A stretch of DNA of 64,000 bases from Lachnospiraceae bacterium (lineage in GTDB: Bacteria > Bacillota > Clostridia > Lachnospirales > Lachnospiraceae). Location: NCBI GenBank assembly GCA_017431345.1, contig JAFRLH010000059.1, forward strand, positions 62,001 to 126,000, read 5' to 3'. Both the position numbers and the translations under genes were made by a program. Position 1 is the stretch's first letter, and the number at the start of each line of letters is the position of its first letter. The notes under the pieces are model-generated. The model saw only the letters and a list, made by a program, of their open reading frames with translations. It ran no database searches and was not told where the DNA came from. This document shows positions 1-64,000 of the stretch, piece by piece.

Positions 1-204
1 CGGGAGATCTATCTGAATACACCGCTTGCAGAATGCGAACGCCGGGATGTGAAGGGCCTGTACAGAAAGGCCCGTGAAGGAGTGATTCCAGAATTTACCG
101 GGATCAGCAGTCCGTACGAAGCGCCCCGCACAGCAGACCTGGTTTTCGACACGACCGGAAAGACGGTAGAAGAATGTGTGGATGCGATCCTGGAGGTCCT
201 GTAA
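1..204 (+). CDS. cysC: Adenylylsulfate (APS) kinase, C-terminal part
   Basis: The window opens inside this gene, leaving the last 67 codons. The visible protein carries [12 protein letters not shown] and [11 protein letters not shown], the C-terminal signature of APS kinases, which phosphorylate adenylylsulfate with ATP to give PAPS. The TAA stop shares its last A with the ATG of the CHR transporter gene, so the two are translationally coupled. A PAPS-using sulfotransferase follows as third gene. This points to PAPS made for sulfation; no PAPS reductase is visible. The N-terminal P-loop lies outside the window, so a fusion to CysN cannot be excluded. Confidence 0.9.
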
Positions 205-1529
205 TGAAACCGGAAAATGAACGAACTCTCGGAAGGCTTTTCCTGAAAATGGCGCTGATCGGCCTGGCCGGCTTCGGCGGCGGCAGCGCGCTGATTCCGT
301 TGTTTGAAAAAGTGACCGCCGACGGGAGTCTCATCAGCAGAGAGGATCTTGACCGGGATATCATTGTAGCTAACATTACCCCCGGTGCCCTTCCGGTAGA
401 GATCGCTTCCGGACTCGGGAAACAATTCCTGGGACGTCCCGGAATGGTCTGTGCAGCAGGCGCACTGACTCTGCCCGGTGTCCTTTTCACGATCCTGATC
501 CTGGTCCTTTTCTCTGTAGTCCCTGAGAGTCTTCTGCTGCAGATCCGGTATCTGTCGCTTGGGGTGTCTGCCGGCATTATAGGCCTTCTGTTCCAGTATA
601 TCGGAAGGGTATGGACCGATCCGAAGAACGGTAACCTGCGGACGCCTGTCATTGCGGTATCCCTGATCGTTTTTCTTCTGGCCTGCGGCAAAAATCTCCG
701 GAAGCTTCTGCCGCTCCCCGGTGATCCGCTGTTTGCCTGGTCGACACTGAAGATCCTGATCACTGCCTTTATCGTGATCCTGCTGTACAGCCTGTTCCGA
801 AGGATCCGTGAACACAGTGGAACAGAGAAGATCGCATTTTCCTTTTCCCTGCGTGATATGATCCTTGATCTTACAGCCTGGATGCTCTTCATGGTCTTTC
901 TGTCTGTTCCTGCCTTCCTTGTGATGAAAGGGGGCTACCATTTTCAGGCCAGAGGTTTCATCTCCTCTCTCCTTTCCTTCGGCGGCGGGGATGCATTCCT
1001 GACGATCGCAGAGGGACTGTTCGTACAGACCGATATGGTTGCCGAGGATTATTTTTACTCCCAGCTAATTCCCGTCACGAACGTAATACCGGGATCTATC
1101 CTTTGCAAAATGCTGGCCGGATGCGGGTATTTCCTTGGATTCCATCAGCATGGCAGTATTCTGCAGGGAATCCTGATGGCAGTCAGCGGCGCTGCGGTCG
1201 GCATTGCCGCATCCGGCATGACATTTCATTTTGTCGATCATCTTTATGGTATGTTCTCCCACCTGCCGGTATTTACGGAGATCAGCCGCTGGATCCGGCC
1301 CATTATCGCGGGCTTGCTTTTCAATATCGCGCTGTCGCTGCTGACGTCAAACATCAACATGGCCGGTACGATCGGATGCTCTCGCGCTCCCTTGTGGCTG
1401 CTGTCAGCTACCCTGCCCATCCTCTATGTTTTTCTGGTCGGGAAGAAGCATCTGAGTACCGGAAAAACACTGGTGATCCTTGCATTGCTCGGCATCGCCG
1501 CAGGAAATCTTCTTGCCGCATCTGTCTGA
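204..1529 (+). CDS. chrA: CHR-family (chromate/sulfate) transporter
   Basis: A 441-residue integral membrane protein with about ten hydrophobic segments. The N-terminal half has GLAGFGGGSALIPL (about residues 20-33) and the second half has a related SLLSFGGGDAFLTIAEG, the internal repeat of long-chain CHR proteins. Characterised members export chromate, and sulfate transport has been proposed for the family. The start at 204 was chosen over an upstream in-frame start because it overlaps the stop of the APS kinase gene. Sitting between APS kinase and a sulfotransferase, it is more likely to move sulfate or a related oxyanion than to give chromate resistance; that is inference from context. Confidence 0.82.
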   Translation: MKPENERTLGRLFLKMALIGLAGFGGGSALIPLFEKVTADGSLISREDLDRDIIVANITPGALPVEIASGLGKQFLGRPGMVCAAGALTLPGVLFTILILVLFSVVPESLLLQIRYLSLGVSAGIIGLLFQYIGRVWTDPKNGNLRTPVIAVSLIVFLLACGKNLRKLLPLPGDPLFAWSTLKILITAFIVILLYSLFRRIREHSGTEKIAFSFSLRDMILDLTAWMLFMVFLSVPAFLVMKGGYHFQARGFISSLLSFGGGDAFLTIAEGLFVQTDMVAEDYFYSQLIPVTNVIPGSILCKMLAGCGYFLGFHQHGSILQGILMAVSGAAVGIAASGMTFHFVDHLYGMFSHLPVFTEISRWIRPIIAGLLFNIALSLLTSNINMAGTIGCSRAPLWLLSATLPILYVFLVGKKHLSTGKTLVILALLGIAAGNLLAASV

Positions 1530-1545
1530 AGGAAGGAGACATTCT

Positions 1546-2751
1546 ATGAAACGAATCTATCTGCATATTGGTCTGATGAAGACCGGTTCTACGGCACTGC
1601 AGGAATTTCTTGCCGCCAACCGGACTGTTCTCGCGAAACAGAACTGTGCCTATCCTCTCATGCATATCGGACCAACCCATACCTACGATCTCCGCAATGC
1701 ACACTTCCTGATCTATGATTCGCCCTCGAACGATCCCGCAAGACGCAAAGCGGAGGAACTTCATATCCTGCAAAAAGGGATATCGATGCTCGAAAAAGCG
1801 TTTCAGGAAGCTGACACAGTGATTCTCAGCGATGAAAAGCTCTGGTATGCCCAGAACTGGCTTCGCTTCCGGCCAAGACTTATGAAAATACGGGAACAGT
1901 TCGGATGTGAGATCAAGGTGATCGTATATCTGCGGCGTCAGGATCAGTTCGTGGAATCCTACTGGAACCAGAAGGTCAAAGGAGCCAGCCGCTATACCAT
2001 GTCCTTCTCCGAATTTCTGCTCAGTTCTCACTGTGCAGGCATCCTGCCCGATTATAATGCGCAGCTGGATCTGATGCGCGAACTGTATGGGAAGGAAAAC
2101 ATTATTGTCAGGGTCTATGAACCTGATCAGTTCGACGGCGGCAGTATTTTTTCCGATTTCATGCATCACACAGGCCTTGCGCTGACTGATGAATATCAGT
2201 TCCCTGAATCACCTTCCAATCTCCAGCTGACAGATAATTTCATCGAGATCAAGCGTCAGATCAATGAACTTACGGATTATCGGGATACAGATAATTTCTA
2301 TCGCGCGGCCATGCTCGGCGCTTCCGAGGCAGCCGGACGGATCGGAAATGAGAAGAATGACAAAGTCACCTTTTTCCCGGAAGGCGGACAGGCGGCATAC
2401 GTTGAACAGTTCCGGGAAGGCAATGCAAATATCGCCAGAGAATACCTCGGACGGGAGGACGGGGTCCTTTTCCATGAAAAGATCAAACCTCTCCCCGCAT
2501 GGAAATTTAATGAAACAACATTTTGCCGGGATGTCATGCTGACTATGGCGGAGGCGGATATTTATCAGCAGGAAAAAATACAGTCCGCCAACAAACGCAT
2601 CCGTCAGTTGAGGGAGGAAAACCTGGAGCTAATGATGAAGCTGGAAAAGCTTCAGAACGAGGTCGAACAGCTGAAGAAAAATGTCACTTCCATGTATCGC
2701 AGCCCGATTTTCCGCGCCTATCGAAAAGTACGCAGCGTGCTGAAAAACTGA
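1546..2751 (+). CDS. PAPS-dependent sulfotransferase with C-terminal coiled coil
   Basis: A 401-residue protein. The N-terminus LHIGLMKTGSTALQEFL is the 5'-phosphosulfate loop of sulfotransferases, and YLRRQDQFVESYWNQK (about residues 128-143) fits the 3'-phosphate motif. Residues about 335-385 form a Leu/Glu/Lys-rich coiled coil, followed by a basic tail (SPIFRAYRKVRSVLKN) like those on cell-surface glycan transferases. The start at 1546 has GGAAGGAG just upstream, 16 bp after the transporter stop. With cysC and chrA it forms a sulfate-to-sulfoconjugate operon. The acceptor is not deducible; an envelope polysaccharide is favoured by the tail, and a small molecule such as a sterol or bile acid is possible. 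Confidence 0.85.
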   Translation: MKRIYLHIGLMKTGSTALQEFLAANRTVLAKQNCAYPLMHIGPTHTYDLRNAHFLIYDSPSNDPARRKAEELHILQKGISMLEKAFQEADTVILSDEKLWYAQNWLRFRPRLMKIREQFGCEIKVIVYLRRQDQFVESYWNQKVKGASRYTMSFSEFLLSSHCAGILPDYNAQLDLMRELYGKENIIVRVYEPDQFDGGSIFSDFMHHTGLALTDEYQFPESPSNLQLTDNFIEIKRQINELTDYRDTDNFYRAAMLGASEAAGRIGNEKNDKVTFFPEGGQAAYVEQFREGNANIAREYLGREDGVLFHEKIKPLPAWKFNETTFCRDVMLTMAEADIYQQEKIQSANKRIRQLREENLELMMKLEKLQNEVEQLKKNVTSMYRSPIFRAYRKVRSVLKN

Positions 2752-2764
2752 AGCGGTCAAATAC

Positions 2765-2834
2765 AGGTGAAACGGGGGCAGGTCCCTCTTCTCATTTCCC
2801 GCAATGAGAAGAGGGACCTGCCCCCGTTTCACCT
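2765..2834. repeat. Perfect 32-bp inverted repeat (REP-like hairpin)
   Basis: Two exactly complementary 32-base arms (2765-2796 and 2803-2834) separated by 6 bases. The core is AGGTGAAACGGGGGCAGGTC. It lies between the convergent sulfotransferase and araD genes, ending 2 bases from the araD stop, so it could end transcription from both sides, although no T-run follows either arm. Its gggacctgcccccgtttcac half resembles other hairpins at 17.6, 18.7, 20.2, 25.4 and 39.6 kb, which suggests a dispersed mobile hairpin family. Confidence 0.85.
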
Positions 2835-2835
2835 C

Positions 2836-3525
2836 TTATTTCTGCCCGTAATACGCGTTCGCGCCGTGCTTTCTCAGATAATGCTTGTCAAGCAGCGCCT
2901 GCTGCATATCGCGGTGTACCGGATTGAGCGTCAGCGCATGATAATCCATGAACGCGACTTCTTCCATGATCACCGCCATCTCTACGGCATTTTCCGGATC
3001 CGTCCCCCAGGAAAACGGTCCGTGCGAATACACCAGCACGCCCGGAATTGCATCCGGATCCCTGTCTTTGAACGTCTCAATGATCACATTGCCGGTCTCT
3101 TTCTCATACTCGCCTTTGATCTCTTCTTCCGTCATCGGGCGCGTGCAGGGGATATCGCCGTAGAAATAGTCCGCGTGTGTCGTGCCCATCGCCGGGATCC
3201 CGATGCCGGCCTGCGCGAAGGAGGTCGCCCAGCGGGAGTGTGTGTGCACGATGCCGCCAATATTCGGAAAAGCGCGGTACAGCGCCAGGTGGGTCGGTGT
3301 ATCGCTGCTGGGCTTCCACTTTCCTTCAACGACATTTCCAGCCATGTTTACGATTACCATATCCTCCGGTGTCATGTTGTCATAGGGAACACCGGAGGGC
3401 TTGATGACCACCAGATGGGTGTCCCGGTCGATCCCACTGACATTTCCCCAGGTAAATGTCACCAGACCGTATTTCGGCAGCAGCAGGTTCGCTTCGCATA
3501 CTTCTTTCTTCAGTTCTTCTAACAT
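2836..3525 (-). CDS. araD: L-ribulose-5-phosphate 4-epimerase
   Basis: A 229-residue class II aldolase/epimerase that interconverts L-ribulose 5-phosphate and D-xylulose 5-phosphate. Visible signatures are [11 protein letters not shown] (GNxS), [16 protein letters not shown] (zinc-binding HTH), the later YSHGPFSWG histidine, and YYGQK at the C-terminus. The ATG at 3525 is preceded by GGAGGTGACGGG; the in-frame ATG at 3540 lies inside that ribosome binding site and is rejected. It lies 43 bp downstream of proC on the same strand. No arabinose isomerase or kinase is nearby, so the pentose source is not shown. UlaF/SgbE-type epimerases share these motifs. Confidence 0.93.
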
Positions 3526-3568
3526 CCCGTCACCTCCCATACAGCACGTTTTACTTACAGTGTCTTTT

Positions 3569-4381
3569 TTAGTCTTCTTCCTTCGGCATCAGGTCCACGC
3601 ATTTTTCATAGCATGCATCCGACGCCCTGATCACTGCGTTCCTGAGTCCGTATTCCTCCAGCATCGCGACCGCGTAGATCGTGGTGCCGCCAGGCGAACA
3701 CACATCATCCTTCAATTCTCCGGGGTGCTTGCCGGTCTCCAGGACCATCTTCGCGCTGCCTACCACAGCCTGGGCAGCCATTCTGTAAGCCACTTTTCTG
3801 GGCATGCCGTATTTTACGCCGGCATCCGCGAGCGCTTCGATGAACATATAGATATAAGCCGGCGCGCTGCCGCTGACACAGGTGACAGCATTCAGCAGAT
3901 CCTCCGGCAGAAGCTCCATTTTCCCGAATGATTCAAAGAACTTTCTGATCGTTGCCTGCTCTTTTTCCGTAAAAAGTGTTTTGTCATAGCAGACCCCGGT
4001 CATTCCCTCGCCAAGCAGCGCCGGGGTATTAGGCATGCATCTGACGATCCTTTTGTGCCCCTTCAGATGTCTGGAAACACTGCCGATGGAAACGCCAGGC
4101 GCCAGCGAGATGATGATATTGTCATCCGTAATCACGTCCCTGATCTCATCCAGTACGCTGTCATAAAACTGCGGTTTGACAGCCAGAACAATATATTTGC
4201 TCTTGACCACGCAGGCCGCGCCGCTGCCGCAGCCTTTGATCCCGGTCTCCTCATACACTTTCTGCATTGCTTTCGGATTTACATCCGTATAAGTTAAATT
4301 GTCTTTGTTCCATGATTTCATAAGCGCTTTCAGAATGGCGCTGCCGATCGTTCCGGTACCGATAAATCCTACTTTTTCCAT
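3569..4381 (-). CDS. proC: Pyrroline-5-carboxylate reductase
   Basis: A 270-residue enzyme for the last step of proline synthesis, reducing 1-pyrroline-5-carboxylate with NAD(P)H. It has the N-terminal Rossmann motif [33 protein letters not shown] and the C-terminal signature [19 protein letters not shown] followed by [15 protein letters not shown]. Length is normal for the family. It is divergent from queT with about 330 bp between the starts, and araD follows on the same strand. Confidence 0.96.
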
Positions 4382-4587
4382 ACTGCTTTTGCTTTCCCCT
4401 CCGCCTGCGGTAAAGGGGCTGATCCCTCCTGAATAGATAATACATGGTGCAGGCTGCTGCGGCGCAGACGCCGCAGATGTTTCATTTTACCATTCCTGCC
4501 GCTTTTTTTCCAGTTTTTTCTTTCCAGGTTTCTTCCTGTCCCTTGCCAGTCTGACGGTAAAAACGGTTCCCAAAGCGAAATACTCCT

Positions 4588-4616
4588 TGATTTTCCCGCT
4601 GATAAATGATATAGTG
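4588..4616 (+). promoter_or_regulatory. Sigma-A type promoter of queT
   Basis: TTGATT at 4588-4593 and TATAGT at 4611-4616 are separated by 17 bases. A start about 7 bases downstream would give a leader containing the whole preQ1 riboswitch before queT. The call is by consensus only. Confidence 0.6.
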
Positions 4617-4663
4617 CATAACGCTGTCCGTCGGCATACTCTGTGCTGCAGCAGCTGCAATAC

Positions 4664-4704
4664 CGTGAGTTCGAAACCATCCTCACGTTAAACAAAACTA
4701 AGGA
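4664..4704 (+). promoter_or_regulatory. preQ1-I riboswitch
   Basis: Stem P1 pairs GTGAG (4665-4669) with CTCAC (4682-4686), enclosing TTCGAAACCATC. The A-rich tail GTTAAACAAAACTAAGG follows. This closely matches class I preQ1 aptamers, including the AAAACUAAGG tail whose end pairs back to the loop to form the H-type pseudoknot. The AAGGAG of the tail is also the ribosome binding site of queT (ATG at 4716), so binding of preQ1 should hide the Shine-Dalgarno and shut off translation, as in the Thermoanaerobacter type. The downstream gene is a queuosine-precursor transporter, which fits. Confidence 0.88.
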
Positions 4705-4715
4705 GACAACTGAAA

Positions 4716-5210
4716 ATGAAAGACAAAAAAGTACTGTTCCTGACACAGGGCGCGATGATCGCTGCCCTGTATGTCGTGCTCACCATGATCTTCGCGCCAA
4801 TCTCCTTCAGCGAGATCCAGGTAAGAGTCTCTGAAGCCCTGACGATTCTCCCGGTATTCACGCCGGCAGCCGTTCCGGGCCTGTTCATCGGATGCATTAT
4901 CGCCAATATCCTTGGCGGCGCCGTCCTGCCTGATATCATCTTCGGAAGCATTGCCACTTTGATCGGGGCGGTCTTCACATGGAAGCTCAGAGAAAGAAGT
5001 CCTTATCTCGCACCGATCCCGCCGATCGTTTCCAACGCGGTCATCGTTCCTTTCGTACTGCGCTATGCTTACGGCGTTCCGCTTCCCATCCCGTTCATGA
5101 TGCTCACAGTAGGCATCGGAGAAGTGATCTCCTGCGGCGTATTCGGAATGATCCTGTATTTCGCGCTGAAAAAGAGCCGCACTGCCATCTTCGGCATGCA
5201 GCAGGCATAA
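4716..5210 (+). CDS. queT: Queuosine precursor ECF transporter S component
   Basis: A 164-residue membrane protein with five to six hydrophobic segments, matching the QueT family. Typical stretches are LTQGAMIAALYVVLTM, the polar SEIQVRVSEALTILPVFTPAA and GLFIGCIIANILGG. It is the substrate-binding subunit of an energy-coupling factor importer for preQ0/preQ1 or related queuine precursors and would work with a shared EcfAAT module encoded elsewhere. No queuosine synthesis genes are adjacent, so salvage is implied. Its leader contains a preQ1-I riboswitch overlapping its ribosome binding site, and it is followed by an intrinsic terminator. Confidence 0.92.
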   Translation: MKDKKVLFLTQGAMIAALYVVLTMIFAPISFSEIQVRVSEALTILPVFTPAAVPGLFIGCIIANILGGAVLPDIIFGSIATLIGAVFTWKLRERSPYLAPIPPIVSNAVIVPFVLRYAYGVPLPIPFMMLTVGIGEVISCGVFGMILYFALKKSRTAIFGMQQA

Positions 5211-5222
5211 AACAAAGATCCG

Positions 5223-5250
5223 CCCCCTGCAGCGCAGGGGGTATTTTATC
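5223..5250 (+). terminator. Intrinsic terminator of queT
   Basis: CCCCCTGC (5223-5230) pairs with GCAGGGGG (5234-5241) across a 3-base loop and is followed by TATTTTAT, 12 bases after the queT stop. Confidence 0.8.
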
Positions 5251-5334
5251 GCAGTTCTTAGAGGATCCAGCCCATAAACAGCGCCTTAGATAGCGCAGTC
5301 CTTAAATAGCACAGCCTTTAGATTACGCAGCCCT

Positions 5335-5387
5335 GAAAAAAAAGTGTCTCCCAAGTCAACCGGCTTAAGAGACACTCTTTTTTCTTC
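5335..5387. terminator. Bidirectional intrinsic terminator
   Basis: AGTGTCTC (5343-5350) pairs with GAGACACT (5369-5376). The hairpin has an A-run on the left (5335-5343) and a T-run on the right (5378-5383), so it can terminate transcripts from either strand. It lies between queT and the convergent aldo/keto reductase gene. Confidence 0.75.
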
Positions 5388-5393
5388 TGTTAA

Positions 5394-5610
5394 ATGATTC
5401 GGCGTATTCAGCGGGCTTGCTGTAAGAAACGGAGACCGCTCCGTCTTCTCCCTACTGGTGGTTCTGCATCATCTGTTCCTGATTCTGCTGCCCCTATTCC
5501 AGCGTGCTGCGCATTCGATGGGCTTGCTGTAATAAACGGGGACAGAGCTGCTTCCCCTATTCCAGATTCGCCGCGCATTCGGCGAGCTTCGATATCACCG
5601 GGATCTGCTG
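5394..5610. repeat. Degenerate tandem copies of the aldo/keto reductase 3' end
   Basis: Three related stretches lie in series: one ending near 5430 (gcgggcttgctgtaagaaac), one at about 5493-5545 (gcattcgatgggcttgctgt) and the coding end itself at about 5545-5600 (gcattcggcgagcttcgata). Each starts near cccctattccag or its remnant. They look like duplications of the last codons of the neighbouring gene, interleaved with ggggacagagctgcttcccc-type hairpin debris. This fills most of the 350-bp gap between queT and the aldo/keto reductase gene; no other gene is seen there. Confidence 0.55.
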
Positions 5611-6684
5611 GGGACATGCCGCCTCGCACTGTCCGCATGCGATACAGTCTGACGCCTTCCCTTTATCCTTCGTATTCTCCGCGTATTCCTTCCGCGCGCG
5701 CTCATCCTGCTGCCACAGCGTCTGCAAATTTCTGGCTGAGAAGATATCCGGGATCGGGATCTGCATCGGGCAGCCTTCCGTGCAGTAACGGCAGGCCGTG
5801 CAGGGGATCTGGTCGATCTTCGCGAGTTCCTCCTGCACTTTGCAGATCACCGCCTGCTCTTTCTCATCAAGCGGCCGGAAATCTTTCATATAGGAAAGAT
5901 TGTCTTCCATCTGCTCCACGTTCGACATGCCGGAGAGAACGGTCAGGATGCCGTCAAGCGATGCGCAATACCGTACGGCCCATGAAGCAACAGACATATC
6001 AGGCGCAGCTTCTTTCAGCAAAGCAGCCACCTGCTCCGGCGGATTTGCAAGCGTGCCGCCCTTCACAGGTTCCATCACGACAACGGATTTCCCATGCGCT
6101 CTTGCAACTTCCCAGCATCTTCTGGAACATACATCCGGATTCTCCCAGTCCGCATAGTTCAGCTGCAGCTGCACAAATTCGGTATCCGGATGTTCCGTCA
6201 GGAGTCTGTCCAACAGCTCCGGCTTTGCATGGAAGGAAAAACCCCAGTGTTTTACCAGTCCCTTTTCCTTCAGTTCTCTCATGAAATCCCAGAGATGATA
6301 CTCGTCATACTTTGTATAATTGTCTTCCTGCAGCGCATGCAGCAGATAATAATCAAAGTAGCCCGCACCGGTCCGTTCCAGGCTGGTATAGAATTGCTGT
6401 TTTGCAGTCTCTTCGCTGTCACAGTGCAGCCAGGCACAGAGCTTTGTCGCCAGCGTATAGCTGTCTCTCGGATAGCGGTCCACCAAAGCCTCCTTCGTTG
6501 CTTTTTCTGACGCACCGTCCTTTCCGTAGACAAAAGCCGTATCAAAATACGTCTGTCCCGCTTCCATGAACATGTCCACCATCTTCTTCGTCTGCTCGAG
6601 ATCGATGGCGTCCCCTTTCTGCGGCAGTCTCATAAGTCCGAAGCCAAGTTTCGGTGTTTTTTCTCCAAAATATCTTTCCGTCAT
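5557..6684 (-). CDS. Aldo/keto reductase with C-terminal [4Fe-4S] ferredoxin domain
   Basis: A 375-residue cytoplasmic protein. Residues 1-270 form an aldo/keto reductase barrel (FGLMRLP, FDTAFVYG, LATKLCAW, YLLHALQ, HWGFSFHAKPE, PVKGGTLANPPE). Residues about 285-375 carry two cysteine clusters, CTACRYCTEGCP and CIACGQCEAACPQ, for [4Fe-4S] centres. This fused form is common in anaerobic Clostridia, where the electron partner may be ferredoxin rather than NADPH alone. The start has AAGGGGG upstream. It is the last gene of a minus-strand series beginning with degV. The substrate is unknown. Confidence 0.9.
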   Translation of the reverse strand: MTERYFGEKTPKLGFGLMRLPQKGDAIDLEQTKKMVDMFMEAGQTYFDTAFVYGKDGASEKATKEALVDRYPRDSYTLATKLCAWLHCDSEETAKQQFYTSLERTGAGYFDYYLLHALQEDNYTKYDEYHLWDFMRELKEKGLVKHWGFSFHAKPELLDRLLTEHPDTEFVQLQLNYADWENPDVCSRRCWEVARAHGKSVVVMEPVKGGTLANPPEQVAALLKEAAPDMSVASWAVRYCASLDGILTVLSGMSNVEQMEDNLSYMKDFRPLDEKEQAVICKVQEELAKIDQIPCTACRYCTEGCPMQIPIPDIFSARNLQTLWQQDERARKEYAENTKDKGKASDCIACGQCEAACPQQIPVISKLAECAANLE

Positions 6685-6729
6685 AAAATCCCCCTTCTTG
6701 ATGCAGGACCTGCACCACCCGCTGTCTGC

Positions 6730-7107
6730 TTATTTTAATGCGAACTGACTGATGATCTGTCCGATCTCAACAATATCGCTCCGTCCCGAAAACTCAAATT
6801 TTACCTTGCCGACACCTGAAAAATACAATTCCAGTTCACTGTCAAGATCAAAAGTCCCGGATGTCTCGATCGAGAAAACAGAGATCTTGGAATACGGCAT
6901 GGAAGTAAAGTCTTTCTTTTTGCCGGTAATTCCCTGCACGTTTACAGAGATCACTCTTTTATTTGTGAATATCACATAGTCCCTGATCGCCTGATATTCT
7001 CCGATAAACTCTTCGCCCGGCACGAGCAGCGGAAGGATCTGGTCACGGTTATTGAATCCGCCTGTCGCTTTCAGTTTCACAAAAGATCCGTTTGCAAAAT
7101 CAATCAT
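6730..7107 (-). CDS. Small PH-domain (bPH_1-like) protein
   Basis: A 125-residue soluble protein resembling bacterial Pleckstrin-homology proteins of the YokE/bPH_1 type. It has RDYVIFTNKRVISVNVQG, then KKKDFTSMPYSKISVFSIETSG and ELELYFSGVGKVKFEFS, ending in a helix (DIVEIGQIISQFAL). In other members the beta barrel is a binding or scaffold domain of unknown ligand. The start at 7107 is 9 bases after AGGGG; the longer reading frame upstream only covers the neighbouring gene in another frame. It starts 41 bp after the ACT-MBL gene and ends 45 bp before the aldo/keto reductase gene, so co-transcription is likely. Confidence 0.8.
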   Translation of the reverse strand: MIDFANGSFVKLKATGGFNNRDQILPLLVPGEEFIGEYQAIRDYVIFTNKRVISVNVQGITGKKKDFTSMPYSKISVFSIETSGTFDLDSELELYFSGVGKVKFEFSGRSDIVEIGQIISQFALK

Positions 7108-7148
7108 TCTCAACATCCCCCTGTATTTAATGATGATCAGTTGTAACC

Positions 7149-8564
7149 TTATCCTACTACCTGCACCGGTCCGTGGCCCGGGCAGAAAAGATATCCGCCG
7201 AATTTTGCGACCGTATATTCCCTGCATTTCCTTGACAGCGCGGGATCCTCGTCCACACCGGTCAGCAGGAACGGCGCGAGCCTGTTGAACTCCCTCTGCT
7301 CCGGCGTGATCCCTTTGACATTCACCCAAATGTCGCCGGAGAAGATCAGCTTCAGCGCCTCACAGACGATCACGACTTCGCCTTTGACATGTCCGCCTGG
7401 GCCCTGGTAAAAATCAAATTTGTATCCGCCGAATTCAGCATTTCCGATAAACGAGAGCAGGCTGTCGTCTTTCCTGTCGCCTACCACGACAGCATTGGAA
7501 AGATCGGGTGTTTCATAGCCGGTAATGATCTCACTCAGGTTAAAATACGGTTTCTGTCTGGGATTCTGTTCCCGGAATCCCATTTTCCCCTCATGCTCCA
7601 GACTGAAATCCACATAGCTGTCACGGCTCATATAAACCTTCTCCCACAGCGGCATCAGGCCGATATGATCCATGTCGACATGCGTGATAAAGGCTTCCTT
7701 ATGCCTTTCTTCAAAGTTCTCGAAGCAGCCGTTCAGCAGTTTCAGCATTTCCTTTAAATAGCATGAGTATCCGCCGTCAACGAACAGCAGATCTCCGTCA
7801 TGCTCCAGAATGTATGTATTGCTTCCGCACGGCGGCTCGATCACATACATCTTCAGATCGTCCGCAAGATCACGCGCGGAGATCTTCGCATCAAACTTCT
7901 CTCCCCTGTGATCGACAACGAACTTCGCAAATCTCCGTATATAGTCGAACGTCTGCATGGGAGATTTGTCCTGCTGGTCAAGGACCTGCATCAGCTTATT
8001 TGCCCGGATCAGGACGCAATGCGCATCGTCGGGAGACAGAGAGAGAATATCCCTCATCTCGTTGGCAAACGTCACATAAAACACCGTACCGTCGAGCAGC
8101 TTGTCCGTCACCTCGTAATCAATGACCCTGGTCTCGCATACTTCGGAAAGCTCATCCAGCAGGCGTTTCGTCTTCTCCGGACTGTCGATCCGGATCCCGA
8201 TCCGGAGATGCTGGCCGTTTTCCGTGCGCTCGCCTGAGCTTACATAAGAAATATAAACCTGATGGCGGTTCAGCACTTCAAGGACAGGAATAACGGCACC
8301 GGCACGATTTGCCAGGTTAAAGTCCAGCATGATGATCTTCATATCATCGTAGCTGCCGGTCATGAACCCGTTCGCCAGAAGCTCCTCTTCAATCTTTTTG
8401 TGCTGTTCTTCATCCGCGGAGATCTCAATAAAAAACGTGTGGATATCCACCGCATGATTGTAATTGGCTCTTACAATATCCCCGCCGTGCTTCGCGATGA
8501 TCCGGCCGGCAAGCAGAAATACGCCGCTGCGGTCCGGCACTTTTGTTACATAGGTCTTTCTCAT
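7149..8564 (-). CDS. ACT-ACT-metallo-beta-lactamase fusion protein
   Basis: A 471-residue protein with an uncommon architecture. Residues about 1-75 (KTYVTKVPDRSGVFLLAGRI, HTFFIEISAD) and 78-150 (LDFNLANRAGAVIPVLEVL, YISYVSSGER, LRIGIRIDS) look like two ACT or ACT-like ligand-binding modules. Residues about 240-470 form a metallo-beta-lactamase fold with ITHVDMDHIG (HxDxDH in place of HxHxDH), GGHVKGE, FSGD and CPGHGP. This suggests a hydrolase gated by an amino acid or other small ligand. Its ATG overlaps the degV stop (ATGA), so the two are translationally coupled. The substrate is unknown; a glyoxalase II-like, lactonase or rubredoxin-type oxidoreductase role is possible. Confidence 0.85.
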   Translation of the reverse strand: MRKTYVTKVPDRSGVFLLAGRIIAKHGGDIVRANYNHAVDIHTFFIEISADEEQHKKIEEELLANGFMTGSYDDMKIIMLDFNLANRAGAVIPVLEVLNRHQVYISYVSSGERTENGQHLRIGIRIDSPEKTKRLLDELSEVCETRVIDYEVTDKLLDGTVFYVTFANEMRDILSLSPDDAHCVLIRANKLMQVLDQQDKSPMQTFDYIRRFAKFVVDHRGEKFDAKISARDLADDLKMYVIEPPCGSNTYILEHDGDLLFVDGGYSCYLKEMLKLLNGCFENFEERHKEAFITHVDMDHIGLMPLWEKVYMSRDSYVDFSLEHEGKMGFREQNPRQKPYFNLSEIITGYETPDLSNAVVVGDRKDDSLLSFIGNAEFGGYKFDFYQGPGGHVKGEVVIVCEALKLIFSGDIWVNVKGITPEQREFNRLAPFLLTGVDEDPALSRKCREYTVAKFGGYLFCPGHGPVQVVG

Positions 8565-9421
8565 GATTTTCCGTTCCTGTCAAAGAAAGCGATCGCGATC
8601 GCACCCGGTCCGGCATAGGTTCCGATGGCTGCGCCGGCTACGACCGTCTTCAGCTTCGCTTCCTGTCCCCTGTACATTTCATGCGTCTCATCGATGTACC
8701 GCTTCATCATTGCATCCGATGTTCCGGAATAAGCGAAGCACACCGGCCTTTCAAAGTCGATCCCGCCGAGTTTTTCAACCTCTCCGGCCATCAGGATCCT
8801 GCCTTTTCCCATGCCCCGGACTTTGGCACGCACATCCACCACACCGTCCGTGATCGTAAGCACCGGCTTGATCGACAGGAGGGTCCCGGCAATCGCGGCC
8901 GTCTTCGAAATACGGCCGCCTTTTCTCAGATACTCCAGCGTATCAAAGACGGCTACGACATGGGCTTCCTTCAGTTCCTTCCGCAGGATCTTTGCAATTT
9001 CCGCAGCGCTTAACCCCTCATCTCTTAACTGTACTGCACGTTCAACAATGATGTACTCCGATATACAGAACTGTTTTGTATCGATGACATGGACATGATC
9101 CTGATAGTCTGAGGCAGCCACACAGGCACTCTGGTAAGCGCCGGAAACGCCGGAGGAAATGCATAAGCAGACCACTTCATCGCCTGCATTCACTGCGTCT
9201 TCAAATACCGCTTCGTATTCAAACGGCGGAATCAGGCTTGTCTTCGGAAGGCCGTCCGCCTTCTCCATTTTTTCATAGAATTCATACGGCGTGATCGTCA
9301 CGCCGTCCAGATATTCTTCTTCTCCGAACCGTATTTTCAACGGAAGCACTTTGATATTCCATTCCGCCGCTGTTGTCTGCGGAATATCGCTTGCCGAGTC
9401 TGTAACGATCCTAACAGCCAT
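8561..9421 (-). CDS. DegV family fatty-acid-binding protein
   Basis: A 286-residue protein with the DegV hallmarks: VTDSASDIP at the N-terminus, PKTSLIPPFEYEAVF, LCISSGVSGAYQSA, EYLRKGGRISKTAAIAG and a C-terminal GAAIGTYAGPGAIAIAF. DegV proteins (FakB-like) bind a fatty acid and present it to a fatty acid kinase; no fakA is adjacent. The start at 9421 has AGAGGAGG 8 bases upstream and was preferred to an in-frame ATG at 9445 that lies within that leader. It heads the series degV, ACT-MBL, PH protein, aldo/keto reductase. Confidence 0.9.
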   Translation of the reverse strand: MAVRIVTDSASDIPQTTAAEWNIKVLPLKIRFGEEEYLDGVTITPYEFYEKMEKADGLPKTSLIPPFEYEAVFEDAVNAGDEVVCLCISSGVSGAYQSACVAASDYQDHVHVIDTKQFCISEYIIVERAVQLRDEGLSAAEIAKILRKELKEAHVVAVFDTLEYLRKGGRISKTAAIAGTLLSIKPVLTITDGVVDVRAKVRGMGKGRILMAGEVEKLGGIDFERPVCFAYSGTSDAMMKRYIDETHEMYRGQEAKLKTVVAGAAIGTYAGPGAIAIAFFDRNGKS

Positions 9422-9494
9422 AACAACTGCCTCCTCTCCGCTCATTAAGATGCACTGTCAACTGAATCTGTACCCGTTCCACACTTATTTATCT

Positions 9495-11183
9495 TCAGCC
9501 TTCCTGCTGCAGCGTCGACATCAGTCTCGGCACCAGCTGCTTCTTTCTGGAAACAACGCCGGTAAGATATACCGTATCGTCTTCTCCTTCCGTCTCAAAC
9601 GCATGCTCCATCAGCTCGACCGCATCTTCCCCGACGCACAGCATATAGCTGGATTCGTGCAGGATGTCAGTGAGCATCAGATAGATCATGTCCATGTGAT
9701 CCTTTTCCAGCAGCCCCTGGGCAAACGGCCTTAAGCGGTCCCGCAGCTTAATAAGCTCCTTATCATCCATGGAAGAGATCTGGCCGATCGCCACCTGATG
9801 GCTGCCCATCATAAATTTCTTGTAATCCGCATAGACGATTTCTTCCTCCGTCCGGTGATCGAAATCGCTGCCCGCAGTGAACATGGCTTTGGCATGTTCT
9901 TCCACGTTAATGCCCGCGATCTTTGCAAGTTCCTCGCATGTCGCTTTATCGATCGGCGTACAGGTAGGAGAACGGTACATCAGCGTATCGGAAATGATCG
10001 CCGAGCACATCAGGCCCGCCATGACCGGATCGATCTCCACATTGTTCTCCCGGTACATCTGGGTGACGATCGTGGCCGTGCATCCGAGCGGCTGGTTCCT
10101 GAAATAGACCGGCCCGACTGTTTCCAGGCTGCCGATCCGGTGATGGTCGATGACCTCCAGGATCTCGGCGTCTGCATAGCCTTCCACTGCCTGGGATGTC
10201 TCGTTATGATCCACCAGGATCAGCTTTTTCTTCACGGACCCGAGCAGTTTTCTGCGGGAGATCATGCCGATGAACTGTCCCTCCTTATCGACCACGGGGA
10301 AGTCCCTGTGACGGTATTTCTGCATCGTCTCCCGGACGTCTTCCAGATAATCATTCATCCCGAATGTGACCAGCTTATCATTCGTCATGAAAAACTCGAT
10401 CGGAAGGCTCTGATTGATCAGACGGGCGACCGTAAAGGTATCGAAAGGTGTCTTGATGATATTGCAGTTGTTCGCTTCCGCCATCTTCTTGATGGTGCGG
10501 CTGATCTCCGCCCCGCCGGTAACGATCACGCAGCCAGCATTCATCTCAATCGCACACAGCTGCATCTCATACCGGTTTCCCGTAATGACGACATCGCCTT
10601 CGTCAATATAATGCTCCAGCGTATCCGGATTGGCTGCCGCGATCAGGATCTTGCCGTGTTCCAGCACATCATCCTTGCTGCCGACAACAATCTCGCCTTC
10701 CAGCGTTTCCACAATGTTTTTGTACATGGTCTTCGCCTGTGCGAGAATATCGGCGGTGTACATGCCCATGTAGGATTCGGCGATATCGCCCTCGGTAATG
10801 ATTCCCTCCAGCGCGCCTTCAATCGTACACACCGGAAGCGTGGAAACGGTCTCCTCTCTCATACGCTCCCATGCCCTCTTCAGCGACAGGCAGCCGCGGA
10901 TCGGCTTCAGCGCATTGACTTCCATATCCTTTACCTGGCGTCTCGCATCAGCCAGATAAAGCGGCGCTTTCACGTCAAAACGCTTCAGGACATATTTCGT
11001 CTCCAGGTTCATCTGGCCTGCGCGTCTGGGGATATGGCGCTTTCCGGTAATCTTTTCCTTCAGGTTCGCATACGCGATGGCAGAGCAGATGGAATCCGTA
11101 TCCGGATTCTGATGCCCGATCACGTATACGGGACGGTCTTCAGCATTCTGCGGTTTTACAGACTGATTCTTCCAATTTGTCAT
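9495..11183 (-). CDS. ppaC: Manganese-dependent inorganic pyrophosphatase with CBS and DRTGG domains
   Basis: A 562-residue family II pyrophosphatase. The DHH domain has IGHQNPDTDSICSAIAYA near the N-terminus, LVDHNE and VIDHHRIG; the C-terminal DHHA2 part ends near the stop. An insert of about 250 residues between the first motif and LVDHNE holds a CBS pair (RGCLSLKRAWERMREE, GIITEGDIAESYM; FPVVDKEGQFIGMISRRKLLG) interrupted by a DRTGG domain (IVVGSKDD, GDVVITGNR, CVIVTGG). In characterised CBS-PPases, AMP and ADP inhibit while ATP or diadenosine polyphosphates activate. It hydrolyses PPi in the cytoplasm. It has its own promoter and about 110 bases of leader. Confidence 0.95.
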   Translation of the reverse strand: MTNWKNQSVKPQNAEDRPVYVIGHQNPDTDSICSAIAYANLKEKITGKRHIPRRAGQMNLETKYVLKRFDVKAPLYLADARRQVKDMEVNALKPIRGCLSLKRAWERMREETVSTLPVCTIEGALEGIITEGDIAESYMGMYTADILAQAKTMYKNIVETLEGEIVVGSKDDVLEHGKILIAAANPDTLEHYIDEGDVVITGNRYEMQLCAIEMNAGCVIVTGGAEISRTIKKMAEANNCNIIKTPFDTFTVARLINQSLPIEFFMTNDKLVTFGMNDYLEDVRETMQKYRHRDFPVVDKEGQFIGMISRRKLLGSVKKKLILVDHNETSQAVEGYADAEILEVIDHHRIGSLETVGPVYFRNQPLGCTATIVTQMYRENNVEIDPVMAGLMCSAIISDTLMYRSPTCTPIDKATCEELAKIAGINVEEHAKAMFTAGSDFDHRTEEEIVYADYKKFMMGSHQVAIGQISSMDDKELIKLRDRLRPFAQGLLEKDHMDMIYLMLTDILHESSYMLCVGEDAVELMEHAFETEGEDDTVYLTGVVSRKKQLVPRLMSTLQQEG

Positions 11184-11301
11184 TCTTACTTCTCCCTGTG
11201 CTGCAGGTCTTTACGGTCCTGCCGTATTTTTTATCCGGGCTGCGGCGCCGGATCCCGGGCAGCGCTGGCTGACCAAAATCCTGCCGGGTACAGCTGTTTA
11301 C

Positions 11302-11330
11302 AGTATAAGTTTTCTCCTTGTAAAATGCAA
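11302..11330 (-). promoter_or_regulatory. Promoter of the CBS-PPase gene
   Basis: On the minus strand TTGCAT (11330-11325) and TATACT (11307-11302) are separated by 17 bases. This gives a leader of roughly 110 bases before the ATG at 11183. Confidence 0.55.
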
Positions 11331-11416
11331 GCAAGCCGGAAAAATCATCGCTTCTGATGCATCGGCAGTTCCGCCTTTGCAAATTGCCTCCAGCGGCAGA
11401 TTTTGTCATTTTTAAA

Positions 11417-11445
11417 TTGACTCTGGCATTGATTTACTGTACCAT
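11417..11445 (+). promoter_or_regulatory. Promoter of the Fn3-like secreted protein gene
   Basis: TTGACT (11417-11422) and TACCAT (11440-11445) are separated by 17 bases, about 85 bases before the ATG at 11529. The -35 is strong and the -10 is weak. Confidence 0.5.
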
Positions 11446-11528
11446 AGATATGGAATATTCTTTCTCCGAAACGGATAAAAACAGCGCTTTCCGTTCGGAC
11501 AAAATCATAAAAAAGGAGGAAACAAACC

Positions 11529-12533
11529 ATGAAAAAGGCTGTCCGACGTCTGCCTCTCATTCTGCCGCTCCTTGTCCTTGCCGCAATTCTTTTTCTTCCT
11601 GCAGTAAAAGCGGAAGCTTCCATTTATTATTACTTTAAATCACCGGAAAGCGGAAGTACTTTTAAAGCAGGCGAGAAGATCCCCCTTTCCTTCTATGCCG
11701 GCGTGGAGATCACAAACACCAAATTCGCCTGGGGAAGACCGTCGACGGTCACTTACGAGAAGATGCCTGTCACACTGAAGGTCTTTAAGGGAAGCACCGA
11801 GCTCGATTCCTTCGATTTTGAATATCAGGAAGCAACGACCATAGAGACCACCTATACGCCGAATACCACAGGAACCCTGAAGTTCTGTATCTACGGAAAG
11901 AATCCCGGTCTTGGCGTCATGGCGCAGATCCAGCAGGACAGTATTACACTCAAAATAAAGAAGAAATCAGCCTCGGCTGTAAAATCCGTTAAGCCGAAGA
12001 TCGAAGTGGACCGCATCGCCAAGAACAAAGCGGAAATCTCCTGTTCCAACGATGCCGGATTTAAAATGATGGTTTACCGCTCCACAAAGAAGAACGGGAA
12101 ATACAAGCTCATCAAGACCTCTTCCAAACCGGTTTTCACGGATAAGAAACTGAAGGCTTCCAAGATCTACTACTACAAGATCCGTCTCTGCGCCAAGAAG
12201 GGCAAAAAGACCTATTACAGCAAATGGTCTTCCAAAGAAAAGGCAGGAAAGTATTCCAGCGCGAAGATCACCCTTTCCTATACAGCCAAAAAAGGCGTGA
12301 AGGTCACCTGGAAACCCATAAAAGGTGCCGGCTATTACCTGGTGGCACGCAATACCAAGGGGACAAAGGGTGAATACGAGGTGATTTCCTGCGAAGACAG
12401 CAAGACCCTGACATATTATGATACCGGTGTCGAAAAAGGAAAGACCTATTACTACTCAGTCATTGCTGAAAAAGGGAATGGTGAAGCGGTCGGAAAATAC
12501 ATGAGCGACAATTATAAGATCCGTACGAAATAA
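11529..12533 (+). CDS. Secreted fibronectin type III-like surface protein
   Basis: A 334-residue protein with a Sec signal peptide (MKKAVRRLP, then a hydrophobic run ending in AVKAEAS, with probable cleavage after AEA). The first mature domain (about 30-150) is a beta-rich module of unknown type (SPESGSTFKAGEKIPLSFYA). Two Fn3-like repeats follow (about 155-240 and 245-334), each with the YYYKIRL/YYYSVIA strand and a Lys/Tyr-rich composition usual for clostridial surface proteins. There is no LPXTG or other obvious anchor. AAAAGGAGG precedes the ATG. It is followed on the same strand by an LTA synthase-like gene. A wall-binding or adhesive role is inference. Confidence 0.8.
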   Translation: MKKAVRRLPLILPLLVLAAILFLPAVKAEASIYYYFKSPESGSTFKAGEKIPLSFYAGVEITNTKFAWGRPSTVTYEKMPVTLKVFKGSTELDSFDFEYQEATTIETTYTPNTTGTLKFCIYGKNPGLGVMAQIQQDSITLKIKKKSASAVKSVKPKIEVDRIAKNKAEISCSNDAGFKMMVYRSTKKNGKYKLIKTSSKPVFTDKKLKASKIYYYKIRLCAKKGKKTYYSKWSSKEKAGKYSSAKITLSYTAKKGVKVTWKPIKGAGYYLVARNTKGTKGEYEVISCEDSKTLTYYDTGVEKGKTYYYSVIAEKGNGEAVGKYMSDNYKIRTK

Positions 12534-12539
12534 TCGTTA

Positions 12540-12568
12540 TTGAAAACAGCCCCGATCAAGTATATAAT
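12540..12568 (+). promoter_or_regulatory. Consensus promoter at the 5' end of the LTA synthase-like gene
   Basis: TTGAAA (12540-12545) and TATAAT (12563-12568) are separated by exactly 17 bases, starting 7 bases after the stop of the Fn3-like gene. Transcription would begin near 12575, almost at the candidate ATG codons at 12567 and 12579, which implies a nearly leaderless message or a start further in. Confidence 0.65.
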
Positions 12569-15014
12569 GGCATCCGTCATGAGCGGATCACTGTTATCGA
12601 AAAAAATCATTTCGCACTCTTACAAACAGCGGGATCATATCATCCTGCTGTTTTTTCCGTTCCATTTTTCATGGTGCGAAATACTGCTCCGGGTCTTATC
12701 GGGCGCGCCGGCGTCTCCCTCCCTGCTGACCGCAGTGCTGGCCGCCTCCGGAATCGGCGCCGTATCGGGCGCTCTGCTGTGCATGATCAGGAAGCGCAGC
12801 GCCCGGGCTGCATGGATCCTTTCATCTATGCTCTGTCTTCTGTCCGCTTTATTCTTTGCGGTCGAGAGCATGCTCCGTTCGATCTTTTTCACCTATATGA
12901 CCCCCGGCAATATCCTGTCGGAAGCCGGAGATGTCGCGAAGAACTATACGGGAGAACTTGCAAGAAGTCTGCTCCCCGGTCTGTTCCGCTTTCTTCTTTT
13001 CCTGCTTCCTGCAATCGTTCTGTTCGCCTGCCTCTGCCGGGACAGCCGGAAATCATCCGGTGAAAACGCTGCGCTCCCCGCTGAGCCGCGAACATCCGTT
13101 TTTTCTTATCTGCTCTATGCCGCGGCAGGATTCCTCCTGATTTTCGGTTCCGTCTTCGTTTCCCATACCGGCCGCACAGCCAGGCTGTACGGCTCCGGCT
13201 ACAGCTATCATGCGGCTGTCGACACATTCGGCCTGGTCACCGCGACAAGGCTTGACATCGAATACAGTCTGCTGGGAAATCCGTACGAATCCTTCTCTTC
13301 CGCTGTGATCTCTTCTGATCAGGGTGAATATATGGACGAAACAGTGGCTGCGGAAACCGAAAACACAGCAGAAGGATCAGGCGATCTGACTGCTGATGCA
13401 GAGACAGTAATGACAGCTGAAACAGTATTAGCCGGAAACACCGATTCTGCTGCCGGGAAGGATGAAACTGCAGGGACAGAAAACGAGACTGTTGGCGCAG
13501 GGAGTGGAATTGCACCTGCAGAAACAAAACCCGCTGAAACAGAGAGCGAAATTGCACCTGCAGAAAGCGGAACTGCACCTGCCGGGACCGGGACTGCGCC
13601 TGCTGAAACAGAATCCGCACCTGCTGAAACGGAATCTGTTCCGCCGGAACCGGAATACAATGTCATGAATCTCGACTTCTCTCTTCCGGAACTGCATTCC
13701 ACCAAAGAGATCAGCCAGCTGACAGACTATATTTCTTCGCTTGCCCCCTCGCAGAAAAACGAATACACCGGGCTTTTTGCCGGCAAGAACCTGATCCTGG
13801 TATGTGCCGAAAGCTATTGCGACCGCTTCATTACACCGGAACTGACGCCGACGCTCTGGCGCCTCACCCATAACGGTTTTTATTTCGAAGAATACTATGA
13901 ATCGGAATGGGGCGGCAGCACGACTACCGGCGAGCTGGCATTCACGACAGGCCTCTGCGGCAACAACGGGGATGATTCCCTTTCCGGGATCGCGGCGAAC
14001 AATCATTATTTCACGATGGGCAACCAGCTGCAGCGGCAGGGTTATTCAAGCATAGCCTTCCATTCCGGCCACTATAAATATTATAAGCGCCATACGACCC
14101 ACGAAAATCTCGGCTACAACCAGTTCCTGGGCGTCGGAAACGGCATCGAGGACATCATCAGCTATGAATACGCACCGGATTCCGATCTGTTTGAAAATAC
14201 GATCCCGCTCTACCTGGATCATCAGCCGTTCAGTGTTTACTATATGACACTCAGCGGTCATGCACCGTATGTTGCGGGCAGTCCGCTTGTCAAAAAATAC
14301 TATGACAAGGTGGATGCTGTTCTCGGCGATGAATACGCGAAGAAAACGAAATATTACATCTGCTATCAGATGGAACTGGAAGCGGCCATGACGCTGCTGG
14401 TGCAGCGGCTGGAGGAAGCAGGCATTGCAGACGACACAGTGATCGTACTGACCGGCGATCATTATCCCTATGGACTCGGCAGAGGATCCACGTGGAAGAA
14501 CGATAAGGATTATATTAAGGATCTGATAAAGGGAGATGATTTTTTCCGCTGGGAGCAGGACCGCAGCGGCCTGATCATCTGGAGCGAATGTCTGGAGCAT
14601 GACCTGAAGGACAGGGTATGCAAAATCTCCGAACCGGTCGGAAATCTGGATATCCTTCCGACCATTTCCAATCTTTTCGGCGTGCCTTTCGATTCCAGGC
14701 TTCTGCCGGGACGGGATGTCCTTGCCCCGGACACCGAACCGATGGTATTCTGGAACAATTTCAGCGTCGTTGTAAAAGAAGGGAAATACGACGGCAGAAA
14801 GCTGAACTGGTATCCGAACGAAGGGTATGAATGGACCGCGGAAGATCCGGACTTTCTGGAGAATCTGCATGCGCGTGTGAACGACCGTCTGCTGATGGGG
14901 AGAATGATCATGCAGACAGACTATTACAGGCTGCTGTTCGGAGAGGATACCGTGAAGCAGGCCGGGGAAATGCTTTGGAAACCGGCTGAAGAGATGGAGA
15001 CGGAGAAAGAATAA
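12567..15014 (+). CDS. LTA synthase-like membrane sulfatase/phosphoglycerol transferase
   Basis: About 815 residues. The N-terminal third has five hydrophobic segments starting with ILLFFPFHFSWCEILLRVL, a pattern typical of LTA-synthase family proteins. A Thr/Ala/Glu-rich linker (about residues 255-365, repeats of APAETE) leads to the extracellular sulfatase-fold domain: CAESYCDRF, the nucleophile region GGSTTTGELAF (threonine near 452), HSGHYKYY and LTGDHYPYG. Such enzymes transfer phosphoglycerol to lipid-linked glycans at the outer membrane face. The start is uncertain: the longest frame begins at a TTG (12540) that is itself a -35 box, and ATGs at 12567 and 12579 lack a clear ribosome binding site. 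A hairpin with a T-run overlaps the first codons. Confidence 0.85.
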   Translation: MASVMSGSLLSKKIISHSYKQRDHIILLFFPFHFSWCEILLRVLSGAPASPSLLTAVLAASGIGAVSGALLCMIRKRSARAAWILSSMLCLLSALFFAVESMLRSIFFTYMTPGNILSEAGDVAKNYTGELARSLLPGLFRFLLFLLPAIVLFACLCRDSRKSSGENAALPAEPRTSVFSYLLYAAAGFLLIFGSVFVSHTGRTARLYGSGYSYHAAVDTFGLVTATRLDIEYSLLGNPYESFSSAVISSDQGEYMDETVAAETENTAEGSGDLTADAETVMTAETVLAGNTDSAAGKDETAGTENETVGAGSGIAPAETKPAETESEIAPAESGTAPAGTGTAPAETESAPAETESVPPEPEYNVMNLDFSLPELHSTKEISQLTDYISSLAPSQKNEYTGLFAGKNLILVCAESYCDRFITPELTPTLWRLTHNGFYFEEYYESEWGGSTTTGELAFTTGLCGNNGDDSLSGIAANNHYFTMGNQLQRQGYSSIAFHSGHYKYYKRHTTHENLGYNQFLGVGNGIEDIISYEYAPDSDLFENTIPLYLDHQPFSVYYMTLSGHAPYVAGSPLVKKYYDKVDAVLGDEYAKKTKYYICYQMELEAAMTLLVQRLEEAGIADDTVIVLTGDHYPYGLGRGSTWKNDKDYIKDLIKGDDFFRWEQDRSGLIIWSECLEHDLKDRVCKISEPVGNLDILPTISNLFGVPFDSRLLPGRDVLAPDTEPMVFWNNFSVVVKEGKYDGRKLNWYPNEGYEWTAEDPDFLENLHARVNDRLLMGRMIMQTDYYRLLFGEDTVKQAGEMLWKPAEEMETEKE
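12624..12656 (+). terminator. Terminator/attenuator-like hairpin inside the LTA synthase-like ORF
   Basis: AAACAGCGGGAT (12624-12635) pairs with ATCCTGCTGTTT (12642-12653) with one G-U pair and a CATATC loop, followed by a run of T to 12656. It is a textbook intrinsic terminator shape, about 55 bases after the promoter at 12540-12568. The upstream GGATCACTGTT (12585-12595) resembles the 3' arm and could pair with the 5' arm instead as an antiterminator. It may instead be the terminator of the Fn3-like gene. Confidence 0.55.
13470..13650 (+). repeat. Imperfect coding repeat (APAETE linker)
   Basis: Near-repeated units with the pattern gcacctgcwgaaacng encode Ala-Pro-Ala-Glu-Thr-Glu-type peptides in the linker between the membrane and catalytic domains of the sulfatase. 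Low-complexity repeats of this kind change length easily. Confidence 0.7.
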
Positions 15015-15110
15015 GCCTTGATTCCGTAAGCAAAAAAAGATACGATGGACAAGTGCCGGAGGAAAGATCGAAAATCCGGGGAATGCCGGAGAAGCGAACA
15101 GGAGCTTTTT

Positions 15111-16493
15111 ATGGAACGACACGCAGCGCATACACATTTGCATCATCACCACGCAAATACGACAGCCAGAGATATGACATCCGGTCCGATCCTCTCGCAG
15201 CTCGTTCTGTTTGCCATCCCTCTTCTTCTTGGAAATGTCTTCCAGCTGCTCTACAGCATGGTCGACACACTGGTCGTCGGGAATTTCGTGAGCACCCAGG
15301 CACTGGCGGCGGTTGGTTCCACAACGATGATCGTCAATACGATCGTCTTCTTTTTCAATGGTCTGTCCATAGGCGCTACTGTGATCATCGGCCAGAATTA
15401 CGGTGCAAAGGATGAAGACGGTCTGCATATTGCCGTGGAGACCACCATGGCCATGACATTCATTGTAAGCGTGATCTTCACGATCATCGGCGTCGCTTTT
15501 GTCGGCCCGATGCTGCGTTTTATGTCCACGCCGGAAGATGTCATTCCGGACGCCACGGTCTATCTGCGGATCTACTTTGCCGGCATTTCCGGTCTGATGA
15601 TCTACAACATGGGCAGCGGAATCCTGCGCGCGGTAGGCGATTCAAAACGTCCGCTGTATTTTCTCGTCTTTACCAGCGTTATCAATACCGTGCTGGATCT
15701 GTTCTTCGTGATCGTACTGCACGCGGGGATCGCCGGCGTGGCATATGCCACCATTCTTTCCCAGTTCCTTTCGGCGTTCCTGGTCATGCTGCTTCTGACC
15801 AAAACAGATGACATCTACAAACTCACCTGGCACGATCTGCGCCTGCATATGCCGACCTTCCGCAAGATCATGGGCGTAGGCCTTCCCACAGCGATCCAGT
15901 CTACGATCACCGGTTTCTCCAATGTCTTTGTGCAGTCATATGTAAATGTCTTCGGTTCCGCCTGCATGGCCGGCTGGAGCTGTTACAACAAGCTCGACCA
16001 GTTCATTTATCTGCCGATGCAGAGCCTGGCGAACTCCGCGACCACCTTTGTCAGCCAGAATATCGGCGCGAAACAGGAAGATCGCGCGAACAAGGGAACG
16101 TCACGGGCTATCTTCCTGGCAATGGGCATCACTGCCGTGATCGCGACTATTCTTGTTGTGTTTGCAGCTCCTGCTACCGGGATCTTCACAGACGATGCGG
16201 CTGTCATTGCTTACGGTTCTTTGTTCATCCGCATGAACACGCTGTTCCTGATCATGAACTGCGTAAACCATGTACTGGCCGGCGCTCTCCGCGGCAGAGG
16301 GGATTCCAAAGCGCCGATGTTCATTATGCTCGGCACTTTCGTTGCCCTGCGGCAGATCTATCTTTTCACGGCAACGCACTTCTTTGCGAACACAGAGATC
16401 ATCGTCGGCCTGGGCTATCCCGTCGGCTGGACCAGCTGCTTTATCGTGGAAGTCAGCTATTTCTGGTGGAAGTATATCAGGAAGAAAGCGTAG
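15111..16493 (+). CDS. MATE family multidrug/Na+ antiporter
   Basis: A 460-residue, 12-helix exporter of the MATE (NorM/DinF) type. It shows the two-fold MatE repeat, with GPILSQLVLFAIPLLLGNVF opening the first half and MGVGLPTAIQSTITGFSNVF opening the second. Also visible are MVDTLVVGNFVSTQALAAVG and LRAVGDSKRPLYF. The ATG at 15111 has AGGAG 6 bases upstream; an ATG at 15045 in frame lacks one. The N-terminus before the first helix is histidine-rich (HAAHTHLHHHHANT), unusual for the family and possibly metal-binding. It probably exports cationic compounds in exchange for Na+ or H+. Confidence 0.93.
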   Translation: MERHAAHTHLHHHHANTTARDMTSGPILSQLVLFAIPLLLGNVFQLLYSMVDTLVVGNFVSTQALAAVGSTTMIVNTIVFFFNGLSIGATVIIGQNYGAKDEDGLHIAVETTMAMTFIVSVIFTIIGVAFVGPMLRFMSTPEDVIPDATVYLRIYFAGISGLMIYNMGSGILRAVGDSKRPLYFLVFTSVINTVLDLFFVIVLHAGIAGVAYATILSQFLSAFLVMLLLTKTDDIYKLTWHDLRLHMPTFRKIMGVGLPTAIQSTITGFSNVFVQSYVNVFGSACMAGWSCYNKLDQFIYLPMQSLANSATTFVSQNIGAKQEDRANKGTSRAIFLAMGITAVIATILVVFAAPATGIFTDDAAVIAYGSLFIRMNTLFLIMNCVNHVLAGALRGRGDSKAPMFIMLGTFVALRQIYLFTATHFFANTEIIVGLGYPVGWTSCFIVEVSYFWWKYIRKKA

Positions 16494-16540
16494 ATCGTTC
16501 GGGACAGGGATCCCTCAGGATGACATATTTTGTTCGCATT

Positions 16541-17509
16541 TTAGTTTCCCGCACTGCTGACGGTCTCCAATAGTTCTTCAGCCGCAATCCTATATTCTGC
16601 CGTTGACTTTGCTTTCATGATCCTTTTCAGCTGTTTTTTGTTCTCCGGAAAATTCTCCCCCAGATAGAACCACAGTTCTTTCATCTTGTGAACGACATTG
16701 TTTTCTTCATGGATCACTTCTCTGTACGCTTCGAATAAAGCATTCAGATACTGTGCCAGTTCATCCTTTTCAAGCTGCGGTCCGCCTTTCATCTCCCGCA
16801 CCAGCGCCGGATTTCGGATCAGGCCGCGGCCGATCATGACGGAATCCAGGCCGGGGAAGCGTTCTTCCAGACGGATCAGATCCTCCGGTGCGAACAGATC
16901 TCCGTTATAACTGACCGGATGCACACTTGCGGCAAGCATTTCCCCGAAGGTATCCAGATCCGGTTCCCCTTTATAAAAATCCACTCTCCGCCTGGCGTGA
17001 ATGATCAGCCTGCTGATCGGATACCGGTTGAAGATTTCCATCAGACGTACCGATTCTGCTGCCTCTTCCACCCCGATCCGGGTCTTGACGGATAGACGGA
17101 TATTCTTCTCGGAAAGACTGCTGTCGGCATTGATCCCGTTAAAAACGCCGTCAAAAAAGCGGTCCAGCTCCTCCGGCACGGACAGAAAGCCCGCGCCTTT
17201 CTTTTTTGACACTTCCGTCGCCATCGGACAGCCGAGGTTGAAGTTCACTTCACAGTATCCCAGTTCCGCAAGCATCTGCAATGCGTTCAGGAACTGGTCC
17301 GGTTTATTGGTCAGCACCTGCGGCACGGCAGGCACTCCCGCATTGTTCGCCGGATCGATATCCTTCCGTTCTTTCTGTTTAAAGCTCATTGTCTGGTTTG
17401 CCACAATGAAAGGCATGTAGTACGCGTCGATGCCGGGGAACCGTTCATGATGAACACGGCGAAAAGGATATTTTGTGATGCCCTCCATGGGCGCGAAAAA
17501 GAATTTCAT
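16541..17509 (-). CDS. dus: tRNA-dihydrouridine synthase
   Basis: A 322-residue FMN enzyme that reduces uridine to dihydrouridine in tRNA D-loops. It has FFAPMEGITKYPFRR at the N-terminus, the catalytic loop VNFNLGCPMATEVSKKKGAG (active-site Cys), LSVKTRIG, LIIHARRR, VSYNGD and SVMIGRGLIRNPAL. The C-terminal helical domain (about 245-322) is the tRNA-binding part. It belongs to the DUS superfamily; the exact DusA/B/C class cannot be fixed here. It is convergent with the MATE gene, 47 bp apart. Confidence 0.92.
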   Translation of the reverse strand: MKFFFAPMEGITKYPFRRVHHERFPGIDAYYMPFIVANQTMSFKQKERKDIDPANNAGVPAVPQVLTNKPDQFLNALQMLAELGYCEVNFNLGCPMATEVSKKKGAGFLSVPEELDRFFDGVFNGINADSSLSEKNIRLSVKTRIGVEEAAESVRLMEIFNRYPISRLIIHARRRVDFYKGEPDLDTFGEMLAASVHPVSYNGDLFAPEDLIRLEERFPGLDSVMIGRGLIRNPALVREMKGGPQLEKDELAQYLNALFEAYREVIHEENNVVHKMKELWFYLGENFPENKKQLKRIMKAKSTAEYRIAAEELLETVSSAGN

Positions 17510-17589
17510 ACTCTCAGATCATCTCCTGCAATCTGTCCGGGAATCCGCAGAGGTTCTGCGTTTCCTTCCGGGTTTGACGATCGGGTACC

Positions 17590-17684
17590 GGAGAACCGTC
17601 CCCTGCCCCCGCTGACTCCCCGGCTCTCTTCATCATAGCATACTTCTCAAAAAAAATTCCTGCCCGTTTCACAAAAACGGCAGG
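17590..17684 (-). terminator. Hairpin with minus-strand T-run, plus a repeat fragment
   Basis: CCTGCCCGTTT (17659-17669) pairs with AAACGGCAGG (17675-17684) with one bulged base; on the minus strand it is followed by eight T. It could stop leftward transcripts coming through preA before they enter dus. The bases gagaaccgtcccctgccccc near 17590 are a fragment of the dispersed GGGACGGTTCT hairpin family. Nothing else is seen between dus and the preA remnant. Confidence 0.55.
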
Positions 17685-17809
17685 TCATTCCCCTGAAAGA
17701 GCAGGAAAAATAATGCATCATAATACCGCATATGGTATAGTATTTTATGATCAGGAAAACCGCACTGCAAGCCATACTTCTATCAGATTACTTACAGGAG
17801 GACAAATCC

Positions 17810-18740
17810 ATGATCATGACCGAACCATCTATACGCCGCATAGAAATGATTCACTGCGCATTGTGCAGCAGTGCTCCCTGCGATGCCGCATGTCCTGCTG
17901 TAAAGCCGGCAGGCCTCCTGCGCAGCATCTGGTTTGATAATGAGCAGGGCGCCGTATCCCGGCTCCCCGCTGAAAATCCGTGCCTCTCCTGCAATGCGCC
18001 GTGTGAAAAAGCATGTGTGCGCCCCGGCCAGGTCGGAATCCGGGATCTTATCACCAAACTGTATGAGCAGGTAAAGCCGGCTGTGGAAACGGCCGTACCT
18101 GAAGATGAAGACAGACTGGCCTGCAGTCTGTGCGGGATCAGGCTCGAAAATCCGTTCCTGCTGTCGTCTTCCGTTGTGGCCAGTACGTATGACATGTGTG
18201 CCAGGGCTTTTGAAGCCGGCTGGGCCGGCGCCGCCTTCAAAACGATCTGCTCCTTTGATATTCATGAAGCATCTCCCCGTTTTTCCGCTGTCACCGGCGA
18301 CAACGGCAGCATTATCGGCTTTAAAAACATCGAACAGCTTTCAGACCACAGTGTTGCCGAGAACATGGAGATCTTCCGGAAACTGAAGAAGGATTATCCG
18401 TCCAAAGTGATCCTGGCGTCCATCATGGGACGGGACGATGCGGAATGGGAATCCCTCGCCGGGCTCTGCGAAGAGAACGGGGCGGATGCCGTTGAGCTGA
18501 ACTTCTCCTGTCCGAACATGGCGGACGGCGGTCTGGGATCGGATATCGGCCAGGTGCATCGGCTGCGGCAGGTGCATGATCTCCTGCAGCGACGGAGGGC
18601 ATCAGGCGATCCGGCTGGATTCCGCACGCAGGCCGAAACTGAACGGAAAAAAATGCGTCGGCTGCCACCTCTGCATCCTGGTATGTCCGCAGAAAGCGAT
18701 CCGCCCGGGACGAAAACGGATCAGCCGAAAACAGAAATAA
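17810..18740 (+). pseudogene. Internally deleted dihydropyrimidine dehydrogenase/DHOD-type Fe-S protein (PreA-like)
   Basis: The start has AGGAGG 8 bases upstream. Residues 1-90 hold cysteine clusters (CALCSSAPCDAACP, CLSCNAPCEKACV) like the PreT N-terminal Fe-S domain. Residues about 100-250 are the first half of a PreA/DHOD barrel (LENPFLLSSSVVAS, AGWAGAAFKTI, VELNFSCPNMADGGLGSDIGQ). Then the barrel stops and the frame breaks. In the +1 frame from about 18553 the PreA C-terminal ferredoxin domain is intact: RCIGCGRCMISCSDGGHQA and KCVGCHLCILVCP, stop at 18738. Roughly 180-200 residues appear deleted. CAGGTGCAT occurs twice at the junction. The protein would not be functional. Confidence 0.85.
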
Positions 18741-18761
18741 GGAGACAGGAACCCTGTCTCC
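18741..18761. repeat. GGAGACAGG hairpin between two broken genes
   Basis: GGAGACAGG (18741-18749) and CCTGTCTCC (18753-18761) pair across AAC. It sits exactly between the stop of the preA remnant and the stop of the azlC remnant. It resembles the GGAGACA...TGTCTCC element at 25445-25471. Confidence 0.7.
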
Positions 18762-18763
18762 TT

Positions 18764-19036
18764 TCACACAAGCAGCTGTATCAGGATCATATCCGGGATC
18801 AGGAACCGGTCCGGGACGAATACGGCAAGGCTGATGACCGAAGCGCCGCCGGTAATCAGGCTTACGCCTATATACTGCATGGATCCGGCGTAGATCAGCA
18901 AGCTCATCAGGAATGCCCATACGACGCCATAGCCTGCATTGCGGAGCAGAATACCAAAACCGATCCCGAGGACAACACAGCCTGCCATCACCGGAACCGA
19001 TTTGATAAATGCCTGTTTTGTTAAAGATCGTTTCAT
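18764..19036 (-). pseudogene. azlC: Truncated branched-chain amino acid exporter (AzlC, possibly fused to the AzlD end)
   Basis: The 90-residue product starts as a normal AzlC: KQAFIKSVPVMAGCVVLGIG, NAGYGVVWAFLMSLLIYAGS and QYIGVSLITGGAS. It then ends after about 20 unrelated residues (ending IPDMILIQLLV), whereas AzlC is about 230 residues. The tail resembles the hydrophobic C-terminus of AzlD (typically YMxLxQ), so an in-frame deletion joining the start of azlC to the end of azlD is possible; that is inference. AGGAG lies 10 bases before the ATG. It converges on the broken preA gene 23 bp away. Confidence 0.75.
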
Positions 19037-19067
19037 TCGCTTTCCCACTCCTGACATATTCGGTGGT

Positions 19068-20069
19068 TCACTGCTCTTTTCCGTTCCTGGCATACCCTGT
19101 ATCCCACTGCGCATTCCCGCTTTCGGCATAGCGGGTAAACATTTGTGCATAGACTTTAGGAAGGTTCTCTTTCGCCAGCAGGACCCCGCTGCTGTCGGGC
19201 ACTTCCGCTGCGGCGTGTCCCTGCGCTTCTTCCGCGCCGGGGAAAAGAGGATTTGTGCTGCCGGCGACGTAAAACCGTCCAAAAAGATAATAACCATAAA
19301 TAAAAAAGCCATCCTCCGAAGGTCCGTAAATAATGGCATCCTGCCTGATCGTTTCCACCTTCCCGACCCACGGATATCCCAGCTGTGTTTCCACGCCGGC
19401 AAAAGCCTCCTGCAATTGCGGGATGGGAATCCGAAGTCCCGGGACCGTCTGTATTTCCGGCGTCAGTGTGTTGAAAGGATTGCTGCCGTCCCCCAGCTTC
19501 CACAGGCAAATGCTTTCTATCAAAAGCATTGTCGCGACCATCACAGACGGTACGCTGATCTGTTTCCAAACCGCAAATGCAATCCCGAAAAGGCTAAGGA
19601 AAACCGCTGCAGCCCGAAACGCAATGGCTGACAGTCTATGTCTTTCCAGCGTTCTGCACCCGCTCCCTGCCATGGCAAACAATACCAGCGCTTCGATCAC
19701 CAGAAGCATTGCGATCATTATACTGCGGCCGCTGCCCTGATCCTGCATGATACCGTACAGACCCGCCGCATTCAGAAGTACGCCGGACACAGTATAAATC
19801 AACAGGACCATCATTTCCCCCGCTGCACCGGACGGTGCATCGAAGGAAAAGCCGAGGCGGAAGAAACCGATGCAGAACAGAAAGGCGGACAAGCCAAAGA
19901 GCAGGTAAAAGAAAACGCCGATTCTGTGCGGAAGCAGAAACAGGATCCCATAGGATGCCATGAGACAGACGATATCAAAAATCCGTTCTGTCAGCACTTC
20001 ATTTTTCTTTTCTCTTTTGTCCTTCCTATGCATCTCCTCTTCCCTTTCATGCAGCGCTTCCCTGATCAC
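19068..20069 (-). CDS. Uncharacterised polytopic membrane protein with C-terminal soluble domain
   Basis: Up to 333 residues. After a charged N-terminus (EREEEMHRKDKREKKNE) come about six hydrophobic helices (residues 28-195). A C-terminal domain of about 120 residues follows with FNTLTPEIQTVPGLRIPIPQ, GYPWVGKV and IYGPSEDGFFIYGYYLFGRFYVAGS. I do not recognise the family. Two starts are possible: GTG at 20069, or ATG at 20033 preceded by AGGGAAGAGGAG, which is the better ribosome binding site. It lies 31 bp upstream of the azlC remnant on the same strand. Confidence 0.65.
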   Translation of the reverse strand: MIREALHEREEEMHRKDKREKKNEVLTERIFDIVCLMASYGILFLLPHRIGVFFYLLFGLSAFLFCIGFFRLGFSFDAPSGAAGEMMVLLIYTVSGVLLNAAGLYGIMQDQGSGRSIMIAMLLVIEALVLFAMAGSGCRTLERHRLSAIAFRAAAVFLSLFGIAFAVWKQISVPSVMVATMLLIESICLWKLGDGSNPFNTLTPEIQTVPGLRIPIPQLQEAFAGVETQLGYPWVGKVETIRQDAIIYGPSEDGFFIYGYYLFGRFYVAGSTNPLFPGAEEAQGHAAAEVPDSSGVLLAKENLPKVYAQMFTRYAESGNAQWDTGYARNGKEQ

Positions 20070-20154
20070 CCTATTGAATGGCAGTACGTCCGAGAGTTGT
20101 TATACTGCCATGATATAGGAAAATATATGCTTTATCAAGAGAAGCAAAACAGAG

Positions 20155-20206
20155 AGGAGAGCGGGGACGGTTCTGTGTCTCTTCTCAGAACCGTCCCCGC
20201 TCTCCT
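20155..20206. repeat. GGGGACGGTTCT inverted repeat (REP-like)
   Basis: AGGAGAGCGGGGACGGTTCT (20155-20174) and its exact complement (20187-20206) are separated by GTGTCTCTTCTC. The ggggacggttctgtgtctc core is a sequence type I know as a dispersed palindromic repeat in many anaerobic Firmicutes. Here it lies between two minus-strand genes. Confidence 0.85.
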
Positions 20207-20224
20207 TTTCCCCCCATCTATATC

Positions 20225-21595
20225 TCACCGGAGTTCCGGTGCAATATAGCCATACTCTTCGGCCGCCTTCTTCTCCAGCGCGTTCAGCTCCAGATTTGCC
20301 ATGAAGGCGTGCGTCCCGATACCGAAATTCGCTTCCGCGATCTCACTGATCCCGCCGAAGTTCCCGTCGAGATAGCTCATCTTCTCATCCAGGATCAGGC
20401 GGCATTCTCCTCTTTTGTAAGCGATCGCCATATCCGTCGGCACGTAAAAATGATTCTTATTGCCGATCTTCGTCAGGAAATCACCGACTTCAGCGATGAA
20501 CGTTTTCAGATCCATATCCGCACCATATGCCCCGAAGGACAGCGCCAGTTTTTCGATCGGTGCGGCACCTGCTTTCGGCACGAAGATATGAGATACTTCA
20601 AATGCCCTCGCGGACTGCTCGCCGGCTGCCCATTTCTCACTGAGGATCTGCTCGATCGCCGGCGTCAGCACAGTCGGCAGCCCGGTATTTCCGCCGAGCG
20701 GGTCTTTGAGCAGCACGCCCTTGTTGTTCAGATCCCATTCATCCTGGATCATGTTCATCTTTTTGTAGATGCCGTCCGGATAGATCTTCGGGCCGAAGCC
20801 TTCCGAATAGCCCATCGTGCGGAGCACGTCCCGGCAGCGGTCTTCGAATGCTTCCGAGCCGGATACAGTGCCGTCAGTGAACTGTGCCAGGAATTCCTGT
20901 CCGTTATTGAACAATTCTTCCCTCTTTTCCAACCCCAGCCATCTGACAGCCGCCTGATCCAGATCGATCGAAAATGCATATTTCCCGGCTTCCGCGTCTT
21001 TGCATCCCAGTAGCGCCTCGCCAAGCCAGGTCATCGTACCGAAATACCCCAGCGCAAATGTCTCTCCTTCCGGATCTGTGACGCGGATCTCCCATGTCAC
21101 AGGCTCCTTCAGCGTATTCTCGCTCATGGCGTTGCTCCCCCAGGAAGCCATATCAGACTGCTTCACAGGCTGTCCGACGCTCACCAGTTCCGCATCAAAA
21201 GCTGCGCCGAGAGCGCCTTTTACGATCTTCTTCCACAGGACGCCCAGATCATACAGGTTCATCTTCGTTGCCAGAACGCCTTCGGCAACACTGTGCGCCG
21301 GATACTGCTCATCCGCTGCATCAAAGATTTTGCCGAATGCGGCTGCAAGCGCCTGTCCGTTTCCCTGCACTTTCGGCAGCAGGAACGGGAGAATCTGCGT
21401 TCTCAGGGCGTATTCACCGTTCATCAGAAGGACCGGTTTTGCTGCTTCCGGCTTCCCGAAAACAGGCAGATTGATCTCTGTCTTCTCCAGTTCGGGAAAT
21501 GTTCCGTTATCGTATAAATCAAATCCCGCCAGCGCAAAGGATCTCTTAAAGGCATCCGCAGTGATCCGTAAAGGATGTTTTGTCATGTTCTTCAT
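20225..21595 (-). CDS. Single-chain PheS-PheT-like paralog, active-site degenerate
   Basis: A 456-residue protein. Residues 1-250 follow bacterial PheS: HPLRITADAFKRSFALAGFD, YALRTQILPFLLP (residues 62-74; PheS has LLRTxTSxxQ), AFGKIFDAADEQYPAHSVAEG (PheS GRVYRxDxxDxTHxPMFHQxEG) and KYAFSIDLDQAAVRWLGLEK, ending FLAQF. The motif 2 arginine is absent and motif 3 GxGxER reads SIDLDQ, so the ATP-binding arginine is replaced by Gln214. Residues about 258-456 follow the PheT B6-B7 core (RCRDVLRTMGYSEGF, LPTVLTPAIEQIL, ARAFEVSHIFVPK, AFMANLELNAL). The PheT B1-B5 and C-terminal anticodon-binding domains and the PheS coiled coil are missing. The start has GGAGG upstream; the gene follows an enoate reductase gene by 19 bp. 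Function unknown. Confidence 0.8.
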   Translation of the reverse strand: MKNMTKHPLRITADAFKRSFALAGFDLYDNGTFPELEKTEINLPVFGKPEAAKPVLLMNGEYALRTQILPFLLPKVQGNGQALAAAFGKIFDAADEQYPAHSVAEGVLATKMNLYDLGVLWKKIVKGALGAAFDAELVSVGQPVKQSDMASWGSNAMSENTLKEPVTWEIRVTDPEGETFALGYFGTMTWLGEALLGCKDAEAGKYAFSIDLDQAAVRWLGLEKREELFNNGQEFLAQFTDGTVSGSEAFEDRCRDVLRTMGYSEGFGPKIYPDGIYKKMNMIQDEWDLNNKGVLLKDPLGGNTGLPTVLTPAIEQILSEKWAAGEQSARAFEVSHIFVPKAGAAPIEKLALSFGAYGADMDLKTFIAEVGDFLTKIGNKNHFYVPTDMAIAYKRGECRLILDEKMSYLDGNFGGISEIAEANFGIGTHAFMANLELNALEKKAAEEYGYIAPELR

Positions 21596-21614
21596 TTTCC
21601 TTCCTCCTTCCCGG

Positions 21615-23606
21615 TCAGATGCGGTTCCCGACCTGCCAGCCTTCCAGGATGGCATCGCCGATGTTTCTCTTTTCATTGCAGCGGATCTTCATGGTGCAGT
21701 CGCCGATCTCATAGACTTCCATTTCCTTCTCGCGAAGCTCGTCCGCGATCGCCGTTTTTCCGGTATAGCCGCGGCAGATCAGCATGCTGTCACAGGGGAC
21801 CAGTTCTTCCTGTTTCGTCCTCAGGTCTTTCAGCGTTACGCCTTCCGCCGAGACGCCTGCCACATCTTTTCCGAGCTTATACTTTATCCCTTTCTGCGCA
21901 TTGAGGATCATCAGACGCTGCTGCTGAGGTGAAGAGTTGTCATTTCCGATCTCCATCACGCCCATCATGCCGCCTCCGCGCCTGGACGCGACCGTCACCT
22001 TTTTGCCTGCTCTGAGCAGGGACTGCGCGACTTCCAAATTCATGAAGCAGCCGCCGGCGATCAGGATATTCTCACCGAGATCATAACTGTCAGGAGACTT
22101 ACAATAATCGTAAATGCTGTGTACCTGCAGATCTGTCTGCTTCTCGTATTTTGTAACGACCGGCTTCGCGCCGACAGCAACGATAACTGCATCAAAACCG
22201 CCTGCTGCAATAGCCTCTGCCGAAGCCTCCTCTTCGATCACTTTGACGCCGCGGACATTCATCTGCCGCACATAATAATCGATCAGGATCTTGATATCAC
22301 TCTTCAGTTCATCGCTGAAGGCAGCTTCATGCATCGTGCCGCCGAGCTTCCGTTTCTCATAAAGCGTGACATCGTGGCCCCTGAGCGAGGCGACGCGGGC
22401 TGCCTCCATGCCCGCCGGACCGCCGCCGATCACGCAGATCCTCTTCTTTTCTTCTGCCGGCTCCACTTTTCGGAAGTTCGATGTATTACAGAGCGGATTG
22501 ACGGAACATCTGAGTCCGATGGCAGCGTTAAAGCCTTCGATCGTTCCGACGCAGCCCATGGTACAGCGGATGCAGGGAACGATATCGTCTCTCTTGCCGG
22601 CTTTGATCTTTTTGATCCATGCCGGATCAGCCAGCGCCGGTCTTCCGATGCCGATGAAATCGGCAATGCCGGCTTCCAGCGTTTCCTCGGCAAATTCCGG
22701 GGTGGTAAATCCGCCGTCCAGGATGATCGGGATCTTCACGCCAGCATCCTTGATGGCTTTCGCCGAAGGAATATAATCGCCGCGCTTGTCATACTGTGCA
22801 TTGATCACACGGACATTGTTGGAATCGCCGCCCACCAGGTGCAGCGCCACGATCCCGGTCTTCTCCAGCTCCTTCGCGTGAATGATGCCTTCTTCGATCG
22901 AGATATCCACGGGATCGAAGGAATCCGGGCAAATGCGGCCGATGATCGGAAAGTTCTTTCCGCAGGACTTCTGACATGCTTCGATGATCTCGACCATGAA
23001 GCGGATCCGGTTTTCCGGGCTTCCGCCGTACTTATCCGTTCTGTGATTGTACTGCGGCGAACAGAACATGTTGATCAGATGGCCGATCGCGCCGTGGATC
23101 TCAATGCCGTCAAATCCGGCCATCTTTGCCCTCCAGGCAGCTTTCCCGAAGTCGTCAATGATCTGGTTGATCTCCGGGATCGTCAGGCCGCGGATCGGGA
23201 ACGGACGGATGCCGCCCTGCATTTCGAACATTGTGGACGGGCCGAGCGACTCCTTGCGGTCCGCCAGGGAAAGCTGATGGCCGATATGACAGAGCTGCAG
23301 GATCGCCGCTGCGCCCTGATCCTTGATGGTGGAAGCCAGTCTCGCCATGCCGGTGATCTGGCCGTTGTCGTACAGACACATGACGTTGTCCTCTCCTCGG
23401 GAGAGATCGTCATCCGTGGCGGTACATTCCACGATCACCATTGAGAGGCCGCCTTTCGCCTGATCTTTATAGAAAGCCAGCGCGTTATCTGTAATATAAC
23501 CGTTGGAATCGGCGTTCAGCGATCCCATCGGGGCCATGATGAGCCGGTTTTCGAGTGTGAGCGGGCCCATCTTGGCTCTTTCCAGTAATTTCTTAAATGC
23601 TGTCAT
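21615..23606 (-). CDS. Old-yellow-enzyme/2-enoate reductase type FMN-FAD-[4Fe-4S] oxidoreductase
   Basis: A 663-residue protein. Residues 1-370 are the OYE barrel (LENRLIMAPMGS, LQLCHIGHQ, FDGIEIHGAIGHLINMF, NHRTDKYGGSPENR). A cysteine cluster CIRCTMGC with RCSVNP downstream binds one [4Fe-4S]. Residues about 395-663 form an FAD/NAD(P)H domain (ICVIGGGPAGMEAARVAS, ILIAGGCFMNLEVAQSL). Relatives include 2-enoate reductase, 2,4-dienoyl-CoA reductase, BaiCD/BaiH and cinnamate reductases. The usual HGAHGYL reads HGAIGHL, so the proton-donor tyrosine is a histidine. Substrate is unknown; an alpha,beta-unsaturated acid or ketone is likely. It leads the operon with the PheS-PheT-like gene. Confidence 0.88.
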   Translation of the reverse strand: MTAFKKLLERAKMGPLTLENRLIMAPMGSLNADSNGYITDNALAFYKDQAKGGLSMVIVECTATDDDLSRGEDNVMCLYDNGQITGMARLASTIKDQGAAAILQLCHIGHQLSLADRKESLGPSTMFEMQGGIRPFPIRGLTIPEINQIIDDFGKAAWRAKMAGFDGIEIHGAIGHLINMFCSPQYNHRTDKYGGSPENRIRFMVEIIEACQKSCGKNFPIIGRICPDSFDPVDISIEEGIIHAKELEKTGIVALHLVGGDSNNVRVINAQYDKRGDYIPSAKAIKDAGVKIPIILDGGFTTPEFAEETLEAGIADFIGIGRPALADPAWIKKIKAGKRDDIVPCIRCTMGCVGTIEGFNAAIGLRCSVNPLCNTSNFRKVEPAEEKKRICVIGGGPAGMEAARVASLRGHDVTLYEKRKLGGTMHEAAFSDELKSDIKILIDYYVRQMNVRGVKVIEEEASAEAIAAGGFDAVIVAVGAKPVVTKYEKQTDLQVHSIYDYCKSPDSYDLGENILIAGGCFMNLEVAQSLLRAGKKVTVASRRGGGMMGVMEIGNDNSSPQQQRLMILNAQKGIKYKLGKDVAGVSAEGVTLKDLRTKQEELVPCDSMLICRGYTGKTAIADELREKEMEVYEIGDCTMKIRCNEKRNIGDAILEGWQVGNRI

Positions 23607-23674
23607 AATGTCTCCTTATTTTCTGACGCTTCCCACAAAAGCGTATGTTCAGCCAATCCGCCGCCTGCTTTCCT

Positions 23675-23851
23675 CTTTGTCAAACACATTCCCGGGCCTT
23701 CCTGCAATGGCACTTGTCAACCGCCACTTGCCTGCTGCCATCTTTGTCAAACACATTCCCGGACCCTTCCTGCAATGGCACTTGTCAACCGCCACTTGCC
23801 TGCTGCCATCTTTGTCAAACACATTCCCGGACCCTTCCTGCAATGGCACTT
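23675..23851. repeat. 68-bp tandem repeat, about 2.6 copies
   Basis: Units begin with ctttgtcaaacacattcccg at 23675, 23742 and 23810 (spacing 67 and 68) and are otherwise nearly identical; the third is cut after tgcaatggcactt near 23851. Because 68 is not a multiple of three and every frame is broken between copies, it is not coding. On the minus strand each full unit carries two TTGACA sequences. It lies just upstream of the oxidoreductase gene that starts at 23606. Confidence 0.9.
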
Positions 23852-23888
23852 ACGCAATCCGTGCACAGATCGGTATAATTTCTGCTTT

Positions 23889-24078
23889 ATGGTCTTCAGC
23901 TGTGCACAAACAAGATTCGGCCGACAAATTATGGTCTCTTCATTGTGCATACATTAGCTATTTATTTCTTTTTAGGATCCGCTTTTCAGCTAAATTCTGT
24001 ATTTTCCTGGTCAAAAGCATGCATATAGCAGACCTTAATTTTTCCTAAAGATATCTTTTGTGCACGGTGACAGACCAT
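23889..24078. promoter_or_regulatory. Three copies of an operator-like motif ATGGTCT-N6/7-GTGCAY
   Basis: Copies are at 23889-23907 (ATGGTCT, 6 bases, GTGCAC), 23931-23950 (ATGGTCT, 7 bases, GTGCAT) and, inverted, 24060-24078 (GTGCAC then AGACCAT). Further TGTGCA or TGCACA boxes occur near 23861 and 24103. They fill the 556-bp gap between the SDR gene and the oxidoreductase operon, together with the tandem repeat. Binding of a regulator, perhaps the divergent AraC protein, is inference. Confidence 0.45.
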
Positions 24079-24162
24079 AATTATTAACTATGAAGGTTTC
24101 TATGCACAAAGCAGGCAGAAAATGCTGATCAAATCCCGTTGTGAGAAGCTTCTCTGCCAAAA

Positions 24163-25152
24163 TTACCTTCCCCAGCCGTAAGCCTTTCCCGGCGCCTTGT
24201 AATCCGGGCCGAGCATCTCTTCCTTCACTGCTTTCCGCAGTTCTTCCACATTCCACCAGGGCCCTTTGTCGCCGTTCGTGATCATGGTTCCGAGCTCCGG
24301 CTGACTATACGCCTGGAATCTGCCGGATGATTTGATCGAGAAGATCGAGCCATTGATGTAGTCATCCAGGCAGAGCACTGCGCAGAACGGCGCCAGGTTC
24401 GCGGGATCGCCGTGATCCGCTTCGACAACGGCCAGCACCTTCGGATCCGGCGCGTGACCGGCTGCCGTGATCTGTCTGATCAGCGCATTATATTCCACCG
24501 CGTGGGAAGGAGATTCGCCCTGCGGGCAGATGCAGTTGACAGTGATGCCGAACTGATCCAGTTCCTTCGCTGCCGCCCATGTCAAACCGACCATGGAAGC
24601 AGTAGATGCGCTGTAGCCGTCATTGTTCGCCAGGCCTGTCCAGGCGTCGCTGGAAACATTGATGATCCTGCCGTATCCCTGCTCCTTCATATAAGGAAGG
24701 GCGAAATGCATCAGTGCCACGGCGCCTTTCGCACGGCTGCCCATGAAAAGATCCCAGTTCGCTTCATCCATCGTGGCAATATCGCCGGTGCCCATGCCGG
24801 CAGCGGAATTGACGATGATATCGATTCTTCCCCAGGTATCAACTGCCGTTTTTACCATTTCCTCAGCGGTCTTCCAGTTAGAGCAGTCTCCGTAAAAGGC
24901 TTTCGCCTCACCGCCCTCTGCGATAATGGCATTTGCCGTTCCTTCCGCATCGCCTTTCAGCCTGCAGAATTCCGCCCAGTCTTCTTCCGGCATGTCTTCT
25001 TTATGGTATTTCTGTGCGGAAAGACCATTCGGCTTCCTGTTGTTCGTGATGACCTTCGCACCGAGTCTTGCGAGACCGATGGCAATGCCTTTGCCGATTC
25101 CCTGGCCGGATCCTGATACGATTGCAACTTTTCCTTCCAGACACTTTTCCAT
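24163..25152 (-). CDS. Short-chain dehydrogenase/reductase-like protein lacking the catalytic lysine
   Basis: A 329-residue Rossmann protein. The cofactor motif SGSGQGIGKGIA is near the N-terminus, then NSAAGMGTG and INVSSDAWTG. The active-site tetrad is altered: the usual YxxxK reads YSAST, with Tyr180 present but Thr184 where lysine is expected (codon ACT). Related proteins include (3R)-hydroxyacyl-CoA dehydrogenase and hydroxysteroid dehydrogenase-type SDRs. The C-terminal 60 residues (PWWNVEELRKAVKEEM to AYGWGR) extend beyond a minimal SDR. AAAGGAG precedes the ATG. A small palindrome TAAGAATAATCTTA (25178-25191) lies just upstream. Redox activity is doubtful without the lysine. Confidence 0.85.
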   Translation of the reverse strand: MEKCLEGKVAIVSGSGQGIGKGIAIGLARLGAKVITNNRKPNGLSAQKYHKEDMPEEDWAEFCRLKGDAEGTANAIIAEGGEAKAFYGDCSNWKTAEEMVKTAVDTWGRIDIIVNSAAGMGTGDIATMDEANWDLFMGSRAKGAVALMHFALPYMKEQGYGRIINVSSDAWTGLANNDGYSASTASMVGLTWAAAKELDQFGITVNCICPQGESPSHAVEYNALIRQITAAGHAPDPKVLAVVEADHGDPANLAPFCAVLCLDDYINGSIFSIKSSGRFQAYSQPELGTMITNGDKGPWWNVEELRKAVKEEMLGPDYKAPGKAYGWGR

Positions 25153-25321
25153 TTCTGCTCTCCTTTTCTTTTGATTATAAGAATAATCTTACAACCGCAG
25201 CAAATTTATACTATTACTATAGCCAAGTGCCGGATTTCAGGATATAATAAATCTGCAGAAATACGTCCATTTCTGCAGAATGTGCAATGGATGAAACTGT
25301 CGAATTTGTGAAAAAACCCGT

Positions 25322-25486
25322 TGTCATTCTGAGGGCAGCTCGCTGTCCGAAGAATCCACCGCGTACCGTCTTCGGTTTCAGGAAAACCGCCGGCTGCAAA
25401 GCGAAGATCCTTCGGCGCTTCTGCACCTCAGGATGACATCGTAGGGAGACACGGAACCGTCCCCTGTCTCCTCAGGATGACATCGT
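25322..25486. repeat. Dispersed cattctgag/ctcaggatgaca repeat with inserted GGGACGGTTCT-type hairpin
   Basis: The stretch from tcattctgagggcagctcgc (25325) to cttctgcacctcaggatgac (25437) matches the widespread palindromic repeat family with ends TCATTCTGAG and CTCAGGATGA and inner gaagaatcc/gatccttcg. Its right end CCTCAGGATGACATCGT (25426-25442) is repeated exactly at 25470-25486. Between the two copies lies a 27-base piece containing GGAGACA...TGTCTCC and ggaaccgtcccc. This looks like one repeat element inserted into another with a 17-bp target duplication, or a tandem duplication. It fills much of the 416-bp gap between the SDR and AraC genes. Confidence 0.75.
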
Positions 25487-25568
25487 GCGGAGCCGCAGCA
25501 AATGAAACAGAGAGCGCGGGAGAACCATCCTCTTCTTTGTTTCTCCGGCTCCCTGGAGGTATCGATCT

Positions 25569-26735
25569 ATGGAAAGAATTCTGGATCCCGATGAAATTCT
25601 CCGCCTGTTCTATAATTCCTTTAAGATTCCCGCCGGCCTTTTCGACCGTTCCGGCAAGCTGCAGAAGCTGTTTTTCAACAGCGGCGCCAAACTGACGAAA
25701 CTGTACCTGGCGGATGCAGATACAGTGCTGCACAATTCTTTCAGCCGCGGTTCCGATGGCAATTCCGGCTATCCTTCTTCCAGCCCCAACGCTCACGACA
25801 GCGGCGTTTTCGGTGAGTCGGCCGTTCTTTTACTGGACGAAAATGGATCCTGTTGGTGTGTGATCCCGTATCATGAAGAAAGGATCCTGCTCGGGCCTGT
25901 CCAGACCGGCCGCAATCCGCTGTTTGCCTATGAAGGAATCCCCGAGCATACCGGTAAAGGCTTTCATAACATCGCGCGTTACGTCGTTTCTCTTCTTCAC
26001 AGTGAGGACTGTCCGCTGACCGACCGGGAAGATGCCTATACGGAAGCATTTGCTGCCAGGCACATGTACAGCAAAGCCTATGCCGATATTGAACTGCAAA
26101 GCTTTGACGACCTTTTCTTATGTGTTATGACCGGTGACAGGACCCGGCTCGATACCCTCCTGCACTCCGGCAGCTATCTGCGCTACCTGGACAGCGTCAT
26201 GACCGATCTGCAGACAGCAAGAACGGTCTTCCAGTTCAATCTCGCCAAAACATACCACAGCGCCCAGCAGTCCCGCGCCTCGATCAGCGACCTGACACCG
26301 CTCGTGGATATGTATCTCTCGGAATCCGCCGGCTACAGATCCCTGGCGGCTTTTAAATCCGGCATGCTCCGCATGCTTTATGACTTCACACGCTATGTGA
26401 GTCAGTACAGGGATGATCGTTATTCTCCTCTGGTCAACCAGGCGATCATGTTCATCCGGGAGAACATCTATGCCCAGCCGACGGTCGAAGAGATAGCAGC
26501 GCACTGCATGGCCAGCCTCTCCACCCTGCAGCACCGTTTCAAGGAAGAGACCGGCATGTCCGTAAAAGAAAAAATACGCCGGTCCAAGATGGAACGGGCG
26601 TGCTTTTTCCTGAAAAATACAGATTTGTCCTGCAGCGATATCGCTTACAGGATGGGGTACGGTTCCCAAAGCTACTTCATCAAACAATTCCGCAGCATGA
26701 CCGGCATGACGCCGGCGGAATATCGAAGGCAGTAG
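25569..26735 (+). CDS. AraC-family transcriptional regulator
   Basis: A 388-residue protein. The last 100 residues form the double helix-turn-helix: FIRENIYAQPTVEEIAAHCM, LSTLQHRFKEETGMSVKEKI, LSCSDIAYRMGYGSQSYFIK and FRSMTGMTPAEYRRQ. The N-terminal 280 residues (ILRLFYNSFKIPAGLFDRSG onward) are a PAS/GAF-like sensory domain often found in clostridial regulators of uptake and catabolic genes; no cupin is seen. GGAGG lies 9 bases before the ATG. It is divergent from the SDR gene and the best candidate to control the SDR, oxidoreductase and PheS-PheT-like genes. Confidence 0.9.
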   Translation: MERILDPDEILRLFYNSFKIPAGLFDRSGKLQKLFFNSGAKLTKLYLADADTVLHNSFSRGSDGNSGYPSSSPNAHDSGVFGESAVLLLDENGSCWCVIPYHEERILLGPVQTGRNPLFAYEGIPEHTGKGFHNIARYVVSLLHSEDCPLTDREDAYTEAFAARHMYSKAYADIELQSFDDLFLCVMTGDRTRLDTLLHSGSYLRYLDSVMTDLQTARTVFQFNLAKTYHSAQQSRASISDLTPLVDMYLSESAGYRSLAAFKSGMLRMLYDFTRYVSQYRDDRYSPLVNQAIMFIRENIYAQPTVEEIAAHCMASLSTLQHRFKEETGMSVKEKIRRSKMERACFFLKNTDLSCSDIAYRMGYGSQSYFIKQFRSMTGMTPAEYRRQ

Positions 26736-26874
26736 GAGCACCGCAATTATGATCACTGGTTTAGCCGGCAGTTTCCTCTGCGGCTATAAGCCGCTGTTCA
26801 CTGTTTGCCCCTAAAGTGGCTCTGAATGGTTCGCTTCCCGCACTGCGGTCACAAGCAGACGCTGAAGAGTTGTT

Positions 26875-27618
26875 TTACTGTCTCTTCCCAACCAGTTCAC
26901 CCTGGCTCCGCAGGATCTGCTTGTTCATAAACGCCAGCATCGCTTCCGCAGCTTCTGCCTGCTGTCTTTCACGGCTGATCTGTGCCGTTCCGTCACCTTT
27001 CTGCTCTCCGTAATTGCCGAACTGTGCATGATTGCCGCCTCTGATGACCACTTTTTCCGGCTCTTTCGAAAAGAAGCCATCCCCGGCCTGCAGCTTGTCC
27101 GCATTCAGGACACCGTCTTCACTGCCATAGATCTCGATTGCTCTTTCATCCACCGCTTCCGTCGGATACGATGCCAGCAGGATCAGCCCGTCCAGATCAT
27201 TTTTCCCGGCAAAGGAAGCCGCCATCGCCCCGCCGAGCGAGTGTCCGCCAATGTACCAGTGATCATACTCATGCTGTGCCATCACCGCGGAAGCTTTATT
27301 CGCCCCGAAGACCGCCAGGTTGGCCGGCATTTTTATCAGGAAACAGTCGATCCCGCCTTCCGCCAGACGGCTAAGCAGCGGAACATAGGCTGTATACTCT
27401 ACTTTCCCGCCGGGATAAAAGATCAGCGCAGTCTCCGTCCCCGGACCGTCCAGGAACAGGCCTTCTCCGGTCTCCAAGATTCCAACATCGTCTTCCGTAT
27501 CTGTAAGAAACGCGCGGACATCATCGGAAGCATGATAATAATTCAGCACATATGCCGCGCCTCCAATCAAAACAACCATTATACCAGCCAGAATGAACAG
27601 AAGAATCCTTTTTTTCAT
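26875..27618 (-). CDS. Membrane-anchored alpha/beta hydrolase
   Basis: A 247-residue protein with an N-terminal signal anchor (MKKRILLFILAGIMVVLIGG). The hydrolase domain has ALIFYPGGKVEYTAYVPLLS, FLIKMPANLAVF, the nucleophile elbow GGHSLGGAMAA and a C-terminal GGNHAQFGNYG with the catalytic histidine. This matches the Abhydrolase_5 type of small, often dienelactone hydrolase-like enzymes, acting outside the membrane. The substrate is unknown. It is alone on the minus strand, separated from the glycyl radical operon by 420 bp. Confidence 0.85.
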   Translation of the reverse strand: MKKRILLFILAGIMVVLIGGAAYVLNYYHASDDVRAFLTDTEDDVGILETGEGLFLDGPGTETALIFYPGGKVEYTAYVPLLSRLAEGGIDCFLIKMPANLAVFGANKASAVMAQHEYDHWYIGGHSLGGAMAASFAGKNDLDGLILLASYPTEAVDERAIEIYGSEDGVLNADKLQAGDGFFSKEPEKVVIRGGNHAQFGNYGEQKGDGTAQISRERQQAEAAEAMLAFMNKQILRSQGELVGKRQ

Positions 27619-28038
27619 TTCAAATCCATACTTCCGCTTTCTATCGGATATGACTCCGTCGCATCCCGGATCAATTTTGTGCGAACCGGAATGATTTTCA
27701 GACTACAGGTACCCCACGACTTATACTATAACATACTCTCTCAATAAAAGATGGGCATATTTAGCAGCAATTATTCACCAAGGTACCCCTTTGCCCGCAG
27801 TTTTTCAATTTATTTCATCAGACAACCGGAGAAAACAGGGTACCTGTTCGAACATTTATTTCTGATTTCGCACAAATCAACACAACCAATTCTCTATAAA
27901 TCCAAAGCCGGGGTACCTTCATCCATTCAACAGCTATATTTTGCACAAAATGCCATCCTCACATCTCCGCATGAAAAAGACCAGAGAATTCCTCTCTGGC
28001 CATGGCTGCATTCTGCTCCATTATATATGCTGATCTGC
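27619..28038. other. Intergenic region with four GGTACC palindromes
   Basis: No gene is supported. GGTACC occurs at 27708, 27782, 27839 and 27912, about one every 68 bases. TTTGTGCGAA (27676), TTCGCACAAA (27868) and TTTTGCACAAAA (27939) add a second recurrent palindromic box. The region lies 5' of the alpha/beta hydrolase and 3' of the activase gene, so it probably regulates the hydrolase. A terminator for the activase gene is at its right end. Confidence 0.4.
27973..27999 (-). terminator. Terminator of the glycyl radical operon
   Basis: On the minus strand CCAGAGA (27999-27993) pairs with TCTCTGG (27987-27981) and is followed by TCTTTTTC, 40 bases after the activase stop. Confidence 0.65.
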
Positions 28039-29022
28039 TCACGCCTTCAGTTCCTCTTCCGTCACATTGATCTTCCCGCTTTCAGCGCTGTACACCTCCA
28101 TCCCGGAGATCCTGATATCGAACGGCCACTCTCTGTCACACAGGAAGCCCATCCGCTCATACACATCGAACCGGTTCATCGGCTTTCTGTCCTCCAGCGG
28201 ATACGGCCGCTGCAGCTGCCGGTACGCGTGGATTCCCAGCCTGTGATACGGCAGGAATTCCAGCTCCGCGCAGTTCTTAAGGCCTGCACAGAATTCCGCT
28301 GTGGCAAGAATGTTGTCCGCTTTGTCATTGACGCCTTCCACCACCGGTACCCTGACATGAATGGCATCCTTCTTACAGATCTCATCCGCCAGTTTCAGAT
28401 TGGCGAGGATCTTCCCGTTGCTGCCTCCCGTCCACTTTTTATGCATTGTGGGAGACATGCATTTTATGTCTGCGTAGACCATGTCCAGTTTCGGAATGAT
28501 GCGCTTCACATTTTCCGGGTCCGTATACAGATCCAGTTCCGCACACGTATCGATACCGGAATCGATGCATTCGTCCAGCAGCGCTTCTGCAAAATCCGTC
28601 TGACAGAAAACGTCACCGCCGGAGAGCGTCACACCGCCGTCAGAGAAGAAATAAAAGATCTCATCCTTGCGGATCTCCTTCATGACTTCCTCGACGGTCA
28701 TTTCTCTCCCATAGATCTGCTGGGCGCGGAAATTGCATACATCGACGCAGTGGAAACAGTTCCGGCACTTTTTCTGATCCCGGACCACTTTCCCGTCCGC
28801 CGTAAACGCCAGCGCCTGTTCCGGACATCTGAGGATGCAGGCCCCGCAGGACCTGCACCGTTCTTTTTTATAATAGACTTCGCGGGGGAGCTTCTGCGAC
28901 TCCGGCGTGGAACACCAGGCGCAGTGCAGATGGCAGCCTTTAAAGAAGACTACCGTCCGCATACCTTTTCCGTCATTTAACGAAATCCGCTCGATCCGCA
29001 GAATCACTGCTTTTTCCGACAT
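28039..29022 (-). CDS. Glycyl radical enzyme activating protein (radical SAM)
   Basis: A 327-residue activase. The radical SAM cluster motif is CHLHCAWC (CxxxCxxC), in the context FFKGCHLHCAWCSTPE. An inserted pair of ferredoxin motifs, CRSCGACILRCP and CRNCFHCVDVC, gives two extra [4Fe-4S] clusters as in activases other than PflA. SGGDVFCQTDFAEALLDEC and KCMSPTMHKKWTG are typical later motifs. It uses S-adenosylmethionine and an electron to abstract hydrogen from the glycine of the enzyme encoded 14 bp upstream. Confidence 0.95.
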   Translation of the reverse strand: MSEKAVILRIERISLNDGKGMRTVVFFKGCHLHCAWCSTPESQKLPREVYYKKERCRSCGACILRCPEQALAFTADGKVVRDQKKCRNCFHCVDVCNFRAQQIYGREMTVEEVMKEIRKDEIFYFFSDGGVTLSGGDVFCQTDFAEALLDECIDSGIDTCAELDLYTDPENVKRIIPKLDMVYADIKCMSPTMHKKWTGGSNGKILANLKLADEICKKDAIHVRVPVVEGVNDKADNILATAEFCAGLKNCAELEFLPYHRLGIHAYRQLQRPYPLEDRKPMNRFDVYERMGFLCDREWPFDIRISGMEVYSAESGKINVTEEELKA

Positions 29023-29036
29023 AATGCCTCCCGAAA

Positions 29037-31424
29037 TCAGGCGATCTCCGAATGGTTCGTTCTGGAAATGATGTCATCCTGCACTTCCTTGCCAAGCTCT
29101 GTGAAATACGCAGTATAGCCGGCTACTCGCACCATCAGTCCGGTATAATCATCCGGATGCTGCTGCGCGTCAATCAGCGTCTCTGTATCCACGACATTGA
29201 ACTGTGCATGGAATACGCCAAGCGAGCACAGGCTGCGCAGATAGTTCATCAGCTCCTTCGTGGAATTCGGATTGTCACGGAACGTGGTATCCATCTTGAC
29301 ATTCAGCAGCGTTCCCTGGTTGAAACGGCCGTGCGGGATATTCGCGATGGATTTCAGCACCGCGCCCATGCCTTCCGTATCAGTTCCCTGGTTCGGGGAT
29401 ACGCCATCGGCCAGCGGCTTCCATGCGTTTCTTCCGGACGGCAGTGCGCCGACTTCCAGACCGAAAGGCGTGTTTCCGGAAACGGGCAGGATACCGGGGG
29501 TCATCTTTCCGAATTTGCTCGTATAGGATTCGATATCATCGGCGATGAAGCAGAAGAGATCACCGGTCAGTTCGTTGGTCTCCTCCTCGTCATTTCCGTA
29601 CTTGGGCGCCTCGTCACACATGCGCTTGACATCCTCAAAGCCCACGAAATCCGCATCCAGCGCATCCAGCAGACGCTGCATAGTGATCTTCTTATCATCA
29701 AATACCAGCTTCTTGACGGCGATCACGCTGTTGACCAGGTCAGCAACGCCGATCGCGTCGATGCCGTTTCCGAGATTGTACTTCGCACCGCCCCATGCAT
29801 AGTCCTTCGCATTGTCGATGCACTCATTGAAGGAAAGCGAAAGCGCCGGCACGACATTCTGCAGACCGATATCGTCGTTTACATTGCTGGCGGCAACGGT
29901 TCCGCGGATCTCGTAGCTGATCTGCTTCTTGACAGCTTCCAGGAACTCCTCGAATGTCTTGAATTCCGTCGGATCTCCGGTCTTTATGGACGCCTGTACG
30001 CCGTACTTCCTGCTCTTTCCGTTCAGCAGCGCATATTCAACAGCTGATCCAAGGTTGAAATCCGCATAGGCGGTATAGCATCTCTGTCTGCCGGCCAGGT
30101 TGGTCTCCACGCATCCGCAGGGATTCCAGTCATAGGCTTCCTTGAGCGGAATGCCTTTGTTCAGCATCATCTCAATACCGACATTGTCATTGTGGAACGC
30201 CGGGAAACCGGTGCCGAGCTTGATGACTTCCGCGATCTTCTTCAGGAATTTGGAAGGATTGCGGGACATATTGTAACGCACGGACAGGGAAGGCTGATAC
30301 AGCTGTACATCCGCCGTCGCCTGGAGGATCATATAGGAAACATCATTGACGGCGTCCATGCCGCGGTCATCAATACCGCCGCAGCAGACGTTCTGGAACA
30401 TCGGATAACCGGCAGAGAACTGCGCGGTCACCTGGTCCTGGAACAGGCACTGCTCGGAGAATTTCACCCACAGGCAGTCAAGCAGTTCCTGCGCTTCATC
30501 CGGTGTAAGCCGGCCGGCTTCCACCTCCGCTTTATAGAACGGATACAGATACTGATCCATTCTGCCGGGGTTATAGCTGGCCGCGTTCTGCTCCATGAAA
30601 ATGCAGTTCTGATAGATGTACATGGACTGGATCGCTTCGCGGAATGTGCGTGCAGGCTTTTCCGGTACATGATCACATGTTGCAGCGATGTCCAGAAGCT
30701 CCTGTTTCCTCTTCTCATCCGTGCATTCGGCAGCCTGTCTTCTCGCCTCATCCGCATAACGATGGCCGAGCAAGGCAATGCCTTCAGCAGCAAGCTTCAT
30801 AGCCTTAAGATATTCGATCTTCTCATAATCGCCGGCCACACAGACATCCAGTCCGGCCATTACACTGTCAATGTGGGCGATAATGCCTTCCATCCCCTGT
30901 CTGATCACGTTCTCATATCCCGCAGTGGTCTCGCCCCAGCCGCGGACGGCTTTCCGGTTGATATACAGCGCGCCGCAGTCGCGCATTACTGCTGCGAAAT
31001 CCGGGCACTGCACCAGCCACTGTTCATACGTGGAACGGCCTTTCCAGTAGGGACGGATGATCTCTTCGAATGCCTTCCTGTCTTCCGGACGGAGATAGAA
31101 AGGATCGTAGCGGCGCTCCGCGATCGTATCCAGTTCTTCGTCCAGGACGGACCAGCACTTGTCAACGGAAAGGATGCCGCCGCGCTGTTTGCTGCCGGCA
31201 TTTCCGACGATCAGTTCATCCGGCCAGATCGGCACGGTCTTTTCGAGACACTGTTTCTTAAAGGCGTATGCTTTCTTTACGCACAGAGGCTGTCCTTCCG
31301 CCTCCTGGAACCCTGCGGTCAGGATCAGCGCATTCTCGAGATCCATTTCCGGCTTGGTGTTCAGTACACGCTGTTTCAGACGTTCAATACGATCCATGTA
31401 TCCTTTTCTTTCCGTGTTCTCCAT
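29037..31424 (-). CDS. Glycyl radical enzyme, PFL/diol-dehydratase-like family, substrate unknown
   Basis: A 795-residue enzyme. The glycyl radical loop RVAGYTAYF places the radical at about Gly769. The thiyl cysteine is in WNPCGCVETN (Cys about 437), with the GCxE glutamate shared by eliminases such as diol dehydratases, choline lyase, isethionate lyase and by arylacetate decarboxylases. The following TNLAGRQRC differs from the ones I can recall well. AGGAGG precedes the ATG. An AraC regulator gene lies just upstream on the same strand and the activase just downstream. No microcompartment shell genes, alcohol dehydrogenase or small decarboxylase subunit are nearby, which argues against choline, propanediol and 4-hydroxyphenylacetate decarboxylase types. 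Confidence 0.93.
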   Translation of the reverse strand: MENTERKGYMDRIERLKQRVLNTKPEMDLENALILTAGFQEAEGQPLCVKKAYAFKKQCLEKTVPIWPDELIVGNAGSKQRGGILSVDKCWSVLDEELDTIAERRYDPFYLRPEDRKAFEEIIRPYWKGRSTYEQWLVQCPDFAAVMRDCGALYINRKAVRGWGETTAGYENVIRQGMEGIIAHIDSVMAGLDVCVAGDYEKIEYLKAMKLAAEGIALLGHRYADEARRQAAECTDEKRKQELLDIAATCDHVPEKPARTFREAIQSMYIYQNCIFMEQNAASYNPGRMDQYLYPFYKAEVEAGRLTPDEAQELLDCLWVKFSEQCLFQDQVTAQFSAGYPMFQNVCCGGIDDRGMDAVNDVSYMILQATADVQLYQPSLSVRYNMSRNPSKFLKKIAEVIKLGTGFPAFHNDNVGIEMMLNKGIPLKEAYDWNPCGCVETNLAGRQRCYTAYADFNLGSAVEYALLNGKSRKYGVQASIKTGDPTEFKTFEEFLEAVKKQISYEIRGTVAASNVNDDIGLQNVVPALSLSFNECIDNAKDYAWGGAKYNLGNGIDAIGVADLVNSVIAVKKLVFDDKKITMQRLLDALDADFVGFEDVKRMCDEAPKYGNDEEETNELTGDLFCFIADDIESYTSKFGKMTPGILPVSGNTPFGLEVGALPSGRNAWKPLADGVSPNQGTDTEGMGAVLKSIANIPHGRFNQGTLLNVKMDTTFRDNPNSTKELMNYLRSLCSLGVFHAQFNVVDTETLIDAQQHPDDYTGLMVRVAGYTAYFTELGKEVQDDIISRTNHSEIA

Positions 31425-31623
31425 CTGTTTCCTCCTGTTATGGATATGAAAATGTTTTGTTCTCAGGCTCGCCGGAGCTGCCCTGTTCCTGCCGCGGGCG
31501 GCATGCAGACAGTCCGTACTCTATATCCATATCCTAACATTTTCTTCTTTCCCCTGATATGAATTGACTGTCAGAAAATATACAAATCCAATCTAAAAGA
31601 ATACATCGTATAGGAAAAATCCT

Positions 31624-32535
31624 TCAGGTTCCCATCCGGCGGCGGTACTCTTTCGGGGTAACGCCGGTCTGCCTTTTAAAGTATTGTATAAAGTGACTCG
31701 GGTCTCCGAATCCGCACGCGAAAGCGATCTCCGTTACCGACAGATCAGAGGAGCTCAGCAGTTCCTGCCCCTTGGTAATGCGGTACCACATCAGATACTG
31801 CAGCGGGCTCTTTCTGACCATCCGGGCAAAACAGCGGCAGCATTCACCTTCGCTGATATTTGCGGACGCCGCAACTTCCCCGAGCGTCACCGGTTCCATA
31901 TAGTGCGCATGGATATACGCCAGCATATCGCGGATCCGCTGCTGCTTCCTCACATCGGTCTTCGACGGCGTGCCTATGCTCTCATAGCTGTTCCCGATCA
32001 GGCTGTACCACAATTCAGTACACTTCATGGCAATCCTGTATTCCCGGAAGGAAACGCATCGGGATGGCGCCTTCCCGCTTTCCGAGAGCATTGCAATGAT
32101 CTCCCTGATGTACGTTATGCCTTCGCGCTGCCAGGGGATCTCCGGGGAATAAACGAACGCAGGAAAAGTGATATTCCCGGTGTACGGCGCCACAAAATCC
32201 TGTTCCATCCTGCTTCCCGGGAAGAATGACAGCAGCCTGTCCGGGAAATTGATGCTGACATACCGGCCGTTTTCGGACAGGTCTTTCGTCATATGAAGCA
32301 GGTTGCGGTTGATGAAGATCATCTCCCCCTCCTGCAGCGGATAGTCGTCGCCGTTCACCTGCATGATCATAGTACCGTCCGTCACGAGCGTGAACTGCAG
32401 TTCCTCATGCCAGTGCAGATCCCGGTATCCGCGGCCTTCCGGCTCGATCCCTTTTCGCGTAATGACATAAAGTCCTACCGGGAATGCGTCGTCCTGATAG
32501 CGGTTCGTTTCATGAAGTTCTTCCGATCGTTTCAT
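31624..32535 (-). CDS. AraC-family regulator with cupin sensor domain
   Basis: A 303-residue regulator. The N-terminal cupin has LHWHEELQFTLVTDG, YPLQEGEMIFINRNLLHMT. The C-terminal DNA-binding domain has YIHAHYMEPVTLGEVAASAN, SEGECCRCFARMV, LSVTEIAFACGFGDPSHFIQ and FKRQTGVTPKEYRRR. The start at 32535 has GAGGAA upstream; the frame extends further without a ribosome binding site. It lies 200 bp upstream of the glycyl radical enzyme gene on the same strand and probably activates it in response to the substrate. The inverted sequences TATGGATAT and ATATCCATA flank the gap (near 31439 and 31521). Confidence 0.9.
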   Translation of the reverse strand: MKRSEELHETNRYQDDAFPVGLYVITRKGIEPEGRGYRDLHWHEELQFTLVTDGTMIMQVNGDDYPLQEGEMIFINRNLLHMTKDLSENGRYVSINFPDRLLSFFPGSRMEQDFVAPYTGNITFPAFVYSPEIPWQREGITYIREIIAMLSESGKAPSRCVSFREYRIAMKCTELWYSLIGNSYESIGTPSKTDVRKQQRIRDMLAYIHAHYMEPVTLGEVAASANISEGECCRCFARMVRKSPLQYLMWYRITKGQELLSSSDLSVTEIAFACGFGDPSHFIQYFKRQTGVTPKEYRRRMGT

Positions 32536-32660
32536 TGCAAGTTCCTCTTTTCGGTCCGGCTTTCTGCTCTTTGAAATGATGATACCACAGATTGCTATAT
32601 GCAACACGCTTTTTATATGTCATTCCTGCCGATTTTCATTCTGAAAGGAATGCAGCACGG

Positions 32661-32690
32661 TTGACATCGAACATCTGAAGAAGCTATACT
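32661..32690 (+). promoter_or_regulatory. Promoter of aspS
   Basis: TTGACA (32661-32666) and TATACT (32685-32690) are separated by 18 bases, about 60 bases before the aspS ATG. No T-box leader is visible between them. Confidence 0.65.
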
Positions 32691-32751
32691 AATGGAGATT
32701 GCCCGCCCGTCCGGCGGATGATGGAAATGCATTCTATCTGGAGGTATAAAA

Positions 32752-34527
32752 ATGCAGTCAAGAACACATACCTGCGGCGAACTGAGAAGAGACGACATCG
32801 GCAAACCTGTAACGCTTGTCGGCTTTATGGAGAACGTCCGCGAAGTCGGCGCAAATCTGGCCTTTGTCGTATTGAGGGATTTCTACGGCATCACGCAGAT
32901 CGTTGTCGAGACAGAAGAGATGATGGCGGTCATTAAGCCGTTAAATAAAGAATCCACAATTTCCGTATCCGGCGTTGTCCGTGAAAGAAGCAGCATCAAC
33001 AAAAAGATCCCGACCGGCGAGATCGAAGTGGTGCCCGAGAAGATCGAAGTCCTCGGCCGCTGCCGCCATGCGGAACTTCCTTTTGAGATCAATCATTCCA
33101 GGAAGGCAGATGAGACGTTCCGTCTGAAATACCGCTATCTGGATCTCAGGAACCCGGAGGTGAAGAACAACATCGTTCTCCGCTGCAGCGTGGTCTCCGC
33201 CCTGAGAGCCGCCATGACAGAACACGGTTTCCTGGAGATCACCACACCGATCCTTACGGCTTCTTCTCCCGAAGGCGCCAGAGACTATCTCGTCCCCGCC
33301 AGGAAACATCCCGGAAAGTTCTACGCGCTTCCGCAGGCCCCGCAGCAGTTCAAGCAGCTGCTGATGACCGCCGGATTCGACCGTTATTTCCAGATCGCTC
33401 CCTGCTTCCGCGATGAAGACGCCCGCGGCGACCGTTCCCCGGGCGAGTTCTATCAGCTCGACATGGAGATGGCGTTTGCCTCAAAAGATGATGTATTCCA
33501 GGTGCTGGAAGATGTGCTGCCGCCGATCTTCGCAAAATACGGCAGGTACAACATCGCTTCGGAAGCGCCCTTTAAGAGGATCCCGTTCCGTCAGGCAATG
33601 GAAGAATACGGCTCCGACAAACCCGATCTCCGGATCGACCTGCGCGTAAAAGATGTGACCGCAGAACTTGCGGAATGCGGTTTCGGCCCGTTCGCGGGCA
33701 ATGTTGTCAAAGCGATTCCCGTATCTGACTGCAAACTGACCAGAAAAGCGATCGACAAGATCTGTGCGGATATCGAAGTACAGGCCGGAAACAAGGCTTA
33801 CTGGTTCAAATGTGATGAGAAGGGTGCGATCGCAGGCGGTATCGCCAAGTTTGTAAATGCCGATCCCGCAACAGCTGATGCTCTTACCGGAAAGCTCGCG
33901 CTTGCGCCGAACACACTCGTCATCCTGAGTGCCGGCAGGAAGGAAGCCGCCCAGAAGACCGCCGGCGTAGCCGTAAAGATGCTCGGCGCAGCCTGCGAAG
34001 GCCATATGGATAAGGAAAGATATGAATTCTGCTGGATCATCGACTTCCCGATGTATGAGATCGGCGAAGAGTCCGGTGAACTGGAATTCTGCCACAATCC
34101 TTTCTCCATGCCCTCCGGCGGTATGGAAACGCTGCTCGCGGCAGAACGCGGAGAGCTGGATCCGCTCGAGATCATGGCCGATCAGTACGACCTGGTCTGC
34201 AACGGCGTAGAGCTGTCTTCCGGTGCCGTCAGAAATCACGATCCCGAGATCATGGTGAAGGCATTTGAGATGGTCCGCCTGGGCGAAGAAGAAGTGAAAG
34301 CCAAGTTCCCGGCCATGTATAACGCATTTACATACGGCGCACCGCCTCACGCAGGCATCGCCCCCGGCGTGGACCGTATGGTCATGCTGCTGGCCGGTGA
34401 AGAATCCATCCGTGAGGTCATCGCGTTCCCGATGAACAAGAACGCCCAGGATATCATGATGGGCGCGCCTTCCGAAGTCGAACAGAAACAGCTGGACGAA
34501 CTGCATATTGCGGTCGTCACCGAATAA
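32752..34527 (+). CDS. aspS: Aspartyl-tRNA synthetase, bacterial type
   Basis: A 591-residue class II synthetase. It starts with the anticodon-binding OB fold (THTCGELRRDDIGKPVTLVG). Motif 1 follows (HGFLEITTPILTASSPEGARDY), then motif 2 (FQIAPCFRDEDARGDRSPGEFYQLDMEM), the bacterial GAD insert (about 300-400) and motif 3 (GAPPHAGIAPGVDRMVMLL). The 591-residue length is normal. GGAGG lies upstream of the ATG. It charges tRNA-Asp; discriminating and non-discriminating forms cannot be told apart by eye. Confidence 0.98.
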   Translation: MQSRTHTCGELRRDDIGKPVTLVGFMENVREVGANLAFVVLRDFYGITQIVVETEEMMAVIKPLNKESTISVSGVVRERSSINKKIPTGEIEVVPEKIEVLGRCRHAELPFEINHSRKADETFRLKYRYLDLRNPEVKNNIVLRCSVVSALRAAMTEHGFLEITTPILTASSPEGARDYLVPARKHPGKFYALPQAPQQFKQLLMTAGFDRYFQIAPCFRDEDARGDRSPGEFYQLDMEMAFASKDDVFQVLEDVLPPIFAKYGRYNIASEAPFKRIPFRQAMEEYGSDKPDLRIDLRVKDVTAELAECGFGPFAGNVVKAIPVSDCKLTRKAIDKICADIEVQAGNKAYWFKCDEKGAIAGGIAKFVNADPATADALTGKLALAPNTLVILSAGRKEAAQKTAGVAVKMLGAACEGHMDKERYEFCWIIDFPMYEIGEESGELEFCHNPFSMPSGGMETLLAAERGELDPLEIMADQYDLVCNGVELSSGAVRNHDPEIMVKAFEMVRLGEEEVKAKFPAMYNAFTYGAPPHAGIAPGVDRMVMLLAGEESIREVIAFPMNKNAQDIMMGAPSEVEQKQLDELHIAVVTE

Positions 34528-34555
34528 CCTTTTATAAGAAAAATCATCCATACAG

Positions 34556-34594
34556 AGAAAAACGGAAGAGCCGCCAGCTCTTCCGTTTTTTCTT
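34556..34594. terminator. Bidirectional terminator between aspS and a flavin reductase gene
   Basis: AACGGAAGAG (34561-34570) pairs with CTCTTCCGTT (34578-34587), with an A-run on the left and TTTTTTC on the right. The convergent flavin reductase gene ends at 34609. Confidence 0.88.
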
Positions 34595-34608
34595 TCCGGG
34601 TCAGGCAC

Positions 34609-35175
34609 TCACATCAGGGGCTTGCCCTCTCCCCAGGCTTTTCCGGCCTTCTCCCCGATCACATAGTAATCATTCTGGAACTGATCGAACAGGATCGCAT
34701 TCAGTTTCGCGGGATCGACTTTGCCGTTTTCCGCAAGCACGCCTTCTTCCGCTTTCACATTCACGAGCCTTCCTACGATCGCATGGAATGTCTCCGTATC
34801 GATCTCCTGCTCCAGTTCGCACTCCATCACGACAGGGAATTCCTCGATGATCGGCGCATTCACCTTATCGCTTTTTACTGCCGTAAAGCCGGTCCTTTCA
34901 AATTTGTCATCCATCTTGTTTCCGGTAGCGATGCCGAAAAAATCCGCCTCCTTCATGTGCGGCAGATCCGCGATACTCACCGTAAATGCCTTTGAAACGC
35001 GGATGTTTTTCGTGGTCTTCTTGCCTTTTCCGATAAACAGCGTGATCTGATTCATGGCGGAGATCATTCCCCATGCGGCATTCATCACATTGACTTTTCC
35101 GTTTTCATCATAAGCCGCCACCATCAGCACAGGCATGGGAAATACAGCCTGCACAACACCAAGATCTTTCTTCAT
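34609..35175 (-). CDS. Flavin reductase-like FMN-binding protein
   Basis: A 188-residue split-barrel protein of the flavin_reduct family. It has FPMPVLMVAAYDENGKVNVMNAAW at the N-terminus, TLFIGKGKKTTKNIRVSKAF, TVSIAD and the C-terminal FQNDYYVIGEKAGKAW. Such proteins bind FMN and reduce flavins, metals or quinones; many in anaerobes are of unknown role. AAAGGAG precedes the ATG at 35175, and the longer frame upstream is not used. It begins 49 bp after the hydrolase gene and is probably co-transcribed with it. Confidence 0.88.
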   Translation of the reverse strand: MKKDLGVVQAVFPMPVLMVAAYDENGKVNVMNAAWGMISAMNQITLFIGKGKKTTKNIRVSKAFTVSIADLPHMKEADFFGIATGNKMDDKFERTGFTAVKSDKVNAPIIEEFPVVMECELEQEIDTETFHAIVGRLVNVKAEEGVLAENGKVDPAKLNAILFDQFQNDYYVIGEKAGKAWGEGKPLM

Positions 35176-35224
35176 TTTAAAACTCCTTTCAAACAAAATC
35201 CTTTGCCGCCGCAAAGGTATGCAT

Positions 35225-36115
35225 TTATAGTTTCCTGAACCACGCGGCAGCCACATCCATCACTTTCCGGCTCTCGTCGAGATGCGGTTTCAGCGAAGGA
35301 AACGCATGCGTAAGCTCCTTCCCTTCCCGGAAGTAGAGAAGCCTGCATTCATGTCCGGCTGCTTTAAGAGCCTTCCGGTAACGCAGGGTGTAGGAACGCA
35401 GAAAATCCGCTTTACTGCTTACCAGAAGGACCGGCGGAAGACTTCCTGTGACCTCTTCCTTTTCCGGATCGATCAGTGTCATAAAAGCCTTATCCTTCCG
35501 CCTTTTTCCGAAGATATCTTTTTTATATACGGCGCCGATCACATCCCTGCCGGCGGTATAGAACATGCCTCCGAAACACACCAGTCCCCGCACGGAAAGG
35601 CCGTGATCAGGTACCCCGAAAGCCCTGCGGATCTTAAGGGATGACGCCGCGGCAGAAGCATATAAAGCCAGAAACGCGCCTGCGCTCTCGCCGATCACAA
35701 ATATTCTGTCCGGATCTCCTCCGAGACTGTCCAAACTGTCTGCCACGAAGGACAGTCCGTCGCAGATATCGCCTGCGGCTTCGATCCCGTCCGCTTCATC
35801 CAAGAGCCTGTATTCCGGCGCAAATACCAGAAAGCCTCTCTGCGCCATGTTTTCACAGAAAATGCGCGATGACTTTCTGCTTCCGACGAAAAGCCCGCCG
35901 CCATGGATCATGACGATCACCGGAAGCCTGCCGGGACCGGGATCCTTCGGGCGGTATACATCCGCCGCGAGCAGTGCGCCGTTATGTCCGCTGTAAGTCA
36001 GATCGGGTATCTCCGTCAGTCCTGCCGGCACCTCGTGCTGCACGTCGGACGCCGAAATGATCTGCGACACCCTTTTTCTTGCATTTGTACTTAAATATTT
36101 CAGAACAGGATTCAT
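35225..36115 (-). CDS. HSL-type alpha/beta hydrolase (esterase)
   Basis: A 296-residue carboxylesterase-like protein. The oxyanion-hole motif is MIHGGGLFVGS, the nucleophile elbow is VIGESAGAFLALYA and the catalytic histidine lies in LTHAFPSLKP. The acid is probably the Asp of SSKADFLRSYT. This is the hormone-sensitive lipase/acetyl-hydrolase class acting on short-chain esters. No signal peptide is present. It lies between the PP2C sensor gene (27 bp upstream) and the flavin reductase-like gene on the minus strand. Confidence 0.9.
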   Translation of the reverse strand: MNPVLKYLSTNARKRVSQIISASDVQHEVPAGLTEIPDLTYSGHNGALLAADVYRPKDPGPGRLPVIVMIHGGGLFVGSRKSSRIFCENMAQRGFLVFAPEYRLLDEADGIEAAGDICDGLSFVADSLDSLGGDPDRIFVIGESAGAFLALYASAAASSLKIRRAFGVPDHGLSVRGLVCFGGMFYTAGRDVIGAVYKKDIFGKRRKDKAFMTLIDPEKEEVTGSLPPVLLVSSKADFLRSYTLRYRKALKAAGHECRLLYFREGKELTHAFPSLKPHLDESRKVMDVAAAWFRKL

Positions 36116-36142
36116 ATTATCTCCGTTTTAAAATAAGACATC

Positions 36143-39100
36143 TTATTCTTTTCCTGCGCCTTTATATTCCATGCACAGCATGGTCAGATCGTCGAACTGC
36201 TCCTCATCCTTCACAAATTCGTCCACAGCAGCCCTGACAGTACGCAGGATCTGCTGCGGCGCAGCATCGGCATTCGCATTCAGCGCAGCGATCATTCTTT
36301 CGGTTCCGAACAGTTCCTTCGCTGCATCCGTTGCTTCTGGGATCCCGTCTGTATAAAGGAAGATCTTGTCTCCCGGCTGCAGCCGGGTTTCAGTCTCTCT
36401 GTACCTCATTCCCTCCATACCGCCGATCACGAAACCGTGCTTATCCTTGATCAGTTCAAAGTCACCATTCGCCCTTTTCAGCGCCGGGTATTCATGACCT
36501 GCGTTTGCGGAAGTCAGTTTTCCCGAAGACAGTTCCAGAATACCGAGCCACACCGTGACGAACATATCCATGTTATTGCCGGCGCAGACGTCTTCATTGG
36601 CCTGTTCCAGGATCTTCCCCGGCGACTTGGAAAGAATGGCAAAACTCTTCAGCACGCTCTTGGCATCCATCATGAACAACGCCGCCGGGATGCCTTTCCC
36701 GCTCACATCCGCCATGACCATGCAGAGATGATCATCGTCGATCAGGAAGAAATCGTAAAAGTCTCCGCCTACTTCCCTGGCCGGTTCCATGGTCGCGCAG
36801 ATATCAAAATCATGCCTGTCCGGGAATGCCGGGAACACACCCGGCAGGGCGCCTTCCTGGATCTTTTTTGCCATGTTCAGTTCCGCCGCGATCCGTTCTT
36901 TCTCCGCCTGCTCCCGGTTCTTTTTCTCCATCATGCGCAGTCTCTTCTTAATATACAGCCTTACAAAGACTGCGACCATACTGAAGAAGAACACACCGGA
37001 AAGAACATAGAACCACAGCTGTTCATAAAACGCCTTCTGTTTGACGATATTCACGGAGAGTGTTCTGACTCCGCGGGTGACCGGATCCCTCACCTCCATA
37101 ACGAACCTGTAATTTCCGCCCCGCAGATTCGTATAGTCTATGGAATCCAGTTCACTGCGGCTGATGCTTATATTCTCCTGATCAAAGCCTTCCAGCCTGT
37201 AGATGATCTGCGGATTGACCAGGGAATAATTAAATACAAAAGCGTTAATGGATAGCTTTCGGACATCCGGAGAGATCGTAAAATCTCCGGATTCATCCGG
37301 ATAGATCAGACTGCCGTCCGCTTCCAGATACGGTACGGCACATTTCAGTTCCGCATTCCCCTCCACAGAATCGTCCACATTGATCCTGGCTATGCCTGTG
37401 GTACCGGAAATATAAAGGTCTCCGTCCGCTGTCAGTTCACTGTAGGAATTGGCTGTTGCGATGCATGGCAGGCCGTCCGAGATGCCGAAATGCAGGGGAT
37501 CGATCGATTCATTTTTCAGCAGATCCTCTTCCGGGACCACATAAATGCCGTTCCCGCTCAGGACCCACATATCCCCGTCTTTATCCCTGTACAGATCAAA
37601 GTTGTTCGTATACGGGAACTGATCGACCACATGAAGCTCATAATCAGCCGTCAGATACGCCAGCGAGGTTCCATTGACGATCCAGTATACGCCGTTCTTC
37701 TTATCCGGTTTTATGCGCATGACAGACTCCGAGGTAAGTCCCTCTTCCCTGCCTATATGCCGGATCCCGCTGCTTCCGATGATATAAATTCCGCCGCCGT
37801 CCGTACCGCAGAGGATATCTCCGTTCTCCCCTTCAGCGACCGTTAGGATCTCCGTGTTTTCAATGCCTGCCGATTCACCGTAGGATTTAACGATGTCTCC
37901 GTCTTTAATGACCGCGACGCCGCCGGTGACCGCCGCCAGGAAACTGCCGTCCTCCGTTTCAAAGACGGTGCGCACCATGTCTGAAAAGAGCCCGTCTTCG
38001 GATGAATAGGCCGTTATCTTTCCATGATCATAACAGAGCAGGCCGACCGTGCGCCATGTGGAGATCCACAGGCGGTCCCGGCTGTCTCTTATGATGGATC
38101 TGATCCTGCAGCCCTTCAGAAACTCGACGAGATTTGAGACTTCCAGTTTCTTCCCGGATGCAGTCTGCGCCTGGGTGACCGGGATCTCTTCCACGATTCC
38201 GTTCCCTTCAAGCACTTTCAGCCCTGTATCCGTACCGATGAACAGCTTTTCGTCCAGCATGCAGGTAGAGTTGACCACTTCATCCGGCAGGCCGTTTGCA
38301 GCGAAGCAGTCGACAAAATGATTGGGCACGATCTTCATGACGCCCTGCCGTGTAGAGGTCATCCACAGATTGCCTGCATAGTCTGTCATGATCCGTCCGA
38401 CAGAATTGCTCATCGGAAGATTGTCGACCAGATGGAATCCGTTCTCATCGATCACACCGAGCCCGTTCCTCGCGCAGACCCAGATCTTGCCGTTTATGCA
38501 TTCAAACCTGGATACCTGGGAAAGCGGGGCTATATTGATCTTCTTCATTTTTCCCAGGCTTTCATTCACATTGCCGTAGCGAAGCATGGAATCCATCGTT
38601 TCCATATAAATGTAACCGCTCTTTTCGGGATCCGGAAATATACAGTGCGCTCCGTCTCCCTGGAGAAAACTGCTGTTTATATAACGCACCACATTTCCCT
38701 TTTTGATAATGAACATGTCTCCCGAATTTGAAAGCCCGTAAATGCTCCCGTCTTTCGCAAGACATAAATCGTCCATATAGTTTCCCTTCATGCGGGGATC
38801 TTTCATGGGATGGATCTTCATATCCGCGTCGATCGTCACGATGCCTCCCGTCGTGGAAATGTAAATAATCCCTCTCTCATCTTCAAGGATCGAACGGATG
38901 GAAGAGGAAGGCAGGCCGTCTTCCACAGTCCACCTGTCGATCCTGTCCTGCTGCAGCATCACAACGCCATTGTCATTGGTCCCTACCCACAGCCTGTTCC
39001 TGCTGTCGACGAAGAGACATCTCACGCTCAGGATCCCCGTGGCAACCGAATCGATCCGCTCAAAGGTATTGCCGTCATAACGGATCAGCCCGCTGTAGCT

Positions 39101-39370
39101 GCCGATCCAGATAAACCCTTCTTCCGTTTCAACAATGTCGTTGGCTTCTGAGGCAGGAAGGCCGTTCGTGTTGTCATAGACGATGGCGGCAAAGCTCGCA
39201 TCCGGCTCTGTCGGATCTACTGCGGCTGTAACTTCAGAAGCGCCAAAAGCATATGTTTCCGTTCCGATAAGCGATTCCAAAGAAAACAGGACAGCTGTAA
39301 AAATAAGCAGTGCAGCTGCTTTGGCAAAGAGATGGCCATTCTTGATTTTTAACAAACTCATTCCCTGCAT
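36143..39370 (-). CDS. Beta-propeller sensor with PP2C (SpoIIE-type) phosphatase output
   Basis: About 1075 residues. A signal anchor is followed by some 700 residues of Reg_prop/two-component propeller repeats (GFIWIGSYSGLIRYDG, NRLWVGTNDNGVVML, GNLWMTSTRQGVMKI, DRLWISTWRTVGLL). A Y_Y_Y domain follows (FNYSLVNPQIIYRLEGFDQE), then a transmembrane helix (LWFYVLSGVFFFSMVAVFV), a coiled coil and a PP2C domain: REVGGDFYDFF, MVMADVSGKGIPAALFM, NAGHEYPAL, FLYTDGIPEA, FDDLTML. It should sense an extracellular ligand (glycan in Bacteroides relatives) and dephosphorylate an anti-anti-sigma factor. The start is uncertain (39370 or 39361). It may head an operon with the esterase. Confidence 0.88.
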   Translation of the reverse strand: MQGMSLLKIKNGHLFAKAAALLIFTAVLFSLESLIGTETYAFGASEVTAAVDPTEPDASFAAIVYDNTNGLPASEANDIVETEEGFIWIGSYSGLIRYDGNTFERIDSVATGILSVRCLFVDSRNRLWVGTNDNGVVMLQQDRIDRWTVEDGLPSSSIRSILEDERGIIYISTTGGIVTIDADMKIHPMKDPRMKGNYMDDLCLAKDGSIYGLSNSGDMFIIKKGNVVRYINSSFLQGDGAHCIFPDPEKSGYIYMETMDSMLRYGNVNESLGKMKKINIAPLSQVSRFECINGKIWVCARNGLGVIDENGFHLVDNLPMSNSVGRIMTDYAGNLWMTSTRQGVMKIVPNHFVDCFAANGLPDEVVNSTCMLDEKLFIGTDTGLKVLEGNGIVEEIPVTQAQTASGKKLEVSNLVEFLKGCRIRSIIRDSRDRLWISTWRTVGLLCYDHGKITAYSSEDGLFSDMVRTVFETEDGSFLAAVTGGVAVIKDGDIVKSYGESAGIENTEILTVAEGENGDILCGTDGGGIYIIGSSGIRHIGREEGLTSESVMRIKPDKKNGVYWIVNGTSLAYLTADYELHVVDQFPYTNNFDLYRDKDGDMWVLSGNGIYVVPEEDLLKNESIDPLHFGISDGLPCIATANSYSELTADGDLYISGTTGIARINVDDSVEGNAELKCAVPYLEADGSLIYPDESGDFTISPDVRKLSINAFVFNYSLVNPQIIYRLEGFDQENISISRSELDSIDYTNLRGGNYRFVMEVRDPVTRGVRTLSVNIVKQKAFYEQLWFYVLSGVFFFSMVAVFVRLYIKKRLRMMEKKNREQAEKERIAAELNMAKKIQEGALPGVFPAFPDRHDFDICATMEPAREVGGDFYDFFLIDDDHLCMVMADVSGKGIPAALFMMDAKSVLKSFAILSKSPGKILEQANEDVCAGNNMDMFVTVWLGILELSSGKLTSANAGHEYPALKRANGDFELIKDKHGFVIGGMEGMRYRETETRLQPGDKIFLYTDGIPEATDAAKELFGTERMIAALNANADAAPQQILRTVRAAVDEFVKDEEQFDDLTMLCMEYKGAGKE

Positions 39371-39570
39371 GATACAATAACCTGTTCGTAAAAGTATCCG
39401 GCGGGACAGAGAGCTGACAGCCGGATCCACAGGCTGTCAGCATGCCTGTCACCAACAAAAAAAGTATATCCAATTCCTGAATTGTTATCAACCGGTTCTC
39501 CCGAAAACATATGTATTTTCACCTTCCCGGATTCCTGCTATAATCAAGCCAGAGAGGCGGACCAGGGGAC

Positions 39571-39591
39571 GGTTCTCCGGCTCGGAGAACC
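39571..39591. repeat. GGTTCTCC hairpin (REP-like remnant)
   Basis: GGTTCTCC (39571-39578) pairs with GGAGAACC (39584-39591). It is preceded by agggga and followed by cggctccgtc, so it is another member of the GGGGACGGTTCT group. It lies just upstream of the DUF362 gene, between TATAAT (39539-39544) and the ribosome binding site. Confidence 0.7.
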
Positions 39592-39615
39592 CGGCTCCGT
39601 CTAAAGGTGGCAAGT

Positions 39616-40734
39616 ATGAGAAGAAACGAGATCTGGCGTTCCTACGGAACGACGTTTACGAAAATGACAAAACGGCTGCTTGCGCAGACAGGATTGGCAG
39701 AACATATTTCGGAAAAGACCGCATATCGTTCCCGGGCTTCCGTCCGCATCGGCATCAAGCCGAACCTGGTGACGCCCGCTCCGGCGGATTTCGGCGGTAC
39801 CACGCACCCGGAGATCATCGCCGGCATCATCGAATATCTGCAGGCTGCCGGTTTCACGGATCTTGTGATCGCGGAAGGTTCCTGGGTGGGCGACAAGACC
39901 TCGGAAGCATTCGAATACTGCGGTTACAACGCGCTGTCGGAAAAGTACGGTGTTCCGCTGCTGGATACCCAGAAAGACCCGGCTGTTTCCGTCGATGCCG
40001 CCGGCCTGAAGCTGTCCATTTGCCGCTGCGTGCACTCGTTTGACTATCTGATCAATGTGCCTGTACTGAAAGGCCATTGCCAGACCCGCGTCACCTGCGC
40101 CCTCAAGAACATGAAAGGCCTGATCCCGAACCGGGAGAAGCGGCGTTTCCATACCATGGGCCTGCATAAGCCGATCGCATATCTCAACACAGCCATCCGT
40201 CCGGATTTTATTGTCATCGATCACATCTGCGGCGATCCGGATTTTGAGGAAGGCGGAAATCCGCTGACCAGGAACTGCATCATGGCGGCGCTCGATCCCG
40301 TGCTGACGGACGCTTACGCCTGTTCCCTGCTGGATGTTCCCGTTGAAAAAGTCCCGTACATCGGGCTGGCGGAAAAGCTCGGGATCGGAAGCGCAGACCT
40401 CTCCTCTCTCCGGCTGATCACCTGTGAAGGAGACCCGTCGGGTGATACCGCCATGGAACACCGTCTGCTGGATGTCAGTTATGCGGTAGATGAATCGGAA
40501 TCCTGCAGCGCCTGTTACGGAATGCTGGTCCCTGCGCTGGACAGACTGCGGAACGAAGGGCTGCTGGACAAGCTTGACACAGCGGTCGCCATCGGCCAGG
40601 GGCATCGGGGAAAAACGGGAAAACTGGGCGTCGGGAACTGCACCCGGGGATTTGACTGCTGCATAGAAGGCTGCCCGCCTTCCGAAGAAGAGATCTATAA
40701 CGGACTGAAAAAATATCTGGAGGATCTGAAATGA
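39616..40734 (+). CDS. DUF362 domain protein
   Basis: A 372-residue cytoplasmic protein of the DUF362 type: VRIGIKPNLVTPAPADFGGTT, HPEIIAGIIEYLQAAGF, VIAEGSWVGDKT, LINVPVLKGHCQT, CALKNMKGLIPNREK and ALDPVLTDAYACSLL. The C-terminal part is cysteine-rich (SESCSACYGM; NCTRGFDCCIEGCPP), perhaps for a metal cluster. Function is not established for the family. GGTGG lies 5 bases before the ATG at 39616. Its stop overlaps the next gene's start (ATGA), so it works with that membrane protein or is at least coupled to it. Confidence 0.85.
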   Translation: MRRNEIWRSYGTTFTKMTKRLLAQTGLAEHISEKTAYRSRASVRIGIKPNLVTPAPADFGGTTHPEIIAGIIEYLQAAGFTDLVIAEGSWVGDKTSEAFEYCGYNALSEKYGVPLLDTQKDPAVSVDAAGLKLSICRCVHSFDYLINVPVLKGHCQTRVTCALKNMKGLIPNREKRRFHTMGLHKPIAYLNTAIRPDFIVIDHICGDPDFEEGGNPLTRNCIMAALDPVLTDAYACSLLDVPVEKVPYIGLAEKLGIGSADLSSLRLITCEGDPSGDTAMEHRLLDVSYAVDESESCSACYGMLVPALDRLRNEGLLDKLDTAVAIGQGHRGKTGKLGVGNCTRGFDCCIEGCPPSEEEIYNGLKKYLEDLK

Positions 40735-41372
40735 AATACGGGGAGAGTTTATTCGATCTTATTTATCTGCTGTTCGGCCTGGTCTGCGGGATCTATATAC
40801 TGAAAGAAAGCAGAAACAAGGCCGGAATCCTCATGGCTTCCGCAGTTCTTTTCCTCGCCGGCGGAGACGCATTCCATCTGGTCCCCCGCGTCCTGAATTA
40901 TTTCATTGAATCCGACTTCAGCACGGCCCTCGGCCTCGGAAAAGCCGTAACATCGGTCACAATGACAATCTTCTACGTGCTGCTCTTTCATATCTGGCAG
41001 AGAGCATATAAGAAAAAAGCGAACCGGATTGTCCGCATCGCCGTCTATGCGCTGGCGGCTGTCAGGATCATCCTGTGCCTGTTCCCGCAGAACGGATGGC
41101 TTGAAAATGAAAGCAGCATGACATGGGCGATCATCAGAAATGTTCCTTTTGTCCTGCTGGGCATCCTGATCATTATGCTCTTCTATATGAAACGCGGCCG
41201 GATCAGTTGTCTCCGGCGGATGTGGCTGCTGATCACTCTGTCATTCCTGTTCTACATCCCGGTCGCGGTATTCGCGGGAATCGTTCCGATGCTCGGCATG
41301 CTGATGCTGCCGAAGACAGTATGCTACATGATCATGATCTATAATTTTGTACAGTACGTGCAGCGGAGGTAA
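40731..41372 (+). CDS. Seven-helix membrane protein of unknown function
   Basis: A 213-residue protein with about seven hydrophobic helices and the charged motifs YILKESRNKAG, GGDAFHLVPRVLNYF and RRMWLLITLSF. I do not recognise the family with certainty. The ATG overlaps the stop of the DUF362 gene by 4 bases, so translation is coupled. No cysteine clusters or transporter signatures are evident. A terminator is not obvious before the next gene, 75 bp on. Confidence 0.75.
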   Translation: MKYGESLFDLIYLLFGLVCGIYILKESRNKAGILMASAVLFLAGGDAFHLVPRVLNYFIESDFSTALGLGKAVTSVTMTIFYVLLFHIWQRAYKKKANRIVRIAVYALAAVRIILCLFPQNGWLENESSMTWAIIRNVPFVLLGILIIMLFYMKRGRISCLRRMWLLITLSFLFYIPVAVFAGIVPMLGMLMLPKTVCYMIMIYNFVQYVQRR

Positions 41373-41447
41373 TTCCGGCAGCGTTTTCACACTGTCCGCT
41401 ACTGCTGTAATAATGACGCAAATAAACAGTTGTGCAAGGAGGGTGCT

Positions 41448-42401
41448 ATGCGTTACATTCCATTCGGAGAAGAAAAGCAGAAAGTGTCTGAGATCGTACT
41501 GGGACTCATGCGGATCGGTCCCGGAAAGACCACCACGAAATCGCTGTCTGTCCCGGAGGTCGAATATCTTCTGGATACCGCATACGACTGCGGCATCAAC
41601 ATGCTTGATAACGCGGACGTCTATGCGAACGGAGCCTGCGAGGAAAAACTCGGCGAAGTATATGCAGCCCGTCCGGATCTGCGGAAGAAATTCTTCCTCC
41701 AGACAAAATGCGGGATCAGGAAAGATCCCGGCATCACCTATTTTGATTTCTCCAGAGATTATATCCTTGAATCAGTTGATAAAAGCCTGCGCAGAATGCA
41801 GACCGATCACATAGATTCTCTCCTCCTCCACCGTCCGGATGCACTGATGGAGCCCGATGAGATCGCGGAAGCATTTGAGATCCTGAAAGCAAGCGGAAAA
41901 GTGCTGCACTTCGGTCTCAGCAACTGCACCCCGATGATGATCGAAAGGCTGAAAAAGGTGCTGACAGTTCCGGTCGCCGCGGATCAGATCCAGCTGAGCG
42001 CGGCGTTCACGCCGATCATTGACGGAGGGATCAATTTCAATACACAGACAGATGCGGGCATCATGCGTGACGGCGGCGGCATACTGGAATACTGTGCTAT
42101 GAACGGCATTGCTGTACAGGCCTGGTCTGCGCTCCAGTACGGTTTCTTCGGCGGCGTGTATCTCGGTTCCGATAAATATCCGGATCTGAACAGAGTGATC
42201 GACCGCATTGCAGAAGAACACAATGTCACAAATACCGCTGTCGCACTCGCATGGATCCTCCGGATCCCGGTTTCCATGCAGGCCGTGATCGGAACTACAA
42301 AGCCGCAGCGTGTAAGAGATTCCGCGGAAGCCGCATCCTTTACGCTGACCAGAAGAGAATGGTATGAGATCTATATGGCGGCCGGGAATATCCTGCCGTA
42401 A
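41448..42401 (+). CDS. Aldo/keto reductase (YdhF-like)
   Basis: A 317-residue single-domain NADPH-dependent reductase: VSEIVLGLMRIG, GINMLDNADVYANGACEEKLG (Asp/Tyr), LQTKCGI (Lys), HIDSLLLHRPDALMEPDEIA (His), HFGLSNCTPMMIERL, QIQLSAAF and IGTTKPQRV. All four catalytic residues are present. It lacks the Fe-S tail of the enzyme at 5.6 kb. AAGGAGG lies just before the ATG at 41448. The substrate is unknown. Confidence 0.93.
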   Translation: MRYIPFGEEKQKVSEIVLGLMRIGPGKTTTKSLSVPEVEYLLDTAYDCGINMLDNADVYANGACEEKLGEVYAARPDLRKKFFLQTKCGIRKDPGITYFDFSRDYILESVDKSLRRMQTDHIDSLLLHRPDALMEPDEIAEAFEILKASGKVLHFGLSNCTPMMIERLKKVLTVPVAADQIQLSAAFTPIIDGGINFNTQTDAGIMRDGGGILEYCAMNGIAVQAWSALQYGFFGGVYLGSDKYPDLNRVIDRIAEEHNVTNTAVALAWILRIPVSMQAVIGTTKPQRVRDSAEAASFTLTRREWYEIYMAAGNILP

Positions 42402-42460
42402 GCAGAAGACCGGAAAGATCTGCACCGTTTTCAAAGACCCTGTTTTATCACGGAGGCTTC

Positions 42461-43396
42461 ATGATCATCCAGACCGGCAACCGCACAGATATTCCCGCCT
42501 TCTACGCAGACTGGTTCGCGAACCGGCTTAAAGAAGGTTTCGTTCTGGTGCGCAATCCGTTCAATCCGAAGATGGTCACAAAATATATCCTGGATCCGTC
42601 GGTCGTGGATCTGATCATCTTCTGCACCAAGAACCCGGAACCGATGCTTTGCCATATGGATCTGCTGTCCCCTTATCATCAGTACTGGTTCGTGACCATC
42701 ACACCATATGGAAAAGAGATCGAACCGAATGTGCCGGATAAATCACTCGTCATGGAAACATTCCGCCGGCTGTCTGAGATTGCAGGCAAAAAAAATATGG
42801 CGTGGAGATATGATCCGATCCTCGTGGACGGGCAATGGACCGTATCCCGCCATATTGAAGCCTTTACAGAGATGTGTAAAAAACTCTCCGGATATACTGA
42901 GACCTGTGTGATCAGTTTTATCGATCTGTATGAAAAAGTAAAAATGAACTATCCGGAAGCCCGGCGTGTTCCCTGGAATACACAGCTGCAGCTTACGGAA
43001 GCGTTCGTGAACATCGCCGCAGGCTGCGGAATGCGGATCAAGCCCTGCGGCGAAGATCCCCGTCTTGCAGCAGCCGGCGCAGACTGCTCCGGCTGCATGA
43101 CCCGGCAGGTCTTTGAATCCGCCATCGGCCGGAATCTGATCCTGCCGTCCAACCCGAACAACCGGAAAGAATGCGCCTGCTATATCACCGGAGATATCGG
43201 GGTGTATAATACCTGCGGCCATCTCTGCCGGTATTGCTACGCGAATGCCGATCAGGCGGCAGTGAGGCAGGCGATGAGACATCACGATCCGGCATCTCCC
43301 ATGCTGATCGGGAACCTGCTGCCGGGAGATACCGTCCATGAAGCAAAACAGGTAAGCTGGATCGATCCTCAGATGCGGCTGAATTTTAATCAGTGA
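42461..43396 (+). CDS. DUF1848 family protein
   Basis: A 311-residue protein matching DUF1848: IIQTGNRTDIPAFYADWFANRL, GFVLVRNPFNPKMVTKYILDP, IIFCTKNPEPM, HQYWFVTITPYG and AWRYDPILVD. It ends with cysteines in GVYNTCGHLCRYCYANAD, reminiscent of an Fe-S or zinc site; CGADCSGCM-like cysteines occur near 210. Function is unknown; a distant radical-SAM-like relationship has been suggested by its barrel and CxxxCxxC-like end. It lies between the aldo/keto reductase and the transglycosylase on the same strand, with the next gene 16 bp away. Confidence 0.85.
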   Translation: MIIQTGNRTDIPAFYADWFANRLKEGFVLVRNPFNPKMVTKYILDPSVVDLIIFCTKNPEPMLCHMDLLSPYHQYWFVTITPYGKEIEPNVPDKSLVMETFRRLSEIAGKKNMAWRYDPILVDGQWTVSRHIEAFTEMCKKLSGYTETCVISFIDLYEKVKMNYPEARRVPWNTQLQLTEAFVNIAAGCGMRIKPCGEDPRLAAAGADCSGCMTRQVFESAIGRNLILPSNPNNRKECACYITGDIGVYNTCGHLCRYCYANADQAAVRQAMRHHDPASPMLIGNLLPGDTVHEAKQVSWIDPQMRLNFNQ

Positions 43397-43412
43397 ACAG
43401 AGAGGGGAACGT

Positions 43413-44225
43413 ATGCACGTTGTATTCTGGTTCATCATTTTTCTTCTGAGTCTTCTCATCCTGCTCTGCGCGGCAGTTTTTATCCGTGCCGGGTTCCTTC
43501 TGTTGAAAAGACCTGTTCTCCGTCTGTATCAGGCGCGCGCGGCGGAGGAGGATTTCTGTCCCGTCAGGTCCGTTCCTCTTCTGCTGCTCCATTTCATGCT
43601 TCAGATCGAGGACGATGTATTTTTCGAACACCCCGGGGTTGCCATTATCGGCATCAGGGAGGCCATACAGATCAACTTAATGGCCGGGAAAATCATGACC
43701 GGCGGCAGTACCATTTCACAGCAGCTTGTGAAGAATCTGTACTTTCAGTTTCATCACAGCTATTTTCGCAAAGCGACGGAATTCCTTCTGACACTTTATG
43801 CGGAAAGAAAGCTCGGGAAAGAGAAGATCCTCGAATTCTATATCAACATTGTATATTTCGGGAACGGGATCTATGGTTTTACGCACGCCGCGCGTTTCTA
43901 TTTCGGAAAAAATATCGAAGATCTCACTGTGAATCAGATGTTTATGATGGCCTGCATGCTTTATGCCCCCACGGTCGGCAATCCGATCCAGCACCCGGAT
44001 GTATTTGAGCGGATCCGGAACAAGCGGCTGAACTTCCTTACAAACAGGAAGCAGGTCCTGATCTCCGGGGCAGATGCAGAGATGATCCGTTCGTTCCACG
44101 CAGACTGTCTTGATCCGGAACTGCGGGCAGGCGATGCATTTACGGAAAATTATCCAACGGACGTCCGCCTGCAGAATGACCGGTTCGGTCCTTATCCCGA
44201 CAAGAACAGGGTGAAGATACCATAA
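43413..44225 (+). CDS. Monofunctional biosynthetic peptidoglycan transglycosylase (GT51)
   Basis: A 270-residue protein with one N-terminal transmembrane helix and a GT51 domain outside the membrane. Motif 1 is LQIEDDVFFEHPGV (catalytic Glu in ED), motif 2 is GGSTISQQLVKNLYF, and later motifs are AERKLGKEKILEFYINIVYFG, GFTHAARFYFGK and LAPTVGNP-like YAPTVGNP. It polymerises lipid II into glycan strands and lacks the transpeptidase half of class A PBPs. AGAGGGG precedes the ATG. Confidence 0.93.
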   Translation: MHVVFWFIIFLLSLLILLCAAVFIRAGFLLLKRPVLRLYQARAAEEDFCPVRSVPLLLLHFMLQIEDDVFFEHPGVAIIGIREAIQINLMAGKIMTGGSTISQQLVKNLYFQFHHSYFRKATEFLLTLYAERKLGKEKILEFYINIVYFGNGIYGFTHAARFYFGKNIEDLTVNQMFMMACMLYAPTVGNPIQHPDVFERIRNKRLNFLTNRKQVLISGADAEMIRSFHADCLDPELRAGDAFTENYPTDVRLQNDRFGPYPDKNRVKIP

Positions 44226-44239
44226 ATATCTTCACCCTG
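44207..44239. repeat. 13-bp-arm hairpin over the transglycosylase stop
   Basis: CAGGGTGAAGATA (44207-44219) and its exact complement (44227-44239) flank CCATAAA, which contains the stop codon. There is no T-run, so it may be an mRNA-end stabiliser or a weak terminator toward the convergent ABC gene. Confidence 0.65.
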
Positions 44240-44297
44240 TAAAACATTGACCTGAAAACTGCAGGACCTGCGGCACCAGCACGTGCTGTTCCCGCAG

Positions 44298-46376
44298 TTA
44301 AGCTATGCATTCCTCCATGTAAAGCTCCCGGTATTCAGGACACTTCTCCAGCAGTTCCTGATGCGTTCCATCCGCAATGACCCGGCCTCCCGACAGGAAA
44401 AAGATTCTCTGGCACCCGATCACTGTGGACAGGCGGTGTGCCACCATGATGACAGTCCGTTTCCCGTTCATGGTCTCAATCGCTTTCTGAATCTTTGCCT
44501 GCGTTACATTATCGAGCGCGGAGGTCGCTTCATCCAGCATGATCACGGGATAATCTTTCAGCATGCTCCTTGCCAGGGCGATCCTCTGACGCTGACCGCC
44601 CGAAAGCGTCACGCCGCCTTCCCCAACGATACTGTCATATCCATGCGGCATTTTCATGATCTCGTCGTGTATACAGGCGATCCTGCAGGCCCTGATCATC
44701 TCCTCGTCAGTCATATCCTTTCTGATGATCGCCAGATTGTCACGTACGCTCATATTGAATATATAAGGCGTCTGGCTCACCATTCCAATATTGCCGCGGA
44801 GCGAATCTCTGTCAAGTTCTTCTATGTTGATGCCATCCAGCAGAATGACTCCGGAACCGGGATCAAACAGTCTTGCAATAAGGGACAGGATGGTGCTTTT
44901 GCCGCAGCCGCTTTTTCCTACAAAAGCGACCGATTCTCCTGCTTTTATCCGGAAATTCAGCCCGTCAAAAACCTTCATGACCGTGTCGTCAGCGTGACTG
45001 TATGAAAAGGATACATTCCGGAATTCGATCTCCCCTCTTACCTCCTCCAGTCTGACAGTTCCGAATCTTTCTTTTTTGAATTCCGGACTGAACAGCAGCT
45101 GATAAACACGTTCCGAAGCAAGGCTGAGACTGATCAGGCTGTCATAAAATCCCGTTATAGCGCCTGCGGTGGAATAGACTCTCCCGTTATAGTTGAAGAG
45201 GACCAGCGCCGTAGAGGCAGCCATGCCTGCAGCGGTCATCAAAAATGCAAGTACAGCCATATAGATAAAGTTGGCGATCCCAATGAATTCACTCTTGAAC
45301 AGGGTATACTTCATATAGCTGATGCGCATGGATGAAACAAGTTCTGTATTCTCCCTGGTGCTTTTGCTGATCTTCTCCAGAAAACTGTCCGCACAGTTCA
45401 GCAGCTTGATATCCCGATGGGCTCGGACCATTTCCCCAACAAAACCGGAATGCTGTTCATTCTTGGAACGGCAGCGGCGGTTGTCCTCGGAAAACTGACG
45501 GATGTGCCGCCAGTGGATAAACAGGTAGATCATAAAGAACAGAGCTTCCAGCAGAAGCATCCTGACAGATATTACGGCAAATGCGATAAACAGGCTGATC
45601 ACGCCGAAAATCTCCGTTATGTTGCTGAGGATCTGATCAATACCGTCAATGACATTTGCGGTTTCCGAAATCAGTCTTTCCGTAAAGACACCGGTGCCCT
45701 GTTCATTCATGCTGGCTGTATCCGTCTCGAGGACCGTTTGGTTCAGATCGTTCCTCATATCCACCACCAGGGTATCATAGGATTTTCTGAGCATTAATCC
45801 TGCGCCGAAGGAAACCGCTGCGTTTATTATCGCCTGGGCGAAAAGGAGAGCCGCAACATACAGGATCCTCCGGATCTCAGAGCCGGTATAGGCAACGATG
45901 ATCCAGGATGTCAGGATCGGCTCGGCGACCATCAGCAGCATATTGAGCAGCCGCAGGATCACAGCCATTATGAACCTTCTCTTCTCTCTGATCACGTAAC
46001 GCCAGACATATTTCATGCTCCCGACATCCGGCAGGATTCCTAAAGGGACGAATATAATAATATTCTCCCCTTTGTAGTATGTCCATACAGGAGGCTGGTC
46101 CAGCTCTGATAAGAGATGCTCGGAGATGATGTTCATTTTGCTGCTCAGAAAATCGATCTCCTCTCCTTTTACATGCAGAGTAAAGATGATCCGCTTACGC
46201 CGCGCCCTGTGTTTGATCACAAATTCAGTTTCCCCGAGCCTTTCATGGTAATCGAGCAGGATTTCCTCAAGGAGAAGTCCGTATCTCAGATAACGTTTTT
46301 TATCTATGCCGTGTGCTTTCAGATATTCAACAGTTTCCTCGACTGCAGCCTGAATATTCTCTCTCGTCAGTTTCAT
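44298..46376 (-). CDS. ABC exporter (fused permease-ATPase) with N-terminal GHKL-like extension
   Basis: A 692-residue protein. Residues 130-420 form an exporter membrane domain of six helices and residues 450-692 form the ATPase: Walker A GKSGCGKST, Q-loop VSQTPYIF, signature LSGGQRQRIALARS, Walker B VIMLDEATSALD and H-loop AHRLSTV. The first 115 residues are extra: LRYGLLLEEILLDYHERLGE resembles the N-box (ExxxNxxxH) of anti-sigma/GHKL ATPases with Asp for Asn, followed by beta strands as in that fold. This domain could bind nucleotide or a protein partner. Substrate is unknown; lipid or peptide export is typical. It is monocistronic. Confidence 0.88.
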   Translation of the reverse strand: MKLTRENIQAAVEETVEYLKAHGIDKKRYLRYGLLLEEILLDYHERLGETEFVIKHRARRKRIIFTLHVKGEEIDFLSSKMNIISEHLLSELDQPPVWTYYKGENIIIFVPLGILPDVGSMKYVWRYVIREKRRFIMAVILRLLNMLLMVAEPILTSWIIVAYTGSEIRRILYVAALLFAQAIINAAVSFGAGLMLRKSYDTLVVDMRNDLNQTVLETDTASMNEQGTGVFTERLISETANVIDGIDQILSNITEIFGVISLFIAFAVISVRMLLLEALFFMIYLFIHWRHIRQFSEDNRRCRSKNEQHSGFVGEMVRAHRDIKLLNCADSFLEKISKSTRENTELVSSMRISYMKYTLFKSEFIGIANFIYMAVLAFLMTAAGMAASTALVLFNYNGRVYSTAGAITGFYDSLISLSLASERVYQLLFSPEFKKERFGTVRLEEVRGEIEFRNVSFSYSHADDTVMKVFDGLNFRIKAGESVAFVGKSGCGKSTILSLIARLFDPGSGVILLDGINIEELDRDSLRGNIGMVSQTPYIFNMSVRDNLAIIRKDMTDEEMIRACRIACIHDEIMKMPHGYDSIVGEGGVTLSGGQRQRIALARSMLKDYPVIMLDEATSALDNVTQAKIQKAIETMNGKRTVIMVAHRLSTVIGCQRIFFLSGGRVIADGTHQELLEKCPEYRELYMEECIA

Positions 46377-46450
46377 CGTTCCCCATCCTCATCAGAAGTG
46401 ATACTTCGGTATAACAAAAAGTATATCATTGCCCGGCTCGAAATACTATA

Positions 46451-46489
46451 AAAAAGAAAGAAAACAGCGTGCTGTATGATACAGCACGC
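46451..46489 (-). terminator. Terminator of the cystatin-like protein gene
   Basis: GCGTGCTGTAT (46467-46477) and ATACAGCACGC (46479-46489) pair, and on the minus strand the hairpin is followed by TGTTTTCTTTCTTTTTT. It lies about 80 bases after the stop at 46568. Confidence 0.8.
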
Positions 46490-46567
46490 ATAGATCCGCA
46501 AGTCTTCAAAGCTCAGCATCTGCCCCCGGTTCGACACTGATGATGTTCAGCAGAAAATTTCCGTGTC

Positions 46568-47257
46568 TCAGTTGACATATTTTTCCAGTTTCAGTGGTTT
46601 ACAGGAGCTGATACTGCATTTTCCTTTCAAATTTTTATAAATATCCACCACGAACAGATCCTTGCCCGCATACCCTGTTCCATAGCACAGGAATTTGTAA
46701 TTCTTGCCGGCCACGACCTGTGTGCCGAGAAGCGCGATCGGGCGAAGTTCATATCCCACATAGCTCTTTATGCCTTTCGAGAAAACCTTGCGTACGCTTT
46801 TCGACAGTGCTTTTTTAGGTTTGTTTTTGATTTTCGTAATCTCAAGACCGCCTGATGCAATATCCTCACGGGGATTCTTAGCGGTCTTTACCTTGTTGAG
46901 TTTTATCTTCTTTGCCGAAATAAGTGAAACTTTATTCTTCAAATCTTTATTTACCTTCAGTATATACCATGCTTTAACAGGCTTTCTCGCAACTGTGGTC
47001 CCCTGGCACAGGTATACATAATTCATGCCGGCTACGACCTGTTTTGCCAGAAGCGCTGTCGGTTTATAGGTGACGCCTGTCATTCCCTTGACTGCTTTAT
47101 TGAATGTCTTCTTCTGTCCTTTCGTCAGGAAAGAATACCGGGCTTTGCTCACGGTCCATCCTCCGGATGTTGCTGCAAAAGCCGGTACTGCGGTCGTAAC
47201 CGCGGCCAATAATAACAAGAGACCCATCACAACTGCCAATCTTTTTGTTTTCTTCAT
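46568..47257 (-). CDS. Secreted protein with two cystatin-like (QVVAG) domains
   Basis: A 229-residue protein with a Sec signal peptide (MKKTKRLAVVMGLLLLLAAV, cleavage near AFA-AT). Two homologous domains follow. The first (about 30-122) has WTVSKARYSF, FNKAVKGMTGVTYKPTALLA, KQVVAGMNYVYLCQGT and YILKVNKDLKN. The second (about 134-229) has GLEITK, FSKGIKSYVGYELRPIALLG, TQVVAGKNYKFLCYGT and VVDIYKNLKGKC. QVVAG followed by NYxxLC, and the strand order around it, match the QxVxG loop of cystatins, which inhibit papain-like cysteine proteases. Inhibitor activity is inference. GCAGGAGGGAG precedes the ATG; an extended -10 (TGATATAAT) lies at 47302-47294. Confidence 0.8.
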   Translation of the reverse strand: MKKTKRLAVVMGLLLLLAAVTTAVPAFAATSGGWTVSKARYSFLTKGQKKTFNKAVKGMTGVTYKPTALLAKQVVAGMNYVYLCQGTTVARKPVKAWYILKVNKDLKNKVSLISAKKIKLNKVKTAKNPREDIASGGLEITKIKNKPKKALSKSVRKVFSKGIKSYVGYELRPIALLGTQVVAGKNYKFLCYGTGYAGKDLFVVDIYKNLKGKCSISSCKPLKLEKYVN

Positions 47258-47549
47258 TGTATCTCCCTCCTGCCTGATCTGATCGTTTCCAACATTATAT
47301 CAGTGTATCATCCTTCAGGCTTTTTGAAAATCCGCCAACATACTTCCAATACCATCACAACAGGTTCGCAAAACAAATATTTATTTGTTTTTTAACATTT
47401 TTATTATATGGTCAGTTCAAGATTATGTCAAGGACACTGTAAGGAACGGAAGGATGCTGCCGATGTTTTTCTCTGGCACTTTTTTCCTTCAGATGCTATA
47501 GTAAAGTAATTGTCAGTACCGATGCAAAGGTCGAAAGGGGTTTGGGATT

Positions 47550-48923
47550 ATGCCTGCATTTTTCGGAGCAGATGATATATGGGGCAGCCGCAGGGAAAAG
47601 GAAGCGGCAGAGGGCGTTATCCTCGTTGGCGTGTGGGCGCTTTCAGAAAAGGAATTTCTCTCTGAAGAGGATTTCCGCCACTCTCTGGATGAACTGGAGG
47701 ATCTGGCCAAAGCCTGTGAGATGGATCCGCGCTGCCGTGTGACACAGCAACTGCCTTCCGTGGATAAAGCGCTTTATGTCCGCTCCGGAAAAGCAGCAGA
47801 AATCGCTGCTCTGGTGGATGCCTGGGAAGCCAGCCGGGTCATTTTCAATGACACACTCTCTCCGTCCCAGATCCGGAATCTTCAGAAGATCCTGAAAGTC
47901 CCGGTAACAGACCGCACCCGGCTGATCCTCGACATCTTTGAACGGCGGGCCAGAACACGGGAGTCGCGGCTTCAGGTGGAACTGGCAAAGCTGCAGTATC
48001 TGAAGCCCAGGCTGATCGGTATGTGGGAGACCCAGAACCGGCAGGGCGGCGCATCCGGTTCCCAGTCTTCCAAAGGAGAAGGGGAAAAGCAGCTGGAAAT
48101 CGACCGCCGGACCATTGACCATCGCCTCGCCGAACTCCGCCGGGAACTGACAGAAGTCACCCGGGAGAGGGCGACCCAGCGCAAGAAGCGGAAGAACTCC
48201 CGCCTGCCTCTGGTGGCGCTGGTAGGCTACACCAATGCCGGCAAATCCACCATTATGAACGCCATGCTTGAGGAATGGGGCACCGAGCCTGGAAGCGCGG
48301 ACAGAAAAGTTTTTGAAGCAGATATGCTGTTTGCTACCCTGGATACCACTGTCCGCCGGATCGAAATGGAACGCGGCAGAGAATTTCTGCTTTCAGATAC
48401 CGTAGGGTTTATCCATCGTCTGCCGACCACCCTGGTAGAAGCATTTAAATCCACTCTGGAGGAAGTGACGCAGGCGGATCTGCTCCTGCAGGTGGTAGAT
48501 GCCTCCGACAGTCATGTCAGCGAGCATATAGAAGTCACAAAAAACACCCTGACAGAACTGGGAGCAGGGCATATCCCCATGATCACGGTCTACAATAAAT
48601 CCGACCTGTGCGATCCCTCCCGGAATTACCCGAGGCGCGGTCTTCGGGAGAGCTCCATCGACGGAGAGCGGAATGAGAACATCTATATTTCTGCCAAAGA
48701 GAAGGAATCGATCCATTTGCTTACCAGCGTCATCCTGGAAAAGCTGGAGCGCGGCGATGTTGAGCGTGAGTTTCTGATCCCCTACACCAAAGGAGCCGTT
48801 CAATCCTACTTAATGCAGAACGCCCGCATCGAGAACACGGAATATCTCGATACAGGCGTATTCATGCACGTCAAATGTAATAAAATAGTCGCTGAGAAAA
48901 CGGAACGAATGCTGCAGTCATAA
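47550..48923 (+). CDS. hflX: Ribosome-splitting GTPase HflX
   Basis: A 457-residue protein. The HflX N-terminal domain includes LYVRSGKAAEIAALVDAW, VIFNDTLSPSQIRNLQKIL, VTDRTRLILDIFERRARTRESRLQVELA and a glycine-rich linker followed by a helix. The GTPase domain has G1 GYTNAGKST, G3 DTVGFIHRLP, G4 NKSD and a C-terminal domain after SAKEKESIHLL. In characterised bacteria HflX splits stalled 70S ribosomes after heat or antibiotic stress. Lengths and motifs are normal. AAAGGGG precedes the ATG. Confidence 0.96.
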   Translation: MPAFFGADDIWGSRREKEAAEGVILVGVWALSEKEFLSEEDFRHSLDELEDLAKACEMDPRCRVTQQLPSVDKALYVRSGKAAEIAALVDAWEASRVIFNDTLSPSQIRNLQKILKVPVTDRTRLILDIFERRARTRESRLQVELAKLQYLKPRLIGMWETQNRQGGASGSQSSKGEGEKQLEIDRRTIDHRLAELRRELTEVTRERATQRKKRKNSRLPLVALVGYTNAGKSTIMNAMLEEWGTEPGSADRKVFEADMLFATLDTTVRRIEMERGREFLLSDTVGFIHRLPTTLVEAFKSTLEEVTQADLLLQVVDASDSHVSEHIEVTKNTLTELGAGHIPMITVYNKSDLCDPSRNYPRRGLRESSIDGERNENIYISAKEKESIHLLTSVILEKLERGDVEREFLIPYTKGAVQSYLMQNARIENTEYLDTGVFMHVKCNKIVAEKTERMLQS

Positions 48924-48949
48924 GGTTCACGGATATCGTGACCAACGTC

Positions 48950-49627
48950 CTATTTGGCGATTATGATCGCAAAATATCCTGCATCATCAGGAATCTCGTC
49001 CACGCCGTAATATCTTTTTTCATTCGGCATTCCGCAGTTTTCGACCATTACGGCATGTCTTCCGCTCTCTCTGAGCATCTCTTTGACAATGTTTATTTTC
49101 CTGCCGCTTTTCATGAAAACATAGTTTCCCTCTTCATCGAGCCTTCTCTCCGGACTGTGTACAGCCGGAATGATATGCAGGCTTTCCCGCCACTCTGCCA
49201 AAGGAATGCCCATCGCCGCTGCAGCGGCACAAAAAGAGGGAATGCCGCTTATGTAAGCCGTTTGGTATCCCATATCCTTTACTGTCTTTTCGATATACGA
49301 AAAGGTGGAATAGACCGTTGGGTCTCCCAGAGTGATAAATCCGACATTTTTTCCCTCTGCAAGCTTTCCGGCAATTTCTTCCGCCCCTTTGCGATGGTAT
49401 TCCTTCATGAATGCTCTGTCCATCACCATAGGCATACGGATCGGAAGCAGTTCCTTACCGGCCATTTCCGGAACGGCCTGCAGTGCAATGGTATAGGCCG
49501 TTGTCTCTCTTACATCCTCTCCCGGTGCAGCGATTATATCCATCTCCCTGATCAGTCTGACTGCCTTCAGCGTCATGCATTCCGGATCTCCGGGTCCAAC
49601 ACCTATTCCGTACAATACACCTGCCAT
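48950..49627 (-). CDS. cbiL: Precorrin-2/cobalt-factor II C20-methyltransferase
   Basis: A 225-residue SAM-dependent tetrapyrrole methylase: LYGIGVGPGDPECMTLKAVRLI at the N-terminus, AAPGEDVRETTAY, FITLGDPTVYSTFSYI, SGIPSFCAAAAAMGIPLAE and VMVENCGMPNE. This is the CbiL/CobI step of the corrin ring pathway. No other cobalamin gene is visible around it, which is unusual because cbi genes normally cluster; the rest must lie elsewhere or the pathway is incomplete. It converges on hflX with 26 bp between stops. Confidence 0.92.
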   Translation of the reverse strand: MAGVLYGIGVGPGDPECMTLKAVRLIREMDIIAAPGEDVRETTAYTIALQAVPEMAGKELLPIRMPMVMDRAFMKEYHRKGAEEIAGKLAEGKNVGFITLGDPTVYSTFSYIEKTVKDMGYQTAYISGIPSFCAAAAAMGIPLAEWRESLHIIPAVHSPERRLDEEGNYVFMKSGRKINIVKEMLRESGRHAVMVENCGMPNEKRYYGVDEIPDDAGYFAIIIAK

Positions 49628-49743
49628 GTTTTCTACCCCTTTCTGATCGGATCTCTGATCACGGCTGCGGACTTCTCCTGTGCTGCATCTCTTTTTCCCG
49701 CTGCATCTGTTTTACGCAAACATACTGCGTAACCTGAATTCCG

Positions 49744-50703
49744 TTAATGATTCAGGAACTTTATCAATCGGTTCTGAAAGTCCTGATAATAGGGTGCTTC
49801 AACAAACACCATGTGAGACCCGCCCCCGATCACTTCCAGTTCAGAGCCTTTCGGCAAACCGGACATACAGTCATTCACAAGATCATAGTTTAAATACGGG
49901 TCCTTATCACCGCAGATCACCAGCGTCGGCATTTGAATGGCTGACAGTTCGATCAGTTTTACCGAACTGTCCACACAGACATCCCGCCTGCCTCCATTGG
50001 GACTTGAATCCCTGTCATAATGCCAACAGCTTGAACACCACAATTCCCTGACGACGGGTTCTGTTATCTCATCGTCAAACACGCCGTCTCCGGTCCGTTG
50101 AAAATCGTCTGCAGCATGCTCCCAGGTGTTGAAATGAAACGGCTCTGTGACCTCGTATTCACCAATACCGCAAAAGATCGGAGCATACAGTACAAGTTTA
50201 TTCACATACTCCGGATATTTGGCTGCAAACCTGCATACGGTCACAGTACCCCAGCTCCATCCGAGAAGATCTATTTTATCCTGTCCGGTTTCTTCCGTTA
50301 TCTTCTCTGCTGCAGCATGAATATCCTCCGCAGCATAATCGGAATCCGGCAAAAAACCATCCGTGACACTTTCGGACTGTCCGAATCCTGCAATATCCAG
50401 CCGCCAAACGTCATACCCTTCACGGGCGAGTTTCCGGACAAGACTGTAATCCTTATAGTCAATATCAAACTCATGGGAAGAGTATGTAACGCCATGGATC
50501 AGTAAAATATTTTTCTGAGAAGCTGTACCTTCCGCAGAAATCCGGTCCAGATGCAGGTCAATCCCGTTTCGCTCCAGAGAATACTCTGTATAAATATATT
50601 CTGTGTCAGTCTGTCGGTCAGGCATATCAGCTGCTGAGACTTTATGACATCCCGCACAGAATAACAAACAGACCATGATGAGTAATGTAAAATGTTTCTT
50701 CAA
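49744..50703 (-). CDS. Lipoprotein alpha/beta hydrolase
   Basis: A 319-residue protein with a lipoprotein signal peptide (LLIMVCLLFCAGCHK; lipidation at the Cys of AGC). The hydrolase domain has NILLIHGVTYSSHEFD, VWRLDIAGFGQSES, the nucleophile elbow LLGWSWGTVTVC, the acid in VICGDKDPYL and the histidine in GGGSHMVF. It is anchored outside the cell membrane. The GWSWG elbow resembles the lipase/proline iminopeptidase-like group. The substrate is unknown. Confidence 0.87.
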   Translation of the reverse strand: MKKHFTLLIMVCLLFCAGCHKVSAADMPDRQTDTEYIYTEYSLERNGIDLHLDRISAEGTASQKNILLIHGVTYSSHEFDIDYKDYSLVRKLAREGYDVWRLDIAGFGQSESVTDGFLPDSDYAAEDIHAAAEKITEETGQDKIDLLGWSWGTVTVCRFAAKYPEYVNKLVLYAPIFCGIGEYEVTEPFHFNTWEHAADDFQRTGDGVFDDEITEPVVRELWCSSCWHYDRDSSPNGGRRDVCVDSSVKLIELSAIQMPTLVICGDKDPYLNYDLVNDCMSGLPKGSELEVIGGGSHMVFVEAPYYQDFQNRLIKFLNH

Positions 50704-50787
50704 TATCGATCCTCCAGGTAAATGCCAAGCTGTGCAAGCTTCAGATTGCAGTCAATGTCTTATCATCCAGACACATATCCTTCTGCA

Positions 50788-51717
50788 TCAATACCAGTTG
50801 TAAATATAATAGTTGTTGTCCGAACCGATGATGTGTTCGTTGATCATCATGGAATACCGCTGTTTATCCACCTTCTGATTTGTATATTTAAATACGATCT
50901 TCTCCACGTCGACCCATTTACCCCGGCCGTTCTTCTTTTGCCAGTTCTGTCTTATGACCTGCGTGATCCGGCCTTTCTTTTTCTTCACCTTAAAATTGTA
51001 TTCTTTATCGGAGGGACCGTATCTGAATTTCGCGGAGGTGCCCTTCAGAATGCCGTCGCTGTCATAATCCGCCCGGTAGAGACCGTTGAACCTTACCCAC
51101 TGTTTCTCTTCATTTTCATTAACGTTGGCATAGATGCCGGTATTGACGGTCTTTTTAAGCAATCCTTTTTTCGTTGTTACGCTGATGGAATCCACTTCCT
51201 CCATGGAGCCGTCCGGGGTGCCCTGCTCCGGATTGCGCAGATCGCTGTAATGCAATACCAGGGTGAAATACGGACCGCCGTTGCCGTACTGGTAGATCCG
51301 CTGCCGGCTGCCATATTCATCGGAGACCTTCATGTTGTTGATCGTCCCGTTGCTGAAATAGGTGACTGCCCACTCCAGTTTCCCTTCGCCGTTGTATTTA
51401 TTCATTTTCTTAGGCCGTTTCTTTTTAAAGGTATAACTGAGCTTCGAAGTACTGGCATGTCTGGCTGCATAATCATAAGTCCGGATCGATGACGGGTAGC
51501 CTTTTTTGTATTTATAATCCATTTTCATATATTTGGTCCACTTCCCGGTATTGTAATCAATCTGATAGCTGGTTACCGTCTTTACCAGCATCGGACCGGA
51601 CTTTTTCGAAGACGCCTGTACTGCGGCCGCACCGCCGAATGTGATCCACGCGGTTCCTGAAGCCAGCATAACGGCCGTAAGCAGCAAAATCGTTCTGTTT
51701 CTGATTGTGTCTTTCAT
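50788..51717 (-). CDS. Secreted Lys/Tyr-rich protein, unknown function
   Basis: A 309-residue protein with a signal peptide (NRTILLLTAVMLASGTAWIT... QASSKK). The mature part is basic and made of repeated strand-turn units with the pattern [YF]xxxYKKGxxxx (KMDYKYKKGYPSSIRTYDY, KLSYTFKKKRPKKMNKY, FKVKKKKGRITQVIRQN). These recall YD/RHS-like or MORN-like beta repeats, but I cannot assign a family. AAAAGGAG precedes the ATG at 51717. It may bind the wall or a polymer; that is only a guess. Confidence 0.75.
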   Translation of the reverse strand: MKDTIRNRTILLLTAVMLASGTAWITFGGAAAVQASSKKSGPMLVKTVTSYQIDYNTGKWTKYMKMDYKYKKGYPSSIRTYDYAARHASTSKLSYTFKKKRPKKMNKYNGEGKLEWAVTYFSNGTINNMKVSDEYGSRQRIYQYGNGGPYFTLVLHYSDLRNPEQGTPDGSMEEVDSISVTTKKGLLKKTVNTGIYANVNENEEKQWVRFNGLYRADYDSDGILKGTSAKFRYGPSDKEYNFKVKKKKGRITQVIRQNWQKKNGRGKWVDVEKIVFKYTNQKVDKQRYSMMINEHIIGSDNNYYIYNWY

Positions 51718-51901
51718 ACCCACTCCTTTTCTGCGTTCGGAATACCTGTCAGCTCTTCCATCCTGAAAAATTCCATTGCCTGTTCCGGGCCCATTTATCA
51801 GGGCGATACGGGCTTCCGTGCGTTGTCGGCTCCGGATGATCCGGAAGAGCCGGTACACCGCCCGGGATGCACCGGCTCCTGTTTTTATTTCGCCATCCGG
51901 T

Positions 51902-52573
51902 TCAGAAGATCTGTCCCGGGAGTTTCAGCTTTTCTTTGCGGGGAAACGCTTTCTCGAATTCCTCCACATCCGCATCGTCCACATAGTAGCCCCGGGGCGT
52001 CTGGTAAACGCCGGTAATACCGTCCAGATACCCGGGGATCAGTTCTTTGCAGAGGAAGAAGGAATCGTCCGCGCCCTCCGGCAGATCATGATAGCGTATA
52101 CCGAAGTTCCGGGCATAAGTAAAGCCGCTGTGGCCGTAAAAACCGATGCTGCCCTCAAAGAGCACCGCGCCAAAGCCCATGGCCGCCGCCTGTTCCAGCG
52201 AATAATCCAGCAGCTTTTTGCCATAGCCATGGCGCTTGAGCTCCGGCGTGATGCAGATCGGACCCATGGTCAGCACGGGGATCACCCGTCCATCGTCAGC
52301 GTTGATGACCGTGCGCATGAACATGTTCTGCCCGATCAGCCTGCCGTCTTTTTCTGCGGCAGGCTGATCTGCCGGATCATCCTCCTGCACACCGAGGTGC
52401 ATCACGAAATCCAGCTCCTTCACAAAAGCCGGATCGTCCCGCAGCACATGGATCACAAAGTGCTCGCTGCAGCCCGGACGATATACATTCCAGAACGACT
52501 CTCTGACGAGATTCTCAACTTCTCTATAGTCTTCAGATCTTTCCAAACGAATGGTGCAGTCATTTATATTCAT
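51902..52573 (-). CDS. GNAT family N-acetyltransferase
   Basis: A 223-residue protein with IRLERSEDYREVENLVRESFW at the N-terminus and the acetyl-CoA loop LTMGPICITPELKRHGYGKKLL (RxxGYG variant of the Q/RxxGxG/A motif). FGAVLFEGSIGFYGHSGFTYA is typical of the C-terminal half. The substrate is unknown; relatives modify small molecules or protein amines. AGGAGG lies a few bases before the ATG. Confidence 0.9.
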   Translation of the reverse strand: MNINDCTIRLERSEDYREVENLVRESFWNVYRPGCSEHFVIHVLRDDPAFVKELDFVMHLGVQEDDPADQPAAEKDGRLIGQNMFMRTVINADDGRVIPVLTMGPICITPELKRHGYGKKLLDYSLEQAAAMGFGAVLFEGSIGFYGHSGFTYARNFGIRYHDLPEGADDSFFLCKELIPGYLDGITGVYQTPRGYYVDDADVEEFEKAFPRKEKLKLPGQIF

Positions 52574-52617
52574 TGTTTATCCTCCTGAAAATTGTTGACT
52601 GTCAATTGCCTTTTGGC

Positions 52618-52649
52618 GGGAGGTTTGTTCGATTGCGGTCAAACCTCCC
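52618..52649. repeat. 10-bp inverted repeat upstream of the GNAT gene
   Basis: GGGAGGTTTG (52618-52627) and CAAACCTCCC (52640-52649) flank a 12-base loop. No T-run follows on either strand. It lies in the 236-bp gap before the end of the ABC operon, where no gene is seen. Confidence 0.55.
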
Positions 52650-52809
52650 GGTCAGCCCGCAATCTCCGGTGTGTTGTACTTTTTCAAACAGCACGCTCCT
52701 TATAAATATTTTATTAATCATGCCAAACGGCTTGATTGCTGTGTTCCGATGTTGTTTCACTTTGCCTGTCCGGAAGCCTTTCCTGACCAGAAACGCAAAG
52801 CAGACTCAT

Positions 52810-53076
52810 CTAGTCCCCTGCGCTGATCGTTCTTGCCGCCGAACAGATATTCTTCAACTTCTGCTCCCGCTCCTGTATCTCCTGCGTCAGCCTGCCGATC
52901 TGCTCATCCATCTCTTCGATGGTCTCACTTCCGCCGGATATTGATTCTGTGAGAAGCTCTTCCCGTTGTCTTCGGATGTCCCCGATCCGCTTCTGAAGCT
53001 GTCTTTTCTCATTCTCCGCCTCCCGGCGCTCCTGTAAAAGAGCTTCTATTATATCAGCTGCTGCCTTTCGTTTCAT
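52810..53076 (-). CDS. Small coiled-coil protein downstream of an ABC transporter operon
   Basis: An 88-residue, highly charged protein (MKRKAAADIIEALLQERRE, then heptad-rich helices interrupted by ESISGGSETIEE). It is predicted to form a helical hairpin. The ATG at 53076 follows GGGGGAG; an earlier ATG overlaps that site. It starts 32 bp after the permease stop, so it is the last gene of the tetR-to-permease operon. A regulatory or chaperone-like role is possible, but none is shown. Confidence 0.65.
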   Translation of the reverse strand: MKRKAAADIIEALLQERREAENEKRQLQKRIGDIRRQREELLTESISGGSETIEEMDEQIGRLTQEIQEREQKLKNICSAARTISAGD

Positions 53077-53108
53077 TTCTCCCCCCATCTGCCGCTGTCT
53101 CTCCGGCT

Positions 53109-55682
53109 TTATACCATCTCATTTTTCAATGCTTCTATAATGCTGTCCCCTTTGAGTTTATTCACTGAAAGAAGCATGCTTGCGCCTACGACCGCAAATA
53201 CAACGGCAATGACAAGGATGTACATGCGCCAATCCAGATTGAAGGAATACAGTTCGGCATCAAATGCCCTGAACATCACATAGCTTAGAAGGATCGATAC
53301 GGGAATTCCGATCACCAGCGCCCGGATTCCATACAGGAACGTCTCCAGACGGATCATTTTCCTGAATCCTTCGTCTGCCATCCCCACGGATTTATACATC
53401 GCGAACTCTCTTCTTCGAAGCAGCACACCCGTTGAAATGGTATTGTTGATGTTGGCCGCCGCGATCAGCGTAAGCAGGATCGTGAATCCGTACATGGCAG
53501 TCTTCAGAAGAAGCGTCACAGTATTCATGACCTCCAGAGAATCCGTCAGATCAGAAACACTGTAGTTATGATACCCCCCGGCCTCCAGCAGGGCATAGAC
53601 TTTCTGGTACACTTCGTTGTGCCTGCCTGTCACAACACACAGATCGCAGCTTAAAATATCTTCCGGAATCGTCTCTTTCGCCTTCTCATAATAGACGGAA
53701 GCCGGCGCGTAGACCGTAATCGTTCCTCTGGGCGTCATCTTCAGGATGTAATTATTTTCATTATACGATACAAAGTCCCCGATTTCCACGGCAGGCGGAT
53801 TGCCTTCCTTTTCATCGTAATGAAGACGCTGCCCGAGAACCCCCTCGTTAAACACGGCAGCTGACCTCTTATCATGGAAGAAGTTGTTCAGAAGGACGCC
53901 CCGCAGTTCACCTCCGTAATATTTTTCCTCTGACAGACCATTGGCTTCGATCAATCCCCTGAAGTCCGCATCGTCGATCAGCACAAGGGCTATGCTTGAG
54001 AAATGAAGGTCTTTATAATCATCGGTCAGGAAATCCGGATTCGTGATATCTTTATTCGCCAGGGTGATCTTTTCATCATCTCCCTTTTCAAACACGAACT
54101 GGATCATGCCGCCGCCAAAGACCTTCTCTACATCATCCATTGTCTGCAGCTCCTGCCTCAGCTGATCGCTCTCCGCCAGGGAACAGGATACGACAATCTG
54201 GCACGGCAGGTCGAAGTCATACTGGTTGACCCGCTTCACGGAATCGCAGAAATAGCTGATCGTCAGGAAGAGGATCACCGAAACGGCAATCGACACCGTG
54301 ATGACCGATCCCTTGATCCCGTTCCGCTTTATATTTTTATAAGCCAGCTCCCCTTCGTAACCGAAGATCCGGCGGATGACAGGACCGGTCCTCAGTTTTT
54401 TTGCCTTCACTTTGATCGTGTTGTTCTGGCGAAGCGCATCAATGGGCATGATCTTCGCCGCCTTCCATGCCGGCAAGAGGGCAGAGAGAAAGATCGTCAT
54501 GGCGGCACAGAGCACAATGGCAAGGATCACCCACCAGGCGCAGGATATGGGAATGCTTCCCCGCATACCCTCTGACCCGCGCAGGATATCCGCCTCAAGG
54601 ATCCTTCTGCCGAGGAAGACCAGGGTCACTTTTGTACCGATGAATCCCATGAGAAGTCCCAGAGGAATTCCAACAGCTCCCAGAAGAAGCCCCTCAAAGA
54701 AAATCGAGCCTCTCTTCTGCCGGCCGGTCGCGCCGACACTGGCCAGCATACCGAGATAACGCATCCGTTCAGCCAGCGACATGCCGATGGAATTGACGAT
54801 CAGCACAACGGAAGTGATGATCACAATGCACAGCGCGACAGCCATGATCACAAAGAATGAACGGTAGGAACCGGCACTGCCTTCGAAGGCAAATACGCTC
54901 AGCATATATTCGGTATTGATATCATATTTGCTGATTCCGCAGTCTTTCGCGATCTGCCGGATCTGCCGGATCGCTGTGTGATCACAGTTCTTTAAAGTCA
55001 CCCTTACATCGGCGTCCTTCAGATCCGGGAAGTCCCCGGCGTCCATCCCCCGCAGGATATCAAATGTCGCTGTCGGCCGGTTCCCGTGCAGGATGGCCGT
55101 GACAGTGCAGGTCTCTGTGGAGACTGCTTCAAAAGCTTCATCCGACCTGTAATTCCCTGCCAGATAGACGAGCTCGCCATTCTCATAAAAATGACGGTTT
55201 CCCTGTTCAAAGGTGAGTGTGTCCCCGACCCGGACCGAAAGTCCGTTCTCTTTCAGGAACTGTTCCTCCACCGCTATCCCAGAGGAATCCGCAGGAAGGG
55301 TTCCCTCATAATCACTAATGACCATTTCAGCCAGATAGCCCGCGTCGCCGTGCGCTATGTTCCCAGTCCGGAACCGGTCCTCTTTTCCGCTGTCGAGCCT
55401 TGCACCGCTGATCCGGGGGTTCAAGTCGGATACTCCGACGAGCTCGATCCTGTCATCTGACCGCAGTCTGTCTGCCTGTTCTTTCGTCAGTTCATAAAAA
55501 GCGGCGTGGACATTGCCGTCCGTCTGTGTCGCGAGGTATCCGAAAAATTTAAAAAAGGAAAAAACACCGAGCAGGATCGCGCTGATCAGCGCTGTCGCTG
55601 TCGCAATGCCAAGGATCGTGACGACCGTTCTTTTCCGGTTTTCCAGAAGATGACGCAGGGTGAGTTTCGCGATGATGTTCAT
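53109..55682 (-). CDS. FtsX-type ABC transporter permease
   Basis: An 857-residue permease with two FtsX domains. A first helix (TVVTILGIATATALISAILLG) is followed by a large external domain (about 45-275), three helices with SLAERMRYLGMLASVGATGRQKR, then a second unit of the same type ending with LLRRREFAMYKSVGMADEGF and three helices. This is the MacB/BceB-like mechanotransmission class, not a substrate channel. Its ATG overlaps the ATPase stop by 4 bases. Together with the adjacent intramembrane-sensing kinase it resembles antimicrobial peptide resistance modules. Confidence 0.92.
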   Translation of the reverse strand: MNIIAKLTLRHLLENRKRTVVTILGIATATALISAILLGVFSFFKFFGYLATQTDGNVHAAFYELTKEQADRLRSDDRIELVGVSDLNPRISGARLDSGKEDRFRTGNIAHGDAGYLAEMVISDYEGTLPADSSGIAVEEQFLKENGLSVRVGDTLTFEQGNRHFYENGELVYLAGNYRSDEAFEAVSTETCTVTAILHGNRPTATFDILRGMDAGDFPDLKDADVRVTLKNCDHTAIRQIRQIAKDCGISKYDINTEYMLSVFAFEGSAGSYRSFFVIMAVALCIVIITSVVLIVNSIGMSLAERMRYLGMLASVGATGRQKRGSIFFEGLLLGAVGIPLGLLMGFIGTKVTLVFLGRRILEADILRGSEGMRGSIPISCAWWVILAIVLCAAMTIFLSALLPAWKAAKIMPIDALRQNNTIKVKAKKLRTGPVIRRIFGYEGELAYKNIKRNGIKGSVITVSIAVSVILFLTISYFCDSVKRVNQYDFDLPCQIVVSCSLAESDQLRQELQTMDDVEKVFGGGMIQFVFEKGDDEKITLANKDITNPDFLTDDYKDLHFSSIALVLIDDADFRGLIEANGLSEEKYYGGELRGVLLNNFFHDKRSAAVFNEGVLGQRLHYDEKEGNPPAVEIGDFVSYNENNYILKMTPRGTITVYAPASVYYEKAKETIPEDILSCDLCVVTGRHNEVYQKVYALLEAGGYHNYSVSDLTDSLEVMNTVTLLLKTAMYGFTILLTLIAAANINNTISTGVLLRRREFAMYKSVGMADEGFRKMIRLETFLYGIRALVIGIPVSILLSYVMFRAFDAELYSFNLDWRMYILVIAVVFAVVGASMLLSVNKLKGDSIIEALKNEMV

Positions 55683-56374
55683 GACATGCCCACCTCCGCT
55701 CCTTTGGAATCCCTGGTGATCTGTCCGTCTTCGATCGTAATGATCCGGTCAGCGGAAAGCGCGATCCTCTCGTCGTGCGTGATAATGATAACGGTCTGCT
55801 TATTCTCTTTGTTGAACTTCCGGAGAAGGGAAACGATCTCTTTGCTGTTCTCGCTGTCAAGATTCCCTGTCGGTTCGTCAGCCAGAAGAAGCGCGGGATG
55901 GTTCATGAGCGCCCGTCCGATCGATACCCTTTGCTGCTGACCGCCGGACAGCTGGTTCGGAAGATGCGAAAGTCTCGCGGACAATCCCAGCTTTTCCACA
56001 AGATCAGATAACAGCTCCTGATCCGGTTTCTTACCGTCAAGCAAAATGGGAAGCGTCATATTTTCTTCGACATTGAGGATGGGGATCAGGTTATAAAACT
56101 GGTATATAAGGCCGATCTGCCTCCTTCGGAAGATCGCGAGCTTTGTTTCATCCAGCCTGCTGATATCCGTTCCGGATATGATCACCGCTCCCGACGTCGG
56201 GCTGTCCACACCGCCCAGGATATGCAGCAGCGTGGATTTGCCGCTGCCCGAGGGGCCGACGATAGCCACAAATTCTCCCTGCTCCACATCAAACGTAACA
56301 TTCTTCAGGGCATCGACTTTTGTCTCTCCTGTGCCGTAGACCTTGCACAGGTCTTTGATCTCAAGTATTTTCAT
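55679..56374 (-). CDS. ABC transporter ATP-binding protein (MacB/LolD/BceA type)
   Basis: A 231-residue ATPase: Walker A GPSGSGKST, Q-loop, LNVEENMTLPILLDGKK, signature LSGGQQQRVSIGRAL, Walker B ALLLADEPTGNLDSENS and H-loop ITHDERIA. The LADEPTGNLD form is typical of MacB/LolD/BceA subunits that pair with FtsX-type permeases, and the permease gene overlaps its stop. GAAAGGAG precedes the ATG. The 118-bp gap after the kinase gene holds GTGAC (56489-56485) and GTCAC (56466-56462) as possible response-regulator site. Confidence 0.95.
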   Translation of the reverse strand: MKILEIKDLCKVYGTGETKVDALKNVTFDVEQGEFVAIVGPSGSGKSTLLHILGGVDSPTSGAVIISGTDISRLDETKLAIFRRRQIGLIYQFYNLIPILNVEENMTLPILLDGKKPDQELLSDLVEKLGLSARLSHLPNQLSGGQQQRVSIGRALMNHPALLLADEPTGNLDSENSKEIVSLLRKFNKENKQTVIIITHDERIALSADRIITIEDGQITRDSKGAEVGMS

Positions 56375-56492
56375 GTCAGGAACTCCTTTCTCAAACGGAT
56401 CTGCCTGAATGCAGCCGCCTTCTCCTGTCTAAGAACAGGGTACTCGTTAAGGCTTACTATCCCGTGACTTTTTTCATTACAATTCTGTCACA

Positions 56493-57488
56493 TTAGATAA
56501 TGGTCTTATAGATCCGGATGGAAAAGGACGTCCCGACGCCTTCGGTGCTCTGCACGGTGATCTCGCCGTGTTCTCCCTCAAGGATGCGCTTCGAGAGCGC
56601 CAGCCCGATCCCGACGCTGTCTTTCCCGGCATTCTTTCCTTTATAGAACCGCTCGAAGATGTGGGGAAGATCTTCTGCCGGGATCCCGCATCCGTTGTCC
56701 CTGATCGTGATCTGACCGAATAAATGTGTGTCATTGGTCTCTATGAAGAGTGTTCCTCCGTCATCCATGTGCTCGATGCAGTTTTTTATAATATTCTGCA
56801 GCGCCTCGACGGTCCAGTTGCGGTCGCAGAGGATCATCTCTTCGGAAACGTCCTGTCTGCACACGATGTTCCTGACATCCATCTGGACCAGGAACGGTCT
56901 GACGGCTTCTTCGGTCAATTCTGAAAACGGCACTGCCTCTTTTTTCAGTACGATCGTCCCGGCATCCAGCTTCGAGATCTTAAGAAGGGTCTGGATCAGC
57001 CAGTTCATGCGGTCAAGCTGGGCCGACTGCGTCCTCAGGAGTTCCTCCCGTTTTGCCTCGTCCGTCTCCTCCATAAGAAGATCGTTCATGACCATCATGG
57101 AGGTCAGCGGCGTTTTCAGCTGATGACTGATGTCTGCCAGTGCGGCAGCCAGCTGCGTTCTGTCATCCGCCAGCTGCTCATTCTGCGTTTTCAGCATCGT
57201 AGCTGCTTTATAGATATTGGTGCGGAGGATGGACAGCTCTCCCTCTTCCTGGCTCCCGATTTCCGGTGCTTCCGCGCCTGCAAGCACCTTGACAAGATAA
57301 TCATTCAGTTCCGTAATGTGCCGGTATCTCTTCCTTGTATAAAAGACAAAAACCGCCAGAAGGGCAGCTCCTGACACCAGCAAAAGAAGTCCTGCTTTTA
57401 TGCTGACCAGCGCCGTTCCGCAGGTAAAAGCCAGTAAAATGATGACCGCACTGATCAGAATGGTATTTCTGTATTCCCTGTTATTCAT
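56493..57488 (-). CDS. Intramembrane-sensing histidine kinase
   Basis: A 331-residue kinase with two helices separated by only a few residues (ISAVIILLAFTCGTALVSIK, GLLLLVSGAALLAVFVFY), the pattern of kinases that sense through a partner transporter. The H-box is ALADISHQLKTPLTSMM, the N-box is IIKNCIEHM, and G boxes are IRDNGCGIP and GIGLALSKRILEGEHG. It starts 3 bp after the response regulator stop, so they form one pair. The ABC genes downstream are the likely sensor and target. Confidence 0.94.
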   Translation of the reverse strand: MNNREYRNTILISAVIILLAFTCGTALVSIKAGLLLLVSGAALLAVFVFYTRKRYRHITELNDYLVKVLAGAEAPEIGSQEEGELSILRTNIYKAATMLKTQNEQLADDRTQLAAALADISHQLKTPLTSMMVMNDLLMEETDEAKREELLRTQSAQLDRMNWLIQTLLKISKLDAGTIVLKKEAVPFSELTEEAVRPFLVQMDVRNIVCRQDVSEEMILCDRNWTVEALQNIIKNCIEHMDDGGTLFIETNDTHLFGQITIRDNGCGIPAEDLPHIFERFYKGKNAGKDSVGIGLALSKRILEGEHGEITVQSTEGVGTSFSIRIYKTII

Positions 57489-57491
57489 AGA

Positions 57492-58214
57492 TCACATTCT
57501 CTGCTTATCCAGGATATATCCCAGTCCCCGTACGGTCCGGATGATCGCCGGATCTGCGGGATCCTTCTCGATCTTATCCCTCAGCCGTTTGATGTATACT
57601 GTCAGTGTATTGTCATTGACAAAATCCCCGCTGATATCCCACATATCTGACAGCAGCTGCTTCCTGGAAAGCACGATCCCTCTGTTGTTCACAAAAGTCA
57701 GCAGCAGACGGTATTCCAGCGCCGTCAGTTCTATCGTTTCCTCCAGGCCTTCCGCATCGATTCGTGTCACTCTTGCTTCATTTGTATAGATCCGGATATC
57801 CCCGATGACTTCAGGACACTCCGACTTGCCATTTTCCGTGCCGGGATACTGTGTCCGCCCCGCTCTGCGGAGAACACTTTTGATCCTTGCCATCAATTCG
57901 CCTACCCGGAACGGCTTGCATATATAATCATCGGCGCCGATCTCGAGCCCCATGACCACATTGACCTCCGCATCGACGGCCGTCAGAAAGATCACCGGTA
58001 CATCTTCCGATTGTTTGATGTACCGGCAGATGTCATAACCGCTGCCGTCCGGAAGATTGATATCCAGTACACAGATGCCGTACGTTTCCGGCTTCCAGGC
58101 TGATTTCGCTTCTTCTGCATTTTCCGCAGCAGCGACCTCATACCCTTCCTTCTCCAGAGAATAGGTAAGGCCCAGCCGGATCGCCTCATCGTCTTCCACC
58201 AATAATACCCGCAT
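57492..58214 (-). CDS. OmpR-family response regulator
   Basis: A 240-residue regulator. The receiver has VLLVEDDEAIRLGL, the phosphoacceptor in VLDINLPDGSGYD, VIFLTA and CKPFRVGELMARIK (Lys). The winged-helix domain ends with DNTLTVYIKRLRDKIE and IIRTVRGLGYIL. It begins immediately after the stop of the CPBP protease gene. It should bind direct repeats in its own operon; a candidate site is upstream of the ABC ATPase gene. Confidence 0.95.
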   Translation of the reverse strand: MRVLLVEDDEAIRLGLTYSLEKEGYEVAAAENAEEAKSAWKPETYGICVLDINLPDGSGYDICRYIKQSEDVPVIFLTAVDAEVNVVMGLEIGADDYICKPFRVGELMARIKSVLRRAGRTQYPGTENGKSECPEVIGDIRIYTNEARVTRIDAEGLEETIELTALEYRLLLTFVNNRGIVLSRKQLLSDMWDISGDFVNDNTLTVYIKRLRDKIEKDPADPAIIRTVRGLGYILDKQRM

Positions 58215-59078
58215 TTATTTCGTCCTCCCGTCGTCTCCTGTCAAAGCAGCATCCATACGACGTTTCCTGAAACGATTATACATCAAGATTGCAATGAGCC
58301 ATACACAGAGTATCGTCAGAAGTCCCGTCTCACTCACATAGTACATTTTGTCATCGCCTCTTGTGATGACGCCGAACAACATCTGATCATAAGTATTGTG
58401 CGCTGCATGAAGAAATGCGGCAGGCCACACACTTCCGCTCTGCATTGTCAGAATGGCAGCTATGATGCCGACCGGAAAGATACACAGCACAAAGGATACC
58501 AGCTGATACCAGAGAGGTGTTCCCTCCATGTAGCCGCCCCATATAAGAAGCGGAAAGTGCCAGAAGCACCAGAACAGGCTGACTGTGGCTATCGATTTTG
58601 CCGTTCCGATCCGTTCCAGAAGAGCCGGCAGCATAAAACCTCTCCATCCGATTTCTTCCCCAGCTGCTGTCAGCATAGACATAAGCAGGCATACCACTGT
58701 GTACAGTCCCACATCCTTCAGGACCAGCAGAAGGGATACACCGCTATAGGCATAGTTTTCCGGATGCATTGTCCAGTAGATCCGGTACGGAATGAACAGA
58801 TAGATGAACGGTATGGCAACACCCGCAAGGATATACCGCAGACGGCAGATTTTTATCCCGAGCAATGTCCGCAGCGCTTTAAATGACAGCTTTTCCCCGT
58901 TCCCGTGAATGGACGCGGCTGCCGCAATAAAAGCTGACAAAGCAGGAGTCCACATCAGAATTGCGACCAGCCATTCGGGACCGCCCATGCAGTATGCTGC
59001 TTCGATCACTGCTGACAGAATGATCACCAGCAGTAAGAACAGGACGACAGCTTTCCCGGTGAAAGAATCGTTTCTCAT
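58215..59078 (-). CDS. CPBP family intramembrane metalloprotease
   Basis: A 287-residue, eight-helix protein with the CPBP/Abi motif AAGEEIGWRGFMLPAL (EExxxR) and the later VSLFWCFWHFPLL (FxxxH) and SVWPAAFLHAAHNTY (HxxxN). Such proteins are CAAX-protease relatives, some giving bacteriocin immunity. The ATG at 59078 follows AAAGGAG by 9 bases; the ATG at 59099 overlaps that site. It is encoded between tetR and the response regulator, so it shares the palindrome-controlled promoter. Confidence 0.92.
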   Translation of the reverse strand: MRNDSFTGKAVVLFLLLVIILSAVIEAAYCMGGPEWLVAILMWTPALSAFIAAAASIHGNGEKLSFKALRTLLGIKICRLRYILAGVAIPFIYLFIPYRIYWTMHPENYAYSGVSLLLVLKDVGLYTVVCLLMSMLTAAGEEIGWRGFMLPALLERIGTAKSIATVSLFWCFWHFPLLIWGGYMEGTPLWYQLVSFVLCIFPVGIIAAILTMQSGSVWPAAFLHAAHNTYDQMLFGVITRGDDKMYYVSETGLLTILCVWLIAILMYNRFRKRRMDAALTGDDGRTK

Positions 59079-59102
59079 ATCTATCGTCTCCTTTCCCATG
59101 TA

Positions 59103-59699
59103 TTATTTATCCTCACCGTATGTTTTGATGAAGTGGCGGCTGAATGCCTCGGCTTGTCTGATCGCTTCCGCAGTCTTCTCCGGCTCCCGGTCGCACAGGT
59201 GAATAAGAGCAGAGATCGGCGCCGTATAGGCAAAGGCCAGCATCCCGGGATCATCTTTCCGGAGCAGTCCCTTTTCCATCATGCCGGTGAATACATATGT
59301 GAACATTTCAGAAAGGCCTGTCAGAAAGTGCTTTGTTGCCAGTTCCCGCGCACGTACGTCCCTGAACTGTTCCAGCATCAGCACCTTGCGCGTCATGATG
59401 ATCTTCTCATCATGAACGGTAATATTCACCATCTGCATGGTCAGCCGGATCAACTCCTCCGGCGAATCCGGCACAGGCGGCAAATGCTCAGGCGAACCGA
59501 AACGTTCTCCGTAATAGGCGATCATCTGATCCAGCAGCGCATTCCAGATCGCTTCCTTACTCTCATAGTGTTTATAGACCCCGGACTTGACAAGCCCAAG
59601 TGATGCGCTCAATTCACGAATGTTCGTTCCTGCATAGCCGTTTTGTGAAAACATCTCCAGCGCAGCTTCCAGTATTCTCTCTTTTGTGCCATTCGCCAT
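59103..59699 (-). CDS. TetR-family transcriptional repressor
   Basis: A 198-residue regulator with the TetR helix-turn-helix at the N-terminus: ILEAALEMFSQNGYAGTNIR, ELSASLGLVKSGVYKHYESK. The C-terminal ligand domain is divergent as usual. The ATG at 59699 has GGAGGGG upstream. Its promoter lies inside a 42-bp palindrome, so autorepression is very likely, and release would induce the whole downstream operon (CPBP protease, two-component system, ABC transporter). Confidence 0.94.
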   Translation of the reverse strand: MANGTKERILEAALEMFSQNGYAGTNIRELSASLGLVKSGVYKHYESKEAIWNALLDQMIAYYGERFGSPEHLPPVPDSPEELIRLTMQMVNITVHDEKIIMTRKVLMLEQFRDVRARELATKHFLTGLSEMFTYVFTGMMEKGLLRKDDPGMLAFAYTAPISALIHLCDREPEKTAEAIRQAEAFSRHFIKTYGEDK

Positions 59700-59721
59700 A
59701 ATCCCCTCCATACGCAGATAA

Positions 59722-59793
59722 GGTGACCTTTCGTTCACCTATTATAGTGAACGAAAGATCACCTTGTCAAGGTTGTTCGTTCAAAAAACGAAC
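59722..59793 (-). promoter_or_regulatory. Promoter and palindromic TetR-type operator
   Basis: The minus strand carries TTGACA (59770-59765) and TATAAT (59746-59741) with an 18-base spacer, a near-perfect sigma-A promoter. Two 17-base arms, 59722-59738 and 59747-59763 (consensus GGTGAYCTTTCGTTCAC, one mismatch), form a palindrome around the -10. A second, smaller palindrome GTTCGTT-caaaa-AACGAAC lies at 59775-59793 just upstream of the -35. The shared GTTCG/CGAAC half sites suggest binding of the adjacent TetR protein. Confidence 0.85.
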
Positions 59794-60055
59794 TCTTTAC
59801 AAAAATTACACCCCTGAATTCATTCCTGTCCGGCATAATTCATTTCTTCCATCGCTCAAACAAATCTTTACTGTGCTTCTTCCGCAGTCATAATAAACTC
59901 CAACAGCTTTCTTCCACTAAGGAACGACTCATGATATCCCGTATGAGCAGATTCTCACTTTAGATTTATTAAGAATCTTTACAAGCATTTCTTTAGGTTC
60001 ATTTGTTATCCTGTTTATCGTAATGATGAACTGTGATTCGGGAGTTGATGCCGAT
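59794..60055. other. Intergenic region between divergent operons
   Basis: AT-rich DNA with no supported gene. CTTTAGATTT (near 59958) and CTTTAGGTTC (near 59992) form an imperfect direct repeat about one third of the way before the TVP38 gene, and AGATTC/GAATCT form an inverted pair. These could bind the response regulator encoded downstream. Confidence 0.35.
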
Positions 60056-60712
60056 ATGAATACTACTGACATACTTGTCGATAAGCCAAAGACTGAAATC
60101 GGCATGGAAAAATCTTCCGGAATCCGGAAACCAGAGCGAAGCAGATGTCAGCAATTAATCCACATTCTGTCAAGCATTCTCATAGCGCTGGCATTATCTT
60201 TTCTGATTGTTCTTGCAAAAGCTTACTTTGACGGGGAGTTTCGTTCTGTCGAATCATTACAGAGGCATATTGGAAAATACGGTGTTTTCGGTCCCGCTTT
60301 TCTGACAGTGTTCCAGGCCTTCCAGGTCGTGCTCCCTGTCCTGCCGGGTTTTCTTGGTTGCGCCGCAGGATCTGTCATGTTTGGTCCTTTGGTCGGATTC
60401 TGGTGCAATTATATCGGAATAAGCATCGGTTCTGTCGCCGCGTTTTTTCTTGCCAGGCGATTCGGTATGCCGCTTCTGGAAGACTTGTTCCCTTCCGGCA
60501 GATACAGCAAATGGTCCGGTTGGGCTTCCAGAAGCAAATCCTATACAGCCTTCCTGTTTATGGCAATGCTTCTTCCCCTTTTCCCGGATGATTATTTATG
60601 TTATCTGACCGGCGTTTCCAAAATGACTGCAAGAAAGTTCATCTGGATCGTTATATTGGGAAAGCCCTGGTGCATTCTTGCGTACAGTCTTGGGTTTTCG
60701 CTGTTTAAATAG
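60056..60712 (+). CDS. TVP38/TMEM64 family membrane protein
   Basis: A 218-residue protein of the SNARE-associated/DedA-like superfamily. It has LPVLPGFLGCAAGSVMFGPL, GFWCNYIGISIGSVAAFFLA-RRFG and the second-half motif LPLFPDDYLCYLTGVSKM. Family members in bacteria and eukaryotes (TMEM41B, DedA) act in lipid scrambling or lipid carrier transport. GGGAG lies 11 bases before the ATG at 60056; an ATG at 60023 lacks a site. It heads an operon with PS synthase (16 bp downstream) and PS decarboxylase, which supports a role in moving phosphatidylserine or phosphatidylethanolamine across the membrane. Confidence 0.88.
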   Translation: MNTTDILVDKPKTEIGMEKSSGIRKPERSRCQQLIHILSSILIALALSFLIVLAKAYFDGEFRSVESLQRHIGKYGVFGPAFLTVFQAFQVVLPVLPGFLGCAAGSVMFGPLVGFWCNYIGISIGSVAAFFLARRFGMPLLEDLFPSGRYSKWSGWASRSKSYTAFLFMAMLLPLFPDDYLCYLTGVSKMTARKFIWIVILGKPWCILAYSLGFSLFK

Positions 60713-60727
60713 CTTGGAGGTTGAAAA

Positions 60728-61369
60728 ATGGATCACAGGCAGAAGCTTTTAGGCTACTACAATTACACCGTTATCCTGACGTACACAGGAATGCTGACCG
60801 GGTTCATCGGTATCGTCTATGCCTTTGAAGGCAATCCATTCAAGGCGGTCATCTGCCTTATGCTTGCCGGTTTTTGTGATATGTTTGATGGAGCACTTGC
60901 TTCCACAAGAGTTCGCACGCAGCAGGAAAAATGCTTCGGCATCCAAATCGATTCTTTCAGTGATCTGGTCTGTTTCGGGGTGTTGCCTGCAATGATTGTT
61001 TACAGCCAGAACAGAGGCCGGACGATCGTTCTGGCGAGCTGTGCCCTGTATCTGCTTTGTGCGCTGATCAGACTTGCCTATTTCAATGTGGATGAACAGG
61101 AGCGGCAGCAAAGCAGCGATGTCTCCAGGGAGATCTATTTTGGTCTGCCCGTCACAATGTCTGCATTGTTCCTTCCTGCAGTGCACGGAGCAGTTTGCCT
61201 GTTTTCGCGAAACCCCACTGTGGTCCCGACGGCAGCTCTGCTGATGATGGCGATCCTGTTTTTACTCCCTTTTCCGCTGAGAAAACCAAAGCTCATCGGA
61301 AAACTCTGCGTAATACTATGCGGCATTATGGAAGTCGCATTTGTATTGTTTGCCTGTGATGGTGTATGA
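60728..61369 (+). CDS. pssA: CDP-diacylglycerol-serine O-phosphatidyltransferase
   Basis: A 213-residue membrane enzyme making phosphatidylserine from CDP-diacylglycerol and serine. The CDP-alcohol phosphotransferase motif is DMFDGALAS...FGIQIDSFSDLVCFG; the acidic residues DxxDG and DxxxD are all present, whereas the usual AR after DGxx reads AS. About six helices are seen. AGGTT/GGAGG lies before the ATG. Its stop overlaps the psd start (ATGATG), giving coupled translation with the next enzyme of the pathway. Confidence 0.92.
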   Translation: MDHRQKLLGYYNYTVILTYTGMLTGFIGIVYAFEGNPFKAVICLMLAGFCDMFDGALASTRVRTQQEKCFGIQIDSFSDLVCFGVLPAMIVYSQNRGRTIVLASCALYLLCALIRLAYFNVDEQERQQSSDVSREIYFGLPVTMSALFLPAVHGAVCLFSRNPTVVPTAALLMMAILFLLPFPLRKPKLIGKLCVILCGIMEVAFVLFACDGV

Positions 61370-62196
61370 TGAAAGCGGATATTTTTTACAGAACCATTCC
61401 GGGAAGATTCATTTTTAAGGTTTTGCAGAAGGCTGGATGCTTTCGCCTGGCAGCATGGTTCCTGCATACGCGGATATCAAGACGAATGATTCCCAATTAT
61501 ATCAGGAAATATGGCATCGACATGAAACCATATGCCGGACAGACTTACGAATCCTTCGCAGCGTTTTTCTCCAGAAAGCGGGATAATATATGCTATGTGA
61601 CTAAGCCGGACGTGCTCATCAGTCCCTGTGACGGGCTGCTTTCTGTATATACTGTGACGAAAGATCTGACGCTTTCGATGAAGGGATCCGTCTATGCTTT
61701 AAACGATCTGCTGCCCAATCCGGATGCCGCAGCGTTATTTCAAAACGGACTGTGCTTTATGTTTCGGCTGGAGGCCTCAGATTATCATCATTTCTGCTGT
61801 TTTGACGATTGTCTGCTTATTGAAACAGAATTTATTCCCGGACAATTGCACAGTGTGCAGCCGATTGCGCAGAGGACTGTCCCCGTTTTTCGGTTGAACC
61901 GAAGATGGTGGAGCACAATGAAAACAAAGCACTTTGGAACTGCTGTACAGATTGAAGTCGGAGCCATGCTGGTCGGGGGTGTCTCCTTTTCCGCTGAGAA
62001 TGCATGGTTTAAGCGCGGAGATGAAATGGGGCATTTTGAACTTGCCGGCTCTACGATCATTCTTTTTCTGACTTCCCCTGTCCGGCAGCGTCTGCGCTTC
62101 GGGGAATCGATCACGCCATATATCAACAGCGGAAAAGAAACACGGGTGCAGATAGGGGCAGGAATCGGCGTATTAAAAGACGAGGAGTGTTTATGA
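61366..62196 (+). CDS. psd: Phosphatidylserine decarboxylase
   Basis: A 276-residue proenzyme converting phosphatidylserine to phosphatidylethanolamine. It shows FAAFFSRKRD, ISPCDGLLSVY (catalytic Asp region), MFRLEASDYHHFCCFDD (His), PGQLHSVQP and the autocleavage site FELAGSTIILF, where Ser of GST becomes the pyruvoyl group. LAGST replaces the more usual LGST/FGST. The C-terminal RVQIGAGIGVL matches type II enzymes. Stop overlaps the response regulator start (ATGA). Confidence 0.94.
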   Translation: MMKADIFYRTIPGRFIFKVLQKAGCFRLAAWFLHTRISRRMIPNYIRKYGIDMKPYAGQTYESFAAFFSRKRDNICYVTKPDVLISPCDGLLSVYTVTKDLTLSMKGSVYALNDLLPNPDAAALFQNGLCFMFRLEASDYHHFCCFDDCLLIETEFIPGQLHSVQPIAQRTVPVFRLNRRWWSTMKTKHFGTAVQIEVGAMLVGGVSFSAENAWFKRGDEMGHFELAGSTIILFLTSPVRQRLRFGESITPYINSGKETRVQIGAGIGVLKDEECL

Positions 62197-62915
62197 ATTC
62201 TCAGGTAATATTAGTAGTAGAAGACGATGCGGCTATTCGGGAAGGGATCAGGATCCTGCTCGGCGGAGAGGGATATACCGTATTGGAAGCGGGTTCCGGT
62301 GAAGACGCGCTGCAGCGGATGAATGATGCCGTTGATCTGGTAATTCTGGATATCATGCTGCCGGGAATCTCCGGCCTGAAGGTCTGTGAAGAACTGCGCA
62401 AGGTTTCCAATGTGCCGATCCTGTTTCTGACAGCGAAATCCCAGGAATCGGATAAGACCATCGGGCTGATGGCAGGCGGAGACGACTATCTGGCCAAGCC
62501 ATTCTCCTATGCCGAACTCATTGCCCGTGTGAAAGCGCAGCTGAGAAGATATGTCGTTTATCGTGGAAAAAAACAGAACATGACGCTGGATACGGATCAT
62601 ATTCTGACGTCCGGAAGACTGAAACTTGCGCTGGATCGGAATGAAGTCTGGAAGGAAGGCGTACCGCTGGATCTGACAGAGATCGAGTATAAAATACTGG
62701 CCCTTTTAATACAGCATCCGCAAAGGATCTTCTCAACACATATGATCTATGAAAACGTATGGGATGAGCCGTATACTTACAGCGCAAACAGCACGATCAT
62801 GGTGCACATACGCAAGCTGCGCACGAAGATCGAGGATGATCCGCAAAACCCGGTCTATATCAGAAATGTCTGGGGAAAGGGCTATCGTTATGAAGCAGAA
62901 AAGGCAGGTATTTGA
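62193..62915 (+). CDS. OmpR-family response regulator
   Basis: A 240-residue regulator: ILVVEDDAAIREGI, phosphoacceptor in LVILDIMLPGISG, LFLTAKS and AKPFSYAELIARVK. The winged-helix domain has TEIEYKILALLIQHPQRIFS and NSTIMVHIRKLRTKIE, with VWGKGYRY at the end. The ATG at 62193 has GAGGAG 5 bases upstream and overlaps the psd stop; the kinase gene starts 26 bases before its own end. The tight overlap ties membrane lipid synthesis to this two-component system. Confidence 0.95.
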   Translation: MNSQVILVVEDDAAIREGIRILLGGEGYTVLEAGSGEDALQRMNDAVDLVILDIMLPGISGLKVCEELRKVSNVPILFLTAKSQESDKTIGLMAGGDDYLAKPFSYAELIARVKAQLRRYVVYRGKKQNMTLDTDHILTSGRLKLALDRNEVWKEGVPLDLTEIEYKILALLIQHPQRIFSTHMIYENVWDEPYTYSANSTIMVHIRKLRTKIEDDPQNPVYIRNVWGKGYRYEAEKAGI

Positions 62916-64000
62916 ACCATATGGGCTTCGTGCCCGGTTTGCGTTGTCTCTGGTCCTCTCTATACTGCTTTGCGGTTTTCTGTTCTTTATTCTGCATAAT
63001 GCTGCTGACTATTATCTGACAAATTATTTTGAACGATCCGTTTTTATGGAATCCCATGTTCAAAGACAGGGAGAAAGCCTGCAGAAGTATATCCGCGAGA
63101 ATGATATCTCAAGCAAAAACCTTGAAAAACTGAAAAAATGGGAATATCGGCAGCCTCTGATTCTCCTTGAATTGTACTCCAACGGAAATTGTCTATACAG
63201 TTCCTTTTATGATATTCCGGATCAGGAGTTTCGATATGATGAAACCATCGGGGATGAAGATCACATAATATCTGTCCAATTGACAGATATGAAAGTACAG
63301 GCAGTTCTGTATTCAGATTTCACTTACAAGTACTATGTGCTTGCAACTGCATTCTCTGCTGCTCTCACCCTTGTCCTCTTTGTTCTTCTTTTCCTTCGAA
63401 GCAATCAAAAAATGATCCGCTACATCTGCAGATTGAATGAAGAGGTGCAGATTCTCGAGGGTGGAAACCTGGAATATCAGGTATCCGTTGAAGGGAATGA
63501 TGAAATCACTGATCTTGCAAGAAGCATGAACCGAATGAAGGAATCATTCCAGCAACAGATGGAGACGGAGCAAAATCTGCATCAGGCCAACAGAAGACTG
63601 GTTACTGAGATGTCTCACGATCTGAGGACGCCGCTGACCGGAATGATGCTGTATCTTGAGATTCTGAGATCCCATCGATATACAACGGAGGAAGAGCTGC
63701 AGGATTATCTGGACAAAATCAACGCGAAGGCGCATCACATAAAGCAGTTGTCTGATCATCTGTTCGAGTATTCTTTGACGGAAATGCCAAAAGAGACGAC
63801 AGAACCGCAGCAGATGCGGGACGCATTCCTCGATGTCACAGATCATTTCATAGATGATTTATCCGCTCATGGCTTTTCCGTTGTTTCCGAATTATCCTGG
63901 ATTTCATGCTATGTTGAAGTAAGCGAAGAATTCCTCCGACGTATTTTTGAAAACATTGCGTCCAATATCATAAAATATGCAGATCCTGCCGCAGAAATCC
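62890..64000 (+). CDS. Sensor histidine kinase, cut by the window end
   Basis: The frame opens with MKQKRQVFEPYGLRARFAL at 62890 and stays open to the end of the window (370 codons). There are two helices (about 15-40 and 152-175) around a 110-residue external domain (FERSVFMESHVQRQGESLQK onward), a HAMP domain (YICRLNEEVQILEGGNLEYQ) and the phosphoacceptor box EMSHDLRTPLTGMMLYLE with His243. The N-box ENIASNIIKYA is the last thing visible; the rest of the ATPase domain lies outside. It overlaps the response regulator gene by 26 bases. Ligand unknown; an envelope signal is likely. Confidence 0.92.
   Translation, partial: MKQKRQVFEPYGLRARFALSLVLSILLCGFLFFILHNAADYYLTNYFERSVFMESHVQRQGESLQKYIRENDISSKNLEKLKKWEYRQPLILLELYSNGNCLYSSFYDIPDQEFRYDETIGDEDHIISVQLTDMKVQAVLYSDFTYKYYVLATAFSAALTLVLFVLLFLRSNQKMIRYICRLNEEVQILEGGNLEYQVSVEGNDEITDLARSMNRMKESFQQQMETEQNLHQANRRLVTEMSHDLRTPLTGMMLYLEILRSHRYTTEEELQDYLDKINAKAHHIKQLSDHLFEYSLTEMPKETTEPQQMRDAFLDVTDHFIDDLSAHGFSVVSELSWISCYVEVSEEFLRRIFENIASNIIKYADPAAEI

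Follow-up and report, generated by a model that had tools for sequence, protein, structure and literature searches.

Organization of the PHX locus

The analyzed window, 64,000 nucleotides of a contig from a Lachnospiraceae bacterium (JAFRLH010000059.1), carries on its minus strand, which the original prediction had not specified, a gene (20225–21595) for a protein of 456 amino acids, here termed PHX. Its ATG start codon is located 19 bases past the stop codon of the upstream gene and is preceded by a GAAGGAGGAAGG stretch. This directly upstream gene (21615–23606, minus strand) encodes an old-yellow-enzyme (OYE)/2-enoate reductase-type flavoprotein with a CX2CX3CX14C motif. The next gene (24163–25152, minus strand) encodes an SDR-like protein that has kept the nucleotide motif and carries Thr in place of the Lys of YxxxK. 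A gene for an AraC-family regulator (25569–26735, plus strand) is oriented divergently; in 8 of the 18 database loci (L040–L047) a relative lies close to the module.

A 68-bp tandem repeat (23663–23851, 2.8 copies, 95% matches) lies between the SDR and OYE genes and could represent regulator sites or a local duplication. At 17747–19402, a dihydroorotate/dihydropyrimidine dehydrogenase-like frame seems to lose its reading frame around 18.6 kb and borders on an AzlC-like frame of the opposite strand; both names were given by eye and are presumptive.

PHX joins a PheS-type and a PheT-type core in one chain

Database members of the PHX family were collected by a pattern-based scan of contigs from 84,980 species, which yielded 18 loci as a lower bound. 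The alignment used below comprises 17 rows, the window protein and 16 of these 18 loci; L040 (99% identical to the window protein), the partial L057 and a copy from genome G904 were omitted.

Profile-profile comparison (hhalign) matched the N-terminal half of PHX (residues 1–238; 20882–21595, minus strand) to the catalytic core of PheS with an E value of 2.9e-14, and the C-terminal half (residues 239–456; 20228–20881, minus strand) to the catalytic-like module (CLM) of PheT with an E value of 1.3e-18. No cross-match (N-half to PheT or C-half to PheS) appeared in this comparison. Across the 17 members, PF17759 and PF01409 were the only Pfam families matched, PF17759 in all 17, and structure models agreed with the assignment of both halves. 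A phmmer search of the single PHX sequence against PDB sequences returned noise only. A descent from HisRS was rejected on the basis of the exclusive Pfam matches in the 17 members and the hhalign matches to PheS and PheT. Profiles, Pfam and structure models thus concur with the original prediction of a PheS core followed by PheT B6–B7 in one 456-residue chain, and it is practically certain that the two halves are a PheS catalytic core and a PheT CLM.

Loss of the charging apparatus

Inspection of the PheS half revealed that the residues expected for adenylation have been lost. In the segment equivalent to motif 2 (residues 88–106; 21278–21334, minus strand), the profile alignment places GRVFRAD...FHQIEG of PheS opposite GKIFDAA...SVAEG of PHX, so that Asp occupies the Arg position; a second aligned pair in the same alignment sets FAFGIGLERIAL opposite YAFSIDLDQAAV. 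None of the 17 members has Arg at this position (D in 15, H in 2), and the motif 2 Glu position is occupied by E in 11, Q in 5 and A in 1. A hand alignment had located motif 3 at the GYFGTMTWLGEALL stretch; this was dropped, since the profile alignment leads to AFSIDLDQAA (residues 207–216; 20948–20977, minus strand), in which the Gly and Arg positions are replaced. Both glycines of the motif (G-x-G-x-x-R) are gone in all 17 members, and the Arg position holds R in three (L043, L046 and L050) and is variable in the other 14. Moreover, in the profile alignment of the window protein, a GQP stretch with gaps stands opposite FPFTEP in the PheS of the same genome; the FPF segment is the phenylalanine-pocket segment of PheS. 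Since the motif 2 Arg and the motif 3 Gly residues, in most members also the motif 3 Arg, and in the window protein the FPF counterpart are lost, the PheS-type adenylation site is gone. The replacement of both motif arginines had been noticed in the original prediction; it extends to all 17 aligned members for motif 2 and to 14 of 17 for motif 3, with the motif 3 glycines lost throughout. On the profile alignment neither an intact motif 2 or 3 nor a placement outside class II was found.

The predicted absence of anticodon-binding, editing and coiled-coil domains was likewise borne out. The two cores fill the 456 residues, leaving out the coiled coil, B1–B5 and B8, and no Pfam match to anticodon-binding, B1 or editing domains was obtained in the 17 members, in which no further Pfam family was detected. 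The window genome contains its own separate pheS and pheT genes, which the original prediction had proposed to look for; they are situated on the contig of PHX at a distance of about 50 kb. A pheS gene was also found in 15 of the 18 PHX-bearing database genomes, in 13 of the 18 above the family cut-off. Judged by these sequence features, PHX very probably does not charge tRNA.

Two side results concern pheS. In one assembly (G867) two pheS matches were detected (L073 and L076), of which the first or second carries a TGA in frame while its counterpart scores below the family cut-off. A lead towards pyrrolysine was discarded, as the two weak matches with in-frame TAG in G182 and G151 are pheS genes ending in TAG.

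Purifying selection and a shift of conservation to the PheT half

In six close pairs of PHX genes dN/dS ranged from 0.064 to 0.150, rough values, as three pairs have a dS above 1 and two of the six share L043; in each of the six pairs the ratio was lower for the C-half than for the N-half. All 17 aligned members have open frames at identities down to 39%. At the level of sequence, PHX is under strong purifying selection, and decay is disfavoured. One additional copy in the Coriobacteriia genome G904 (L079:9359–10669, on a 3.4-Mb contig) is interrupted near residue 103 by an in-frame TGA and is adjoined by full-length OYE and SDR frames and a regulator-like gene. Because of this TGA, PHX may be dispensable in this genome, or the sequence may be wrong.

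The number of residues invariant among the 17 members is 43 of 218 in the C-half versus 12 of 238 in the N-half. Comparison of the aligned invariants with the parental proteins revealed that 31 of 38 in the C-half differ from the PheT majority residue, and that 6 of 10 in the N-half are identical to the PheS majority residue. An Arg kept in 28 of 28 PheT proteins is an invariant Pro in the C-half of PHX. The PheT-half loop (residues 272–293; 20717–20782, minus strand) has 11 invariant residues and includes the most striking invariant stretch of the protein, Y-K-K-M-N-M-I-Q-x-x-W-D-x-N-N-x-G (residues 277–293). In the structure model, residues 281–291 have pLDDT values below 50, and this stretch might be a mobile loop or an interface. 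The CLM of PheT is itself non-catalytic. As conservation has shifted to the PheT half, a new function in this half is suggested; since the family-specific invariants are found there, the decayed site in the PheS half does not imply a functionless protein.

PHX occurs together with an OYE and an SDR-like protein

The conserved OYE and SDR-like partners had not been mentioned in the original prediction. In 17 of the 18 database loci, an OYE gene is found no more than 1.6 kb from PHX; the contig of the 18th (L057) starts inside PHX. In nine loci (L040–L048) OYE directly adjoins PHX, and in eight (L049–L056) it lies 1.3–1.6 kb away, with a regulator-like gene in the gap in all six cases inspected. 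This regulator-like gene was named by eye; the one scanned had no Pfam or NCBIfam match. An SDR gene is present on 13 of the 18 PHX contigs, the remaining five of which stop inside OYE or PHX. The window adds one more complete module to these 18 loci.

The order of the genes varies between branches. The tandem arrangement SDR-OYE-PHX with a divergent AraC gene is found in the window, L040–L043, L046 and L047. PHX is divergent from the regulator-like gene and OYE, with SDR behind OYE, in L051–L053, L055 and L079, and has the same divergent orientation with SDR behind PHX in L049 and L050. In L044, genes for a GltD-like oxidoreductase and for an NAD kinase lie between SDR and OYE in one run of genes, with an MFS transporter gene before them. 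Protein distances from 13 loci correlated with r = 0.956 for PHX-OYE, 0.905 for PHX-SDR and 0.868 for OYE-SDR, and none of 2000 permutations reached a value as high for any of the three pairs; this covariation is owed in part to shared species history. The recurrent neighbourhood and the correlated distances make it highly likely that PHX is a member of a co-inherited module with the Fe-S OYE and the SDR-like protein.

The module OYEs contain the domains Oxidored_FMN and Pyr_redox (FMN and nucleotide), and the four-Cys motif CX2CX3CX14C is kept in 17 of 17 sequences covering that region. All 16 of the 16 sequences examined share HGxIxHL, the His of which presumably occupies the position of the Tyr proton donor of other OYEs. 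For the OYE of the window, the best NCBIfam scores were obtained with Mycofactocin OYE 2 (348 bits), the long form of bilirubin reductase (338 bits) and BaiCD (322 bits), all far short of the respective cut-offs of 793, 750 and 825 bits. A link to mycofactocin was unsupported: the OYE score falls far short of that cut-off, and a mycofactocin radical SAM maturase above cut-off was found in 0 of 10 genomes and equally in 0 of 14 controls, so that the search had no positive control; sub-threshold radical SAM matches occurred in 9 of the 10.

The window genome encodes a second OYE (L085:7336–10511, G000 contig C16), 53% identical over 660 residues; the SDR beside it has kept YxxxK and is extended at its N terminus, and no PHX is present on that stretch. 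Because the genome has only one PHX in all, an OYE of this kind can do without PHX, and because the second OYE also has HGxIxHL, this motif is not specific for the module. In the module SDRs the Lys of YxxxK is lost in 14 of 14 (YxxxT in 11, YxxxN in 3), the Tyr and the nucleotide motif being kept. Such SDRs exist as well without PHX on the contig (L086 and L087); that of L086 (6239–7696; G673, another genome of the family) is of the YxxxN type and is fused to a C-terminal cupin domain.

Distribution of PHX

Among 195 relatives of the window genome, 90 gave some match, and full-length PHX was present in three only (G000, G003 and G010), each belonging to the genus of the window; the other matches are PheT or PheS as judged by frame length and matched range, two having been checked by sequence. 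In overlapping samples, PHX was found in 2 of 397 genomes of the family (E values up to 1e-12), in 1 of 391 genomes of the class (the window genome itself, with the N-half as query) and in 2 of 246 genomes of the class of G870, G870 included (E values up to 1e-25). The titles of the 18 loci name Lachnospiraceae, Solobacterium/Erysipelotrichaceae, Eubacteriaceae, Dorea and Coriobacteriales, taxa that we assign to Bacillota and Actinomycetota; a ruminant gut site is named in four (L043, L047, L048 and L055), the other titles being silent on this, and, going by the titles, almost every copy stems from a metagenome-assembled genome. Rarity and taxonomic scatter suggest horizontal spread. Scans of phages, plasmids and viral contigs, the viral ones with short exact peptide patterns, revealed no relatives of PHX.

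Proposed role of PHX

With its origin, the loss of the charging apparatus, the selection acting on it and its module established from sequence comparison, we propose, with a probability of about 0.5, that PHX, a pseudo-synthetase derived from pheS and pheT, was repurposed to bind, and perhaps convert, a small molecule of a reductive pathway. As the sequences show, a PheS core and a PheT CLM were joined in one chain imitating one alpha-beta unit of PheRS, the tRNA-handling parts were shed, the PheS half lost its residues for adenylation, and the protein became fixed under strong purifying selection as third component beside the Fe-S OYE reductase and the SDR-like protein. The working site is probably located in the PheT half and may comprise the K-M-N-M..W-D-.-N-N-.-G loop, PTVLTP, K349, NHF, D403 and NFG. 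Most likely, PHX would bind a pathway substrate or intermediate and present it to the reductase, or, in between the reduction of the C=C bond by OYE and the SDR-like step, it would itself carry out chemistry of a non-redox kind (isomerisation, racemisation, hydration or elimination). We lean, with a probability just short of even, towards such a binding or non-redox subunit rather than a sensor. More doubtful is the stronger version, in which a fused PheRS lost its tRNA and ATP chemistry, acquired a new active site in the formerly non-catalytic beta module and took up an enzymatic role in reductive metabolism of the gut; if true, activity would have left the alpha half for the beta half within one protein.

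The main rival of the binding or non-redox subunit is a regulatory subunit similar to HisZ, in which PHX would act as a sensor of an aromatic acid or amino acid and exert allosteric control over OYE or SDR, without any chemistry of its own. There is precedent in HisZ, a HisRS paralog without adenylation activity that is described in the consulted part of a review as the regulatory subunit of HisG (PMC9437257), and the position of PHX directly behind OYE in the tandem branch, as well as its distances, which track those of OYE most closely, would fit such a role. However, the C-half invariants that are new relative to PheT, many of them charged or polar, fit a binding or catalytic site at least equally well, and the PheS half, in which a site for a phenylalanine-like ligand would be expected, is the less conserved one and lacks FPF in the window protein. 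We therefore consider a sensory role possible but doubtful.

Less probable still is an ATP-dependent ligase activating an amino acid or carboxylic acid at a non-standard ATP site, comparable to aa:CP ligases, AS-A and PoxA. Several class II paralogs are such ligases according to the same part of the review (PMC9437257), and the invariant K279, K349, D288 and D403 could in principle handle phosphate or a metal. In the PheS half, however, the motif 2 Arg and the motif 3 glycines are absent from every member and the motif 3 Arg from most; in the C-half the Arg of all PheT proteins compared has become Pro, and the motif 2 Arg of PylRS falls opposite a hydrophobic residue in a weak alignment (E 0.07).

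A PheRS fragment in decay or an artefact of metagenome assembly, for which the prevalence of metagenome-assembled genomes and the TGA in G904 might speak, is very improbable in view of the uniformly open frames, the low dN/dS and the recurrence of the same partner genes in separate assemblies. Equally improbable is any role connected with tRNA, whether as an auxiliary PheRS, in charging a special tRNA or in trans editing: PHX does descend from PheRS, but adenylation residues and matches to anticodon-binding, B1 and editing domains are missing, and no tRNA gene was found in the window or between the module genes of the 13 loci scanned, where the four tRNAs seen lie 1.7–4.5 kb before the SDR gene. 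No link to a structured RNA was detected with Rfam in positions 15000–30000 of the window.

Comparison with known systems

PHX resembles bacterial PheRS (PF01409, PF17759) in both domains, alpha followed by beta, by profile and fold. It differs in its single chain, in the lost adenylation residues, in the absence of coiled coil, B1–B5 and B8, in the other invariants of its CLM half and in its position beside redox genes. No description of a single-chain fusion of PheS and PheT (PF01409 and PF17759) was found in the open-licence PMC literature, which agrees with the original statement that no described family has this layout.

An aaRS-derived domain without adenylation residues, together with a housekeeping synthetase in the genome, characterizes PHX as an aaRS-like pseudo-synthetase. 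As far as the consulted part of the review describes them (PMC9437257), HisZ and other aaRS-like proteins share with PHX such a domain, a metabolic gene group and a housekeeping synthetase elsewhere; PHX is distinguished by its origin from a two-subunit PheRS and by its partners, an OYE and an SDR-like protein. This 2022 review lists functions of duplicates for 15 of 21 synthetase families and cites surveys that found duplications in all of them; in the part consulted, PheRS, PheT and phenylalanyl have 0 occurrences. Synthetase paralogs that have taken on new functions are known for many amino acids, and none named there derives from PheRS. Whereas aaRS-like proteins as such are already known, a PheRS-derived fusion in a redox module is without a described counterpart that we could find, and PHX keeps both PheRS subunit folds within 456 residues. 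The lost charging residues and the two reductase-type neighbours suggest that a piece of the translation apparatus has been put to use in the metabolism of small molecules.

The equol pathway provides an analogy to the module. As described in the consulted part of the source (PMC10297411), it includes daidzein reductase (DZNR; a 4Fe-4S-containing OYE), dihydrodaidzein reductase, which is an SDR, and a racemase. The resemblance lies in an Fe-S OYE and an SDR, which in that pathway share a substrate, with a non-redox racemase among the enzymes. By these descriptions the two systems are set apart: the OYE motif is CX2CX3CX14C here and CX2CX3CX12C in DZNR, the SDR here is without the Lys, and the third gene is a PheRS derivative. 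The equol genes show that the combination of OYE, SDR and racemase exists in gut bacteria; as an analogy, this is silent on the substrate here. That PHX recurs beside a Lys-less SDR and an Fe-S reductase points to a reductive pathway of gut bacteria not described so far, for which the module offers a small three-gene test system.
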